From a virus: DNA of 56,257 bases. Positions 1-56,257 of the stretch are shown here, piece by piece (the stretch's first letter is position 1; every line of letters starts with the position of its first letter). Where the stretch lies: IMG/VR virus record IMGVR_UViG_3300027754_002235, positions 1 through 56,257 of that record; one strand, 5' to 3'. The notes beneath the pieces are model-generated. The model worked only from the letters and a program-made list of their open reading frames with translations. It searched no databases and had not been told where the DNA came from. The position numbers and the translations under genes are program-made.

Positions 1-246
1 ATTACCCGCTACATATACAACTCTAGTACCACGTTTAGCATGACCTAATACTCTACGTACTACATTTGTGTGGCTTTGTTTCCATCGCCACTTGTTTTGT
101 TGTATACGCCATGCATCAATAATATCACCCACTAGATACAATGTGTCGCAACTATTATGCTTGAGAAAGTTATTAAGTTTATCTGCCTGACTGTCTCTTG
201 TACCAAGATGAACATCACTCACAAAGATAGAACGATATGTTTTCAT
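1..246 (-). CDS. LpxH-like metallophosphoesterase, 3' part outside window
   Basis: The first 82 residues of a calcineurin-type phosphoesterase are visible, and the gene runs off the left edge. The peptide begins MKTYRSIFVSDVHLGTRDSQ and continues to DTLYLVGDIIDAWR, ending in VYVAGN. DVHLG and GDIID are metal-binding motifs 1 and 2, and the final GN is the start of the usual GNHDE motif 3. The layout is that of the UDP-2,3-diacylglucosamine hydrolase (LpxH) branch and its relatives of unknown substrate, many of which are not true LpxH. In Gram-negative bacteria LpxH makes lipid X for lipid A, so a phage copy could act on host envelope lipid metabolism, but the substrate is not shown. The start is fixed by the family's N-terminus. 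No Shine-Dalgarno sequence precedes it, and a late-promoter motif lies five bases upstream. Confidence 0.8.
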   Translation of the reverse strand, partial: MKTYRSIFVSDVHLGTRDSQADKLNNFLKHNSCDTLYLVGDIIDAWRIQQNKWRWKQSHTNVVRRVLGHAKRGTRVVYVAGN

Positions 247-250
247 GTAG

Positions 251-258
251 TATTTATT
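251..258 (-). promoter_or_regulatory. T4-type late promoter, start codon almost at +1
   Basis: Read on the minus strand the motif is AATAAATACTAC followed directly by ATG. It matches the T4 late consensus TATAAATA plus the CT that often follows it. In T4 transcription starts about 5-6 bases past this octamer, which would put +1 on or next to the start codon of the phosphoesterase gene. Confidence 0.55.
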
Positions 259-294
259 TGAAAATATGTGACAAACTAGTGACAATCTGCGTTG

Positions 295-408
295 CTATTT
301 TCTATCCTTTAACCAGTCACTAAACATCACACAGAATACAGCAACTAGCGGCATCATGCATAGGAAGAATACTAGATCATTTGTTGTAATAATTATATTA
401 AAATACAT
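295..408 (-). CDS. 37-aa single-span membrane peptide
   Basis: This small gene encodes a peptide starting MYFNIIITTNDLVFFLCM and ending SDWLKDRK. A single hydrophobic stretch (about residues 12-29) is followed by a basic tail, as in a single-pass inner-membrane peptide with the C-terminus in the cytoplasm. The start is well supported: GGAGG lies about seven bases upstream, inside the end of the preceding gene, whose TAA stop ends three bases before this ATG. It should be co-translated with that 205-aa membrane protein. Function is unknown. A lysis, holin-like or membrane-partner role is possible, but nothing specific supports it. Confidence 0.6.
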   Translation of the reverse strand: MYFNIIITTNDLVFFLCMMPLVAVFCVMFSDWLKDRK

Positions 409-411
409 AGT

Positions 412-1029
412 TTATCCTCCACCAATCGCTTTGTCTCGTTCTTCACGCTCTTTTTTTGCTCTTTCCTGAGCCTGACGTCTGATTATTGCGGCTCTTTCTG
501 CGACTTTTCTTTCATATATTTTTTGTTCTTCTATTGCACCGTAAATACCAATACCTGCCATTACAAAACAAAATAAGAAAGCGGCAAATCCTATGAAGTA
601 CATAGCAAACATAAACTGGTCTGCTACTTTTTTCTTGTGTACTAGTATACGTTTTTCTTCTTCAAATTCAGCTTCTGCACGTTCTTTAAAAAGTCTAGTA
701 CGTTCTTCAATCATACGTGCCCATACTTCGGGCTTACCTAATGTCCAAAGAATCATATCTTTTAATTCACGTTCGGCTTGTCGTAATGCATCACTATGCA
801 TAGCAATTTGTAGAGCCTCGTGTCCGAGTTCTGCATCAGTCTTGCCAAGTTTACTACCTTTGGCTTTTACTTTTGATCTTTCACGGTGAATTGCGTCTGA
901 TGCTTCAAAAAACTTGCCAAATTGTCCTGCGAGGCTATTAACATCTTTACCTAGTGCGATTGCTTGTTTGATATAACTAACCGCAGATTGTGCGGCTGAG
1001 AATGCAAGACCAATAGTAATTGGATCCAT
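412..1029 (-). CDS. Coiled-coil protein with one transmembrane segment, unknown function
   Basis: This 205-aa protein has three visible parts. The N-terminal segment is small, amphipathic and hydrophobic (starts MDPITIGLAFSAAQSAVSYI). Residues about 55-135 form a charged helical region rich in Glu, Lys and Arg. One strong membrane span lies at about residues 138-163 (FMFAMYFIGFAAFLFCFVMA). The tail (EERDKAIGGG) is highly charged and probably coiled-coil. I recognise no enzyme motif. Its ATG overlaps the TAA of the upstream secreted-protein gene (TAATG), and a 37-aa membrane peptide follows immediately. The three therefore form a late membrane/envelope cassette. Possible roles are lysis, membrane remodelling or a virion-membrane interaction. 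The evidence does not choose between them. Confidence 0.75.
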   Translation of the reverse strand: MDPITIGLAFSAAQSAVSYIKQAIALGKDVNSLAGQFGKFFEASDAIHRERSKVKAKGSKLGKTDAELGHEALQIAMHSDALRQAERELKDMILWTLGKPEVWARMIEERTRLFKERAEAEFEEEKRILVHKKKVADQFMFAMYFIGFAAFLFCFVMAGIGIYGAIEEQKIYERKVAERAAIIRRQAQERAKKEREERDKAIGGG

Positions 1030-1199
1030 TATTTTTTCTTCTCAACTATTGTAGCGTCTTTATCCCGCCATTCTAAACATACCACCTTTCTAGCATAAAC
1101 GTCACCGGTCCATGCCCATCGTATACACTCCCACCGTGCCGCAGAGGATGGTATGATTACCGTAGCCATTATGGCTACGGTAGCGAGAATCTTTTTCAT
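1029..1199 (-). CDS. Small secreted protein with signal peptide
   Basis: I place the start at MKKILATVAIMATVI, giving 56 residues, rather than at an in-frame ATG twelve bases upstream that directly abuts the only GAGG ribosome binding site. Residues 1-20 are a typical Sec signal peptide: a Lys pair, a hydrophobic core, then PSSA before Ala. The predicted mature peptide is about 35 residues, with two cysteines in similar settings (WECIRW and VVCLEW) that could form a disulfide in the periplasm, and a basic C-terminus. The function is unknown. The gene is the first of a three-gene membrane cassette and lies under a late promoter enclosed in an inverted repeat, so expression late in infection is likely. 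Confidence 0.7.
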   Translation of the reverse strand: MKKILATVAIMATVIIPSSAARWECIRWAWTGDVYARKVVCLEWRDKDATIVEKKK

Positions 1200-1204
1200 T
1201 TTTA

Positions 1205-1248
1205 TTATCATCCTCTGTAGATATATTTATCCACTATCTAGATGATAA
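1205..1248 (-). promoter_or_regulatory. Late promoter and RBS enclosed by an inverted repeat
   Basis: On the minus strand TTATCATC (1248-1241) pairs perfectly with GATGATAA (1212-1205). Just inside it TAGATA (1240-1235) pairs with TATCTA (1223-1218), leaving a five-base bulge that carries part of the ribosome binding site. The late-promoter octamer GATAAATA (1231-1224) lies in the loop. A transcript reading through from upstream would fold and mask the ribosome binding site. One starting at the internal late promoter would lack the 5' arm and stay open. This is the layout described for T4 genes e, soc and 49. Confidence 0.5.
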
Positions 1249-1272
1249 ATGTTACGCTTTATAAATAGTAAT

Positions 1273-1827
1273 TCAGTTTAATTTGAATCTATCTTTAGGA
1301 CCCAGTATTCTTATGTCGTGATACATTGGATTTTTTACCGGTTTCCCTGTTTCATCACTGATATAAAAACTAATATTGTTTCCAGTCGCTAATGAATCCC
1401 ATAACTTAGATGCACCTTTAGTATGTTCATCTGTTACAAATACCCAAGGACCGCCTTGTAAAAAGCTAGAATAGGCCTGGGTACTTACTCCTTGACGTTG
1501 TGCTTCGGGTGCAAGTGCCATATGTGGTGTTACTGCTTTGACGCCCGGTTTTAATAGATTTTTAAACTTACGTGATTGCATTTGTATAGTGAATATACCT
1601 ACACAGTTGTCAGTCTTTTTATCATATAAATAGTAGTCGTGCATATCGCCGTCGCCAACAATATGTCCTTCAATATGTCTAACATTAAATTGTGTCATTG
1701 GTGTATTGACCAAATCCATATGTTTTTTGAATTTGTTACCGCGATTAATATGAGTAAGTATATTTACTGGTCCAACAATACGATATTCGTCAACAACTTC
1801 TTCGGTGATGATTTCTTTAATGTTCAT
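1273..1827 (-). CDS. GNAT-like protein with probable capsid-targeting N-terminus
   Basis: This 184-aa protein starts MNIKEIITEEVVDEYRIV. The opening resembles the capsid-targeting peptides of T4 internal head proteins (IPIII starts MKTYQEFIAEA), which prohead protease gp21 cleaves after a (Leu/Ile)-X-Glu site. Here Ile-Thr-Glu at residues 7-9 fits. The rest resembles a GNAT acetyltransferase. The segment HMALAPEAQRQGVSTQAYSS around residue 100 fits the acyl-CoA-binding motif (V-x-P-x-x-Q/R-x-x-G-x-G/S), and a later GASKLWDSLA segment fits the C-terminal helix region. If both readings are right, the protein is packaged in the head and could be injected with the DNA. No Shine-Dalgarno sequence is visible. 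A terminator and a late promoter sit immediately upstream, so the gene is probably transcribed alone. The targeting peptide is inferred from motif similarity only. Confidence 0.65.
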   Translation of the reverse strand: MNIKEIITEEVVDEYRIVGPVNILTHINRGNKFKKHMDLVNTPMTQFNVRHIEGHIVGDGDMHDYYLYDKKTDNCVGIFTIQMQSRKFKNLLKPGVKAVTPHMALAPEAQRQGVSTQAYSSFLQGGPWVFVTDEHTKGASKLWDSLATGNNISFYISDETGKPVKNPMYHDIRILGPKDRFKLN

Positions 1828-1831
1828 TTAG

Positions 1832-1839
1832 TATTTATT
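1832..1839 (-). promoter_or_regulatory. T4-type late promoter just downstream of a terminator
   Basis: The minus-strand sequence is AATAAATACTAA followed by ATG. The motif begins where the T-run of the preceding terminator ends and lies four bases from the start codon, so any transcript starting here would have essentially no leader. Confidence 0.6.
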
Positions 1840-1866
1840 AAAAAGAATAGGGACCAAAGTCCCTAT
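1840..1866 (-). terminator. Rho-independent terminator
   Basis: ATAGGGAC and GTCCCTAT form a perfect eight-base-pair stem around a four-base loop. On the minus strand it is followed by TTCTTTTT. It ends the minus-strand unit that finishes with the TPR-glycosyltransferase gene and separates it from the GNAT-like gene. Confidence 0.85.
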
Positions 1867-1915
1867 CTGAATTTCTGTTACAAGGTATGTCTTACCTCAA
1901 GCGGCGTTTAGGCTG

Positions 1916-3181
1916 CTAATGCAGATTTAATAAATCGGTTGAAATTCGTGCTAAAACTGAATCCCATTCTTTAATTTGAGATTGTCTGTATAGTTTAACG
2001 GAATTATACCACGGCGTATATTCTTTGTCTATTAACCACCGCCAATCTGCTACAAAAGGTAATAATACCCAAGTTTGTTTACCAATTGCCCCTGATAGAT
2101 GTGCTGTACAAGTATCTACTGTTATAACAACATCCATTAATTCACATAAAGCAGAAGTATCGGAAAAATCTAAGATTTCATCACAAAAATGCTTAATATT
2201 ACTATTTGTCAATATGTCTAGGTCTACTTCTCGGATTTCTTTTTGCAAACATACATATTCACAAACGTCCGGTAAATAGCAAAGCAGTTGCTTTAATGTT
2301 AAACTACGGTTATTATCATTCTCATGGTTGGCGCTTCCGGACCAAACAATGCCAATACGAGGTTTAGTTTTTTTACCAAATCTATTACTCCAAAATTCTA
2401 ATTTTTCTGTTTCATTTGACAAATAAGGAGTTGGTTCAGGGATTGAATCAATCTCTGTTTTAAATGCTAAAGGTAAACTCATTAAAGGACAATGATAATC
2501 AAAGTGTGGTAAAATTGTATTTTCTTCTATCAATATATCTACCCCATCTAAACTTTCTAATAACTTCATAAGTGGTTTAGGCACTTGTAATAATACTTTT
2601 GCCCCCAAATTAGTAACAAGTTTTACATAACGACAAAACTGAATAGTATCACCGTATCCCTGTTCAGCATATAACAGTATAGTTTTATCTTTTATATTTG
2701 TTCTACCAAGCCAAAGCGGTTTATCATAGTCATATATGTTGCTTTTAAATTTTTCGTGTTTCCATCTCCACTCATATAAACCAAATCCTTTATATAATTC
2801 TCCAATTGATAATAACGCTATTGCTTTATTTAAATATGGTTCAAAACGTGATGGATCTGTATTAAAAGAAATAGCCATGTTAAAATTTGTAATAGCTATA
2901 TCAAATTGACCAAGCTCTAGAGAAATCCGTCCTATAGTAACATAAGCAGCCGAATCATATGGATTTATTTTAATAGCTTTTTTAATTAGGTCTAATCCTA
3001 GAGATAAATTACCGGTTTGTGTTTCAATAATACTTAACAAATGCAATGAATCAAAATGATCAGGATTAATAGTAAGAACTTTCTCATATATATATTTGGC
3101 AGAGGACAAATCTCCGTGTTCATGTAACGTTTGACCTTGTTTAAATAATTCAATAATATTTTCAAATTTAAATATATTCAC
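1916..3181 (-). CDS. TPR protein with GT9-type glycosyltransferase domain
   Basis: This is a 421-aa protein. Residues about 5-130 are tetratricopeptide repeats (for example SAKYIYEKVLTINPDHFDSL). Residues about 160-421 form a GT-B glycosyltransferase fold of the ADP-heptose:LPS heptosyltransferase (GT9) type. LLYAEQGYGDTIQFCRYV marks the N-terminal nucleotide-sugar half. VDTCTAHLSGAIGKQTWVLL followed by VADWRWL marks the C-terminal half, where bacterial homologues read VDTSVAHLAGALGKPVWVLL. It likely transfers a sugar to a protein or glycan acceptor, with the TPRs binding the acceptor. The start is GTG, as an in-frame stop lies just upstream and no ATG is near. It is the last gene of its unit and is followed by a terminator. 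The architecture is common in bacteria, so the gene may have been acquired from a host. Confidence 0.85.
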   Translation of the reverse strand: MNIFKFENIIELFKQGQTLHEHGDLSSAKYIYEKVLTINPDHFDSLHLLSIIETQTGNLSLGLDLIKKAIKINPYDSAAYVTIGRISLELGQFDIAITNFNMAISFNTDPSRFEPYLNKAIALLSIGELYKGFGLYEWRWKHEKFKSNIYDYDKPLWLGRTNIKDKTILLYAEQGYGDTIQFCRYVKLVTNLGAKVLLQVPKPLMKLLESLDGVDILIEENTILPHFDYHCPLMSLPLAFKTEIDSIPEPTPYLSNETEKLEFWSNRFGKKTKPRIGIVWSGSANHENDNNRSLTLKQLLCYLPDVCEYVCLQKEIREVDLDILTNSNIKHFCDEILDFSDTSALCELMDVVITVDTCTAHLSGAIGKQTWVLLPFVADWRWLIDKEYTPWYNSVKLYRQSQIKEWDSVLARISTDLLNLH

Positions 3182-3213
3182 AGTGGTTTTCGTTATGTGT
3201 GGTATGTTCTTTT

Positions 3214-3236
3214 ATAGAAACTTAAATAGTTTCTAT
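3214..3236 (-). other. Short hairpin spanning the oxygenase stop codon
   Basis: ATAGAAAC and GTTTCTAT form a perfect eight-base-pair inverted repeat with a seven-base loop covering the TAA of the oxygenase gene. No T-run follows on either strand, so it is not a convincing terminator. It could stabilise or process mRNA between this gene and the next. Confidence 0.4.
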
Positions 3237-3788
3237 GTCAGGTAAAACATCGTTAATAGAAGAATTAACTGCTATTATTGTTTTGCGATTTGCAGTAAGA
3301 TTAATTGGTGAACGGTGTATAAGTAAACTAGGAAATGTGATAATATCTCCTTCTTGCACTTCATATTTAAATATTTTTCTAGTTATTGGATTAATAAATT
3401 CTGTTTCTACTGACCTGTCAGGCAATTCTAAGTAATATATACTTGATAAATTACATTTACCATGTCCATGCCATGGATGAGTATCATTTGTGTGATACTG
3501 TTGAAACCAAAATAAATCAATAGTATAGTTTTTGTAACCCAATGAACCATATATAACACCAAAATATTCTTCCCAACTAGATTTTATATGATTAAAATAA
3601 TGTCTTGGCATGCTTATTGGTAAATTCCAATCAGTTTTAGAAATACTTGTGCCGGGAAAATGTATATCAGATCGCACAATATCATCTATTAAAGATAAAG
3701 TTTTAATCTTGTGATTAATATGGTTAGGACACTGACCTATTAAAACATATGAAGATATGTCGTAGGCATTAATTTCTATTTCTTGCAT
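3222..3788 (-). CDS. 2-oxoglutarate/Fe(II)-dependent oxygenase-like protein
   Basis: I start this 188-aa protein at MQEIEINAYD, one base after the stop of the giant repeat gene. A start 54 bases further upstream would overlap that gene and has no better ribosome binding site. The fold signature is that of small phage 2OG-Fe(II) oxygenases. HPWHGHGKCN (residues about 104-113) carries the first metal histidines. FPSLLIHRSPI holds the distal His158, and NRKTIIAVNSS supplies Arg168 for 2-oxoglutarate, with a terminal beta strand. Such enzymes hydroxylate proteins, nucleic acids or small molecules. Here the neighbours point to hydroxylation of a sugar or a decorated protein. The exact HxD/E spacing is atypical (HGH), so activity is not certain. 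Confidence 0.7.
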   Translation of the reverse strand: MQEIEINAYDISSYVLIGQCPNHINHKIKTLSLIDDIVRSDIHFPGTSISKTDWNLPISMPRHYFNHIKSSWEEYFGVIYGSLGYKNYTIDLFWFQQYHTNDTHPWHGHGKCNLSSIYYLELPDRSVETEFINPITRKIFKYEVQEGDIITFPSLLIHRSPINLTANRKTIIAVNSSINDVLPDIETI

Positions 3789-3789
3789 A

Positions 3790-6700
3790 TTATACTTTAA
3801 TTGATTTTCTATTAAAATACTCTTGCAACCAAGGCCAATCATAGCTTAGTCGTAATTTGTCTAACTCACCATTGACTTGTTCAAAATATTCTATTGCATT
3901 TAATGCGCCTTGAATACTATATTGTGCAAACTCTCCCTCACCCACAGTTGACCATATTTTCAATCTATGTCTACTAATAGTACTATCATCTAATCGTAAC
4001 TTAATAGCTTCACGGAAACTAGTACGCCATGTACTAAATTCATCAATATTGTATTTTGCTACGCCTGAATTAATCTCTACAACTTCATGCTCACTATCTA
4101 ATGTAAAGTCTAGACCTTTACCCATATTACTCAAAGTAATTTGTTTGTTATACGCAATCATAGCTTGGTGACCATATACCAATCCGTTCACTGGGTTACT
4201 AGCATAGAAGATATAATGTTTAGGTATCTGTAATCTATCTGGTTGCCATGTCCAATCAAACTTGCTATTGACTTTTAACTTAGCAAATACAGTAAACATC
4301 CAAGATGTTTGACTTGCTTCTGCAGCCGCATGGTAGGCAGCAACACGACCATTGACCCCATCAACTCTAACAACACGATTTTTCAGTCCTTTAGTCACGT
4401 TCAGTAAGTGTTCGTAGTTCTCGTCAGCTCCGGCTTCACCGTTACTTAGGAAGACTATATCCAGCGGCTTTGACTGTCCCATCTTAGTTGATTTAGCAAT
4501 GTACGGATAATCATACAACTCTTTTTCAACATAATCGTTAGCTTCTTTGGGTACAACAATACGTGTGCCTCCCATATTTGTAATCAATATATTCTTAGAT
4601 TCTTTAGACCACATACTGATGGGTTCATCATTGTTGGTTGGTGCAATTAAATTATCACTTGTAGTAAACACAGCATACGGAAAATTATAACTATGCTTTT
4701 TGAAGTTCAAATGTGTATCTGCATCTGTTACAAAGCTAGGGGCGGCTAATCGTTTTACTCTCTGATGCTGATTAAAGTTAATCTTCTCAATATTTTCTAA
4801 CTTATCTAAATCTTCTACTAGAATACGTAGCTTATTTACATTGATAAAGAATGTATCTCCAAACTTTTGTAAGTCACTAGGGAATACATGTAATTGTTCC
4901 AATGAGAACGGATCACAAATATATGTAAAGTCAAATCTAGTGTAATCACATATTGAACTACATACCCAAATGTAGTGGTCTTTTTTGATACCTAACTCAT
5001 ACAACATGTTCTTCAATGTAGTTAAGTAATCATTTTCATATTTGATTGTATAAACATTCTCTCGTTTAGTTTTGCTTTCAATCAATGATACAATATCAGC
5101 TACTCCTTCATTACCGTAATCAATCAAGTACACATCATATAAACAATTACTTGCAAAAGCACGTTTTGTTTTCACAAAATTTAAATTGCGTAAATGTTCA
5201 ATAATTTTTACGTACTTTGTATCTTCGGCAAAGGTTTCTTTATTGACCATAAACGTACTACCCCAATGACTCCATTGAGTTCCAAACACATGAACCATTG
5301 TCATTTGCCATGGGTTAGGATAATAGTTAAAATCAAAACTAGTATAATCTAATTCGCTATTCAATATCCAGCATAGTTCTGTAGTAGATTTATTAATACA
5401 ACGATTGATAGTATCAACCCAACTGTTTAGATAACGTGTCTTAGTAATGTCAGGAAATTGTAGTTTTAAATATTCAAATCTAATAGCTGATTCTTTGTTA
5501 CCTTTATCAACAAAGAACACATTAGGTTTTTTAAATAAATTAGCTAATGTATAAGCATCAAGTTTCTCATCTTTAACCCAGTTAATTTCTTTATAACCGT
5601 TTGCCCACATATTAGCATTAACGAAATAAGTTTGCGTAGTTTCACTTTCACTTGAACCAAATGCATGTATATATTGTGCCTGTTGAATATTTGGTCTCCA
5701 ATTAAAATCAAAGTTACTGTAGTCAATTTTGCTATTTAATGCCCAAAATATTTCATCTTTATGTTGATTTACTAATGCTTTTAATGTTGTTTCAATGTAA
5801 TATTTAGGATAGTCAACAAATATGTCTTTTTTAACTTGCTCTAAGTTAACAATTTCTGTTGCTCCTTCTACCATATAACGTGGACCATTATTAGGATCTG
5901 CAATAGTACCAAACTGATAGATATAGGGCGGGCTAGTACTGTCAGGATGCCAGCTGAAATCAAATTTACTTTCATCAAATCCTATAGGTGTAATCCAATT
6001 TGTTTTGTCGGGGATACGTTTTGCTTTAAGTATATCCATGTATTTGATTGGTGTAGTTTCGTTACAGCCAGGTGCAGTAAACATGGGACCATTTGTTTTT
6101 TGCCATTGTGTTCCAAATTGATATATAAAAGGATTATCAGTAATATCAGGATGCCAACTAAAATCAAACTCACTAGTATCTAACCCTATAGGAATAGACC
6201 AGTGTGTCATATCTTGTTTTACCTTTGCTATAGGGTAATCTAAGTATTTTGTTTCAGATGAACCTTCTACTGTAAACTTTGGTCCGCCTGTCTTACTCCA
6301 TGTACTAGGGAATTGATAGATGTATGCTGGTTCTGTATCATCTGGATGCCAACTAAAATCAAATGATTTTTGATCTACATTTTTTGGAATCAACCAATTA
6401 GTAAATCTCCATGCTACTACTTGTGCTTTAACATCATCAATGTATTTTAATTCTGTTGCTCCGAGAACAGTATAGCGAGGTCCGCCCGTTTTTTGATGTA
6501 TAGTACCAAATTGATATACGTAAGGTGGGTCATGTGGATTAGGTTCCCAACTAAAATCAAAACTGTTTTTTATAACGTAAGGTGGTATTTCCCAGTTATC
6601 CATGCATGGTTTACGTTTAGCACGTTGTTCCATGTATTTGTATTCAGTCGCACCTTCAACAACATATTGTATAGATATTTTATCTTCAGGTTTATTCCAT

Positions 6701-7326
6701 TGATTGCCCCAAGCATAGATATAAGGTGGACTCCATGGGTCAGGGTGCCAAGAATAATCTATGCCATCACAATTTTCTAAATGCTCAAATCGTGTACTGT
6801 TAGGTGATAGCTTTGCTCTCATTGATATATCTTCAATGAATTTATATTCAGTTGCGCCAGGTACATGATACTCAACTGTTGGCATAATTTCAGCTAGATA
6901 TTGAGTATTACCAAATACATAAATATACGGTGGACTAGTTGGGTCTGGATGCCAATTAAAGTCAAAGCTAGATTTATCTATTTCATAATGTATCTTCCAA
7001 TAGTTTTGTGCATTTTTTCTAGGTATAGGTTCAACATCAGCACGATATATAATTATTTCACTATCTTGTTCTGAGCATAACCAAGTACCACTGTCTTTTT
7101 GATATGGACTAGGCCATACATTGTTATGTTCACTTGTCCAAACTTCTTCATCGGGTAAAAAATCAAAGTCCCAGTCCCAATCAAAATTTGTATAATCACA
7201 ATATTCATCAATTATCCAAAAATGTTCGGTGGTACATTGTTGTCTAGCGTCGGCTAAATCAATTGCATGTTTTTCTCTGGGGTGGGCGTTGGGTTTACTA
7301 CCGTAATAAAATACATCTCTAAGCAT
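3790..7326 (-). CDS. Giant tandem GT-A-like repeat protein
   Basis: This 1178-aa protein is built from about eleven copies of a module centred on FDFSWHPD, then PPYIYQFGT, and in many copies GGPxFTVxGATE. Some copies are preceded by a Rossmann-like half ending in an aromatic-rich strand (HFWIIDEYCDYTNFDWDW at residues about 36-53, IFWALNSKIDYSNFDFNW, ELCWILNSELDYTSFDFN, HYIWVCSSICDYTRFDF). That order resembles the nucleotide-binding half and DxD strand of GT-A glycosyltransferases. The last ~260 residues are homologous to the separate 317-aa protein at 18061-19014 (shared W-R-x-x-F-R-E and IW-x-x-x-G blocks). In this copy the DGDN acidic motif is replaced by FAKL, so it is probably inactive there. 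I infer a glycosyltransferase-derived scaffold or a processive, multi-site transferase. It lies eight bases after the carbamoyltransferase gene and is almost fused to the oxygenase gene, so all three are co-expressed. Confidence 0.75.
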   Translation of the reverse strand: MLRDVFYYGSKPNAHPREKHAIDLADARQQCTTEHFWIIDEYCDYTNFDWDWDFDFLPDEEVWTSEHNNVWPSPYQKDSGTWLCSEQDSEIIIYRADVEPIPRKNAQNYWKIHYEIDKSSFDFNWHPDPTSPPYIYVFGNTQYLAEIMPTVEYHVPGATEYKFIEDISMRAKLSPNSTRFEHLENCDGIDYSWHPDPWSPPYIYAWGNQWNKPEDKISIQYVVEGATEYKYMEQRAKRKPCMDNWEIPPYVIKNSFDFSWEPNPHDPPYVYQFGTIHQKTGGPRYTVLGATELKYIDDVKAQVVAWRFTNWLIPKNVDQKSFDFSWHPDDTEPAYIYQFPSTWSKTGGPKFTVEGSSETKYLDYPIAKVKQDMTHWSIPIGLDTSEFDFSWHPDITDNPFIYQFGTQWQKTNGPMFTAPGCNETTPIKYMDILKAKRIPDKTNWITPIGFDESKFDFSWHPDSTSPPYIYQFGTIADPNNGPRYMVEGATEIVNLEQVKKDIFVDYPKYYIETTLKALVNQHKDEIFWALNSKIDYSNFDFNWRPNIQQAQYIHAFGSSESETTQTYFVNANMWANGYKEINWVKDEKLDAYTLANLFKKPNVFFVDKGNKESAIRFEYLKLQFPDITKTRYLNSWVDTINRCINKSTTELCWILNSELDYTSFDFNYYPNPWQMTMVHVFGTQWSHWGSTFMVNKETFAEDTKYVKIIEHLRNLNFVKTKRAFASNCLYDVYLIDYGNEGVADIVSLIESKTKRENVYTIKYENDYLTTLKNMLYELGIKKDHYIWVCSSICDYTRFDFTYICDPFSLEQLHVFPSDLQKFGDTFFINVNKLRILVEDLDKLENIEKINFNQHQRVKRLAAPSFVTDADTHLNFKKHSYNFPYAVFTTSDNLIAPTNNDEPISMWSKESKNILITNMGGTRIVVPKEANDYVEKELYDYPYIAKSTKMGQSKPLDIVFLSNGEAGADENYEHLLNVTKGLKNRVVRVDGVNGRVAAYHAAAEASQTSWMFTVFAKLKVNSKFDWTWQPDRLQIPKHYIFYASNPVNGLVYGHQAMIAYNKQITLSNMGKGLDFTLDSEHEVVEINSGVAKYNIDEFSTWRTSFREAIKLRLDDSTISRHRLKIWSTVGEGEFAQYSIQGALNAIEYFEQVNGELDKLRLSYDWPWLQEYFNRKSIKV
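4245..7190 (-). repeat. About eleven tandem coding repeats, central period 66-68 residues
   Basis: The FDFxW core recurs near 7180, 6960, 6755, 6555, 6355, 6160, 5955, 5705, 5330, 4930 and 4253. Six central copies (6960 to 5955) are spaced about 194-205 bases and are close in sequence. The outer copies are more diverged and spaced 215-680 bases because they retain extra Rossmann-like sequence. The pattern suggests recent expansion of the middle of an older array. Confidence 0.85.
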
Positions 7327-7334
7327 TACTATAC

Positions 7335-8822
7335 TTATGAAATTACAGGAACATTATAAAGTTTTTCAAATCTATCAGCATCGGTTCTATCATTAACCAT
7401 TGGCTCACCGCGTATGTTTAATGATGTATTCAACAACATTGGGCAACCTGTTAACACATACCACTTCTCTAATAGTTCTCTTATGCCCGATCCGTCTTTT
7501 GGTACAGTTTGTACACGGCTAGTATTGTCCACGTGTACAATAGCAGGGAATAATTCAGGGACTCTACATCTACTGATAACTTGCATATACCTACTATTAC
7601 TAAAACCCTTAGGCATATCAAAATAAGTATCAGCATATTCCTCTAATATAACAGGGGCAAATGGTCTAAACTGTTGTCTACGTTTAATGTCATTTACTTT
7701 GTTTTTTATTTCACTTCCTCTTGGGTCTGCAAGTAAACTTCTATGTCCAAGGGCTCTAGGGCCGAACTCAGCACGACCACTAGCCACACCAACAATTCCA
7801 GTGGTATTAAGATGATCCAATAACTTATTAACAGGGTACAGACCAGGGATATTATGACCAAGATAAGCATCAGTCCAATTAAGATGTTTACCGTAACCCA
7901 AAGCAGCGGCTCCAAGACTAGAACCAGCATCGCCAGGATTAGGAATAATCCAAATGTTGTCATAATATTCTCCTAACAATCTATTTGCCAAACAATTTAA
8001 TGCTACACCACCACCATACACTAGATTCTTACTAGTACCTAACATTCTTGCTTTACTGATAACATTCATTATCATTTGTTCAACTATCAATTGTGCGCTA
8101 TGTGCTATATCCATATCATCTGCACCTTTGATAAAATCATCAGGTACACCTATATGTAGATTTTCTTTGAATGACACATCACTAAATGATGCTATTAAAG
8201 TATTAGACATTTCTCGCAAAGGTCTAGTGTTACCATATGCTGCCATACCCATCAGTATATATTCTTCATCTAATGGTTTAAGACCTGCCCGTTTAGTCAT
8301 TGCTGAGTAAAACAACCCAATACTATCTGGATAATGTCGTCCCCATAGTTTTTTATACTTAGCTATTCCATTCTCATACCATGCATTATAAATGCTTATA
8401 GTGTCAAATTCACCTATAGCATCAATGACAACTACCGTAGCGTCATTGTGGGGACTTGTTTGAAAGCCTGCGGCTGCATGACTTAAATGATGATTATGAG
8501 TATGAACTTTACCCCCGTCAGTTATTTTATTGAATAACTCTTTACCTATAAGTTGTTTAGCTGAAATGTGTGCGAGTGAGGGTTTTTCTCCGCTATATAA
8601 CTGTCGTAAATATTTTATTAATGGACGCTCATAATAATGAACTTCAATATCACGTGAGGTAGCGTGTGCTAACGCATCTGTTACTATATCTATACTTAAA
8701 TGTTTATCGTGTTTGTGCTTAGTATAGCGTTCACTATGTCCGGCAAACAATATATTGCCGGTATTGTCAACAATACTCACAGCGGAATCATGGAAACCTG
8801 CAGATATCCCTAAATAATTCAT
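7335..8822 (-). CDS. NodU/CmcH-family carbamoyltransferase
   Basis: This 495-aa enzyme moves a carbamoyl group from carbamoyl phosphate, through a carbamoyl-AMP intermediate, onto a hydroxyl of its substrate, typically a sugar. The N-terminus MNYLGISAGFHDSAVSIVDN is characteristic. HNHHLSHAAAGF at residues 110-120 is the metal/ATP-binding histidine motif of the Kae1-like domain. EEYILMGMAAYG, VYGGGVALNCLANRLL and the C-terminal ARAEFGPRALGHRS-type block (seen here as GRAEFGPRALGHRSLL) complete the family hallmarks. Its ATG overlaps the TAA of the upstream 33-aa peptide gene. It is a little shorter than many bacterial NodU/CmcH proteins but has both domains. In context it would carbamoylate a sugar made or transferred by the neighbouring enzymes. 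Confidence 0.93.
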   Translation of the reverse strand: MNYLGISAGFHDSAVSIVDNTGNILFAGHSERYTKHKHDKHLSIDIVTDALAHATSRDIEVHYYERPLIKYLRQLYSGEKPSLAHISAKQLIGKELFNKITDGGKVHTHNHHLSHAAAGFQTSPHNDATVVVIDAIGEFDTISIYNAWYENGIAKYKKLWGRHYPDSIGLFYSAMTKRAGLKPLDEEYILMGMAAYGNTRPLREMSNTLIASFSDVSFKENLHIGVPDDFIKGADDMDIAHSAQLIVEQMIMNVISKARMLGTSKNLVYGGGVALNCLANRLLGEYYDNIWIIPNPGDAGSSLGAAALGYGKHLNWTDAYLGHNIPGLYPVNKLLDHLNTTGIVGVASGRAEFGPRALGHRSLLADPRGSEIKNKVNDIKRRQQFRPFAPVILEEYADTYFDMPKGFSNSRYMQVISRCRVPELFPAIVHVDNTSRVQTVPKDGSGIRELLEKWYVLTGCPMLLNTSLNIRGEPMVNDRTDADRFEKLYNVPVIS

Positions 8823-8923
8823 TACTTATATATAAATGGATCACGTTTACGCAATTCTTTTAAACGTTTGCGATATCTTAAATACTCTCTTAATTTTCTA
8901 AACCAGCCAAATATATTCATCAT
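8822..8923 (-). CDS. 33-aa highly basic peptide
   Basis: The peptide starts MMNIFGWFRKLREYLRYRKR and ends LRKRDPFIYK. It is an amphipathic, strongly basic helix with aromatic residues at the N-terminus. A second ATG, one codon in, is an equally possible start. Its TAA overlaps the ATG of the carbamoyltransferase gene (TAATG), so it is translationally coupled to it. It begins just downstream of a late-promoter-like motif. The KRDPFIYK ending looks familiar to me from small phage proteins, but that is memory, not a search. Function is unknown. It could bind nucleic acid or membrane, or be a leader peptide controlling the operon. Confidence 0.6.
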   Translation of the reverse strand: MMNIFGWFRKLREYLRYRKRLKELRKRDPFIYK

Positions 8924-8933
8924 TTTAGTCCAT

Positions 8934-8941
8934 CATAAATA
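8934..8941 (+). promoter_or_regulatory. Late promoter for the plus-strand two-gene island
   Basis: CATAAATA on the plus strand lies 38 bases before the chosen GTG start of the radical SAM gene. The leader contains CAGGA at a good ribosome-binding distance. Confidence 0.55.
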
Positions 8942-8942
8942 T

Positions 8943-8950
8943 CTATTTAG
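8943..8950 (-). promoter_or_regulatory. Divergent late-promoter-like motif for the 1916-8923 unit
   Basis: The minus-strand sequence CTAAATAG lies 20 bases upstream of the 33-aa peptide start and is back-to-back with the plus-strand late promoter. The match to TATAAATA is imperfect (CTAAATA form). Confidence 0.4.
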
Positions 8951-8978
8951 TAAATCAACACATCACAGGAACTTAATA

Positions 8979-10037
8979 GTGGATAACGTAAATTATGAAT
9001 TTACCCCGGGCAAGCCAATACGCACATACGGGGCAAACGGAACATGGAGAGATTGGAGCACTGATGAATTAGTAGGTGCTAAATTAAATTATCTTCAGGG
9101 TTGGAAATGCGGAGCAGGAGTTGACAGTTTATTCATAGATATGGATGGTGGTGTTTGGACTGCTAGCTGTCGTGTAGGTGGTAAATTGGGAAGTGTATGG
9201 GATGATTTTATTGTACCCGAAGATTGGATTGATTGTACTAAAAACGTATGTAGTTGTGGTGCTGATTTATTCATACCCAAAACTAGTATCATTGAGTTTA
9301 AACCTATATTAAGAAAAGGTCAAGGATTACCTGCTCAACCTGAATTACGCAATGATAACTTAACAGAATATGTTGGTATGGAACGCACTCATGCTAGTAC
9401 ACAAAAACAGATATATTGGGAAATAGGTCGTAGATGTAACTATGACTGTAGCTATTGCTGGCCGTGGATTCATAATAACACAGATCCTCACAAGTCATTG
9501 GAAGAACTAATGAAGGCTACTCATTTAATTGAGAAAAAATTCACTAAAGGAGATAGTGTTAATTTCATTATCAGCGGAGGTGAGCCAACTGTTAACAAAG
9601 ATTTCTTAGATTGGTTGCGTTATCTAAATGCATGTGGACATCATGTTAGTCTACATAGTAATGGAAGTCGTTTACCTGAATATTACAAAGAAGTTATACA
9701 CTACGGAGACTTGAACTTAAGTGTTCATTATGAATTTTATGACCGTAAGAAGTTTGTTAAAGTTGTTGAAGCTATTGCTAAAGAAAAAGCAGAACACGGA
9801 GATTGCGGTCATTTAGAAGTTAAGTTTATGATGGCACCGCATAACCGTGACGAGACATTAAGCTTAGAAGCTGAATTAAAAACATTACCTCACTTTGAGG
9901 ATTATTGTACATGGGCTATTGTTCCTATCCGAGGAGATTTGAATAATAAGAATAGTGAACCTACATTTGGATCAGGCAGTGAAGTAATGGAAGGTTATAC
10001 TAAAGAAGATTATATATTGTTTGGCGATAGAAAATGA
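8979..10037 (+). CDS. Radical SAM enzyme with N-terminal five-Cys auxiliary domain
   Basis: I start this 352-aa enzyme at GTG, because CAGGA lies eight bases upstream and the reading frame before it lies partly upstream of the late promoter. Residues 44-93 carry Cys44, 64, 86, 91 and 93 (spacing X19, X21, X4, X1), which probably bind an auxiliary Fe-S cluster. The radical SAM core follows, with CNYDCSYC (Cys153, 157, 160, the CX3CX2C ligands of the 4Fe-4S cluster that cleaves S-adenosylmethionine) and GGEP at 200-203. The 17117-18061 protein has the same five-Cys domain, with identical spacing, at its C-terminus. The substrate is unknown. Auxiliary-cluster radical SAM enzymes often modify peptides or sugars. 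The gene overlaps the next by ATGA. Confidence 0.88.
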   Translation: MDNVNYEFTPGKPIRTYGANGTWRDWSTDELVGAKLNYLQGWKCGAGVDSLFIDMDGGVWTASCRVGGKLGSVWDDFIVPEDWIDCTKNVCSCGADLFIPKTSIIEFKPILRKGQGLPAQPELRNDNLTEYVGMERTHASTQKQIYWEIGRRCNYDCSYCWPWIHNNTDPHKSLEELMKATHLIEKKFTKGDSVNFIISGGEPTVNKDFLDWLRYLNACGHHVSLHSNGSRLPEYYKEVIHYGDLNLSVHYEFYDRKKFVKVVEAIAKEKAEHGDCGHLEVKFMMAPHNRDETLSLEAELKTLPHFEDYCTWAIVPIRGDLNNKNSEPTFGSGSEVMEGYTKEDYILFGDRK

Positions 10038-10771
10038 AAGTAGTATTAGTAACAGGCGGATTTGATCCATTACATTCAGGTCATATTGAGTATTTCAAGG
10101 CTGCTAAACAATTGGGATATCTTCTAATCGTAGGTGTTAATAGTGATGATTGGCTTGCACGTAAGAAAGGCCGAGCATTTATGCCCTTTAGTGAACGTAA
10201 GTTCATCATTGAAAATCTATATCAGGTACATAAAGTAATAGATTTTGATGATAGTGATAACACCGCAATAGATGCTATTAACAAAGTTAAACAACTATAT
10301 CCAAAAGCAAGTATTATTTTTGCTAACGGTGGGGATAGAACCAAAGACAATATACCTGAAATGGTGTTTGATGATGTTGAATTTGTATTTGGTGTGGGTG
10401 GGAAGAATAAAAAGAATAGTAGCAGTTGGATATTAGAAGAATGGAAAAGCCCCAAAACAGAAAGACCATGGGGATACTATCGTGTACTACATGAAGTTGC
10501 TGGTATGAAGGTTAAAGAATTAACAGTAGAACCCAATAAAAGTTTGAGTATGCAACGACATGAACAACGTGCGGAATATTGGATTGTGTCTGAGGGTGAG
10601 GCTACTATATATTGGGACTCTCATAGCAGTACAAAGTTAACCAAACATAAATCAGAAATAATACAGAAACAAGAATGGCATAGATTAGTCAATGAAACCT
10701 CTATGCCATTAAAGCTTGTTGAAATTCAGTACGGGACTAATTGCACTGAAGATGATATTGAAAGAAAATAA
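10034..10771 (+). CDS. Cytidylyltransferase fused to a ManC-type cupin
   Basis: This is a 245-aa fusion. Residues 1-~135 are a TagD/RfaE-type nucleotidyltransferase. FDPLHSGHIEYF carries the HxGH motif (residues 14-17) that binds the nucleotide, ERKFIIENL follows, and KKNSSSWIL replaces the usual ISTT-type motif. Residues ~145-245 are a cupin like the phosphomannose isomerase half of ManC/ManA type II. PWGYYRVL, SMQRHEQRAEYWIVSEGEA (metal His and Glu) and EWHRLVN precede a typical VEIQYGTNCTEDDIER ending. One chain could thus both isomerise or bind a sugar phosphate and activate it with CTP. I have not seen this pairing as standard. Coupled translation with the radical SAM gene (ATGA) suggests one pathway. 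Its stop directly abuts the stop of the convergent dehydrogenase gene. Confidence 0.88.
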   Translation: MKVVLVTGGFDPLHSGHIEYFKAAKQLGYLLIVGVNSDDWLARKKGRAFMPFSERKFIIENLYQVHKVIDFDDSDNTAIDAINKVKQLYPKASIIFANGGDRTKDNIPEMVFDDVEFVFGVGGKNKKNSSSWILEEWKSPKTERPWGYYRVLHEVAGMKVKELTVEPNKSLSMQRHEQRAEYWIVSEGEATIYWDSHSSTKLTKHKSEIIQKQEWHRLVNETSMPLKLVEIQYGTNCTEDDIERK

Positions 10772-12565
10772 TTAATCTTTTTTCAGTATAATTAATCTAC
10801 CGTCATGTAGAATTTTAGTCCAACCGTTATCTATCATTTTGTCAATTTCTTGCATTACATCTTTGCATTCATCACAATAATCATGTGCCGCAAGGTAACC
10901 ACCTTGTTTAATATGTTTACTCCAAAATTGTAGATTTATTGCAAGTTCGGGATTAAAGTGATTACCATCTTCAAAATATAAATCTAATTCAGTATCCCAT
11001 TGCTCTATACATTCAGGGCTACGTCCCTTTATAAATGTAACGTTAGGAAATCTTGATATGTTTTCTAAAACATGTTTTATTGAAACATCTTCTTTTAATA
11101 CTTTATCTACGATATATTCTTTAACATACGTATTATAAGGACTAACCCAATTAGAATCATTTTCACAATAATCAATGGTTGTTATTTTAGCATTAGGTAA
11201 TACTTTGGCAATCTTTGCAGTAGTAGCTCCTAAATATGTACCAATTTCAACTATATTCGCATTGTCAGGTAATTGTTTGACTATAGACAATAATGCATCT
11301 ATCTCTGGAATAGGTTCTAAATTGTCATAATTTATTTTATCTTTAATTCTAGTATTACCATAATGAACTATGTTATAATCAACCGATGTTCCTATAGTTC
11401 TCCATGGATCAACTATAATACTATTTTTGCCAAATATGAAATAAAATTCATCTTCTTTAACTTCTACACCGGTACCATAATATGTTACCGTAGGATTGTG
11501 TGCTAACAATATTACTGCGCTAGTATAGTCATGCACTATGTCGCCCGTTAACGGATCGGCATATCTTACATATACTCCTTCAGCTTCTACAAAATGGCCA
11601 ACTAATTCACTATAACTACCTATAGTATAAGATACATATGGCTTATATGCTCTACCGTGAATTATTACCGGTAAATTACGTTCTTTAGCTAACTTAACTA
11701 ATTTTAATGCTAAATTTTTAGCTTGTTGATCTCTACTATGCATTACCGCATGAAACAAATCGTAACCTAAATCTAATCGTCCTGCTAGATAACGTAGTGC
11801 AATGTTATCACGTGGATGACATGCACCAGCATCACCCATGCCTGCTGTTAAATATCTTGGTCCTGTAATTCGTTGTGTAGCGGCTTTTAATGCATCAGTT
11901 ACTACATCCACATTGATATTGCCGTTCTTTTCTGCAACATCTTGTATCATATTTACTAATCCAATCTTAGTACTAATAAATGTGTTGTAGAATATCTTAA
12001 TAGATTCAGCCTCATCCCATGTACCAACATTAATTCTAGGATCATTTGCCATTAATGGTTTGTAAAAATCTACTAATAACTTAGCATCGCCGGTTTCAGA
12101 GCCATCTTCAGTACCAATAATAATACATTCAGGATTAATCATATCCCACTTGACACTTCCCATAGCAATCAAATACGGATTATAAATGAATCTAGCATTA
12201 GTGATGCATGGTTCTAAATGGTGTCTTACTGTTCCCGGTAACACAGTTGAAATTAATACTACCAATTGTTCTTTATTAACGTATCTGTTTATTTCCGTTA
12301 ATACCTGTTGAACAATACTATAGTCAAAGTCTTTAGATGGTAGATCAGCGATAGGTTTACTGCCACCGTACATAGGGTCATGTGGTGTGGGTACTGCAAC
12401 AAAAATTAAATCTTTGCCAGTTACCGCCTCTTGTATTGTATCTAGTAATGTTATTTGAGCAGTAGGATCTTTAATTACATCATACCCAACTACATTATAA
12501 TGTTGGCTCATTACTTCAGCACAAGGTAAACCCAATTTACCGCAGCCAATCATTGCTACTTGCAT
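10772..12565 (-). CDS. UDP-glucose/GDP-mannose dehydrogenase fused to a methyltransferase
   Basis: This is a 597-aa fusion. Residues 1-~390 are a nucleotide-sugar 6-dehydrogenase, which oxidises a UDP- or GDP-sugar to the uronic acid with NAD+. It has GCGKLG near the N-terminus (NAD-binding), ISTVLPGTVRHH, a TKIGLVNM helix with Lys200, and GMGDAGACHPRDN with Cys249 in the catalytic position (usual form GxGGxCFPKD). Residues ~410-597 are a class I SAM-dependent methyltransferase. NIVEIGTYLGATTAKIAK is motif I, followed by ITTIDYCE, and the overall type is that of sugar O-methyltransferases. The fusion suggests an oxidised, O-methylated sugar. It is the last gene of the eleven-gene overlapping operon and overlaps its predecessor by ten bases. 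Confidence 0.9.
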   Translation of the reverse strand: MQVAMIGCGKLGLPCAEVMSQHYNVVGYDVIKDPTAQITLLDTIQEAVTGKDLIFVAVPTPHDPMYGGSKPIADLPSKDFDYSIVQQVLTEINRYVNKEQLVVLISTVLPGTVRHHLEPCITNARFIYNPYLIAMGSVKWDMINPECIIIGTEDGSETGDAKLLVDFYKPLMANDPRINVGTWDEAESIKIFYNTFISTKIGLVNMIQDVAEKNGNINVDVVTDALKAATQRITGPRYLTAGMGDAGACHPRDNIALRYLAGRLDLGYDLFHAVMHSRDQQAKNLALKLVKLAKERNLPVIIHGRAYKPYVSYTIGSYSELVGHFVEAEGVYVRYADPLTGDIVHDYTSAVILLAHNPTVTYYGTGVEVKEDEFYFIFGKNSIIVDPWRTIGTSVDYNIVHYGNTRIKDKINYDNLEPIPEIDALLSIVKQLPDNANIVEIGTYLGATTAKIAKVLPNAKITTIDYCENDSNWVSPYNTYVKEYIVDKVLKEDVSIKHVLENISRFPNVTFIKGRSPECIEQWDTELDLYFEDGNHFNPELAINLQFWSKHIKQGGYLAAHDYCDECKDVMQEIDKMIDNGWTKILHDGRLIILKKD

Positions 12566-13827
12566 ATTTTTTCCTTAATAAAATCTATTACATCTTGTTC
12601 TGGTCTACGTGACATTAACAAGTTATAATTATGTTCTAGTATATATTTGTGTTCTTGTATTAGGTTAAATAACTGTTCTGTAGTATATTTTTTAGATATA
12701 TCTTCTACTAATTTAACTATTTTTTCCATTCTTTTATGACAATCAAATTCTTCATCATAACTTTCATCCCATAATGTATTAAATGTCTTATAGCCTAAAC
12801 TACGTAAACGTTTTAATATATAAGGATTACCTATTACTATGAAGGGCATACCTAATGCCATTGGTTTAAATGTTTTCTCTGTTAAAAATAAGTTAGTTGA
12901 ATCTGAAGAAAATAATGTTTCTGTAGTAATGAAAATTAAGTTGTTAGCTGAAAAATTATATTCTATGTTATCCCAATGATTGCTTTTAAAATCAGTAGTA
13001 TCAATTACCCAAGGCAACGAATTTAACATCTCATTGAAATTATCATTATGTTTAATTTTATCCATAAACTCATTATTGTTATAACTAACAATTTCATTTA
13101 TAGTACTTACATCTTTTAAACTAGCATTAAAATCTGGTAATATTTTTTTATTATACATTTGATACATGAAATAATATCTAATTTCTCTAGGTATACGGTT
13201 TAAACATAAAAACTTCTTTAATAATGGATTGTTTTTATCTATATTATTTGATAATGATTTAGTAGACATACGCATTGCTGTCTCAAAATATTGCCAAGTA
13301 ATCATTGTAATATCATCATCTACTATATCATTACTCATATTTCCGGATAATAAAACTACATTACTAACATTTATAGAGGCCTTAATCAATTTATTTTTTA
13401 ATAAATTATAAAATTCATGTGAGTAATAAGCACTTTCATGTGCATCATTCAACACTAATAAACATTGTCCTGAATTTACAGCATTGATTAATCCTATAGG
13501 TAAATGCTCAAAAAAATTATAATTATTAGGTATGCCCATTATACCATTGCGGGCATGATGATTACGTACCGTGTTGCCTAAATATCTAAATGTTAATACA
13601 TATATAAAAGGTTCGGTTGTGCATAATGCTTCATGCATAGTAATCGTATTAGTTTTTATATTATTTTTTTCTAATACAGTTTGTAGCGGTGCGTGATAAT
13701 CATAATAACATTCTTCAAAAATGCCATTCATTGGATAAAATTTATTATCATATGAATTTATATGCCACCTCCATGTTGGTTGATTATCTGCTACTATACC
13801 ATCGTATGCAAAATTAATTGGCTTCAT
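12556..13827 (-). CDS. GT10/fucosyltransferase-like protein
   Basis: This is a 423-aa protein without a clear N-terminal assignment. The recognisable block is FLTEKTFKPMALGMPFIVIG, followed by NPYILKRLRSLGYKTF (residues about 315-350). It matches the sugar-nucleotide half of GT-B enzymes of the fucosyltransferase type, where a Thr-Glu-Lys-Ile/Phe motif contacts the donor and the G-x-P-[IV] strand follows. The N-terminal half has DAHESAYYSHEF and CLNRIPREIRYYFMYQMY segments resembling acceptor-binding domains of such proteins. It is probably a glycosyltransferase using a nucleotide sugar supplied by the adjacent dehydrogenase. The gene looks more A+T-rich than the tail genes. It overlaps both neighbours in the operon by 10-14 bases. 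Confidence 0.6.
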   Translation of the reverse strand: MKPINFAYDGIVADNQPTWRWHINSYDNKFYPMNGIFEECYYDYHAPLQTVLEKNNIKTNTITMHEALCTTEPFIYVLTFRYLGNTVRNHHARNGIMGIPNNYNFFEHLPIGLINAVNSGQCLLVLNDAHESAYYSHEFYNLLKNKLIKASINVSNVVLLSGNMSNDIVDDDITMITWQYFETAMRMSTKSLSNNIDKNNPLLKKFLCLNRIPREIRYYFMYQMYNKKILPDFNASLKDVSTINEIVSYNNNEFMDKIKHNDNFNEMLNSLPWVIDTTDFKSNHWDNIEYNFSANNLIFITTETLFSSDSTNLFLTEKTFKPMALGMPFIVIGNPYILKRLRSLGYKTFNTLWDESYDEEFDCHKRMEKIVKLVEDISKKYTTEQLFNLIQEHKYILEHNYNLLMSRRPEQDVIDFIKEKICK

Positions 13828-15031
13828 TTAATAAATTCCAATATTCAGGGAATGTTGTTGCAAACGATTCATTTCTATAATCGTCATGTAAGTTAGTTAC
13901 TTTGACAAATTCAGCTAAATCGTTAGGTGATCCTTCATTATCTAGCATAAATGCAACTACTTCTTTAATACCAAATATGTTTTGTACATATGATAATGAA
14001 TGTTCATCTAAACTTTCAATTTTATTTTTAATAATGTTTTTTATATTAGTTGGTAAATTTTTAATAGACATTTTATCCGGCCAATGCAATAGATTAAATT
14101 TAAGATTCAACTTTAAGTTATCCGCATTATACTTTATTAATTCATCAATATAAAATATATTGTACATACTTACTGTACAATATAAACTCATTGATACATT
14201 GGATTTAACATTAGCCTGATATCTTTTTATATTACTGATTACTTCATCCCATTTAGCAGGATGACGTTGATATTCAAATCTAGGGCCAATATCATCTAAA
14301 CTGATATTAAATTCAACCAATGCCATTTTATCCCAAACATCAGCTACAACGTCATCGTAGATAGTTCCATTAGTATTGTAAAATAATTCAATATCTAATT
14401 TTCTTATGTTTGGGTAGTTAGCTAGTATTTCCATAATTCTAGCATGTTCTGGCTGAAGTAGCGGTTCACCACCGTAGAATTCAATAATATGTAGATCCGG
14501 TATAAGTTCTTTAAACGTTTCAAAATTTATCTCATTTTTAATAAACTTACGTTCTGCATACTTTCCAAATATCTTAATAGTATGCTCATGAAATTCACCT
14601 GTATCCTGTGATTCTTTTAGCCAATTTGAACTACAATAAGGTCCGCAAATTCTGCATTTTAAATTACATAAACTACTAAACTTTAAATCCATTGTAATAA
14701 TTTTAGGATCTGCATACCTTATTGGATAATTAGCACCTTTATGGCGATGCCATCTAGCAACGTTATCTCTATGTTGCCGTAAACTAGTAATACCAGCAGA
14801 TTCTTCATCCCAACATGCTTTACATGCTTCGGGTTCAACTCCATTTAAAAAATCATTTCTAATTTTTTCCATTGCAGGTTGGTAAAATAACTCTTTAATA
14901 GTTTTATCGTGTAATGTTTCAACATCAATCTCAGTATCTACTTTGTTAAGATTATACTTGCAGCAGGGTGAGACCGAGCCACTAGGATTTAATACTATAT
15001 TTGAAAAGGGGAATAAACACTTACGAGACAT
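13814..15031 (-). CDS. N-terminal-twitch radical SAM enzyme
   Basis: This is a 405-aa enzyme. An N-terminal twitch-like domain carries Cys5, Cys23, Cys24, Cys70 and Cys73 (CLFPFSNIVLNPSG, PCC, ACKACWDEE), likely ligands of an auxiliary Fe-S cluster. The radical SAM core has CNLKCRICGPYC (Cys122, 126 and 129 as CX3CX2C, with Cys133 just beyond) and FYGGEPLLQPEH near residue 190. This is the order of the family often annotated in marine phages as twitch-domain radical SAM. The substrate is not known. Relatives with auxiliary clusters install cross-links, epimerise or oxidise residues in peptides, or rearrange sugars. It abuts a second enzyme of the same family (TAATG), so the pair may form a heterodimer or act in sequence. 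Confidence 0.9.
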   Translation of the reverse strand: MSRKCLFPFSNIVLNPSGSVSPCCKYNLNKVDTEIDVETLHDKTIKELFYQPAMEKIRNDFLNGVEPEACKACWDEESAGITSLRQHRDNVARWHRHKGANYPIRYADPKIITMDLKFSSLCNLKCRICGPYCSSNWLKESQDTGEFHEHTIKIFGKYAERKFIKNEINFETFKELIPDLHIIEFYGGEPLLQPEHARIMEILANYPNIRKLDIELFYNTNGTIYDDVVADVWDKMALVEFNISLDDIGPRFEYQRHPAKWDEVISNIKRYQANVKSNVSMSLYCTVSMYNIFYIDELIKYNADNLKLNLKFNLLHWPDKMSIKNLPTNIKNIIKNKIESLDEHSLSYVQNIFGIKEVVAFMLDNEGSPNDLAEFVKVTNLHDDYRNESFATTFPEYWNLLNEAN

Positions 15032-16419
15032 TATACTCCCTTACACATATTATAAAAATCAGTATATTCGGGAAACGTATCAGTAAACTTCATGTTTCTA
15101 CGTACATCAAAATCATCAAACCACATCCAAAATGTTTGTCTTTGATGGTTTCTATCCATAGTATTATTTCTTATACTTTCAGCTAATGTACTGATAAACT
15201 CCATGAACGCTATCCATTGACCGTACGGATCAGGTACTAGTGGCATAATGTCTTTCTTAGTATCCATGTACGCCACACATTCATCAATATACTTTGCAAA
15301 ATCAGGTGTCAATATAGATGGACTTTGATGGCTAGGAAACGTCACTACACTTTGTTTAATAGCAATTGGTCTACCATGCTTATGATATAAACTTTCAGCA
15401 TACATCACAAAATCTTTAATAGAGGATATACTTAACGCATTAATTGCCGGCATAAATCCAAATCCAAAATTCAAATCTTTATTACTCAACACCTTGTCAA
15501 CGTTACTAATGAATCTATCCCATTTAACCCCATTACGAATATACTCAGCTTTCTCTCCTACACTCTCCATACTGACAAGTATCTCAACATCAAATACTGC
15601 GCTAAGTTTAGGTAAATACGTCAAAAACTTATCTAAGTAATTCTTTGGGGTATTCATGTTAGTAACTATCCAAAAGCTTACTTTCTTTTCTGGTGCTATT
15701 GCTTTTTTACTTTCTAATAGTTTATCAACAAACGTGTAAAACTCAGGCATGATTAAAGGTTCGCCACCAATAATACCAATACGTGTGCAGTATTTTACCC
15801 CGACTGTATCAAACCACTCCCAAAACTTTTCATTAAAAATATCAGGTGCTTTAGGAAATTCTCGGTCATATTGTTCTTGTGATATACGTCCTAATTTAAT
15901 TTCTTCAGTTGCCCATTGTGTGCTGTAATGATGATTGCAGTACATACATTTCATATCACATGTGTTACCCAAACTAATCTCTAACATATAAGGATGGTTT
16001 GAACGTAATTTACTATCATTGATATCTTTAATATTTTCTAATGTTTTTAAAAAACTATCTTCAGTATATGGTTGATCGGGTATCTGCTTACGGACTGTCA
16101 TATGACGCCAATATGCTTCCGGTGTGTGCCTTGGGCTTGTCATTCCACTATCTTCAATGTTCCAGCATGTCTTACAATCAGATGTTTTTACACCTTGTAT
16201 TAAATCTAACCGACTTTGTAACATTTTAGGACTATTTAAAAATGCATCTATACCGTTAGTTTGTAGTTCTTCTTCAGTTACTTTGTTGCTAGGAGTTCTA
16301 CAGCAACTACGAAATTCTCCTCTATCCATATTAAAAATAGGATAGTTCCATTTCAAATCACATATAGTTTCTAATGGACTAACTTTATCTACCACAGTTG
16401 TTATTGGTATTGTTTTCAT
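15031..16419 (-). CDS. N-terminal-twitch radical SAM enzyme (paralogue)
   Basis: This 462-aa enzyme has the same order as the next gene downstream: N-terminal cysteines Cys20, Cys39-40, Cys82 and Cys85 (RSCCRTP, SDCKTCWNIEDSGMTSPR), then the core CDMKCMYC (Cys154, 158, 161) and IIGGEPLIMPEFY near residue 218. The two share the SAGITSLR/DSGMTSPR block after the twitch cysteines, so they are diverged paralogues. It is about 57 residues longer, mostly between the twitch and core domains and at the C-terminus. The ATG overlaps the TGA of the sulfotransferase-like gene upstream (ATGA), and its stop overlaps the start of the paralogue. Reaction and substrate are unknown. Confidence 0.9.
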   Translation of the reverse strand: MKTIPITTVVDKVSPLETICDLKWNYPIFNMDRGEFRSCCRTPSNKVTEEELQTNGIDAFLNSPKMLQSRLDLIQGVKTSDCKTCWNIEDSGMTSPRHTPEAYWRHMTVRKQIPDQPYTEDSFLKTLENIKDINDSKLRSNHPYMLEISLGNTCDMKCMYCNHHYSTQWATEEIKLGRISQEQYDREFPKAPDIFNEKFWEWFDTVGVKYCTRIGIIGGEPLIMPEFYTFVDKLLESKKAIAPEKKVSFWIVTNMNTPKNYLDKFLTYLPKLSAVFDVEILVSMESVGEKAEYIRNGVKWDRFISNVDKVLSNKDLNFGFGFMPAINALSISSIKDFVMYAESLYHKHGRPIAIKQSVVTFPSHQSPSILTPDFAKYIDECVAYMDTKKDIMPLVPDPYGQWIAFMEFISTLAESIRNNTMDRNHQRQTFWMWFDDFDVRRNMKFTDTFPEYTDFYNMCKGV

Positions 16420-17120
16420 GTTATTAACTTTTTTATAAATTCTTTTACTTTTTCTGGCTCTTTTAATATATCATAAGGATTATTGGGTAATTGCTTTTTA
16501 AGGCGAATCCCCGTAATAATTGGCCTTTGAAAGTATGTTGTTAAATCTTCTATACAATTCTCATATCTGATAATGTCAGCATCAATTTTATATTCTTCAA
16601 TAACTTTATTAAAATTTAAAATATCCTTATATAAAAATTCTACATTGGTTAAATTATAGGTAGATAGGTCTATCAGATCCTTATGTATTCCATCATCGGT
16701 TGACCATTTGTTAGTAGCCTGGGCAACTATCCAACTTAATAAATGATGTTCTATATTTTCTCTTTTCATAATCAAGAATTTAAACCCCAATTGCTTCAAC
16801 GTATCTAGTATTTCTTGTAATTGTAAGGATGACAAAATTCTATCTGTAAGGAATATTTTTAAAACTAATGATTGTTGTTGATTGCTATTTTTTAAAAGAT
16901 TAAGAACATAATCAATTTGTTCTTTGTATGAATTAAATTTTGGGAATATTGGTGACGTATATAAAAAGCTGTCTTTTTGAATTATGTTATACTTAGGATG
17001 ACAATAGGTAAAAGGTTCTGATAAATTTGTCCCCCCAACAATATTTCTAGTAATTACACTTGAAATATACTGACTACCGCATCTAGGTAATCCTAATAAA
17101 CAATATCTTTGAACACTCAT
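16416..17120 (-). CDS. Sulfotransferase-like protein
   Basis: This 234-aa protein opens MSVQRYCLLGLPRCGSQYIS. The G-L-P-R-x-G-[ST] loop at residues 10-17 is the 5'-phosphosulfate-binding loop of PAPS-dependent sulfotransferases. A strand-helix at residues about 114-130 (FKFLIMKRENIEHHLLSW) matches the 3'-phosphate-binding region, where Arg-x-x-x-Glu/Asp precedes the SxxLS/W helix. The protein is short for the family but both cofactor motifs are present. It probably sulfates a carbohydrate hydroxyl. The gene looks A+T-rich against the tail module. It overlaps radical SAM genes on both sides by four bases each. Confidence 0.75.
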   Translation of the reverse strand: MSVQRYCLLGLPRCGSQYISSVITRNIVGGTNLSEPFTYCHPKYNIIQKDSFLYTSPIFPKFNSYKEQIDYVLNLLKNSNQQQSLVLKIFLTDRILSSLQLQEILDTLKQLGFKFLIMKRENIEHHLLSWIVAQATNKWSTDDGIHKDLIDLSTYNLTNVEFLYKDILNFNKVIEEYKIDADIIRYENCIEDLTTYFQRPIITGIRLKKQLPNNPYDILKEPEKVKEFIKKLIT

Positions 17121-18061
17121 AATTCTTTTGTACTCATTATGTCAAAATTACAATGACACATTGTTTTATTACATAACACTGGCGTTTTAGGTACTTCAAA
17201 AGCTTCAAAAATGTTGCCAATCTTGCCACCTACTCTACACCAACCACGGTATATATCACCGCCCAAATCTACAATAATCTGCTCGACACCAGCATAACAT
17301 TTCCATCCACTCCAGTCATTTGTTTTTTGACTAATAAATCTATGTGCGCTAGAAACAACTTCTGTAGTATCTTCCTTAATCATTTTCATAGCACCACGGT
17401 AATAATCAAAAGATTTGGTGTACTTAATATGCTTTACAATCAATTCATGTTGTTTATCAAATATCTTCTTTTGAAAGTCATCATACTCATATAATGTGTC
17501 ACCAAAATCATGTATCAATGGTTGTAATGCCATACTGATATTACCAATACCTTTAACTTTATTAGCTACAGCATAACAGAAGTCAAACTTATCAGGACTC
17601 ATCATAATGTTCACATGGGTACGTACTTCATCATGTAATACTTTAACTACATTTACAAAGTGATCCGCATCAGCAAACTCGGGGTGAAAGCTTAAGCACA
17701 CGTGGTCAAAGTATTGTTTATTATCTTCCCACCAACGTAATGTTCTACTACCATTACTAATCAATCCAACTTTAGCACCTAACTCAGTACAATGCTTACA
17801 TATTTCTACAAAGTGTTTGTATAGTGTTACTTCTCCACCAGTTAATTCAAAGTAAACTTTACGTGGAGCAACTTGTTCTACTACCCGTGTGATGAATTCC
17901 TTAACTTTATCTAGTTCAGGCCATTTAATGTCACCTGAATGAAGATTTTCTGGACAATAACTACATTCAAAGTTACACGTATTGCCCATACACCAATTAA
18001 CGACAAACCATTCTTCGTGCGTGGGATTACTGTGTACTAACTTAATATAATTATGCTCCAT
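17117..18061 (-). CDS. Radical SAM enzyme with C-terminal five-Cys auxiliary domain
   Basis: I start this 314-aa enzyme at MEHNYIKLVH, whose ATG overlaps the TAA of the gene upstream. An ATG six bases earlier abuts the AAGGA ribosome binding site and is less likely. The core holds CNFECSYC (Cys29, 33, 36) and LTGGEVTLYKHF (GGE at 75-77). The C-terminal domain carries Cys255, 275, 297, 302 and 304 in GWKCYAGVE, CRVGGKIG and CNKTMCHC. Spacing and flanking residues match residues 44-93 of the plus-strand radical SAM enzyme, where this domain precedes the core. The substrate is unknown. Neighbours are a GT-A-like protein and a sulfotransferase-like protein, so a sugar or glycoprotein is plausible. 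Confidence 0.9.
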   Translation of the reverse strand: MEHNYIKLVHSNPTHEEWFVVNWCMGNTCNFECSYCPENLHSGDIKWPELDKVKEFITRVVEQVAPRKVYFELTGGEVTLYKHFVEICKHCTELGAKVGLISNGSRTLRWWEDNKQYFDHVCLSFHPEFADADHFVNVVKVLHDEVRTHVNIMMSPDKFDFCYAVANKVKGIGNISMALQPLIHDFGDTLYEYDDFQKKIFDKQHELIVKHIKYTKSFDYYRGAMKMIKEDTTEVVSSAHRFISQKTNDWSGWKCYAGVEQIIVDLGGDIYRGWCRVGGKIGNIFEAFEVPKTPVLCNKTMCHCNFDIMSTKEL

Positions 18062-19014
18062 TACCATCCTTCTATTTTTCTAATCACATCCATCTCTTTA
18101 ACTAACGGTCCGAGATTATATTTATCGGCACTATAATGACGTTTGAAGAACTTGCTTTGTCCTCCATCAAAGTGATGCATCGGTAATCTCAATTTGTCAT
18201 TTAATGCGGCACCTAGTAATGCTGATTCACGATCAGGATCTCTATGCGAATGTTCTTCCCATAGTACCTTATAGTTATCAAACCATTGTACGTTAGCAGG
18301 ATCCCACTCAGTAAGCATAGTCATATATGTACCAAGTCTTGCACCATATATAGCCCAATCTCCGTTATCTACATCACGTCCAATGTTGTGCCAAATAGTT
18401 AAGTTGTTTAAGTTACGACTTGCAACGGTTTCTTTTAGTGCATCAACTGTAGGTTTTGAACCACGGTCAAGAACCATTTTTACTCCTTCTCTGAATCCAG
18501 CTCGCCACGCTTGAAACGGAGTATAATTAGGATAAGTAGTAGAGTGGCAATCATACATTGTCCAGTATAAGTTATCTTTGCTGTCTAAACAAAAGTCAGC
18601 AATTCGTGAAACATCACCTTCAGTTTGATGCTCATGTGTTTTCATTTCACGCACATAAGTTTTTGTCCAAGAACTCATTCCACCATTACCATAGCGTAAT
18701 CCATTAATATTGTTAATAGCTTTCCAACGATATTGCGCTATCTTATAGTTAGGATCTTTATCAGTAAAGTCTAATTGTAGATTGAAGAAACTTTCTTCTG
18801 GCATATTATCGCCGTCAATTAAAATGAAACGTTCAGTATCACTCATTTGTCCTGCGGCTTTATGTGCGGCATCACTACCTTTGATACTATCAACACGTTT
18901 AGCCCAAGGTACCATGTTTTTAATCTTTAACCAAAATTCTTCTTTTTGTGGCTCATCATAGCTAAGATAGATGCAGTCTAAATCAGCTACATCAATGATA
19001 TCCTCAGAGTTCAT
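18061..19014 (-). CDS. GT-A-like glycosyltransferase
   Basis: In this 317-aa protein the N-terminal strand-helix DLDCIYLSYDEPQKEEFW resembles a nucleotide-sugar-binding fold. ERFILIDGDNMPEESFF at residues about 82-98 supplies a DxD-type acidic motif. FQAWRAGFREGVKM and LTIWHNIGRDVDNG follow in the C-terminal half. The same block order occurs in the last ~260 residues of the 1178-aa repeat protein, but only this copy keeps the acidic motif, so it is the better candidate for an active enzyme. Donor and acceptor are unknown. The gene overlaps its upstream neighbour by eleven bases and is coupled by TAATG to the radical SAM gene. Confidence 0.7.
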   Translation of the reverse strand: MNSEDIIDVADLDCIYLSYDEPQKEEFWLKIKNMVPWAKRVDSIKGSDAAHKAAGQMSDTERFILIDGDNMPEESFFNLQLDFTDKDPNYKIAQYRWKAINNINGLRYGNGGMSSWTKTYVREMKTHEHQTEGDVSRIADFCLDSKDNLYWTMYDCHSTTYPNYTPFQAWRAGFREGVKMVLDRGSKPTVDALKETVASRNLNNLTIWHNIGRDVDNGDWAIYGARLGTYMTMLTEWDPANVQWFDNYKVLWEEHSHRDPDRESALLGAALNDKLRLPMHHFDGGQSKFFKRHYSADKYNLGPLVKEMDVIRKIEGW

Positions 19015-19330
19015 ATGTTTTTAATTTCCATTTAGTTATATTATTATGGGAACTGTCTACTACAACACTTAAATCTTCGCTTGCACACATTGTACCTTCA
19101 TTGTCATGTACTAATTTAGATACAATTGATCCAGCAATAGCACCTGACACTTTACCGTCTATTACTTTAAGATCAGGACGACCTTGAGCAAATGTACTAG
19201 TATCAATTACAACGTAATTACCTTCTGGTTTTTCGCAAGTATAAAATAATACATTGCCTCGTTCATCATAATATAATCTGAACTCGGGTTTAATGATAGG
19301 AGGTGCTTCCCAAATTACAAATTCTTCCAT
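19004..19330 (-). CDS. Conserved-looking small protein, unknown function
   Basis: This is a 108-aa soluble protein starting MEEFVIWEAPPIIKPEFRLY. It has no signal peptide or membrane span. LYYDERGNVLFYTCEKPEGN and VIDGKVSGAIAGSIV suggest a compact beta-rich fold. It contains two cysteines, one in YTCEKP and one in TMCASEDL. I do not recognise the family. It sits inside the overlapping operon between two GT-A-type genes and overlaps both, so it is probably made with them and may be an accessory subunit. I would not assign an activity. Confidence 0.7.
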   Translation of the reverse strand: MEEFVIWEAPPIIKPEFRLYYDERGNVLFYTCEKPEGNYVVIDTSTFAQGRPDLKVIDGKVSGAIAGSIVSKLVHDNEGTMCASEDLSVVVDSSHNNITKWKLKTYEL

Positions 19331-20076
19331 TAATAACTTTCTAATATTTTATCACTAAACGATTTAATATGATAGTGGAATGGATACTGTTGTGCATAAG
19401 TGTTTACTCTAATCGTTTTGGGTAACACTTCGTATACTAATGTTTTAGTCCAATCTTCACTAGGAATACCATTAATATATTGTTTCATATGTATCATACT
19501 CATTTCAGTAAAGTTTGGTAATGTAGTTTTTTCTACTCCCACAATGTGACAAGCTATAGCATATACCCAATCAGTTGATACTTCTTCATTTGGATTACAT
19601 TTTAATATAGCTTTGTATTCTTCCCAATTATCAAAAATATCTCTTACTACTGTATAAAATAGTTTAGCTGTTTCTGACTTCTTAAAATAAGTTATGCTAT
19701 TGTATGTGTCAGGCAACATGTTCTCATCAATAAACTTTCTATATACCCTACAGTCAGATAACTCACCCTTAAAGTTTCTAATATTTGTTGAAACTACAAC
19801 ATCATTTATACTTAATATGTCCCACCAATGTTCAATACTACGTGGAATAATCATATCTGCTTCTAGTTTGATTGTTTCATCGTACGGGCTTGCTTCATAT
19901 ACTTGCCAATCGTTTACATAACCACTAAGATTAGCATGCGGTAACATATCACTAGTGATAATAGTTATATTACTATTTGGCATTACTTTTTTAATGCTTA
20001 GTTCTAATGCTTTAGCACAGTTAGTATAACTGACTTTTTCAGTATCTTGTGCCATAATTACAAAACCTCTAGTCAT
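19330..20076 (-). CDS. GT-A glycosyltransferase, GT8-like
   Basis: In this 248-aa protein the N-terminus MTRGFVIMAQDTEKVSYTNC is followed by SITIITS-like strands. The key block is YEASPYDETIKLEADMII at residues about 60-77, where Glu-Ala-Asp takes the place of the metal-binding DxD. YNSITYFKKSETAKLFY and STDWVYAIACHIVG are shared with the next gene (VVTFKKTNRSKQIF and RNDYALTLALRIANG). The two are diverged paralogues and could add different sugars or act as a pair. Both start and stop overlap neighbours (ATGA, TAATG). Donor and acceptor are unknown. Confidence 0.72.
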   Translation of the reverse strand: MTRGFVIMAQDTEKVSYTNCAKALELSIKKVMPNSNITIITSDMLPHANLSGYVNDWQVYEASPYDETIKLEADMIIPRSIEHWWDILSINDVVVSTNIRNFKGELSDCRVYRKFIDENMLPDTYNSITYFKKSETAKLFYTVVRDIFDNWEEYKAILKCNPNEEVSTDWVYAIACHIVGVEKTTLPNFTEMSMIHMKQYINGIPSEDWTKTLVYEVLPKTIRVNTYAQQYPFHYHIKSFSDKILESY

Positions 20077-20876
20077 GCTATTAGCTCCATAAAGTTTTCT
20101 TTATTCATAACGTGAAAATCCATATCTTTAATTGTTATATATTCTTTGCGTATCTTGCCGCGTTGCCAGTTGTCGTACATAACAGTATATTTGGTGTTGA
20201 ACTCATCTTCATTGTCTCTGTATATTGATGTATTTTTACCTACATGTACTAAGTTCCATGGAATAATATCACGTCCATTATCACTATGTCCGTTTGCTAT
20301 ACGTAGTGCAAGTGTTAATGCGTAATCATTACGGTATACCCCGCCAACAAAGCTGTGAATATCACAGTAATGGTCATAATTCTTTTGTACCATTTCTAAG
20401 CATTCAAATATTTGTTTAGAACGGTTAGTTTTTTTGAAGGTAACTACTGTAGCCCATAACGTATTAAAACTATATGAACTTAATACTTCTTGTGCCACTC
20501 CTGGTTGCATCAAATAACTAGTAGTATTATGGCAACAAAAATCATCATATATGGTAAACGTTCTTAATAGCTTACCTGAGTTAACCATGTAATCTGTATC
20601 TAATAGTATAGTTTCGTCATATGGGCTAAAATCATATGCTTGATATCTTCCCTTGTTAATCCATATGGTGTGTTCACGTATATTGTTTTTATCAGCATTA
20701 GTAATTATAACTTTATCAAATGTGTAGTTTTGAATTGACGGAATTGAATCCTCATCTGTAACTAATGTGACTGGAAGATTTAAAAAATAATTTATGCGTT
20801 TAGCAGTAGCTACTGCCATGTCATAGTAATTGAACTTGGGCGAGTTAAACGCAAATAATATTGCACCTTTGCTCAT
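20073..20876 (-). CDS. GT-A glycosyltransferase, GT8-like (paralogue)
   Basis: In this 267-aa protein FDFSPYDETILLDTDYMVNS carries a canonical Asp-Thr-Asp metal motif (residues about 82-100 region) at the same place where its neighbour has Glu-Ala-Asp. The N-terminus MSKGAILFAFNSPKFNYYDM resembles GT-A proteins that bind UDP-sugars. HNTTSYLMQPG and GRDIIPWNLVHVGKNT come later in the fold. It is the second gene of the operon led by the hairpin-controlled late promoter and overlaps the genes on both sides by ATGA. I infer transfer of a sugar to a virion protein or glycan. No acceptor is shown. Confidence 0.75.
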   Translation of the reverse strand: MSKGAILFAFNSPKFNYYDMAVATAKRINYFLNLPVTLVTDEDSIPSIQNYTFDKVIITNADKNNIREHTIWINKGRYQAYDFSPYDETILLDTDYMVNSGKLLRTFTIYDDFCCHNTTSYLMQPGVAQEVLSSYSFNTLWATVVTFKKTNRSKQIFECLEMVQKNYDHYCDIHSFVGGVYRNDYALTLALRIANGHSDNGRDIIPWNLVHVGKNTSIYRDNEDEFNTKYTVMYDNWQRGKIRKEYITIKDMDFHVMNKENFMELIA

Positions 20877-21178
20877 CGTTTAATCTCAATCTCTTTCCAT
20901 TCTTTGTACCATTCAAGCATGCCTTTTTGATATGTATCTTTTAATACCAATAGTAGTTGTTCTCGGTTAACTTGTACTGGATTATCAAAGTTATCAATAA
21001 GAATTACAAAGTTATTATCCATTGAAATTAAGAATGATATAAGTTCGGGGGTAGCCCTCCAAAGTCCCCCTTGTTCAGCAATAATAAATTTGCCATCGTA
21101 TTTGTCTTTAAGTTGCGCTTTTGCGCTATTGTGGTTGAAGCGAGCTTTAGCTTCGCTAATTAAGGTTTTGGTATCCAT
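20873..21178 (-). CDS. Small soluble protein, first gene of the decoration operon
   Basis: This 101-aa protein starts MDTKTLISEAKARFNHNSAK and is mostly helical, with a C-terminal amphipathic helix (YQKGMLEWYKEWKEIEIKR). It has no cysteine and no membrane span. KYDGKFIIAEQGGLWRATPE and LIDNFDNPVQVNREQL suggest a small alpha/beta domain. I recognise it only as a type of hypothetical protein of T4-like environmental phages, without a function. AGGAG lies six bases before the ATG. The start codon and next eight bases form one arm of an eleven-base-pair inverted repeat around the late promoter, so its translation appears regulated. All ten downstream junctions overlap, so its expression should set that of the operon. 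Confidence 0.75.
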   Translation of the reverse strand: MDTKTLISEAKARFNHNSAKAQLKDKYDGKFIIAEQGGLWRATPELISFLISMDNNFVILIDNFDNPVQVNREQLLLVLKDTYQKGMLEWYKEWKEIEIKR

Positions 21179-21212
21179 TAAACACTCCTAGAAGTATTTA
21201 GATGGATACCAA
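21168..21212 (-). promoter_or_regulatory. Late promoter and RBS inside an 11-bp inverted repeat masking the start codon
   Basis: On the minus strand TTGGTATCCAT (21212-21202) is perfectly complementary to ATGGATACCAA (21178-21168). The second arm begins with the start codon. The 23-base loop holds the late-promoter motif CTAAATACT (octamer 21201-21194) and the AGGAG ribosome binding site. Read-through RNA from the tail-fibre genes would bury the AUG in the stem. RNA started at the internal late promoter would lack the 5' arm and be translatable. This is the regulatory layout known from T4 genes e, soc and 49. Confidence 0.6.
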
Positions 21213-21226
21213 GTGGTTAATAAAAA

Positions 21227-22177
21227 TTAACTGCCCGTTACTGTGCCAGATACAGATGGTGTTCCCCATGTATTAGCAATATATGTAACTTCAGGTGGAC
21301 GTATTGTTACTGTAGTAGCAGATCCGGTTGCTACAGTTAATCCGTTTGGAATCTCATCCCAAACTGTAGATATAGTAACCACATTGCCTACGTCACCGTT
21401 GCTACCTTGAGTACCATTTGTTTTAACAAAGATGTTAATGTTAGTTGATAAGTAACCAGAAGGCCCTGTACTAGCTGTTTGATAAAACGCATTTGCATTA
21501 CTAGTTGTCCAACTGTAATACCCGCTATTAGTAGATATATTAGCATTGGAGCCACCTCCGCCAATTTTAGTAACACCATTGTAACTTGTACTCGCAATTG
21601 TGGCAGCACCTGAAGTAGGTGAACTTAATACAACTGTTCCCACGTTACTTGCTAAGTTATTTAATAATAAATTGATGCCTGATCCAGCTGGATGAGCACA
21701 TGTAATAGCTAACTGTCCACCTGAGTTAAAGAAATAACGTGCGGCATCACCATTCGCAAAAGTAACTATATGAGTAAATGTTATTGCATTCAGCCAAGTA
21801 GGAGTATATGTAGCAGTATTTGCGCTTGTACCGCTTTGTGAGACGGCATTTAATCTATTTGTGTAAACAGTTTGTAAGTTAGTAACCACATTTGCATTAT
21901 ATGTAATTGTTGCTCCGGTGGCAGGTACTGCTACAGCAGTAATACTTGAACTCTGATGTGATGCCGAGCTTGCTGTTTTACTAACTAAATTAGCCCATTT
22001 AACAGCAGTTACTGTGTCTCCTACTGCTACGTTTGCTTCAGCAGTTTGTCCATATCCTGCGGCACCACTCCCAGTAGACCATACTGTGTTTAATGCATTA
22101 GCTGTTCCTCCAGGATTAGCACCTACTAACGCATTATAATCTGCGGCTTGAATTGTTCCGTATTGTGCGTAACTCAT
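21227..22177 (-). CDS. Tail-fibre-like virion protein
   Basis: This is a 316-aa protein rich in Ala, Gly, Ser, Thr and Asn, with no enzyme motif. It starts MSYAQYGTIQAADYNALVGA, an N-terminal pattern I associate with structural proteins of environmental phages. The low-complexity beta-rich body and Ser/Thr-rich C-terminus (TWGTPSVSGTVTGS) fit an exposed fibre or decoration protein. It follows another fibre-like gene by three bases, with AAAGGAT before the start. It is the last tail gene before the glycan-type operon, which makes it one candidate for modification. It could be a fibre tip or a capsid-decorating protein. Confidence 0.6.
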   Translation of the reverse strand: MSYAQYGTIQAADYNALVGANPGGTANALNTVWSTGSGAAGYGQTAEANVAVGDTVTAVKWANLVSKTASSASHQSSSITAVAVPATGATITYNANVVTNLQTVYTNRLNAVSQSGTSANTATYTPTWLNAITFTHIVTFANGDAARYFFNSGGQLAITCAHPAGSGINLLLNNLASNVGTVVLSSPTSGAATIASTSYNGVTKIGGGGSNANISTNSGYYSWTTSNANAFYQTASTGPSGYLSTNINIFVKTNGTQGSNGDVGNVVTISTVWDEIPNGLTVATGSATTVTIRPPEVTYIANTWGTPSVSGTVTGS

Positions 22178-22180
22178 CTT

Positions 22181-23368
22181 TTATCCTTTAATTGAAACAA
22201 ATGCTTCTACTGTTCCAACACTATCAGTAGGTTTGTTAGCTAAAGCACGACCAATAACATTGAATGACGTAGCTTCACCTGCAGTGGCTGCACGTGCAAT
22301 GCCGTTACCAGCAGAAACTAATCTATCACCTTTACAAACTTTACCAGTTACTTTAACATGTATCCTGCCGCCTACTGCAACTGCAGGGTGAGTATCATCA
22401 TTGCCAGCTCCAGCATTCATTAAATAAGCCGCAGTATTTGATACTACACCAAATACATCTTCACTCAATTCATGTACTACTGCTGTGATTTCTGCATCAC
22501 CGCCTAATTCAACTACAGTACCGGCATCATATGGACTATCTGATTCAAAACGTTCTGCTAAGTCAGCATATGTTGCATTTAATCTTGCCCCTACACTTAA
22601 TGTCCAGATATCTGATATTGTTCCCCCGCCTGCAATTGCCGAAGTAGTTAAAATACTAGGATTTAATGCACCTGTATATGTTGGTAAAAATGCCGTTACG
22701 TTTGCATTTCCGTATGTTCCAACTGGATTAAATGGTGTTCCGTTCGCATAATAATAATTATCTGTTTTAATACCAGTAATAGCAACTAAGTTGCCATTAG
22801 TGATAATCATTGTATTGCCTGATGCACCGCCATTTGCTGTCCAAGTACCGGTTATTGTCCCTGTATTTGTGTTTGCTGCCCCGGCGTTAATATTTGCTGT
22901 ATTCAATGTAGTAACATTACCTATAGTAATGTTAGCGTTTGCAATTGTTGCATTAGCTGTAACAGTAGCTAAACGAACAGTGATAGTGTCTCCGACTAAT
23001 GCGTTTACTGCTGTAATATTATTTGCTTGTAGATTTCCAGTTACTGTTACTGAACCAAATGTTGTTGTGCCCGAGCCGCCGGATTGTGCTAATGTAATCC
23101 AAGAACTAGCGGTAGTAGTTCCGTCTGCAGGGCATACACACAATGTATTTGCATTTGTGTTATACCATAATTGGCCGCGCAATGGATTAGATGGAGGAGT
23201 TGTATCCGCAAAGTTTTCTACTGCGTGAACAAAGTTAGTATCAAGTGATTGACCGTAACCAGCATAATTCCTACCCGGTAAACCCAATGAGGTACTAGTT
23301 GTGTTTATAGTACCATCAGCAATGGTTGTTAGTACTGTTCCGTCGGATTTTACAATCGTATATGCCAT
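22181..23368 (-). CDS. Tail-fibre-like protein with peptidase-G2-type C-terminus
   Basis: In this 395-aa protein residues 1-~90 include a compact domain with FVHAVENFADTTPPSNPLRG and LWYNTNANTLCVC, common in phage fibre proteins that attach to the baseplate. Residues ~95-200 are Asn/Thr/Ala-rich repeats (TLNTANINAGAANTNTGTI) typical of a fibrous shaft. The C-terminal ~120 residues (YADLAERFESDSPYDAGTVV, FGVVSNTAAYLMNAGAG, GRIHVKVTGKVCKGDRL) resemble the terminal domain of fibres related to peptidase G2/IMC-type trimerisation domains. I infer a trimeric receptor-binding or side fibre. A late promoter and GGGAT ribosome binding site precede it. Confidence 0.75.
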   Translation of the reverse strand: MAYTIVKSDGTVLTTIADGTINTTSTSLGLPGRNYAGYGQSLDTNFVHAVENFADTTPPSNPLRGQLWYNTNANTLCVCPADGTTTASSWITLAQSGGSGTTTFGSVTVTGNLQANNITAVNALVGDTITVRLATVTANATIANANITIGNVTTLNTANINAGAANTNTGTITGTWTANGGASGNTMIITNGNLVAITGIKTDNYYYANGTPFNPVGTYGNANVTAFLPTYTGALNPSILTTSAIAGGGTISDIWTLSVGARLNATYADLAERFESDSPYDAGTVVELGGDAEITAVVHELSEDVFGVVSNTAAYLMNAGAGNDDTHPAVAVGGRIHVKVTGKVCKGDRLVSAGNGIARAATAGEATSFNVIGRALANKPTDSVGTVEAFVSIKG

Positions 23369-23391
23369 ATTAAATTATCCCGATATTCTGT

Positions 23392-23399
23392 TATTTATC
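23392..23399 (-). promoter_or_regulatory. T4-type late promoter for the fibre genes
   Basis: GATAAATA on the minus strand ends 24 bases before the fibre gene's ATG and directly abuts the stop of the 206-aa virion gene upstream. Confidence 0.6.
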
Positions 23400-24020
23400 T
23401 TAAATTGTCACTAGATTAGTCAAACTTTGAATTCTGACTGTATAATCTATTTGAATTTGTCTATTCAAACTCTTTTGTACTGGGTGAAAAATCACATGAG
23501 TTAATAACCTTGTGAGAACATTCCCGTCACCATCTGTTCCATAATTTGCTAACAAACCCAATTCATCAAATACATAAGCTGAATCTGTTTGAGTACTATT
23601 GTCAAATGCATTCTGGCCAGCTGGCTCACCGTAGTCTAATAAACATTGTACTAAAATGTCAGTATACACACGACCAGTAGTATGCGAAACTGTCATTTTA
23701 TTACGTGTAGGGTCTAGGTTAAAAACACTAGTGTCATCTACAATTTTAGCATAGGTTTGATTATATAGGGCTGCATTTTGACCAGTTGTATTTGGGGGTA
23801 AATATGTAATAACACCTGTTTCATCTACGCTTGCACCACCATTCCCAAATGCCATTTGATAAATCTCACCGTAACCACGACTGCTTAATGTATCAGCAAT
23901 GGCCTCACTCATGTTTTCGTAGTTAATAGCATTATGCTTATCTACTAAAACTTCTCCGCTATTAGGGTCATAAATCTTTAAAAACCCCTCTACTTTATAT
24001 GATAGTGTTATTACTGACAT
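23400..24020 (-). CDS. Virion-associated protein, unknown function
   Basis: This 206-aa beta-rich protein has no signal peptide or membrane span. It starts MSVITLSYKVEGFLKIYDPN and includes GEIYQMAFGNGGASVDETG and a C-terminal strand LNRQIQIDYTVRIQSLTNLV. The segment FLKIYDPNSGEVLVDKHNAI near the N-terminus is repeated in the tiny upstream gene (HIKITDPNTNEVLVQTRGDN), so the two share a small domain. It is coupled by TAATG to that gene and lies between the giant baseplate gene and the fibre genes. That position suggests a tail or fibre-attachment role. No T4 equivalent is clear. Confidence 0.65.
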   Translation of the reverse strand: MSVITLSYKVEGFLKIYDPNSGEVLVDKHNAINYENMSEAIADTLSSRGYGEIYQMAFGNGGASVDETGVITYLPPNTTGQNAALYNQTYAKIVDDTSVFNLDPTRNKMTVSHTTGRVYTDILVQCLLDYGEPAGQNAFDNSTQTDSAYVFDELGLLANYGTDGDGNVLTRLLTHVIFHPVQKSLNRQIQIDYTVRIQSLTNLVTI

Positions 24021-24172
24021 TAGTTATCGCCTCTTGTTTGAACCAGTACTTCGTTAGTGTTTGGATCAGTTATTTTTATATGAGATGAGAAGTAAAATCC
24101 GCCGTGTTCGTCGGGTTTAGGTCCATATTCCTGTACAGGAATAGTCTTATTTTCTTCTACATTATCGCTCAT
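24020..24172 (-). CDS. 50-aa protein sharing a motif with the next virion protein
   Basis: The peptide starts MSDNVEENKTIPVQEYGPKP and ends ITDPNTNEVLVQTRGDN. Its TAA overlaps the ATG of the 206-aa gene. An in-frame ATG 15 bases upstream (24187), immediately after the giant gene's stop, is an alternative start giving 55 residues. No Shine-Dalgarno sequence is visible before either. The K-I-x-D-P-N-x-x-E-V-L-V block matches the neighbouring protein, so this is a real domain-sized protein and not noise. It is probably a virion accessory or chaperone-like partner of its neighbour. Function is unknown. Confidence 0.65.
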   Translation of the reverse strand: MSDNVEENKTIPVQEYGPKPDEHGGFYFSSHIKITDPNTNEVLVQTRGDN

Positions 24173-24177
24173 ATATT

Positions 24178-24185
24178 TATTTATC
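24178..24185 (-). promoter_or_regulatory. T4-type late promoter, start codon near +1
   Basis: GATAAATAAATAT runs straight into the ATG of the 50-aa gene on the minus strand (two overlapping octamers, GATAAATA and AATAAATA). A start 5-6 bases past the first octamer falls on the ATG. Confidence 0.5.
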
Positions 24186-24187
24186 AT

Positions 24188-27100
24188 TTAAGACACATCG
24201 GTATTTAAGAAATATGCCGCTACTGTCTCACTAATTTGTAACGGATCACCATCAGTTACATCGTAAACGTTACTATTCCAAGTCAAATTGTAATTTACAC
24301 TAGGCAACAAGTTACTAGACAATATGCCAAATACTTCAGAATATTCCGGAATATAGGCTAATTCTCCAGTACCATTAGTTCCTCGCTGTAACCCAGAAAT
24401 AGCATTTAATGCTACTGCTATACCTGTTCCAGATCCAATTCCGGTTGCAGTAAATTCTAATTCCGGAGTGTTACTGCTTGCACCAATAGCTGTAAAGTCG
24501 GTAGTTCCTACAGACTGTATAACATAATTGCGACCTACTTTAAAAGTACCGGCTTGCAATATAGGATTTACAGTTGTATATTTAATTTGTTCCCCATTAA
24601 TATATAACAAATTACCTTCAAGTGTAGTAATAGTTAGACTGTCACCTACGGTAACATCATTATATATTTCTAATATTGGTGATAAATCTATAACAACAAT
24701 ATCATAATTAGTAGCATCTACATAACTGCTAGTAGTATTATTGTACACAATTACACTAGAAATAATATTCTTATCCGCAGTTAATCCAATACTAATAATA
24801 TCGTTAACTTCTGCCGGTGCAATAACATTTTGTATGATGGTATCAGTTACTCTAGTTGAATCATTAATATATAAAGTTAAATCAGTATAGAATAAGGGTT
24901 CTACTAACCAAGTTTTAGTATTAGTATTTGCTCTATATACAGATTCCGTGCTATTTTTATTAACATTCTGTAAATATACCAATTCATTTGGTGTTGCACT
25001 AGATATCATACTAGTGATTATAATTTCATCAGATGATACAATTGTAACTAAAATACTCAAGTTATTATTGGCATTTAAGTACAATGATAATGCGGGTACA
25101 CGATATCCATTAATTGTAACCCATAGTCGGTCAACATTACTTTGTTCCCAATCACTATCAACTACAAATGTTTCATCTATCCACAGATAACCACCGGATA
25201 TGTATGAAGATATACTTGTAACCGGGTCGTTAACATCACCAATCTCAGACAAGTATGGGGAATTATACAAATCAACTTGTGTGTCATTAATTACGTGGAC
25301 ATAATAAGTATTGTTATTTAATTGAATTGAACCTAAAGTACCGTCTATTCTGATTAGTTCATCACTTGCAGTCGGAGAAGCTAATCCATGCGGGCTACCA
25401 GTAGTTACACGTACTGCAGGTTGTCCACCTACATATGCTATTATAACTCCGGTATCGGTAGTCAATGTAAATGTTGTGCCGCCCAATGTTGATGAGATAG
25501 TAAATGTACCATCATACGGGAATGTTACTGATTTTACATAATACATAGTGCCATCTGTTAATACATTACCAAATGATGTTCCTTGAAATATAATTGTTTG
25601 ATCTACAATGAATCCACTAGAATCACTACATGTTAATAAATTAGTACCTGTAGTAGTGGCAGTAACATATACTGATGTGATAGGAAGAGTTATTTGATTA
25701 TTAATATTAACAATATTAGAAACTGTAGCTCCTGTTATATCATACTGAGTATTAAAATCCTGTCTTTCAGTTAAGTTATAACTTGTTACAGCAATAGTCT
25801 CACTAGACGACGGAGTTAATGTAGTAAAAGTCAATGTATTTGTTACATCATCAATTGTATATTCTGTATCAATTATACGAACTCCGTCAATTTCTACTAT
25901 TGCATTTAATGGGTTATCACCACTAACATAATTAGTTAATGTAAATGGGCCCACTGTTCCATCACCTTCAATCAATTGTAGTTCTGGAATAGTATACCCA
26001 TATTGAGCTGGATATGTTTCGCCAAATACAGTATATGTCAAATAATCCACAGTATCATCATATTGTGCTGTAAATATTATTATTGCTGCTATACCATTTG
26101 GTGCTATACCAAACGTATAATCATTTGTAATAGAAATTGCACCACCTGAAGCATTTGTTAGAGCTAGTGTAGGTCCGGGAACACCACTTACACTAGTTGC
26201 TGAAATAGTAAACTGATTACTATCAATAATTGATTTAATATAATATGTTGTTTGAGGAGCTATTACTCCACCAAACATTGTATCACTGAATATAATTGGC
26301 TGATTTACCACCATTCCTTCAGTAGAATTACATGTAACACTATCATTGGTACTTTCAGTTTCAGTTATACGAGTTGAATTACCTAATACCAATCTATTAC
26401 CATTATGATACACAATAGGATCACTCCATGTTGTGCCACTACCTGTTTGAATTATTATATCCATTGATCCTGTATCAGTAGTTAACTGGAATGTAGGTCC
26501 GGCTACTCCACCTATAGTAGTATCTGATATAGTAATCTTATTTGTTACAGTGCTAATAGTTTTTATGTAATAATTTGTACCCACAACAATGCCACCAAAC
26601 ACACCACCTTGGAATACAATTTGTTCATTCAACGTAAGATCAATTACGGTGTCACATAATATAGTATCATTAACACTGTCTGTTTCAGATGCAATAACGT
26701 TAATAGGCTCCGATCCAGGTCTGATAACTCCTGAACCCGCAGTACGTGTAGCAGAGTAGTTACAATTTAAATATATTTCATCAAACCCAGTAGTGTCATT
26801 AATCCTAATAGGATCAGATTGACTATTAGATTTTTCTAATTGATCGCCGTTACCCACTTCATATACTTCTATCATTAGTGAGTCATTTCCTGACAATGCA
26901 GTATTCAAACTAATTGTTTTTGCTATCCAATCAGTTGTAAAAGAATCATCATATAAACGGGTAGCTAATCCAGTTGAACCGTCAACTTGAAATACTGATA
27001 ACTGTGCTGGAATTTGCACTAGACCAAAGAAGTCAAAAGTTAATTGTCCTAAAGTTGGAGTAATTTGTGTAGAGACTACATTATATCCAACATGCTGATA

Positions 27101-30100
27101 AGTTTCTACATCCCAATTTGTTCCAGGACGAGTTGTAACAATCATTGTTAAATTATCAGTTACTACACCCGGCACCAATTCTTCTGGTCCATAACCAGCA
27201 GTAAATGCATCACCTTGTACGTCATATACTGTAGGAGATGTAATAAATAACCCTGTGTTTATCCATGTTACACCATCATCACTTTGAAGAACTACATTGT
27301 TATCCCCAACAATGGTAAATAAACTATCTGTACTATTCCAAATAATATCATTTAGATTAACTGATGTACCAGAAGATTGACTTGTCCATGTTACACCATC
27401 ATCGGATGATGTTAATATAACTCCTAATTCACCGATTGCCACAAACAATCCTAAATCATCTGCATATATAATGTTAGTTAGATTGTCACTTCCGGAACTT
27501 ACGTTTACCCAATTTGATCCATTTGTAGATGTAAATATGGTTCCATTATCACCTACTATAATTATAATATTATTGCCACTAGTTACTCCGTATATGCTTT
27601 CAGTAGATCCACTTGGTGTGACATCTGACCATGTAACTCCGTCCAAACTTCTTAATACAACACTTTTTGTTACAGTCGGTATAACACTATAATCCGGACC
27701 GTAACCCACAGCAATGAATCCAATAAAATTATTAATAGTAATACCGGATACACTATACAACACCAAATTAGTAACTCTATATCTTTCTACCCAATTATAA
27801 GCATCAATACTTGATACAATATTATCTCCTACTGCAACGTAAATATTATTTAAATATGATACTTTATTTAAACTAGTACTAGCTATAGATACCGAATTAG
27901 TTGTTAATCCACTAGTGGTCCATACAATACCATCATCACTAACAAAGATAGGTGTTGCATTGTTATTAGAAGTCATTACATACATGCCATTGAAATAACC
28001 AATATCACTTAATCCCAATAGTTGATTTGATAATTTATCCGAAATCCACGTAGAGTTATTTTTATATATTACATCTGAATATGTAGGTGTGTTGGCGGAT
28101 GCAAAATAAGTGACCCCATCAAATATAATACCAGTAGTATCTACTTCTATAGGACTAAATGGTTGGTCTTGTAATTCCGTATCCAATGTATATTCCTCTG
28201 CCGGAGGGAATGCATTGTCCATATATGTGCTATTTGGATATGTTATACCATCTACTAGTTGTGTTAAGTCTAGCCCCGGCATATTAATTGTAGGCTGATA
28301 ATAACCAACTATTCTGTCTAATGCGTTAAGTTTTCTACTATCACTCTGTAATAGTTCCCATTTACCAAATATAAACTCTGTATCGTTGTTACTGATGATA
28401 CATTGATAAACTCTATTGTTGTATTTGACAATACTTTGATTAAAGTAGAATGGCTCTGGTAATAATGCATAATCTCCTGCAATATACGGGAAACCTATAC
28501 CAGTAACTGGAATTTGCAGTAGAGCATCGCTATATACTTCACATTCTGTTGCAGAAATAATTTTTAAGTAATATTGTTCTACAACGTCATTTGGTGTTCC
28601 TGCGCATATAACAGATAGAATGGTACCATCAGATTCTAATGGTAAGAATTCATTATCTGGGTTAGCAGTAATAGTATCAATTGTATTAACTGTCATTACC
28701 AAATTGTTAGCAGGAGTTGTTCCACCTAATAAGTTACCCGGTATAGTTATAGTATTAGTTACTGTATATCCTTCGCCGGGATCAGTAATAGTTACTCTAT
28801 AGCCACCTAATATCCAACTTACATCAAATTCAGGTACTGCAGTAGGTTCTTGTGTAAATATTTTATTTGTGGATGCATTAGTTAAGGCGTAAACACTACC
28901 ACCAAGAGTATCTGATACTTTGATATACGGTTGACCGGTTACTGTCATGATTGCACCACTATCACTAGTTAAATCTATTTCACTACCACTAGGTGATAGT
29001 GATATTTTAAACTGTGTACCAGTAATTGAAGCACCAATAACATAATATGCAGTATCTAATATAGTTCCACCTAATGCAGTACCGGTAAATGTTATCAACA
29101 TGTTGTCATAAAAACCTGATGTACTAGTACAGGTTAACACATTTCCCGCACTAGTAGATGTTACATCTGTTTGTACAAAACCATTTTCAACAATATAATA
29201 TGTTGTACCACCGATTAACGTGCTATAATTACTAGGTACTGTGATTGGCATATTGTTGTAAATATTATTCAATCCACCACTTGCTGATGTTATACTTAGA
29301 TAATTGCCGGTTGCCAATGCATTATCTATTTCACGCTGTATTAAATTACCATCAGTGCCGGTTAACCCAAGGTAAGTAGTAGTAGAACCAGTTGGATAGA
29401 ATGTAAATTGTTGTCCTGTAACTTGGCCCGGGCTAATTGGTAATCCAACGTTACATGTCATATTTCCTGTTACAGTTGTTAATTGAACAGTATCTTTTTG
29501 ATCTGTTGCTGTACAAGTCCCAGTAGCATTAGCTAGTGCAAATGTTCCACCATTAATTATAGTAGATATTTGAAAGTTAGTACTATCAATAACGTTACTT
29601 ACATAATACGTAGTTCCTTGAACAATGTTACCAAATGTTGACACAGATGAACCACTGATAGACATATTATTAAATATGATTGGATCATTAATAGATAAAC
29701 CTAATGTTCCTTCACATGTAATATAATCAGTACTTGCGGTTGTGCTTGTAACATTGATAATTAACGGATCTTCGGATGTAGATATAGTAAAGTTCTCATC
29801 ATCTACTACCGTAGTAATGTAATATCTTTCATTTTCAATAATGCCACCAAATACAGTACCAGTAAAGAATACCGGTAAGTTAGTATAGAATCCGTTAGTG
29901 CCGCCTAAATTACTTGCTGTTAAGGGACTAGTTATTATATTGATAGTACCAGTAGTATTTGTGACATTTAATATGCCAGGATAGAATAGGGTAACTATAG
30001 CAGTATTTGTAACTTCACCTACATAAAGTAATAAACCTGCAGAACTAATAGTAGCATTACCTAAGGCAAATGTACCTCCACCAACAGAGCTTGCTATAGT

Positions 30101-33100
30101 AATTTCAGTATCATTTAAAATTTCTTTGATATAATATGTTGTGTTGGTAATTATATTACTTGCCCCGACTGCACCTTGAAACTTGATTGGCATATCAACA
30201 TAGAAACCAGTTGTAGGTCCAACTGTTCCTTCATCTGGCGCACCACCGGTTGATGGTTGAATAGTAATAATATCAGTAGCTGAAACAGTTGATACTACAT
30301 TTCTTGTACGTGAACTCCATTCTAAAACTTGGTCATTAGTGACACCTTCTATTTCAAATACTGCTCCCTGCGCACTGGCTAGAATAGTATCAATATTGGG
30401 TTGAGTTGATTCTAGGGTAATACTTGAACTAGATATTCTTACTGAATTGTTATATAATCCTGCATAATAACTACCATAAAATTGTCCACTTACCCAATCA
30501 ATTAATTGTGAATTATATGTTGTTCTATCAAATCTTAAAGCAATTTGATTTTCTCTAATTGGTATTGATGTAGAGACACAACTTGCTTTTGCACTGAGAT
30601 TTAATATATTATTATCACCTGAGCCTGTATTAAAGAATACAACACGGTCAACATTATTAATAGCATTACGGTAAGTTGTATATAATCCTACATTAAATGT
30701 AGGTGTAGATTCTAACACATTTACATAATAGTACTGATCTACATCTAACCCGCCAATAGCAGTTGTGTTTACACCTATAGTATATTTTATTAAATCACCG
30801 GTTTGTAACAATGGTACAGGTAATGTTATTGTGTTTGACAATGTATCAACATTATCTGCTGTGAATGTTATTGATAAGGAAGGATCAATTATAATTTCAG
30901 GTAATACTGCATAACCATCACCCGAATCAATTACATCTACACGTAATATTGAGTCTAAATTCATTACTGCTTGAAATACTGCCGCACGTCTTGGTTCTGG
31001 ATATATAGTAGTATCAATATATGCAATTACCCTAGGTGGGTTTATATATCCACGTCCACCATTTAACATCAATACTGCCGGTAAATCAATTGTAATATTT
31101 TGTCCAGGAATATGTACTGATATTGGTGTACCATTAACACCACGGGTTAATCCGCTTAGTGTGTTGTTTGATCGGTCAACATTAGAATAGCCTATCAACT
31201 CATCTCCAATTAATATTGTACCATTAATTGGGAAGCCATATGCATTATCTACCGCCATAGCTGAAGAATTTAATGCAACATAAGATGCTAATACAGTTAT
31301 TTGATAATCATTAACACCGGTAATGGCTAATCCATAATTATTAAACCATTCAGAATATAGAGCAGTTTGCCATATAGGATCAGTTGGTAAATATTGATTA
31401 ATTGCACTAGGATTAGTATATACTAATTCGGGAGTAATAAACTGTTGTACATCAATATTATATTGAGCAGGCAAATCAAAATCAGTCATATTTCCTGCAT
31501 ATAACTCAGAACCTGTATATTTAAATAAGAACTCTTTAATCACCACATGATATGGTTTAACTTCATTAATATAACCAGACAAGAAATCTTGATTATCTGA
31601 TTGGAATACTTCTATTGGTAATAACTCACGTATGGTATGTCCAACATCAATAAATGATGTTTTATTTAACCATGGTAAATAGTTCTGTGATTCAATTGAT
31701 TCACTTTGAATGAATTCAAATAATAGAATTAAACTTTTATTTCTAAAGATTAATAATTCATTTGTGTAAATTTCTTCATTTAATGCTCTTACAATACTAC
31801 GTGTTTCTTGTGATGGGTATGTATCATACGGCGTAGTATCAAAGAAATTATCCCCAAAGCCTAATCTGGCTGTGGCGTAATCCCATAAATCACTACTAAA
31901 TTCAATAGTACCGTCTTGTAAACCAATACGTTCCCATATATTCAAATTAGTATATACATAGGTTTCAGATTTACCGTCTCCATTTGCCGCAACAGTAACA
32001 ATTAACCCAGCTGTTGCATTTATTGTAGCTAAATCAGCATAGATGGATACTTGTAATGCTGATTTGGTATTATCATCATACCCTGTTGCCCACCAATTAA
32101 TATAATACCAATAATCTGTAGTAGAATAGAATGGTATAATTGGTCCGGTCCAAGGATTGACACTATAATATGGGTTGTCTGGATCGGGGTCTGTATTATA
32201 TACAGGATCAGTTGAACGATTTGTTACACCTTCAGTATATAAGAATAATGACCGACGTGTTTCACTAATAGGATATTGTGCTAGTATTTCATTAGCATAT
32301 GTTAAATAATTCTTCAATGCAAGTAATCTACTGACAAAGAAACTTTGTCTTGGTCTTGCATATATACCATATTGCACCGGTTTAGGTAAATATGGATCAG
32401 GGACTACCGCACCAGATTCATCTACACCACATAAACTATCTAACATTCTATCATACAATGATAGAGGAATATCTAATCCATTAGTAGTGGGTAATCCCGG
32501 TAAGAAATCATTAGCATAATTAGTACGAATTAAATTGTATAAACTATGTGATACATCATCATTTGTTCCAGTAGAATACCCAATATGTAATACTGTATCA
32601 TTGGCATTAATATTATCACTGCAATTATATAAAGCATAGATATCTTGTTCTAATGGAGCAAAATAACTTATACCTGAATTAATAGGTGATGCAATATAAG
32701 ATTGAATTATACTATCTGCTAATGTTTTACCTTGGTTAGTGAATATTATATTAGTATTTCTTACCCAATAAAAATATACAGGAGTTAATACACCGGTAGC
32801 ATTTAATGTATATTCTATTGCAAATGCATCAATATTAAAAGGTGTTCCGGGACCTGTATATGATATCGGGGGGACATTGCTTGTTATCCAACTATAAACA
32901 GTTACATCACTACCCGGGAATATTTGTCCCCACCATTTACTATTATATACAATATTATCCTGATGATAATTTACAAATCGTGTTGTGCTTGTGTTGAACC
33001 ATAATTGTCCAACCTGCGCCGCACCCCAAACCATCTCACTCAAGCCAATAGAATTATATCCGGCTGGATCAACATTAGACACTACATCAATATTCTCTCT

Positions 33101-36100
33101 AACTGAGCCTAATATTTTACCCTGTAATGGGTCAATATAATCTAAATTATCTAATGTATTATTAGTAATTGCACTATACAATAGTATGTTTTGAATTCTA
33201 CTAATATCAACAACTGGACTTGAGCTTCTATATACACTCCAATCAGGTGTTCCTGTAGAATTAAAATATGTTACAATTTGTCCTGCAACAGTATCTGGTT
33301 TAAAGTTTGGAGTACCAATAACTACGTGTGAAGCATTAAACTCTACAGCATGACCGTACATTGGTTGACTTCCGTACGTTTCATTAATGTCATTGGTACT
33401 TTGTGCATATACAAAATTACCACAATTTGTTAGTGATTCATTATAAACTGATAGGTAATCAAACATATAAACTGCGCCTGCATTTCTATATGTGTCTACC
33501 CATTGTGTAGTATTATTATCAAATAATGTATCGTTATCATAATCTTCATCATCAGTAGAATCAAATGTTGTTGCTTGATAACGTGTGGCTGTTGGCGCAC
33601 TTACAATAAATGAACTAAATTCATTAAATTTAACTACATTACCAAATTGAGTTGTACCTTGACCATGGGGGTCATTAATTGTTTGTGTTTGAGTATATGT
33701 ATTAAATCCTAATTCTGCCCATGTATTATTGTCCAATGTAGTAACATTAAGTTTATTATTAGCTGATGCTAATGCATTGTCTATTAAACTAATAATTAAC
33801 TTACCATCAATTGCAGTTGAGTGAACATTAGTAATATTTGCTTGATTAATAGCTGATGAGCTAGTAGTTGCATCACCTGCAGATAATACAACTAGATAAC
33901 CATTAATTAATATTTTTCTAGTTGTGGTAATGTTACAATCTGTAGTGCCAATAATCATGCCATACTTGCCGCCACCGCTTGTATAGCGGTACACTGCACC
34001 TTCTTGATTAGTACTGTTTAATTCAAACGGGGCGCCGACTAGTATTTCAGTAGCATATGTATTAGTGTCTACACTGATGCCAAATTGTACACCAATTCTA
34101 GGTGTGTTTTCAGTTGTAAGAGTTTGTGCTAATACAAAGTTATTACCACTGACATTAATAATATCACCGGCATTTAAACCTTGTACTATAGTAATAGTAA
34201 AGCCTACATTATAATATGTTGAATCAGCAATTAAAGTTCCGTTAACCGTGATGTATAGCGGAGTATCTTGTTGCACTGCACTCATAGTACTACTAGCAGT
34301 ATCTAATGGTGTTATAGGGCCGCCTCGATCAGCAGATATAGTAAATGTAGTTCCGGTTGGCTTGGCTAACACATAATACACAGTATCTAATGATACTCCC
34401 CCAAATGCAGTGCCGGTAAATACAATTGGATTATTTACTATTAAGCTAGAACTATCTGCACATGTTAATCTATCAGTAGAAGAATTAGTAGCAGTAACTG
34501 TTACCGTAGTTGTACTAGGTGTCCATGCTAATGTAAATGTTTGTGGGACATCGGGTAAACTTGTGAACTGTGATTCAAAATTTTGAACAGTTCTGTCATA
34601 GACGTAGGTATAGCCCCAATTTTCAGTAGAACCATTATAGTTTTGATCGGGTGTTCCAATTACAACTGTAGCACCATAATAATCTGTTGCTAATGAATAG
34701 CCAAAGTTATCATCATCACTTAATGACAAATCAATCGTATTAGATAGTTCATATTCTTCTGTGACAATTGAATAACGATAAACATATACTAGACTTGCAG
34801 AGGATGTTACTGCTGATATATATAACCAATTAGTATCACCAGATATAGCAACAGCACTACCCCACTCAGTTACACCACCAGGTGCTGTTATAGCAGATTG
34901 TAATGATTGTAATTCATCTACTGTTGTATTAACTACCAATTGATAAACATAAACTTCAGGTGTACCTGTAGGCTGTGATATTACAAATATATCATTAGCA
35001 TACGCAATTGTTGTGCCAAATGAAGCAGTACCGGTTAATGTTTGCATTAAATCATATCTATCAAATAATACATTGAAGGAATAACGATATGCAAAACCGG
35101 CATCAGCATCACCAATTAAGTATCCTAAAGTATCGGTATACGCAACAGCACTACCAAATGTTTCTGAACCGTCTTTAACTAATTCTGAATCGTATGCGTA
35201 ATTTAGACTTTTGCGATATACAGCCCAATCACCGTCGTTATTAGTATCCACCCAAACTTTGGTTTTAACAAATTCGGTGTTCAATAAAGGTAAATCAATG
35301 ATATCACTGGGATTAGCAACACGTTGTGATTGGAATTTAAAACCAATGCCTTGACCAGTTATACTAGTTATTGCCGAATCTAATACTACATTAACCAATA
35401 TACTATTAAGATTAATTATAGCATTCACTATATAATACCCATTTAAACTATTATTAAAGTTTACAATTGCAAACGGTTGATATTTTATTAATCCGTGAGG
35501 ATTGATAAATGTTATTGTTGCAGTACCATTTAAATTATTTTGTACAAATATTACTGAGCCTAAACTTACCGGAGTCATTACTTGCCACGTACCTTGATAA
35601 TCAGCTAACCAAACATATTGTCCTACATATAACTCTGATAATGGGGTAAAAAGACCACTAGGTGATGTGCTGGTTGCTAAGTTATAGTAATAATATGCCG
35701 CAATACGCATATCATTGAAATTAGCATAGCCTGCATAAGGGAATAATGTTGAAGGTGTATCTGTTGGTAATAACGGTAATACATCTGTGCTATTTACCGG
35801 GCGTCCATAATTATATAAACTATATAAAGGAACTTCTTGTTGTACACCGTCAGTAGCTATACCATTAGTCAAGCCAACAATGCTTGGATTACCGGTTAAT
35901 AAGTTTTGATTTAATTTAAAATCAATAAAGTTACTGTTTAATACACCGCCAAACTCACCTGACTTAATAGCCCAGTTTTCATATATATCATAATCAATAC
36001 CACCTTGTGGCAAGTTAGCTCCTTTGAAAACATTAACCGCATTTAATGTACCTTTATTCTTAATAAAGTTTTTATAAACATTAATTTGTGTAATATCAGT

Positions 36101-39100
36101 TAAATCAGCTAGTGCTAAGTAATCACGTGGACGATATCCAATTAAACTGAAACTTAATAGGTCAGCATCATTCTCTAAATTAGGACGATTAACATCATAG
36201 TATATTGTACTTTCATAAGAACGGGTACTAGTATTAGGTAACAAACCTTTTTGTATTTCATTGTAATCTGTTTGTTTCCATTCACGTTCTTCAAATATTT
36301 CTTTTGCTTGAATAATGGCTAAAGCGATCCAGTATTTGTTTTTGTACTTAACAATACTACCTGTTGTATATTTTACTGTTTTATCCCAAACAAGTATGTT
36401 ATCTTGATTTAAGATAAAACCCTGAGCATCAATTGTGCCGTTCCATTCTGCAGTTTTAACACCACGAACAGAAATACGATTTTGACGTAGTCCTGTAATC
36501 AAGTTATAAATTACATCATTAAATAATGTAACATTATCAAATACAATACCATGTTCAAAATTACTAATGCTAAATTGTCCATATGCAACTGTATCACCTG
36601 AATTTAATGGTTGCGCTGTAAATAGTGTTCCATCACGCACAATACTTAAATCAGTATTTTGTATTGGATATAAGTTTTGATTTAATACAAAATTTTGTCT
36701 TTGTAGTGTTAATGGTTGTACAATATAACTATCTTTGTTGATAGAAATTAAATTAGCTGCAGGGTTAATATTAACAATACTGCCGGGTTCCCATCCTGAT
36801 TGAGCCCAATACAAATACTCAGCTACCATCTGTCTCCAGCTTACTGTTAAGCCAGATTCAATTTGTTCAAACAATACGCCTTGACTTGCTAAATATCTTC
36901 CATACCCTTCTAGAAATTGTGATACCTGTTGTACTGTGATGAATTCAGTTCCATAGGCTACTACTTCAGTAGTATCATAATAGTTTTTAGCCAATTGTAC
37001 ACTCAATCCCTGAACAGATACTCTTTCATAATTACCATTAATTTTAGGTGTTAATATCTTAAAGTAAGCAGTAGTCTGACTGTTGCCATATACTTTATAA
37101 CCAGTACTTGTTAATTGTATAATCATACCACTGTAAATAATTTTATCAAATGGTTGATTATCGTATAACAATACTTGATAGCTTTCATCAGGAATCAATA
37201 AGCTACTATTGTTGCTATTAGCGGTTGATTTTTCAACATAGAATTTTAATAAATTCTTATCACTGAAGCCGGCAAGTCTGTATACTAATCTAACGTCAAT
37301 GTTAAATAACAAGTCAGTAATATTAGTAGTAGCATCAATACCTACTTGTTTTTCAAAGTCAACAATCCAATTGATATAACTTGTTTTAGCAGTACCATTA
37401 CCATAAATCTCTACGTCACTTATAACTAAATGGGTACGATCATTAACTAGGTATTGATCAAATTCTACATTGTATTTGTAGTTGTCAATATCAACACCTA
37501 GGTTAAAAAACTCAGCTGGTTTAGTCAATGCCAGTATACGCATTAAATCAAAAGGCCAACTACTACTTCTACGATATGAAAACTCTGCTGGGCCTACATC
37601 ACCAACTATCCAATTACGATTAAATGACGTATTACTATAGTTACCCACAATAGAAACAAAAGGTGATACTAAATTACCTTGACTATCTACAGGTAATACT
37701 TGTAATAATTGTGGACGCACAGCTGTGGGTATTACAACTGGATTACCATTATTCCAATCAATACCTTGTGCTAAATCATTCCACAATACTAAGTTATCGC
37801 TTGTGTATGGAGCAGGGCCATATCGTGTTTCCCACCATGTTGGTTGACCAGTAAATCCTAACATTTCCCATGGCATGGTATCAGGATTACTAGTGTCGTA
37901 GAAATATTCATATATACCTCTCCAATATCCTTGTGGAATAACTTCTCTGTTTATTTTATTTCCACTTTGATTATAGTTGTATGTAAATTCGTTATTAGCA
38001 CTATAAAATTGAGTTTTATAATTGATTCTATTTTGACCAACCCAATCTAAGAAACTAGTTGTGTAAATTTGCAATATTTCATCATAGCTATAATCTGTAT
38101 CTCTAAAAAAGCCCGGTAACACTTCATATTCTTGTATAGGAATAACATTACTTAATTTTAAATTGTTGTATATACGTTTTTCAAACTCAAGTAATACCTG
38201 ATCTCTAAAATCAATTAATACTCCGTCAATATATTCTCCGTATAATTTATTATATGAGCCATCGTGTCCTACAATAAAATATGTGGGTGGATTATATGCT
38301 GTATCTAATATAACAGACGGTATAGTTGAAGGGTATAATCCTAATTTTGTAGGAGTATTTGGAATATAACTTCCATATGTTTGATTATATTCTTTAACGG
38401 TAATTTGATCACCTGGTGCCAAATCTAATGTTACCGTTAATGACGGGCTATCAGAACTTATAGTGTAATCAACACCACTAATTAATTGAGTAATTATTCC
38501 CATTGTGTTAGTTATGTAAACTAATACACCATTATAATTAGCTGTAGCAAAATTATAAATTTTACTTAATGGGTATATACTCACATCTAATGCGTTTGCA
38601 AAACTATAGGTGTTAGTAATGTATGCCGCTTTTGATGGCAACATATCACTCCAAAAGAAACTATTACTATCTGTTTTTGCGTTAGTAATTGTATCTAACG
38701 CATTATCTAACATAGTTGAAGGAGATAAACGTTGAGTAAAATCTGTAGTATTAATTGTATCAACTAACAAAGTTTTAAATGTAATATATTCCTTGCTATT
38801 ATACATTAACGCATTGAATAAATTATGATTCTGTTTACGTAAAAATGCTCCGGGTAATACTAAACTTGCACTATTTTGTATAATCTTATTACCATATGGA
38901 ACCATGTTACCCAAGTCACGGTAATTGTTTGCGCCAAATACATCGCCGGTTGTATTTAGATTATTATAGAAACTACTTTGATATTGACCGCGAATATCAC
39001 CTATATTAACTCCAATAATATCTTCATTAAGTGGATTATTATTTAAATTGACTGGTATTTCGTAATACGCAGTTTCACTCACCTGATCACTTAATAATAA

Positions 39101-42085
39101 TATTTCAATTACGGTATCCACTAGTGGATTAGGTACAGTAAATGTTACTATTGTTTGTGTGTCCGTTATTACTACTGTGTAATCACTTGAATATTCTATT
39201 TTATTATTTACAAAGAGTTGTATAGTAGGCCAAACACTATCTGTATCGGCTAGTTTAGCAATATCACATGTGAACGTTGAAGTAGGATTTGCGGCATAAT
39301 AGTCAAATTCAAATATTTGATATTGTACACTAGGGCCAATTGCGGTTTGCCAACCCAATTGTCTTATTGAAGTTGTCAAATCACTATAATTATAAACATA
39401 TCCTGTATTAACTTTTTGTGTAACAGGAGTAGTTCCACTTACATAGTTAAATGATGCTGAGTTTAATGATACGTCAAAACTGATATCACCTATATTATCA
39501 ACCGAGCTATATGTTAATGGGAATCCTAACACAGGGTCATCTAACCCTGATCCTAAACCATATGCAAATAATTTATTACCAGCAAATGATGTACCAACAT
39601 ATACTGTAGGATCACCAAAACTAATTTCGTTACTATCAAATATATCAAATAAAGGTGGTTGATTTACTGTGGTTTTTTGTTGACCTTCTATCCATTCTAT
39701 TCCATCAAAGTAAAAATCCATTCCTTGATAATTATACCCCCTAAAGGCAACAGTTTGTTCATTTGCTAAAACAAGACCATCCTCAGCTTGTGATAATGTA
39801 ATTACAGGAGCATCACCTAATACTAATGTAGAAAATCTAACTACATATATTTTATTTCTAATATTTAAATTAGTGTCGGCAGCAAATACAATTCGTGCAC
39901 CATCAAATAAAGAATAACTATCGTTTTGTATATCGTTAGCTATTAATGAGGAGTTGGCGCCGGCTACTACCGTGTATGCACTAGACCAAGATACTGTTAA
40001 TGTTAATGTAGTTGTACCGGATATGCCAGTAATTTGACTATTTCTTGGTAATCGATTAGTACTATCATTTATATATTGACCAACTTGGAATGCTCCGGTA
40101 ACATATTCTGCATTAATTTGAACATTAGTAGACACCTTTATTCCTGCTCCACTACCTGTTCCAACTACTACACATATAACAATATCATTAAGACTATATG
40201 TTATACCCGTAGTACCAGCGACGGTGTTCCAATTGGTACTACCTACTGTGCTTATTGTATAAGATTGTCCTACTACGAAAGAGGTAGCATTTACAGGTGT
40301 TACTGCGACTGAAGCTATAGTGGCATTATATCCCGTATATACTTCTACGTCAGGATAATAATTTTCTTGCCCGGCTACTTGATTTGCGGCGTCTGTTGTT
40401 CTGAAATCAATAAAGTCAATTGGTGGTTTACCAACAACACCTGAATCAAACAAACGTAAATTAGGGTAAAATTCAATAATAGGGCGTTTAGCTTTATTAG
40501 TTGGAGTAGCGTAAAGACTAACTAAAGCCGGATTACTATTATATGTAGCGGTAGCGTTTATTACATCAATATGAAACCATCGGTTACTACGTGACCATGC
40601 ATTTCTATCAATACTATTTCTAGTAATAGTAATGTAATCTTGTAATACAGGGATATACAAATTAACATCATAATTGCCAATATCATATGGAGTGGTATCA
40701 TATGGAATATAAGTACCTTGAGTAAATGGTTCCGGAGCTATTAGGTCTGTTACCGGAATTAATTGTATTGCTGTTCCTACTCCCTCAACATAAAATCTAA
40801 TATTTTCATAACTAGCAGGATATATTTGCCCTAAAAATATTACCTTTAAACCATTGGTAAATACCACACCATTTGAAGATGTGTAATTTGCTTGACCTAT
40901 AACATCAGTAAGTACATCAATACGATTAGTGCTATTACTAGATATTAATCTAATTTGACCTACTTTATTAGTTGAGGTGCCGTCTTGATAATACAATGTA
41001 TCAAGCAATGAACTTAAGTAAGGTATTAATGTGATTACATCACCTGTAGTTCTATAAAATGTTTTACCAATATACTCTGTACCAAAATTAGCAGTAATGT
41101 TTTCTTCAATAGGAATAGTATCGCCTACAACTAATGTTATTGTGGGGTCTACCGGGTCTCCGGTATATGTAATTGTATAAAATGTTGTTTCATCCTCATC
41201 ATTATAAAACATTAAAGTAAGACCATCTATTGAGGTAAGACCATCTATTCCGTTTGCCAAACTACTAAGTAACTCTCCTTCAACATCAGCATATAATAAA
41301 GTAGTTACTAAATCAACACGATTGTTGCCAGGAAATTGATATTCATCTTGTGCATTTTTTAATGGAACTGTAAATGTTACTACTCCAACTTCTGCACCAT
41401 TATTGTCAACACCCAATATATCACGTGTTTGTACATTGGGCTGATTGGGGTCATAACCAGTAACACCTGGCATGCCTTGAATCCAAAATTCACTATCTTG
41501 ATTGACATTAAAAGAGTATGTACCACCACGTAATAATGTAAGTGTTGGGTTGGTAGAACCCTGTGTTTGTCCAACAGCAGTTACTAAATAACCATTTGGA
41601 TTACTTGTAACAATATAATCAGTAGCGTTGTAAACTGTTTCTGTACTTACTGTTACTGCTTCCGGACCTTCAGGAATCCAATAATATTGATTAAAGTTAA
41701 TAATCTTATCTAGGTTAGTAAAACTATCCCATGAATAAAATTGGCCGGTAAACAATCTGTTGTTATCACCTATCAATGCACCTTCTAATTCTAATCCATC
41801 AATAATACCCGGATAACTAATAAAATCTTGTGCAGTACTTGTATCTTTTTTTAGAAATACTACGCCTGGATCAAGTTGGTAATCTGTTCTAGTTTTTGTA
41901 GGTTCTGTTACGTAATAATTTTTAGCATTAACACCATATCCAAATCTACTACCAATATAACCCTGAATTCGTTTAGTATTTGGTTGGTCTACTATTTGAT
42001 CTAGCGTTGCATTTAAAAATTGACTATTAGTAGTTGTTTTAAATATTTCTGGTAGAAAATTTAATGTTCTAATTCTTGTTGCCAT
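24188..42085 (-). CDS. Giant 5965-aa baseplate/tail protein at the gp7 position
   Basis: One uninterrupted reading frame fills nearly a third of the window, directly after gene 6, where T4 has genes 7 and 8. The N-terminus (MATRIRTLNFLPEIFKTTTN, then NQYYWIPEGPEAVTV) is a dedicated domain, probably for baseplate attachment. Domains in order: beta-rich, Asn/Thr-rich segments at ~1-2250, with one GQSYTISTVGSTNWNTVAG motif near 610; an FG-GAP-like propeller region at ~2290-2960 (WGSAVAISGDTNWLYISA); baseplate-like segments to ~3700; a cluster of ~75-residue modules at ~3930-4390; a YCF48/BNR-type propeller at ~4650-4965 (GDNGTIFTSTNGSNW); more modules at ~5120-5560; and a terminus with GRNYVIQSVGTTDFTAIGA. 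It is likely a structural wedge-to-fibre connector carrying sugar-binding propellers. No transmembrane span or catalytic motif is visible. GAGAG precedes the ATG. T4 gp7 is far smaller, so the equivalence is positional. Confidence 0.8.
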   Translation of the reverse strand: MATRIRTLNFLPEIFKTTTNSQFLNATLDQIVDQPNTKRIQGYIGSRFGYGVNAKNYYVTEPTKTRTDYQLDPGVVFLKKDTSTAQDFISYPGIIDGLELEGALIGDNNRLFTGQFYSWDSFTNLDKIINFNQYYWIPEGPEAVTVSTETVYNATDYIVTSNPNGYLVTAVGQTQGSTNPTLTLLRGGTYSFNVNQDSEFWIQGMPGVTGYDPNQPNVQTRDILGVDNNGAEVGVVTFTVPLKNAQDEYQFPGNNRVDLVTTLLYADVEGELLSSLANGIDGLTSIDGLTLMFYNDEDETTFYTITYTGDPVDPTITLVVGDTIPIEENITANFGTEYIGKTFYRTTGDVITLIPYLSSLLDTLYYQDGTSTNKVGQIRLISSNSTNRIDVLTDVIGQANYTSSNGVVFTNGLKVIFLGQIYPASYENIRFYVEGVGTAIQLIPVTDLIAPEPFTQGTYIPYDTTPYDIGNYDVNLYIPVLQDYITITRNSIDRNAWSRSNRWFHIDVINATATYNSNPALVSLYATPTNKAKRPIIEFYPNLRLFDSGVVGKPPIDFIDFRTTDAANQVAGQENYYPDVEVYTGYNATIASVAVTPVNATSFVVGQSYTISTVGSTNWNTVAGTTGITYSLNDIVICVVVGTGSGAGIKVSTNVQINAEYVTGAFQVGQYINDSTNRLPRNSQITGISGTTTLTLTVSWSSAYTVVAGANSSLIANDIQNDSYSLFDGARIVFAADTNLNIRNKIYVVRFSTLVLGDAPVITLSQAEDGLVLANEQTVAFRGYNYQGMDFYFDGIEWIEGQQKTTVNQPPLFDIFDSNEISFGDPTVYVGTSFAGNKLFAYGLGSGLDDPVLGFPLTYSSVDNIGDISFDVSLNSASFNYVSGTTPVTQKVNTGYVYNYSDLTTSIRQLGWQTAIGPSVQYQIFEFDYYAANPTSTFTCDIAKLADTDSVWPTIQLFVNNKIEYSSDYTVVITDTQTIVTFTVPNPLVDTVIEILLLSDQVSETAYYEIPVNLNNNPLNEDIIGVNIGDIRGQYQSSFYNNLNTTGDVFGANNYRDLGNMVPYGNKIIQNSASLVLPGAFLRKQNHNLFNALMYNSKEYITFKTLLVDTINTTDFTQRLSPSTMLDNALDTITNAKTDSNSFFWSDMLPSKAAYITNTYSFANALDVSIYPLSKIYNFATANYNGVLVYITNTMGIITQLISGVDYTISSDSPSLTVTLDLAPGDQITVKEYNQTYGSYIPNTPTKLGLYPSTIPSVILDTAYNPPTYFIVGHDGSYNKLYGEYIDGVLIDFRDQVLLEFEKRIYNNLKLSNVIPIQEYEVLPGFFRDTDYSYDEILQIYTTSFLDWVGQNRINYKTQFYSANNEFTYNYNQSGNKINREVIPQGYWRGIYEYFYDTSNPDTMPWEMLGFTGQPTWWETRYGPAPYTSDNLVLWNDLAQGIDWNNGNPVVIPTAVRPQLLQVLPVDSQGNLVSPFVSIVGNYSNTSFNRNWIVGDVGPAEFSYRRSSSWPFDLMRILALTKPAEFFNLGVDIDNYKYNVEFDQYLVNDRTHLVISDVEIYGNGTAKTSYINWIVDFEKQVGIDATTNITDLLFNIDVRLVYRLAGFSDKNLLKFYVEKSTANSNNSSLLIPDESYQVLLYDNQPFDKIIYSGMIIQLTSTGYKVYGNSQTTAYFKILTPKINGNYERVSVQGLSVQLAKNYYDTTEVVAYGTEFITVQQVSQFLEGYGRYLASQGVLFEQIESGLTVSWRQMVAEYLYWAQSGWEPGSIVNINPAANLISINKDSYIVQPLTLQRQNFVLNQNLYPIQNTDLSIVRDGTLFTAQPLNSGDTVAYGQFSISNFEHGIVFDNVTLFNDVIYNLITGLRQNRISVRGVKTAEWNGTIDAQGFILNQDNILVWDKTVKYTTGSIVKYKNKYWIALAIIQAKEIFEEREWKQTDYNEIQKGLLPNTSTRSYESTIYYDVNRPNLENDADLLSFSLIGYRPRDYLALADLTDITQINVYKNFIKNKGTLNAVNVFKGANLPQGGIDYDIYENWAIKSGEFGGVLNSNFIDFKLNQNLLTGNPSIVGLTNGIATDGVQQEVPLYSLYNYGRPVNSTDVLPLLPTDTPSTLFPYAGYANFNDMRIAAYYYYNLATSTSPSGLFTPLSELYVGQYVWLADYQGTWQVMTPVSLGSVIFVQNNLNGTATITFINPHGLIKYQPFAIVNFNNSLNGYYIVNAIINLNSILVNVVLDSAITSITGQGIGFKFQSQRVANPSDIIDLPLLNTEFVKTKVWVDTNNDGDWAVYRKSLNYAYDSELVKDGSETFGSAVAYTDTLGYLIGDADAGFAYRYSFNVLFDRYDLMQTLTGTASFGTTIAYANDIFVISQPTGTPEVYVYQLVVNTTVDELQSLQSAITAPGGVTEWGSAVAISGDTNWLYISAVTSSASLVYVYRYSIVTEEYELSNTIDLSLSDDDNFGYSLATDYYGATVVIGTPDQNYNGSTENWGYTYVYDRTVQNFESQFTSLPDVPQTFTLAWTPSTTTVTVTATNSSTDRLTCADSSSLIVNNPIVFTGTAFGGVSLDTVYYVLAKPTGTTFTISADRGGPITPLDTASSTMSAVQQDTPLYITVNGTLIADSTYYNVGFTITIVQGLNAGDIINVSGNNFVLAQTLTTENTPRIGVQFGISVDTNTYATEILVGAPFELNSTNQEGAVYRYTSGGGKYGMIIGTTDCNITTTRKILINGYLVVLSAGDATTSSSAINQANITNVHSTAIDGKLIISLIDNALASANNKLNVTTLDNNTWAELGFNTYTQTQTINDPHGQGTTQFGNVVKFNEFSSFIVSAPTATRYQATTFDSTDDEDYDNDTLFDNNTTQWVDTYRNAGAVYMFDYLSVYNESLTNCGNFVYAQSTNDINETYGSQPMYGHAVEFNASHVVIGTPNFKPDTVAGQIVTYFNSTGTPDWSVYRSSSPVVDISRIQNILLYSAITNNTLDNLDYIDPLQGKILGSVRENIDVVSNVDPAGYNSIGLSEMVWGAAQVGQLWFNTSTTRFVNYHQDNIVYNSKWWGQIFPGSDVTVYSWITSNVPPISYTGPGTPFNIDAFAIEYTLNATGVLTPVYFYWVRNTNIIFTNQGKTLADSIIQSYIASPINSGISYFAPLEQDIYALYNCSDNINANDTVLHIGYSTGTNDDVSHSLYNLIRTNYANDFLPGLPTTNGLDIPLSLYDRMLDSLCGVDESGAVVPDPYLPKPVQYGIYARPRQSFFVSRLLALKNYLTYANEILAQYPISETRRSLFLYTEGVTNRSTDPVYNTDPDPDNPYYSVNPWTGPIIPFYSTTDYWYYINWWATGYDDNTKSALQVSIYADLATINATAGLIVTVAANGDGKSETYVYTNLNIWERIGLQDGTIEFSSDLWDYATARLGFGDNFFDTTPYDTYPSQETRSIVRALNEEIYTNELLIFRNKSLILLFEFIQSESIESQNYLPWLNKTSFIDVGHTIRELLPIEVFQSDNQDFLSGYINEVKPYHVVIKEFLFKYTGSELYAGNMTDFDLPAQYNIDVQQFITPELVYTNPSAINQYLPTDPIWQTALYSEWFNNYGLAITGVNDYQITVLASYVALNSSAMAVDNAYGFPINGTILIGDELIGYSNVDRSNNTLSGLTRGVNGTPISVHIPGQNITIDLPAVLMLNGGRGYINPPRVIAYIDTTIYPEPRRAAVFQAVMNLDSILRVDVIDSGDGYAVLPEIIIDPSLSITFTADNVDTLSNTITLPVPLLQTGDLIKYTIGVNTTAIGGLDVDQYYYVNVLESTPTFNVGLYTTYRNAINNVDRVVFFNTGSGDNNILNLSAKASCVSTSIPIRENQIALRFDRTTYNSQLIDWVSGQFYGSYYAGLYNNSVRISSSSITLESTQPNIDTILASAQGAVFEIEGVTNDQVLEWSSRTRNVVSTVSATDIITIQPSTGGAPDEGTVGPTTGFYVDMPIKFQGAVGASNIITNTTYYIKEILNDTEITIASSVGGGTFALGNATISSAGLLLYVGEVTNTAIVTLFYPGILNVTNTTGTINIITSPLTASNLGGTNGFYTNLPVFFTGTVFGGIIENERYYITTVVDDENFTISTSEDPLIINVTSTTASTDYITCEGTLGLSINDPIIFNNMSISGSSVSTFGNIVQGTTYYVSNVIDSTNFQISTIINGGTFALANATGTCTATDQKDTVQLTTVTGNMTCNVGLPISPGQVTGQQFTFYPTGSTTTYLGLTGTDGNLIQREIDNALATGNYLSITSASGGLNNIYNNMPITVPSNYSTLIGGTTYYIVENGFVQTDVTSTSAGNVLTCTSTSGFYDNMLITFTGTALGGTILDTAYYVIGASITGTQFKISLSPSGSEIDLTSDSGAIMTVTGQPYIKVSDTLGGSVYALTNASTNKIFTQEPTAVPEFDVSWILGGYRVTITDPGEGYTVTNTITIPGNLLGGTTPANNLVMTVNTIDTITANPDNEFLPLESDGTILSVICAGTPNDVVEQYYLKIISATECEVYSDALLQIPVTGIGFPYIAGDYALLPEPFYFNQSIVKYNNRVYQCIISNNDTEFIFGKWELLQSDSRKLNALDRIVGYYQPTINMPGLDLTQLVDGITYPNSTYMDNAFPPAEEYTLDTELQDQPFSPIEVDTTGIIFDGVTYFASANTPTYSDVIYKNNSTWISDKLSNQLLGLSDIGYFNGMYVMTSNNNATPIFVSDDGIVWTTSGLTTNSVSIASTSLNKVSYLNNIYVAVGDNIVSSIDAYNWVERYRVTNLVLYSVSGITINNFIGFIAVGYGPDYSVIPTVTKSVVLRSLDGVTWSDVTPSGSTESIYGVTSGNNIIIIVGDNGTIFTSTNGSNWVNVSSGSDNLTNIIYADDLGLFVAIGELGVILTSSDDGVTWTSQSSGTSVNLNDIIWNSTDSLFTIVGDNNVVLQSDDGVTWINTGLFITSPTVYDVQGDAFTAGYGPEELVPGVVTDNLTMIVTTRPGTNWDVETYQHVGYNVVSTQITPTLGQLTFDFFGLVQIPAQLSVFQVDGSTGLATRLYDDSFTTDWIAKTISLNTALSGNDSLMIEVYEVGNGDQLEKSNSQSDPIRINDTTGFDEIYLNCNYSATRTAGSGVIRPGSEPINVIASETDSVNDTILCDTVIDLTLNEQIVFQGGVFGGIVVGTNYYIKTISTVTNKITISDTTIGGVAGPTFQLTTDTGSMDIIIQTGSGTTWSDPIVYHNGNRLVLGNSTRITETESTNDSVTCNSTEGMVVNQPIIFSDTMFGGVIAPQTTYYIKSIIDSNQFTISATSVSGVPGPTLALTNASGGAISITNDYTFGIAPNGIAAIIIFTAQYDDTVDYLTYTVFGETYPAQYGYTIPELQLIEGDGTVGPFTLTNYVSGDNPLNAIVEIDGVRIIDTEYTIDDVTNTLTFTTLTPSSSETIAVTSYNLTERQDFNTQYDITGATVSNIVNINNQITLPITSVYVTATTTGTNLLTCSDSSGFIVDQTIIFQGTSFGNVLTDGTMYYVKSVTFPYDGTFTISSTLGGTTFTLTTDTGVIIAYVGGQPAVRVTTGSPHGLASPTASDELIRIDGTLGSIQLNNNTYYVHVINDTQVDLYNSPYLSEIGDVNDPVTSISSYISGGYLWIDETFVVDSDWEQSNVDRLWVTINGYRVPALSLYLNANNNLSILVTIVSSDEIIITSMISSATPNELVYLQNVNKNSTESVYRANTNTKTWLVEPLFYTDLTLYINDSTRVTDTIIQNVIAPAEVNDIISIGLTADKNIISSVIVYNNTTSSYVDATNYDIVVIDLSPILEIYNDVTVGDSLTITTLEGNLLYINGEQIKYTTVNPILQAGTFKVGRNYVIQSVGTTDFTAIGASSNTPELEFTATGIGSGTGIAVALNAISGLQRGTNGTGELAYIPEYSEVFGILSSNLLPSVNYNLTWNSNVYDVTDGDPLQISETVAAYFLNTDVS
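25420..34510 (-). repeat. About nine ~75-residue beta modules in the giant protein
   Basis: Each unit reads roughly LTC-x-S-x-GF, then P-I-x-F-x-GT-x-F-GG, then YY-V/I, then FTIS and FxLTxxTG. Copies begin near 34500, 30290, 29950, 29740, 29300, 29165, 26700, 26365 and 25675. They are diverged and interspersed, not head-to-tail, so the duplication is old. Confidence 0.75.
27190..28130 (-). other. YCF48/BNR-type beta-propeller domain in the giant protein
   Basis: Several blades repeat an ASP-box-like pattern: S-x-D-G-x-x-W plus V-A-V/I-G-x-x-G. Examples are TSTNGSNWVNVSSGS, TSSDDGVTWTSQSSG and QSDDGVTWINTG. The fold resembles sialidase/YCF48 propellers, which often bind carbohydrates. Here it is part of a phage tail protein and unrelated to photosynthesis. 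Confidence 0.75.
33230..35230 (-). other. FG-GAP-like beta-propeller region in the giant protein
   Basis: Repeats such as ETFGSAVAYTDTLGYLIGDA, FGTTIAYANDIFVISQPTG, FGYSLATDYYGATVVIGTPD and YGHAVEFNASHVVIGTPNFK match the FG-x-x-(V/L) ... (V/I)-(V/I)-G-x-P pattern of FG-GAP blades found in integrin alpha chains. The gap in the middle is filled by one ~75-residue module. Confidence 0.65.
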
Positions 42086-42111
42086 TATTTCTCTCTATGA
42101 TTATATATTAC

Positions 42112-45100
42112 TTATCTTATCTGTAACTGTGCTGGTGTAAGTGCCGCAATCACAAGAACATCATTTGCTGTTGCGCTATTGGCAAATATTTCGTATGGTG
42201 CTGATTTAATTTCATATAAATCTCCAAAACTCATTGTAGGATCATTTGGAACTAATACTGCGGAGCTAATCAAATCACCCAATTGAGCATGTAAATATGC
42301 ACTCAATTCACTGAAGTAAAAGGTGTCTCCAAAATTCCAATTGTTAATATCAAAATATGTATTCATTGATGAAAGAACCGCACTACGTATTTCACTATCA
42401 CTTGCATTTGTATTACTTGCTTTAATAACTTTAACGGTTGCTCTTAGTTGTGCAGGTGCTTTAGGTCCAAATAATGGTACAAATATTACGCTATTTAAAA
42501 TTACACTATCACTTAACATCTTATAATCATTCAATGATCCATATGATTGTGTTAATTCATTAATTGTAGGTTTGTCCGGTATTGGTACCGTATTAGTAAT
42601 ATCTTGTAACCAATTTTGATAAGCAGTATAATAAGCCTGTGTTACTACATACAAATCAATAATGTTTGTAGTTGCTGGATCAATACGAGTTGTATTATTA
42701 CTATTATGACGATATTGGAATTGTAATCCTTGACGCCCTGGTTTCATACTATATTGTGGCTGGGCAGTTACAACATAAAAGGGAGTAGTAACTGTTTGGT
42801 TTTGTATTGTTATGTAAAACAAATTATCAATATATGCGTAAAACAATTGACCTTCTGGATATTCGTACTTAACTACTTCAATTTGTGTTTTAGTTGAATA
42901 TATATACACCACATCACTTGATGCTATTAATTGATAACGTGAAAGATTGACCGCATCTTGTAACAATACAAAGAAGGTATATATGCCAATATTAGTATTA
43001 CCATTAACATAACCAGTTACTTCTGTGAAGAAATCTGGATTACTTATAATAGTTCTGTCATTAACATCTATACTTGCTACTTCTACTTCAAAGTCATTTA
43101 CATATCCGTCACTTTCAACTGTTTGTCCTATTATACTTGAAGTAACAGGTGTAGCTAATGGATAGTTACTACTAGGTTGTGTATTAGTTGCTAATACTTT
43201 AACAAAGTCTTGCAATATTTTTCCACTAAGTGGATCATATACTAATTTACCATTTTCAAATGTAAAACGAGTATCAGCCACACTACCAAAATAATATCTT
43301 AATGAACGATATGTTATACTATAACGATTATTCCCCAAACTTAGTATGTTAACAAAATAATTACTAGCATCATATGTACCAATACTCCAACGATCTTGAG
43401 CAATAGTTAAACTGTTATCAAATATTAAACTAAAGCTTTGATTAAGTTCCATTCTAACGATACATTCTTGTATTACTATATTAGGTAATGAGTTATCAAA
43501 TGCAGGTAATATAGTAGATACGATTGCACCTTGAGGTACATAACCATTTAATGTTATTGGACCTAATCCATTACTAAATGCACCCTCACCATTATTGTAT
43601 CCATCACCTACTACATTTAATACAGTAGTCCATATATAAGTTTTATTTGATGGGCTAGCAATGCCAGCTATTAAACGATTTGTGTCACTAAAATAATATC
43701 CACTTGGTGCAGTAAATTTCATCATTGCACCTTTAGTAGTATATTTCATATTATATGTAGAATATGTTCCTACTGGGATAGGGGTGTCTGCACTACCATT
43801 AACGTTAAAGAAATACCCAGTTAAACTATTAGCATCAACTGTTTGTTCTTGCCAATATACAGTGCCATCACCTGATGTGGTGTTAACAGAGTACCGTGTG
43901 TAATTTTGAATGTAATATTGCCTAGCACGGTTATCTGCTAATAAGGCAGCTAATGTATCTGTTAAGAATGTAATAATATCACCGGAGGTATTGATGGTTA
44001 ATAATACATTACCATCGGTATCACTTTGGTACATACCACCGTCAGAGGCAAATGAATTCGTGCTGGAGTATTTTCCGGTTGGATCTAGCAGGTCTAAGTT
44101 TTTTGATACACCAACAGAACTACGGTTAATAGCTTTGCTTTTAATAATAGAACTGTATAATGTATATGGGAAATTGTTGTAATCTTCACCATTAACCATT
44201 CTATTCTGTGTGTAGTAGCGGGTAGGGGCACGTTGTTTAATATTTGCTAATGTTTCTCTTGACTGTGCGTTTGACACTGGTGTCTGTAATTCTAATCCTA
44301 ATGTAAGTGTTTCTGTTCGTCCTACCCTACTAATATAACTTATTGTAACTGATAGATTTTGCATCTCAGTTGGATTAATAGTATATGTCAATGCATTACC
44401 TGCACGTACATATGCTCTAAATGTTCCTACTGGGATCTCGGAAAATACTCCATCACCAAAAACGTAACTAACTTGGTCGTTAAATCTAGAACTAACTGAG
44501 AATATTCTGCGAACACTATTTTCAGTCTGTAAATAAGCATCAGCATAAACATTCTCTACTTGATTCCATAAAGTTCTATTAACGGCTGAACTGTTATCTG
44601 TACTTAACTGATACAACCAAGTATCTGTATTGTTAATACCCTGAATGTCAATATCAACTATTTGATTACTAATCTGTTGTGCTAAATTAAAATCAAAATT
44701 CTGTAATGAACCTTGTTTAAAGTAAAAGAAGAATCCTGTATTTGGACTACCGTATCCCAACTTGTCATTACGATAAGCCATATTCATTCTGCCACTTGGG
44801 GCAGGTGGAATTTCATATACATAATCTTCATCTAAAGTAGTTGAACTAACTAATTCAAAATTCATAGTTTGATTATCTACTACTGCAGTAAATGGTACTA
44901 TTGGTAAAGTAGCAGAAGGAATATTAATAGCATACTCATCTGTTTTAATACCAGCTATTTGAGCACTATTACCTGGACGTCCAATACGTTGTGTATTAAT
45001 TAATGTGGAATTGATGATTGTATTATATTGTTCTAACCAGTTAACATTTGCAGGATCATTCCAAAGAACGGTTTGATTACTTAAATTGAATCCATTTAAA

Positions 45101-45492
45101 TCAGTGATGTTTTCACTTGTTTGAATACTTACTACTTTAATGTACCCTTGTCCAGCTAGGTTACGTTTAGGAGTATAGCTAACTAAATTTGCTAGTTTAA
45201 CAACACTATCTCTACGTTCGGCAGTATCAATAAAATTTTCACGTGCGTTTAAGTCGCTACGAAAGGCTAGGCCCTGACCCATAAACGCCATAACGTCCAT
45301 TAATGCTATGAATTCACTTGATTCAATGTAATCGTTAAAAGTTTCTGGGTAGTAAACACGAATATAATCTATGAAACTTTTACGTAGGGTTTCATAATCG
45401 TAACTACGAAAATCGGCTTCACGGAAGGTTTGATAAATTGCCTTCCAGTCATTAACGCCGAATAGTGCTGATTGTCGTGAACTTGTAGCCAT
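42112..45492 (-). CDS. gp6: Baseplate wedge protein gp6
   Basis: This 1126-aa protein is equivalent to T4 gp6, the wedge subunit that links the inner baseplate ring to neighbouring wedges. The N-terminus (VNDWKAIYQTFREADFRSYD, IESSEFIALMDVMAFMGQGL) is the conserved alpha-helical start. The C-terminal half contains the ANIKQRAPTRYYTQNRMVNG-type segment followed by EDYNNFPYT, typical of the gp6/gpJ-like superfamily. It is larger than T4 gp6, with the extra length in beta-rich insertions. It is preceded by gene 25 and followed by the giant gene, the T4 order 25-6-7. A late promoter lies 19 bases upstream of the start, with AGAGAA as ribosome binding site. Confidence 0.92.
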   Translation of the reverse strand: MATSSRQSALFGVNDWKAIYQTFREADFRSYDYETLRKSFIDYIRVYYPETFNDYIESSEFIALMDVMAFMGQGLAFRSDLNARENFIDTAERRDSVVKLANLVSYTPKRNLAGQGYIKVVSIQTSENITDLNGFNLSNQTVLWNDPANVNWLEQYNTIINSTLINTQRIGRPGNSAQIAGIKTDEYAINIPSATLPIVPFTAVVDNQTMNFELVSSTTLDEDYVYEIPPAPSGRMNMAYRNDKLGYGSPNTGFFFYFKQGSLQNFDFNLAQQISNQIVDIDIQGINNTDTWLYQLSTDNSSAVNRTLWNQVENVYADAYLQTENSVRRIFSVSSRFNDQVSYVFGDGVFSEIPVGTFRAYVRAGNALTYTINPTEMQNLSVTISYISRVGRTETLTLGLELQTPVSNAQSRETLANIKQRAPTRYYTQNRMVNGEDYNNFPYTLYSSIIKSKAINRSSVGVSKNLDLLDPTGKYSSTNSFASDGGMYQSDTDGNVLLTINTSGDIITFLTDTLAALLADNRARQYYIQNYTRYSVNTTSGDGTVYWQEQTVDANSLTGYFFNVNGSADTPIPVGTYSTYNMKYTTKGAMMKFTAPSGYYFSDTNRLIAGIASPSNKTYIWTTVLNVVGDGYNNGEGAFSNGLGPITLNGYVPQGAIVSTILPAFDNSLPNIVIQECIVRMELNQSFSLIFDNSLTIAQDRWSIGTYDASNYFVNILSLGNNRYSITYRSLRYYFGSVADTRFTFENGKLVYDPLSGKILQDFVKVLATNTQPSSNYPLATPVTSSIIGQTVESDGYVNDFEVEVASIDVNDRTIISNPDFFTEVTGYVNGNTNIGIYTFFVLLQDAVNLSRYQLIASSDVVYIYSTKTQIEVVKYEYPEGQLFYAYIDNLFYITIQNQTVTTPFYVVTAQPQYSMKPGRQGLQFQYRHNSNNTTRIDPATTNIIDLYVVTQAYYTAYQNWLQDITNTVPIPDKPTINELTQSYGSLNDYKMLSDSVILNSVIFVPLFGPKAPAQLRATVKVIKASNTNASDSEIRSAVLSSMNTYFDINNWNFGDTFYFSELSAYLHAQLGDLISSAVLVPNDPTMSFGDLYEIKSAPYEIFANSATANDVLVIAALTPAQLQIR

Positions 45493-45511
45493 AGTGGTAT
45501 TCTCTTTTAAG

Positions 45512-45519
45512 TATTTATC
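45512..45519 (-). promoter_or_regulatory. T4-type late promoter for gene 6
   Basis: The minus-strand sequence GATAAATACTT matches the extended T4 late consensus, with a 19-base leader before the ATG that includes AGAGAA. Confidence 0.65.
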
Positions 45520-45546
45520 TTAAATGAAAACTACACTTTTGGAAGA

Positions 45547-45996
45547 TTATTGAATTACTGCTGTGCTAGTGCTATTATTGAAGAAAACACTAAGCATTTG
45601 TGCATCATTAAAGGGTGTTACTGCTAATTCTACTTCAATTAATATACCGTTTTCTTGAGGATATGCGCTAACAGTATTAACTATCATTCTTGGGTCTTGA
45701 TTAGCAACTCGTCTGATTTCTGTCTCTAATTTATTCTGTACATCAAACGTGTTTGGCTCAAACACAAAACTCCAAAGAGTAGTTCCGTATCCAGGATTTC
45801 CAACTTTTTGACCCTGTTGAATATTTAATGAATTAATAAAATCTTGTATAACTAATTGTTGGTCAACTAATCTATACTTTTTTCCAGGGATAACTGGTTG
45901 TACCATAGAACCTACACCACCTGCAATACCCGCTGGTAAATTAGTAGAGCGGGGCTTATTAGCATTAATTGTACTGAATCCAATGTATGATGGCAT
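45547..45996 (-). CDS. gp25: Baseplate wedge protein gp25
   Basis: This 149-aa protein is the sheath-initiator and wedge component equivalent to T4 gp25, found also in contractile injection systems. It contains the compact gp25/lysozyme-like fold signature: LVIQDFINSLNIQQGQKVGN, then GYGTTLWSFVFEP, and an ANQDPRMIVNTV segment where the family's conserved Glu-Pro-Arg reads Asp-Pro-Arg. The domain has lost lysozyme activity in this family. The N-terminal ~35 residues (PSYIGFSTINANKPRSTNLP) are an extension. The start is supported by AGGAT and a late promoter. It lies between genes 5 and 6. Confidence 0.92.
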   Translation of the reverse strand: MPSYIGFSTINANKPRSTNLPAGIAGGVGSMVQPVIPGKKYRLVDQQLVIQDFINSLNIQQGQKVGNPGYGTTLWSFVFEPNTFDVQNKLETEIRRVANQDPRMIVNTVSAYPQENGILIEVELAVTPFNDAQMLSVFFNNSTSTAVIQ

Positions 45997-46012
45997 ATTT
46001 TATCCTATAATA

Positions 46013-46020
46013 TATTTATG
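46013..46020 (-). promoter_or_regulatory. T4-type late promoter for gene 25
   Basis: CATAAATA on the minus strand overlaps the stop codon of the gp5-like gene and lies 16 bases before the gene 25 start. The leader contains AGGAT. Confidence 0.55.
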
Positions 46021-49000
46021 TGAGTGTAGTAAGTTCTTCGGTTATTGTCAATGTTTTTAAATACTGCGTTTCATATTGATTTTTCAATACCGCAATTGCT
46101 GGATCACCTGCGGGCATCACTTCCACTGCATTGTCCAATGCTGCCTTTGCTGTTCTTGTAATTTCAAGTTGTTCATTATAACGTTTTTGCTGGTCTCTAC
46201 GTTTTCTATTAAAAATTTCAAGATCGCTTTCCGGTAACGTTTCACCAGTAGTTGCAGGATTACCGGTAAAATTTGGTGGTGGTATTTTTGGATTATCTAA
46301 TATTTGTTCTGTTTCCCTATTTAATAGAGGTCTAGTTTTATCATTATTACTAGCTACAGTAGGAAATTTAACTGTTCCTGTACCACCTAACTTCAGACTA
46401 CCAAAAAAGGCATTTAATTGCTTGGCTGGTCCGGATGGTAGTCCAGAAGATACTAATGCTACTAACGATATTTCACCACTCTTTAAGAACGACAAACCTT
46501 TATTTAATACGCTAGATACATCTTTAGCCGCAGTTTCTAAACCTGATGGTACTAAATTAGATATATTTTTTGTTATTTTAGATGTTTCTTGATCTATTAA
46601 TCCTTTTACCGCATCAATTCCTGGTATAGTAATTGGTGCACCATCTGCATTATTAACTTGATAAGACACTCCGTTTTCTCCAGCTTCTAACACACTCAAT
46701 CCAGTAGATACATCCCTATTGCTAGCTAGGTTGGTAACTGTTCTATTAATGTCATTAGTGACTACTGCTACGGTGTCGTTAACATTATTAGTTACAGAAT
46801 TCACTATACCTCTCACCCCTTTTGTGGCATCAGTTATAGAATTGAATGCACCTGTAAAAGAATTAACACTTGGTGCTGATGACGGCGTCTGCGCGGTTGC
46901 GATTGCTTTTTCTGTTATATCTTTAATATTTTGAGGAACTCCAGGTTTTAACGTTGGTAAAGCTTTAGCAATTGAATTAAATGCATTGGCTACTGCACCT
47001 CTAGCATTATTTATTAATTGATCTAATCCAGGGCCAATACCTTTAAAACTGATATTAACTGATGGAGCTCCCTTTTTACCAAATAGACTTGTAACGGCGC
47101 TAAACACACCTCCACCACTAAGTAAATTAGTAACACCTCCGCCACTGAATAAACTGGTAACACTTTTTAAAGCGTCTCCGCCACTGAATACGTTTTTAAG
47201 ACTATCTAACCCTCCTGTTACTACATTTGACACATTGGCAGCAAAATTACCTGATGCAAATAACTCTTTGGTTGATCCTAAAAAAGTATTAACAGTATCA
47301 GTTACATTACTTACTACACCGTTAACATTATCAGTTATATTTTTCACTACCCCGGTAACGTTATCTGCTACGGTAGTTAATGCTGTATTTACAGAAGTTA
47401 CCGCAGTATCGGCTGCATTTTTAATATAATTAACAGTATTTTCTACACCAGTGTTAAAACCTGCTAATATTACAGGGGCAGCCGCCTCACCAGATACGTT
47501 AGGACTTAATACTCCATTCTTTGTAAATTTGTCTAGTGTTCCTTTCATTCCAGTAACTATACCATCAACTATAATTGAAGGACTAGCATTTTTGTAGTCT
47601 TGTAAGTTATATATATTGTTTACACCTGTAAAAAATGGCCCACATGCTTGCTCTAATGTTTTACCACCTGCTACTAAGCTATCAATTAATTCAGCACATC
47701 CCGGTTTTAGAATTCCACAATCTTGTAGTTGTTTAGCACTTAAAGCACAGGGCCCAAATGCCGCTTGTGGACCATTTGCTGTTTGTACTATACCACCACC
47801 CAATTTAACTACGTCGGCAGCCTCGCTTTTATCTGCCCCATCTTTCATTGTTGCAATAATGCCATCTGTTAGTTCCTTAGTAACATTTTGACCAATTGCA
47901 GATGACTGTGGAACTGTAGATATAGCAGCCCTTGTTACTGGGTTTTTTGGTGCACCAGCATTGATAATTGCGCTTGTTAATGACTTTGATGGTGCACTTG
48001 GCAATGCTGCCGCGGCACTATTATTAACTTTAACATCTACTCCTTGATTTGCGTTAGCCCATGGCGCATGAGCTGGTGCTCTACTTACAATACTTAATAA
48101 TTTACCCGGTGCCGCTAACCACCCTTTAGTAGCATCATTTAATGTATCTGTGTGTGCTGTTATTGGAATTGGTTTTACATCTTGAGGAACTAAACTTGAT
48201 GATCCTGTATTTAAATTAATTTTACTACCGTTAATATACGTAATAACTTTACTATAAAAGAATGCATCACCTCCACTAGCAAAACTCATTTTACCATCTA
48301 CTTTAGTTGTATATGTACCAGAAGCATACAAACTAAAGTTTGTTCCAACTTTTTGTGTGGTTTGTTTTTCACTGCTAAGTGCAATCGTGTCAGCACTCAT
48401 GTTTAATGCTTTACCTGCGTTAATATTAATATTATTATCAGCATGTAAATTTAAATCACCTTGTGTTCTAATATTAACTGAATTGGTAGAATACATATCA
48501 ATTGTACCTTCTTTACCCAATTCAACCCAACTTTGTCCGTTAGCATGAATAATATGTAGGCATTGTCCATCATCACTCATTAATATCTGATGTCCTAAAC
48601 TAGTACGTATCCTTACTAATTGATCTTTACCTAAAATATCTCCATCATCCATGACCAGTGAATGTCCACCTCGTCTTGCAATAACTTTTAACCCTGCATT
48701 TTGTTTATCGGATATAGCCGCTTTAACAATAGTTTCGTCAGTAAATCCACCTTCATATATAGGACGTCCGGGTGTGCTTACTCCCCATCCAACACGACTT
48801 GGAGTTTCACGTTGTGATGTTGTACCAATTACACCTCTTATAGTATCCCTAATTAAACCCTGTTGTGCTAATACACTAGCAACATAACTATGTACTGGTT
48901 TTGCCTCATTTAAATAATTTGCACCATCAGCAATACCACTATTATTAGTGTTAATATTAACTACTGGTAATCTGGTTGCACCACCTAACGCTTGTGCCTC

Positions 49001-49447
49001 ACCTTTATTAGCTATAATATTTTCGCTTCCGCCAATAGCAGGAACCATATGTAATGATTCAACTGGCGGAATAGCTCCAATATAAAAACCATAATCAGAT
49101 TTACCATCAACAAATAAACATATAACTGTTGTACCTATATCAGGTGGGCTGTTCCATACACCATAACTGTTAGGGTTTTTTACATAATTTCCCCACCCAG
49201 TCTCTGCACTTGAAGGCGTAGTTACTCCATAGAAAGGAGACAGATAATTAACCGGGGTCCAATTTGTGCTTTTGTCTGGATCACCTGTACCTAATTCAGG
49301 TAAATATACAAATATCTTTCCACCTCGTTGTGGATCTATATTACTTTTAACAATACCAAGTGTTGGTAATGATCGTAATGCCGCACCTCCTGCATTGGGT
49401 AAACTTGATTTAAGCGGGCCTTTAAATTTAAAATAATCTTCTGCCAT
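46016..49447 (-). CDS. gp5: gp5-like baseplate hub spike with a large C-terminal extension
   Basis: In this 1143-aa protein residues ~20-145 form the OB-fold hub domain of T4 gp5/VgrG (RSLPTLGIVKSNIDPQRGGK, NSPPDIGTTVICLFVDGKSD). Residues ~235-400 include RRGGHSLVMDDGDILGKDQL and VNIRTQGDLNLHADNNINI, the gp5-type needle region with its octapeptide-like beta-helix. No T4 lysozyme domain is visible, as in other marine T4-like phages. After residue ~500 comes an unusual extension. Residues ~565-650 hold AFGPCALSAKQLQDCGILKP with paired cysteines, resembling a domain of phage tail proteins. It is followed by long amphipathic Val/Asn/Thr repeats (VADNVTGVVKNITDNVNGVV) and a helical C-terminus (NRKRRDQQKRYNEQLEITR). 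It pierces the outer membrane during infection. Confidence 0.85.
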   Translation of the reverse strand: MAEDYFKFKGPLKSSLPNAGGAALRSLPTLGIVKSNIDPQRGGKIFVYLPELGTGDPDKSTNWTPVNYLSPFYGVTTPSSAETGWGNYVKNPNSYGVWNSPPDIGTTVICLFVDGKSDYGFYIGAIPPVESLHMVPAIGGSENIIANKGEAQALGGATRLPVVNINTNNSGIADGANYLNEAKPVHSYVASVLAQQGLIRDTIRGVIGTTSQRETPSRVGWGVSTPGRPIYEGGFTDETIVKAAISDKQNAGLKVIARRGGHSLVMDDGDILGKDQLVRIRTSLGHQILMSDDGQCLHIIHANGQSWVELGKEGTIDMYSTNSVNIRTQGDLNLHADNNININAGKALNMSADTIALSSEKQTTQKVGTNFSLYASGTYTTKVDGKMSFASGGDAFFYSKVITYINGSKINLNTGSSSLVPQDVKPIPITAHTDTLNDATKGWLAAPGKLLSIVSRAPAHAPWANANQGVDVKVNNSAAAALPSAPSKSLTSAIINAGAPKNPVTRAAISTVPQSSAIGQNVTKELTDGIIATMKDGADKSEAADVVKLGGGIVQTANGPQAAFGPCALSAKQLQDCGILKPGCAELIDSLVAGGKTLEQACGPFFTGVNNIYNLQDYKNASPSIIVDGIVTGMKGTLDKFTKNGVLSPNVSGEAAAPVILAGFNTGVENTVNYIKNAADTAVTSVNTALTTVADNVTGVVKNITDNVNGVVSNVTDTVNTFLGSTKELFASGNFAANVSNVVTGGLDSLKNVFSGGDALKSVTSLFSGGGVTNLLSGGGVFSAVTSLFGKKGAPSVNISFKGIGPGLDQLINNARGAVANAFNSIAKALPTLKPGVPQNIKDITEKAIATAQTPSSAPSVNSFTGAFNSITDATKGVRGIVNSVTNNVNDTVAVVTNDINRTVTNLASNRDVSTGLSVLEAGENGVSYQVNNADGAPITIPGIDAVKGLIDQETSKITKNISNLVPSGLETAAKDVSSVLNKGLSFLKSGEISLVALVSSGLPSGPAKQLNAFFGSLKLGGTGTVKFPTVASNNDKTRPLLNRETEQILDNPKIPPPNFTGNPATTGETLPESDLEIFNRKRRDQQKRYNEQLEITRTAKAALDNAVEVMPAGDPAIAVLKNQYETQYLKTLTITEELTTLT

Positions 49448-49463
49448 ATATAGTCTCTAGTTA

Positions 49464-52187
49464 TTAAACACTGCGGTTGTCCCTGGTGTCTTCTGGTAAT
49501 TCTCTTCCATCATCCTGTGATACGGTTGCTACTTGTGTTGACTTAATTGTGTTAATAGTAGCTTCATCATCTGCTACAACTTTAGATACTATTACATTAT
49601 TACTTTGCTGTCCTGCAGTATTTTCTGCCCTAGTTCCAGCACCATCAATAGGTGTACCAACCGTAGCACCACCGGTTGGCGATGTTTGATTAGTAGTAAG
49701 TATACTAGCTCTGGCATCAGGAAGTAAGGCTGCATTTGCTTGTTGTGCTATGGCTTCATCTACGCCGGCAAATTCATTATCAGGAGTATACCCAGTATTT
49801 CCAGTTGACGTGCCATTTGGATTCTGTGAATCAATTGTCCCGGCTTGGGTTGAAGAAACTCTAACATCTTTACTAGTAGTTGATGCTTTGGTAGATTTTT
49901 CTCTATTATTAGCATCAGCATCAGCAGTTGCATTAGGGAATGAATTAATTTGAGCTTTTAATTCTTGTACAAATTTACCTTTAGTAAAATTACTTTCTAC
50001 ACTATATAAAAGATAACTTACTCCTTTAACTTGTGCAGCCACACTCTTAGGGTAATCCCACATTAATACTTGAGAATTGATTGACAATAATCCATTTTCA
50101 TTATTATAGTCTATTCCTTCTCTAAAATTTATTTCAAAAAATACTTGGCCACCGTTAGGATTAATAGTGTACCCATCTACGCCGTAAAATCGGTTGTATA
50201 CTTCATTTAATGATCCCGGTGAGTCTTGCATTAAATAATCCGGATCACCCATAATATGTACTTTAACGTTAACATATGCGGTAGGATCAAATAAATTTGC
50301 TATTACTGAGTTTCTTGTTTCATTTCCTTTACCAATAGTTCCTGATGTAGATTCTCCTTGAGGGCGATTTGCAACCTGAGATGAATTTTCCTTACCATCT
50401 TGTGCTGTTTTGCTTTCTATGGGATCGTTTTGAACAACATAATATAGATTATTAAATACTTGTTCATATGATATAATTTCAGTATTTTTTCCAGTATACC
50501 AATATTCATATGATTTGTGTGGCCCATAATAATTATCTGTAGAATTAACATATGGACTTGTCAATGCTGGTGTAAGATATGGTTGAATAATATATGTTAT
50601 TTGATAATCCCAATCAGATAATAATGTATTCCATCCTAAACATTTTACAATAGAACTTAAATTATACCATCTGAATTTTTTTGGTTTGTTGTTTTTTTCT
50701 TTGCCACTATTGATATCTCCGTCTAATGAAGTTTTTTGTAGGGAATTTACAGCATTATCCATATATTCGCTTTCCTTAATTATTTCACTAATAACTTGCA
50801 TAATAGGTTTAGTGGCATCTAATGCAATAGATTTTAAGTTTAAATTAGGTGTACTTCTTACAGAAGCAGATTCATTTGACTGATTAGTAGATGTTATAGG
50901 CGCGCCGGATGCTCTGGTTTTATCTGAACCAGTGGTTACTAAACGTGCATTCTTAATATCATCTGCCGGTCCTATAAATTCTAATTTAAATACAGTTTTA
51001 CTTTTACTTTGTTGCTGTTGTTCATTTAATATACTAATTAAACTTCTTGTTCCAGGCTTATCACCCTTTAATACATCAAATACTGTTTCACCAATAACAG
51101 TTGAGCTACTATTAACTAATGCACGTTTTGTACTATACGCTACAGAAGGTTGTAATGTTGCGGCAGTTATTTTATATGATGACGTTTTTCCATCTAATGT
51201 GAACTTCATATTAGTTATATATATGTCATAAAATCTTTCATATATGCCAGTAGTTTGACTAGTAGCACTATCGGGTTTTAATTCAGTACTATTATTAGAT
51301 ATCGGATTACCATTAACATCATATCCTTGAAATCTTACACCTAATACAAAAAACTGTTTTGTTGGATTAGTTAAAGCTCTGTAATTAGGCAATCGGCTTT
51401 TTGCTTGTAGGGCCTCTGATGCTATACGTAAGCGGGATATAAATGAGAAACCATACGGTTCATATACCATAAATGTCATTGATGTAACATTAGATGCAAT
51501 TCCATTAGATTTACCGCCTGAAGCATGTGTAATTTTCAAATCATCAATATAATAATCTAATTCAAATCCAGGAGCACGTTTAGATGATGTATTATTAATT
51601 CCACCACTCTGTGCTATTAAATATGCCCCGCCTGAAGCTTCATTAGCAAGTACATTAATATTATTTCTGCCAGATATAACAAATGCTTCATATGCATCTG
51701 GAGTTATCATATACAAACTAAGCTGATAAGTATAACTAGAAAAATTGCTTAAAGGATTAGAAGTTCGTCTGCCAGGTTTCTCTTTAACAGGTCTCTTATC
51801 CTGAATAACTATTTCAGGTATACCATCCGATGGTTTATCAGTTGTAGCACCACCGTACAACGGGTTCCCATAGTCATCTTTTACATCACTGGCAATTTTT
51901 TTATCATAACTGTTATCTCCGTCGGCAGAACCAGTAAGAGTATTTGGATTAGGGGTATTGGCTGCCACTTTAAATTCCGCGGATTTGGCCGCAGCCGCTT
52001 CTTCCTCTTGTTTTATTATATAGTTTGCCTCTATTAATAATGCCTCTTTATTTTCACTTGGCATGCCCGTTTCAATAGCAAGATTAATAGCTATTAACGG
52101 GGTTGCCCCTCTACTAATATTTTTACCAGTACTGTCGTCTTTGACTACCCAAAGTCCAGTAGTTTCTTGCCTAGAAATAGAATACAT
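49464..52187 (-). CDS. Baseplate/hub-associated virion protein
   Basis: This is a 907-aa protein between genes 53 and 5. The opening ~80 residues (MYSISRQETTGLWVVKDDST) resemble a small domain followed by an Ala/Glu-rich linker. The core (SSYTYQLSLYMITPDAYEAF, VTSMTFMVYEPYGFSFISRL, QFFVLGVRFQGYDVNG) is a beta-rich tail-hub-like fold. A Ser/Thr/Asn-rich C-terminus follows. No enzyme motif is seen. Its place next to the gp5-like spike gene makes it a candidate for the gp27-like hub ring, but I cannot show homology. The ATG follows the TAA of gene 53 directly, so translation is coupled. Confidence 0.6.
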   Translation of the reverse strand: MYSISRQETTGLWVVKDDSTGKNISRGATPLIAINLAIETGMPSENKEALLIEANYIIKQEEEAAAAKSAEFKVAANTPNPNTLTGSADGDNSYDKKIASDVKDDYGNPLYGGATTDKPSDGIPEIVIQDKRPVKEKPGRRTSNPLSNFSSYTYQLSLYMITPDAYEAFVISGRNNINVLANEASGGAYLIAQSGGINNTSSKRAPGFELDYYIDDLKITHASGGKSNGIASNVTSMTFMVYEPYGFSFISRLRIASEALQAKSRLPNYRALTNPTKQFFVLGVRFQGYDVNGNPISNNSTELKPDSATSQTTGIYERFYDIYITNMKFTLDGKTSSYKITAATLQPSVAYSTKRALVNSSSTVIGETVFDVLKGDKPGTRSLISILNEQQQQSKSKTVFKLEFIGPADDIKNARLVTTGSDKTRASGAPITSTNQSNESASVRSTPNLNLKSIALDATKPIMQVISEIIKESEYMDNAVNSLQKTSLDGDINSGKEKNNKPKKFRWYNLSSIVKCLGWNTLLSDWDYQITYIIQPYLTPALTSPYVNSTDNYYGPHKSYEYWYTGKNTEIISYEQVFNNLYYVVQNDPIESKTAQDGKENSSQVANRPQGESTSGTIGKGNETRNSVIANLFDPTAYVNVKVHIMGDPDYLMQDSPGSLNEVYNRFYGVDGYTINPNGGQVFFEINFREGIDYNNENGLLSINSQVLMWDYPKSVAAQVKGVSYLLYSVESNFTKGKFVQELKAQINSFPNATADADANNREKSTKASTTSKDVRVSSTQAGTIDSQNPNGTSTGNTGYTPDNEFAGVDEAIAQQANAALLPDARASILTTNQTSPTGGATVGTPIDGAGTRAENTAGQQSNNVIVSKVVADDEATINTIKSTQVATVSQDDGRELPEDTRDNRSV

Positions 52188-52499
52188 TTATAGTCCCAAT
52201 AATTGTTTTAGTAAATCTGATTTAGGCAAATATATACCCACTCCGGCTACAAAATCAAAGTAAGGATCTTTTAATCTATTTGGATTTCTACTAGCAAATA
52301 CCCACCATAATCTACTATCAGCATACAAGTCAAATGCTAATAAGTCTGGACGATATTCATATACCAATGTGATTTGCCAATATATGTCTGATGGTTGTTT
52401 AAGTATTGGTCTGTCTACCATTACATCTAAAAATTTACCATTTACTACTCCCGTAGCATAGTATGGGCTTGTTGCTGGATAAAGTGTGTTATTTGCCAT
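52188..52499 (-). CDS. gp53: Baseplate wedge protein gp53
   Basis: I take the start at MANNTLYPATSPYYATGVVN, giving 103 residues, because GGAGG lies nine bases upstream and its ATG overlaps the TAA of the previous gene. A TTG two codons earlier is not needed. WQITLVYEYRPDLLAFDLYA, then WWVFASRNPNRLKDPYFDFV and GIYLPK, matches the gp53/LysM-like wedge protein that clamps neighbouring wedges in the T4 baseplate. Length and order relative to the hub genes fit the family. Confidence 0.88.
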   Translation of the reverse strand: MANNTLYPATSPYYATGVVNGKFLDVMVDRPILKQPSDIYWQITLVYEYRPDLLAFDLYADSRLWWVFASRNPNRLKDPYFDFVAGVGIYLPKSDLLKQLLGL

Positions 52500-54118
52500 T
52501 ACCAAATTCCTCCGCCATTGGGTCGTATACTACCTCGTAATAATTCACCAGTTGCATATTTCTTTAAACTAAAATTATTACTTATATCATTACGTGTAAC
52601 TATTGGATATGCTGTTATAGTTATTTGCATTTTTGTAGGTACGTATGTAGGTTGTGTATTTGTTGCTTGCGTGTTCCATGCGGTTGGTGATGCAGTTGCG
52701 CCAGGATTTAATTCGTTTAATCTAACTTGTGATGCCGTAGTATCAGCATTCCTAGTACCATCATCGTAACCAGTTGAACTAACTCCAGCAAATAATGTTG
52801 GACTAGCTGCTCTTATATAGTCCACTTCATTAGGCAAATTATAATTAAATGAGGATATTACTAATGGATGGCTATCAAATTGAAAACCACCCATGCCGGA
52901 TAGATAACATAAAGGTGGGGGTGTGCCTGGACTAGGATTTTGATCTTTTCCATAAAACATTTTAGTAACTGATCTAAAGAAATGTATCACAGCTAACATA
53001 TAATTTGCTTCTTCATTATCCTGTGCGGTAAAATCACCTGTAATTACTAATTGATCCACTCCACTATTCTTATATTGATATACTTTATAATTACTATGTG
53101 TTAATTCTTGCGGGTCATAGTGGGCGGCATAAGTTACTTGAATATTAGGTGTATATGGAAAAATTACACCAAGTGTTTTTTGTAATGGTGCTAATATACC
53201 AGGATCATCGGCAGCATAAAGATATTTGGCACCAGGAGCTAAACTTAAACGAACACGCCAATCACCTTGTGTTTTTGCATTTTCTGCATCCTGTAGAGTT
53301 TTCTGTGACCTAGCAGTAATAACCGAGCCTTGTAAACCACGCATCCCACCGTATGACTCAATAATATCTTGTTCTGTTCTTCCAGTTGCTTCATCAAATC
53401 GTAGACCAGCTTGGTATCTTGCTTCCTCAAAAGGATCTGAGTTAGGATCAATATTAGCAGGATTAAATACAAGTTCATATTCAGGATTTGGACCTGTTTT
53501 TGCATTAATAGTAGCTGGTGCTGGATTTTGAATAGTGTTATCACCACTAGCAGGACTACCATCATCAAGAATATCATCTCGTCCAATAGATGCCGGGGCA
53601 GAATTTTCAATTGCAGATGGTCCAGTAGGCGCCGATGATTGCTGATAGTAGGCCAATCCCGGATCCGACATTGGAGTAATTGGTACACCGCTGGTTTCTC
53701 TTAGGTATGCTACTGCCTCAGGTGAGGCTTGTGTAGGATCTATCCTAGCAATAGCTACTTCAATCTGTCCGGCTTGATATTCTAGGTCTACTATCGGCCC
53801 ACGTGCCTTTACTTCTTCGGCAAAGGCGTCATCTCTAGCTTTAAGCAACGGTAGAAGCTCGGCTTGCTGGCTTGCCCATTGAGCATTTATAGTTGCTACA
53901 TTTTGTTGTAACTGTACATTGGTTGGATCTTTTGCAAGAGCATTCTGTGCGTTTATTTTTGCATTGAGGCTAATATGGCCAGGTGTGTTATAATAGGCAA
54001 ACAACGCTTGTTGCGCTTGTTTAGTTTTTATTTCTGCAGCCTGAGCGGGCCCTCTAAGAGGTATAAGTTCAGCTTCTATTTTAGCTAGCTTAGCCTTTAA
54101 TTCGTCAACTGTTGCCAT
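52499..54118 (-). CDS. gp48: gp48-like baseplate tail-tube initiator
   Basis: This is a 539-aa protein. Residues 1-~140 are an alpha-helical, Ala/Gln/Lys-rich coiled-coil-like region (KAKLAKIEAELIPLRGPAQA). Residues ~140-260 are a Pro/Ser/Ala-rich linker. The core, about residues 285-400, contains GDWRVRLSLAPGAKYLYAAD, LGVIFPYTPNIQVTYAAHYD and NEEANYMLAVIHFFRSVTKM. These are the strand-helix blocks of the gp48/gp54-type tail-tube initiators that cap the baseplate hub and start tube growth. The N-terminal helical extension is absent from T4 gp48. It is the first gene of the baseplate unit and follows a late promoter with AAGGA about twelve bases before the ATG. Confidence 0.72.
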   Translation of the reverse strand: MATVDELKAKLAKIEAELIPLRGPAQAAEIKTKQAQQALFAYYNTPGHISLNAKINAQNALAKDPTNVQLQQNVATINAQWASQQAELLPLLKARDDAFAEEVKARGPIVDLEYQAGQIEVAIARIDPTQASPEAVAYLRETSGVPITPMSDPGLAYYQQSSAPTGPSAIENSAPASIGRDDILDDGSPASGDNTIQNPAPATINAKTGPNPEYELVFNPANIDPNSDPFEEARYQAGLRFDEATGRTEQDIIESYGGMRGLQGSVITARSQKTLQDAENAKTQGDWRVRLSLAPGAKYLYAADDPGILAPLQKTLGVIFPYTPNIQVTYAAHYDPQELTHSNYKVYQYKNSGVDQLVITGDFTAQDNEEANYMLAVIHFFRSVTKMFYGKDQNPSPGTPPPLCYLSGMGGFQFDSHPLVISSFNYNLPNEVDYIRAASPTLFAGVSSTGYDDGTRNADTTASQVRLNELNPGATASPTAWNTQATNTQPTYVPTKMQITITAYPIVTRNDISNNFSLKKYATGELLRGSIRPNGGGIW

Positions 54119-54140
54119 AATATGTTATTATCCTTAGTTA

Positions 54141-54148
54141 TATTTATC
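54141..54148 (-). promoter_or_regulatory. T4-type late promoter for the baseplate unit
   Basis: GATAAATA on the minus strand lies 22 bases before the gp48-like gene, whose leader contains AAGGA. It diverges from the gp55 promoter, so the late and earlier units start back-to-back. Confidence 0.6.
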
Positions 54149-54191
54149 GTTAAATAAAAGTAGTATTTTTACCCTTTTCTCTAAAAAATTG

Positions 54192-54220
54192 TTGCTTTTC
54201 TGCAACTATTGTGTTACACT
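54192..54220 (+). promoter_or_regulatory. Sigma70-like promoter for gene 55
   Basis: TTGCTT and TACACT are separated by 17 bases on the plus strand, and the ATG of gene 55 lies 21 bases past the -10. No late octamer is present on this strand, in keeping with expression before late genes. Confidence 0.5.
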
Positions 54221-54241
54221 ACACAAAACAACAAGGAAACT

Positions 54242-55153
54242 ATGTCTCTATTACCCGCGCCACGCAAACCTGTAAACTATCTAAATAACAAAGATATTCT
54301 AAAAGAAATACACGAAAGTAAAAACGCATACTGTTGTTTTACTAAACCAGAATATCATCGCTATGACTTTATAGTAGATATGCCGCAAGCACAACTGGAT
54401 GAGAGTCTAGCTTATGCTTTCAAACCCGAAACAATTCAAGTAGCAAAAGAAACACGGGCTCTACGTCTTAGTTTAGAACAAGGATCTAAAGATAGTGTTT
54501 CCCCTGATTCTATACCATTGACAGATTTAATATTTCGTGTAATGACTTGGGATCACGTTCCGGTAGCACCAAAACAACCTCGCAAAACAGTTAAAAAGAA
54601 AACAGCAAAAGATATCTTTGAGTTTGAAGAACCAAATCCAGATGAAATCTTTGCTGACCTAGAAGATAATACAACTAAAGCTGAAGTAGATGACATGGTT
54701 CATGTTAAAGTAAACTTTCCCCCATTCCAACACTATAAAATTGATGAGAACAATACATTCTATTGTGTGGGTAAAAGTCATTGGGAAGGTGATTTACCAA
54801 CTGGTTCTTTTAATAAAGAACATGGTAAAATTACAAACAAACTTGCCCGTATGTATATTATGATGTGTGAAAAATACGCAATGAAATATAATTGGCGTGG
54901 GTATACTTACAATGACGAAATGCGTAACAGTGCTATCTTACAATTAACTTATGTTGGTTTACGATTCAATGAAGCTAAATCAGCTAACCCATTCGCTTAC
55001 TATACAGCCGCTATAACAAATAGCTTCTGTCGTGTATTGAATACAGAAAAACGTAATCAAAACATACGTGATGATATCTTAGAGATTAACGGTCTTAACC
55101 CAAGTTGGAGCCGTCAAGGTTCTGGGTCAAGCAGTACAGTTTACGAAGAATAA
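54242..55153 (+). CDS. gp55: Late sigma factor gp55
   Basis: This 303-aa protein is the phage sigma factor that directs host RNA polymerase to NATAAATA late promoters. I start at MSLLPAPRKPVNYLNNKDIL after AAGGA, although the frame is open further upstream through a TTG. The diagnostic sigma-2-like C-terminal region is YNWRGYTYNDEMRNSAILQL, then GLRFNEAKSANPFAYYTAAI and NTEKRNQNIRDDILEINGLN. The first ~150 residues are an extension with basic and acidic patches (RKTVKKKTAKDIFEFEEPNP) that T4 gp55 (185 residues) does not have. The C-terminus ends SSSTVYEE, without an obvious hydrophobic clamp-binding tail as in T4. The many late octamers on the minus strand are its probable targets. Confidence 0.93.
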   Translation: MSLLPAPRKPVNYLNNKDILKEIHESKNAYCCFTKPEYHRYDFIVDMPQAQLDESLAYAFKPETIQVAKETRALRLSLEQGSKDSVSPDSIPLTDLIFRVMTWDHVPVAPKQPRKTVKKKTAKDIFEFEEPNPDEIFADLEDNTTKAEVDDMVHVKVNFPPFQHYKIDENNTFYCVGKSHWEGDLPTGSFNKEHGKITNKLARMYIMMCEKYAMKYNWRGYTYNDEMRNSAILQLTYVGLRFNEAKSANPFAYYTAAITNSFCRVLNTEKRNQNIRDDILEINGLNPSWSRQGSGSSSTVYEE

Positions 55154-55167
55154 TTTGTCCAATGACA

Positions 55168-55197
55168 TTGCTTTTGTAGTGCCACATCCTATATAAT
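55168..55197 (+). promoter_or_regulatory. Sigma70-like promoter with the gp47 start at +1
   Basis: TTGCTT and a consensus TATAAT are spaced 18 bases apart. The gene 47 ATG begins seven bases after TATAAT, where transcription would start. There is no Shine-Dalgarno sequence before the ATG. Confidence 0.6.
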
Positions 55198-55203
55198 AAA
55201 CAC

Positions 55204-56217
55204 ATGAGTAACCTTTTCAAAAAAGCGGCAGTAATGACAGACCTTCATATTGGTCTAAAATCAAATAGTATAGTTCACAATGAGGACTGTTTAAATTTTG
55301 TTAAGTGGTTTATATCAAAAGCAAAAGATGAAGGATGTGATACTGCAATTATATGCGGGGATTGGCATAATCACCGTGCGAGTATTAACATACATAGTCT
55401 CCATTACTCTATGCAATGTTTAGAATTATTAAATTCTAATTTTACTCAAGTATTCTTTTTAACAGGAAACCATGATTTATACTATAGAGAAAAACGTGAC
55501 GTTCATAGTGTATTATGGGCAGGATATCTTCCAAATGTTCATGTTATTAATGATATTTTTACTGAGGGTGATGTGACTATTTGTCCATGGCTAGTGGGTG
55601 ATGAAGCAAAACAAATTAAAAAATTAAAATCTAAATATATATTTGGGCATTTTGAGCTTCCCAATTTTTACATGAATGCACAAATATTAATGCCTGACCA
55701 TGGTGATATTAATATGGATTCTTTTCCAAATACAGATTTAGTATTCAGTGGTCATTTCCATAAACGGCAAAGCAAAAAGAATGTGTGGTATATAGGTAAC
55801 GCTTTCCCACATAACTATGCTGACGCAGGTGATGACGCACGTGGTATGATGGTACTTGAATGGGGTCAAGACCCGCAATTCTTTAGTTGGCCAAGACAAC
55901 CCTTATATCGTGTATATAAACTAAGTGATGTATTAGAAAACCCTGAGGGCTTGCTATTAATTGATAGTCATGTTAGAGTACATCTTGACATTGATATTAG
56001 TTATGAAGAAGCTAACTTTATCAGAGAAACATTAATACCAGAACATAAACTAAGAGAAATGGCATTGATACCAATGAAAGCAGAACAAACAGAGATAGCT
56101 GGTTCAGATGGATTACGCTTTGAGTCGGTTGACCAAATCGTCATTGACCAAATTAATTCTATTGAATCAAATACTTTTGACAAAAAACTATTGTTGGACA
56201 TTTATAATAACCTATGA
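55204..56217 (+). CDS. gp47: Recombination endonuclease subunit gp47 (Mre11/SbcD-like)
   Basis: This is a 337-aa metallophosphoesterase, the nuclease partner of gp46. In T4 gp46/47 resects ends for recombination and degrades host DNA. Motifs in order are TDLHIG (Asp13, His15), GDWHNHR, GNHDLYY, GHFELPNF and SGHFHKR, all metal ligands of Mre11-type nucleases. The C-terminal ~110 residues form the capping and gp46-contact part (DLVFSGHF to LLLDIYNN). Length matches T4 gp47 (339 residues). It overlaps gene 46 by ATGA and follows gene 55, as in T4-like phages. It is probably expressed from the promoter abutting its start codon. Confidence 0.95.
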   Translation: MSNLFKKAAVMTDLHIGLKSNSIVHNEDCLNFVKWFISKAKDEGCDTAIICGDWHNHRASINIHSLHYSMQCLELLNSNFTQVFFLTGNHDLYYREKRDVHSVLWAGYLPNVHVINDIFTEGDVTICPWLVGDEAKQIKKLKSKYIFGHFELPNFYMNAQILMPDHGDINMDSFPNTDLVFSGHFHKRQSKKNVWYIGNAFPHNYADAGDDARGMMVLEWGQDPQFFSWPRQPLYRVYKLSDVLENPEGLLLIDSHVRVHLDIDISYEEANFIRETLIPEHKLREMALIPMKAEQTEIAGSDGLRFESVDQIVIDQINSIESNTFDKKLLLDIYNNL

Positions 56218-56257
56218 GCATTACCCTTAAGAATATTACCCTTCGCAATTTCCTTTC
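56214..56257 (+). CDS. gp46: Recombination endonuclease subunit gp46, 5' end only
   Basis: Only the first 14 codons are present: MSITLKNITLRNFL. The start overlaps the gene 47 stop (ATGA). The opening fits the N-terminal strand that precedes the Walker A loop of Rad50/SbcC-type ATPases. The call rests mainly on its place after gene 47. Confidence 0.75.
   Translation, partial: MSITLKNITLRNFL

Follow-up and report, generated by a model that had tools for sequence, protein, structure and literature searches.

Several described systems resemble the present locus in part. In the chlorovirus PBCV-1, a virion protein carries an atypical glycan that is built by mostly soluble virus-encoded glycosyltransferases and a methyltransferase, according to the sections of PMC9614988 considered here. 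The operon described below resembles it in that soluble virus-encoded glycosyltransferases (A064R and others in PBCV-1) are predicted, but PBCV-1 is a eukaryotic virus with early expression of its enzymes, among which the same sections include no radical SAM enzymes (PMC9614988). The acceptor would differ too, the candidate here being a tail fibre. Variability is known for the stretch that follows fibre genes, and sugar genes there have been read as modifiers of host O-chains (PMC7029224). Sugar genes (GT8, UDP-glucose dehydrogenase, rfaE-like) share a single variable region with tail fibres, as they do in the host recognition cluster of pelagimyophages, which is placed between VrlC and gp14, and in the LPS-type clusters of cyanomyophages, but the present phage lies near RaK2/Atu_ph07 and the core of its operon is conserved and keeps its order rather than being random. 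The carbamoyltransferase/halogenase cluster of the jumbo cyanophage S-SSM6a is likewise a multi-gene tailoring set with carbamoyltransferases, but shows no fibre linkage in the part of PMC7824862 considered, a paper from which the term radical SAM is absent.

In the cultured phages Atu_ph07 and Phosso, too, the s_206-fib2 fibre region is followed directly by several radical SAM genes, but these belong to other radical SAM families, have a visible candidate substrate tail and lack a glycosyltransferase core. The radical SAM genes at that locus flank a protein ending in CHxSCHxSCHxSRxRR (C-terminal peptide CHSSCHASCHNSRSRR in Atu_ph07), a layout that occurs in many phages. Together with this C-terminally repetitive protein they lie at the margin of a cluster of virion proteins that has been published.

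An operon of eleven overlapping genes

The window, which is the whole 56,257-nt stretch of viral DNA analysed, had been described in a preliminary account as T4-like. It is not so in the ordinary sense, as its gp6 is closest to those of Phosso, Atu_ph07 and RaK2-like phages, and this uncultured phage belongs near the RaK2/Atu_ph07 jumbo myophages rather than the pelagimyophages or cyanomyophages. The tmRNA of relatives points to Betaproteobacteria. Positions 10772-21178 are filled without a gap by eleven minus-strand open reading frames, A01-A11 (Table 1), which constitute a real operon. All ten junctions overlap, as the preliminary description had stated, by 4, 4, 1, 11, 7, 4, 4, 1, 14 and 10 nt in the order of transcription; one member of its 10-14 nt class measures 7 nt. 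Among the window's other same-strand junctions 3/16 overlap, versus 10/10 in the operon (Fisher p = 5e-5). In relatives the overlap was kept at A01/A02 (40/40), A02/A03 (41/41), A05/A06 (31/32) and A08/A09 (26/27), and was found between fib1 and A01 in 0/40.

Table 1. Features of the operon and its surroundings
Feature	Position	Strand	Description
TPR protein	1916..3181	-	GT9 half lacks confirmation
2OG-Fe(II) oxygenase	3222..3842	-	
1178-aa protein	3790..7326	-	~60-aa repeats (FDFSWHPD...PPYIYQFG) and A05-like C-terminus
Carbamoyltransferase	7335..8822	-	NodU/TobZ-type
rSAM4	8868..10037	+	radical SAM; Cys-rich domain N-terminal
Cytidylyltransferase-like fusion	10034..10771	+	with mannose-6-P isomerase-type cupin
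A11	10772..12565	-	597 aa; UDP-sugar dehydrogenase (GACHPRD) and Methyltransf_24 fusion (Pfam)
A10	12556..13827	-	423 aa; no family assigned; GT10-like C-terminus by eye
A09	13814..15031	-	405 aa; N-terminal-twitch radical SAM (NF033640), 327 bits; variable cassette
A08	15031..16419	-	462 aa; N-terminal-twitch radical SAM (NF033640), 270 bits
A07	16416..17120	-	234 aa; sulfotransferase-like (GLPRxGSQ loop); optional
A06	17117..18067	-	316 aa; radical SAM (Pfam), C-terminal SPASM-like Cys domain
A05	18061..19014	-	317 aa; weakly GT-A-like; conserved DGD
A04	19004..19330	-	108 aa; no assigned function; in core, mostly present
A03	19330..20076	-	248 aa; A02 homologue; motif SPYDETIKLEADM
A02	20073..20876	-	267 aa; modelled GT-A fold, glycogenin/GT8-like; motif SPYDETILLDTDY
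A01	20873..21178	-	101 aa; no assigned function; conserved in core
Ribosome-binding site of A01	21185..21189	-	AGGAG
Late-promoter-like motif TCTAAATA	21195..21202	-	24 nt ahead of A01; conserved in relatives as TCTAAATACT
fib1	21227..22177	-	316 aa; fibre-like; strictly linked to A01-A04
fib2	22181..23368	-	395 aa; fibre-like; behind GATAAATA; homologue in Atu_ph07, Phosso
s_206	23400..24020	-	conserved virion-region protein; homologue in Atu_ph07, Phosso
5965-aa protein	24188..42085	-	counterpart by position of the virion structural protein (4.4-4.6 kaa) in Atu_ph07, Phosso

The motif ahead of A01 differs by one base from the late motif NATAAATA and is a one-base variant of GATAAATA/CATAAATA, which precede gp6, gp25, fib2 and a virion protein. 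It is kept in most relatives, with TAGTATAAT in its place in one subclade, and a further GATAAATA lies within A05, 59 nt ahead of A06. The phage carries a gp55 gene alongside these late-type motifs, and we infer that the operon is expressed late.

The preliminary description had treated the eleven genes as one pathway. On the gene maps of relatives we dropped the idea of a fixed pathway, as the operon consists of two units, a conserved core (A01-A06) and an exchangeable tailoring cassette (A07-A11).

The conserved core and its linkage to a fibre gene

Two of the core's products are small proteins and two are glycogenin-like glycosyltransferases; the others are a protein with weaker likeness to GT-A and one radical SAM enzyme. 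The AlphaFold model of A02 (pLDDT 84) has a GT-A, glycogenin-like fold, matching glycogenin-2 in Foldseek at E 2.5e-7 (TM 0.44-0.49 for glycogenins), and also resembles GlyE. Glycogenin and GlyE are both protein-linked glycosyltransferases. A02 has the DXD metal motif (LLDTDY, replaced by LEADM in A03), one of its homologues has a carbohydrate-binding module, and it is a putative GT-A/GT8 glycosyltransferase. Of the three GT-A-type proteins counted earlier, A02 is borne out by its fold and A03 as its homologue, whereas A05 is no more than weakly GT-A-like: its best structural match has an E of 2.5e-4, TM scores are low (about 0.4 or less), and its weak matches include domain 1 of A064R from PBCV-1. 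A05 shares homology with the C-terminal part of the 1178-aa protein, and in some relatives it is fused to A06, there behind a different fibre gene.

A06 is the most conserved enzyme of the operon; its gene occurs in 74 records of viruses, the longest of 524 kb. Among the 57 loci with sufficient upstream sequence, A01-A06 lie behind fib1 in 37, so that the co-occurrence with fibre genes in environmental relatives proposed earlier as a check was indeed found for the core. A01-A04 are tied to fib1, being present in 39 loci with it and in 0/18 without it, counts that are not independent since the loci share ancestry. A06 occurs without fib1 in 18/57 loci and is therefore not fibre-specific. In the cultured Atu_ph07 and Phosso, s_206 and fib2 are present, fib1 is undetectable and A01-A05 are also absent. 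HMM and profile-profile comparisons of A01-A06 with the genes at the same position in these two phages gave weak, generic radical SAM matches, and we therefore do not treat the two sets as one module. The whole block had no megablast match in phage records, the 1178-aa protein had none in phages by tblastn, and tblastn of A04, A05, A06 and A10 against 50,697 phage records detected zero homologues; A08 and A09 had just 22-23% matches there, in two Vibrio phages. A cellular origin of A06 was rejected: just two metagenome-assembled bacterial contigs matched, one of them having fibre genes and being probably phage.

Among proteins of solved structure, those related to A06 at E<1e-3 include YydG, a peptide epimerase, and SkfB, a sactisynthase. 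Together with the protein that has a (CHxS)n tail and is flanked by radical SAM genes at the same locus of Atu_ph07 and Phosso, they favour an alternative in which the radical SAM enzymes alter residues of a virion protein rather than sugars, the glycosyltransferases then glycosylating the altered residues. However, the YydG match is limited to the radical SAM core, no solved relatives of A08 and A09 were found, and a protein ending in (CHxS)n RxRR is absent from the 13 window-type records searched, leaving this alternative improbable in our estimation. Two pattern matches to a CHxS-type substrate in window-type phages were rejected as chance, and a scan of fib1, A01 and A04 for a substrate motif found none.

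The exchangeable cassette and the flanking genes

The three radical SAM enzymes named in the preliminary description are A06, A08 and A09, the latter two exceeding the curated cut-off of NF033640 N_Twi_rSAM (170 bits) in addition to their Pfam matches. A08/A09 have CxxxCxxC and an N-terminal Cys set, with C20, C39, C40, C82, C85, C154, C158 and C161 invariant in 21 sequences. The dehydrogenase-methyltransferase fusion proposed for A11 was likewise borne out; its counterpart in one relative (L002) is two separate genes. For A07, the sulfotransferase-like label agrees with a PAPS-loop (PRxGS; P12, R13, G15 and S16 invariant) and with Stf0 or Sulfotransfer_3 domains in its relatives, but no Pfam sulfotransferase domain was found in the window copy, and the label is thus suggested by the family. 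A10 had been called GT10-like; a GT10 fucosyltransferase is unproven, as none of Pfam, PHROG, NCBIfam and PDB lends it support. The flanking carbamoyltransferase, 2OG oxygenase, fourth radical SAM enzyme and CTP-sugar-type fusion were recovered as described, as was the TPR half of the supposed TPR-GT9 protein.

Pathways of base modification are known to use each of these enzyme classes (glycosyltransferases, carbamoyltransferase, oxygenase and radical SAM enzymes), and the match would also suit hypermodification of DNA or RNA bases. We regard that as very improbable, however: the block follows fibre genes and has a late-type motif, and none of its genes was recognised as thymidylate-synthase-like or base-modifying. 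The set may instead make a small-molecule or nucleotide product, a metabolite derived from sugars or amino acids, as the 10-gene carbamoyltransferase, halogenase and hydroxylase cluster of S-SSM6a is read in the part of PMC7824862 considered; in one related locus (L106), a gene that looks halogenase-like by eye is found upstream of A07 and A06. No export gene was seen in the operon and the GT-A core is strictly fibre-linked, which makes such a product unlikely.

A candidate pathway for fibre decoration

The earlier suggestion that virion proteins or a host-surface glycan are decorated is partly supported by the fibre co-occurrence of A01-A06. Initiating phosphoglycosyl transferases (PF02397, PF00953) and Wzx-type flippases (PF01943) were found in 0/13 phage records, with bacterial controls positive, and no membrane segments were found in the operon proteins; an autonomous lipid-linked O-antigen or capsule pathway therefore appears unlikely by sequence. 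The enzymes could still cap or alter host LPS or capsule sugars, preventing superinfection or loss of progeny to debris. Pelagimyophage glycosyltransferase, UDP-sugar dehydrogenase, rfaE-like and radical SAM genes (PMC7029224) have been read as host-surface modifiers, as have the LPS clusters of P-SSM2 (PMC2984593) and, in the part of PMC7824862 considered, of jumbo cyanophages. The same absence of carrier genes and membrane segments, the strict linkage of A01-A04 to one fibre gene and the late-type motif speak against this, and we judge it rather unlikely.

Our tentative preference, at slightly less than even confidence, is that the operon encodes a line of soluble enzymes, expressed late, which would glycosylate and further tailor the fibre of the phage itself. 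This reading is drawn from the fib1 linkage, the conserved overlaps, the late-type motif with gp55, the likeness of A02 to protein-linked glycosyltransferases, the A05-A06 fusion behind another fibre gene, the lack of lipid-carrier genes and membrane segments, and the radical SAM genes around a repetitive-tailed protein at the same locus of cultured relatives. Counted against it are the variable-site precedent, A06 without fib1, the null result for a substrate motif, the related loci and the subclade with TAGTATAAT, which is sigma70-like and not late-type. Transcription directed by gp55 from TCTAAATA would yield a single message with eleven translationally coupled frames. A02, A03 and probably A05, as GT-A enzymes, would add sugars to the adjoining fib1 (or fib2), with A06 carrying out a radical SAM reaction that is coupled to A05. 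A07 may then sulfate the sugar or acceptor, A08 and A09 may perform further radical SAM steps on either, and A11 would supply uronic acid and methylate, with the flanking genes contributing carbamoylation, hydroxylation and a second nucleotide sugar. The donor sugars, acceptor, order of steps and purpose of this line are our proposals; potentially, it makes the fibre surface variable, which would serve receptor binding, stability or evasion of the host's defences.

More broadly, jumbo phages may possess a dedicated, fibre-locked route of chemical decoration, with radical SAM enzymes and glycosyltransferases jointly rebuilding a tail-fibre protein and a swappable cassette giving each phage its own fibre chemistry, a generalisation that we consider speculative and somewhat improbable. 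If true, receptor binding and host recognition would not be readable from the fibre sequence alone, many unassigned radical SAM and glycosyltransferase chemistries would be open to testing, and the devotion of 10-20 kb to such enzymes by so many jumbo phages would be accounted for. Part of this question is testable in Atu_ph07 and Phosso, which are cultured phages with a comparable locus.

Layout, probable late control and phage identity

The eleven-gene operon claimed by the preliminary description is real and conserved in relatives. Within the 56-kb virus record it is a stretch filled by eleven minus-strand frames (A01–A11 in transcription order), and all ten of their junctions do overlap (by 4, 4, 1, 11, 7, 4, 4, 1, 14 and 10 nt), compared with 3 of 16 same-strand junctions elsewhere in the window (p = 5e-5). 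These overlaps are nearly always kept in relatives. The upstream fibre-like gene fib1 overlaps A01 in none of 40 relatives, a gap, usually of 36–48 nt, lying there instead. The gap holds TCTAAATA, then AGGAG; TCTAAATA is one base away from NATAAATA, the late motif described for T4-like cyanophages (PMC2984593), and is conserved in most relatives, one subclade having TAGTATAAT behind a hairpin in its place. Late control of the operon is likely, since the late-type motif before A01 resembles those (GATAAATA or CATAAATA) at -24 to -31 of the window late genes gp6, gp25, fib2 (a second fibre-like gene) and one virion protein, and the phage encodes a gp55 late sigma gene.

The nearest relatives of gp6 are in the cultured jumbo phages Phosso and Atu_ph07 and in RaK2-like jumbo phages (33–35% identity), and the gene order gp25, gp6, giant protein, s_206 (a conserved virion-region protein), fib2 is common to the window phage, Phosso and Atu_ph07. 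A06 is present in 74 viral records, the largest of 524 kb, with 97% identity in one 349-kb record. Permuted tmRNAs of betaproteobacterial type in two relatives (tags ANDELYSLAA and ANDEQFALAA) are a hint of a betaproteobacterial host.

Coordinates of features in the window and in loci of other viral records
Feature	Location	Strand	Remark
Operon A01–A11	window 10772-21178	-	
A06	window 17117-18067	-	Cys-rich domain C-terminal
rSAM4, fourth radical SAM gene	window 8868-10037	+	Cys-rich domain N-terminal
Second GATAAATA	window 18119-18126	-	within A05, 59 nt upstream of A06; may be an internal late promoter
1178-aa protein	window 3790-7326		repeated FDFSWHPD...PPYIYQFG units
A02 homologue with insert	L011:2353-4002		most likely the one A02/A03 alignment member with a CBM_5_12 (carbohydrate-binding) score
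Hint (intein-like) domain protein	L017:2026-3135		between fibre-like genes, upstream of an A05-A06 fusion
Flavin-dependent-halogenase-like gene (by eye)	L106:6271-7434		upstream of sulfotransferase-like gene and A06
tmRNA	L061:6948-7353	-	
tmRNA	L065:16544-16955	+	
tRNA, anticodon CUA	L065:19374-19446		called tRNA-Pyl; possibly amber suppressor
CHxS-tail loci	L074, L076; L073, L075; L152-L304		Atu_ph07 gp165-gp171; Phosso; other records

Fibre-linked core and exchangeable cassette

The proposed search for co-occurrence beside fibre genes was run on 57 eligible loci, each with at least 6.5 kb of sequence before A06. The linkage held, fib1 being present in 39 and the full series fib1-A01-A02-A03-A05-A06 in 37, whereas the order after A06 varies; the 18 loci lacking fib1 never had A01–A05 as separate genes, all three counts taking in related phages and so not being independent. 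Atu_ph07 and Phosso retain s_206 and fib2, with fib1 undetectable and A01–A05 absent. Downstream of A06 the order is freely variable (rSAM4 in 20 loci, A07 in 16, A08 in 8), and in most window relatives A09–A11 give way to a more divergent form of A09 accompanied by two additional radical SAM genes, one gene that looks SGNH-like by eye, and a gene for a B12-radical SAM protein. Because A01–A05 keep to loci with fib1 and the order beyond A06 is variable, the eleven genes are a conserved fibre-linked core and an exchangeable tailoring cassette (A07–A11).

The three radical SAM enzymes described for the operon are A06, A08 and A09, each with an intact CxxxCxxC. A06 is the most conserved enzyme, and at E<1e-3 the solved structures related to it are limited to YydG, SkfB and an archaeal lipid synthase, all matching in the radical SAM core only; A08 and A09 fall in NF033640, a family without a named function. 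A06 and rSAM4 are homologous enzymes with swapped domain order, and one 275-kb phage record (G015, that of L142) holds 18 radical SAM matches.

Among the three proteins proposed as GT-A-type, A02 has a predicted GT-A fold (pLDDT 84; top structural match glycogenin-2, E 2.5e-7, with GlyE also ranking high) and A03 is its homologue, with EAD replacing DXD. A05 is weakly GT-A-like: its model (pLDDT 78) gave weak matches with low TM scores, including SunS, ThuS and a PBCV-1 capsid glycosyltransferase, and a DGD motif is conserved. Some relatives encode A05 and A06 as a fusion, and the C-terminus of the 1178-aa repeat protein is an A05 homologue. That repeat protein had no match in the phage collection, and its repeat register is shifted in alignment with locus L002, suggesting unequal repeat numbers. 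No family was assignable to A10, called GT10-like earlier, and the sulfotransferase-like A07 keeps the loop PRxGS, with Stf0 or Sulfotransfer_3 scores only in some relatives. A11 is indeed a UDP-sugar dehydrogenase fused to a methyltransferase (catalytic GACHPRD, read from sequence), the two being separate genes in L002, and the flanking carbamoyltransferase, cytidylyltransferase-cupin fusion, 2OG oxygenase and fourth radical SAM enzyme were also recovered.

Radical SAM genes around CHxS-tail proteins

In Atu_ph07 and Phosso, different radical SAM genes occupy the corresponding locus and surround a protein whose C-terminus reads CHSSCHASCHNSRSRR or CHTSCHASCHSSRSRR. Pattern scans identified 112 viral loci with proteins of about 90–310 aa ending CHxSCHxSCHxSRxRR (the CHxS tail); the tail is absent from the 13 window-type records searched. 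A phrog_1802-type radical SAM gene lies immediately upstream in 58 of 83 loci, and the same arrangement of four radical SAM genes recurs in 10 of 14 loci of sufficient length. In the Atu_ph07 virion proteome report most virion proteins fall into clusters, among them CDS 170-215 (PMC6102473), and the CHxS-tail protein is CDS 170, the first number of that cluster. These sequences from Atu_ph07 and Phosso show that the locus can combine radical SAM enzymes with a likely protein substrate; they are not evidence for a protein substrate of the window's own enzymes. The CHxS-tail loci look like an undescribed phage radical SAM peptide-modification module, with no publication on it found in the literature searched. 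Among the loci with CHxS tails are L163 and L199, from 222,888- and 223,932-bp records. The phages FLC6 and RSF1 share cupin, Fe-S oxidoreductase, radical SAM and 2OG-oxygenase genes (PMC8066314).

Candidate acceptor of the pathway

A phage making a lipid-linked glycan on its own would need a transferase to initiate it and, in most cases, a flippase. The profiles PF02397, PF00953 and PF01943 matched none of 13 phage records (including those of 345, 349 and 524 kb; records possibly fragments) and were positive in 9 to 13 of 14 control genomes, and radical SAM domains were found in all 13 records (2 to 18 matches each). A simple hydropathy scan found no membrane segments in the operon proteins. 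Because initiating transferase and flippase were absent from these records and membrane segments from the operon, an acceptor that is soluble is favoured, the neighbouring fibre being the simplest candidate. Capping of host precursors would also be compatible with this evidence, and host-glycan modification is the less probable alternative to virion decoration.

The nearest published ideas are the pelagimyophage host recognition cluster, which has been interpreted as modifying host O-chains (PMC7029224), the P-SSM2 genes for LPS (PMC2984593) and jumbo cyanophage clusters for polysaccharides and metabolites (PMC7824862). PBCV-1 capsid glycosylation (PMC9614988), whose enzymes are virus-coded and mostly soluble, is closest in working, but the operon is not classed with it because the acceptor here is a candidate only. 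Decoration of the virion is the best reading of the operon, and one that we hold tentatively.
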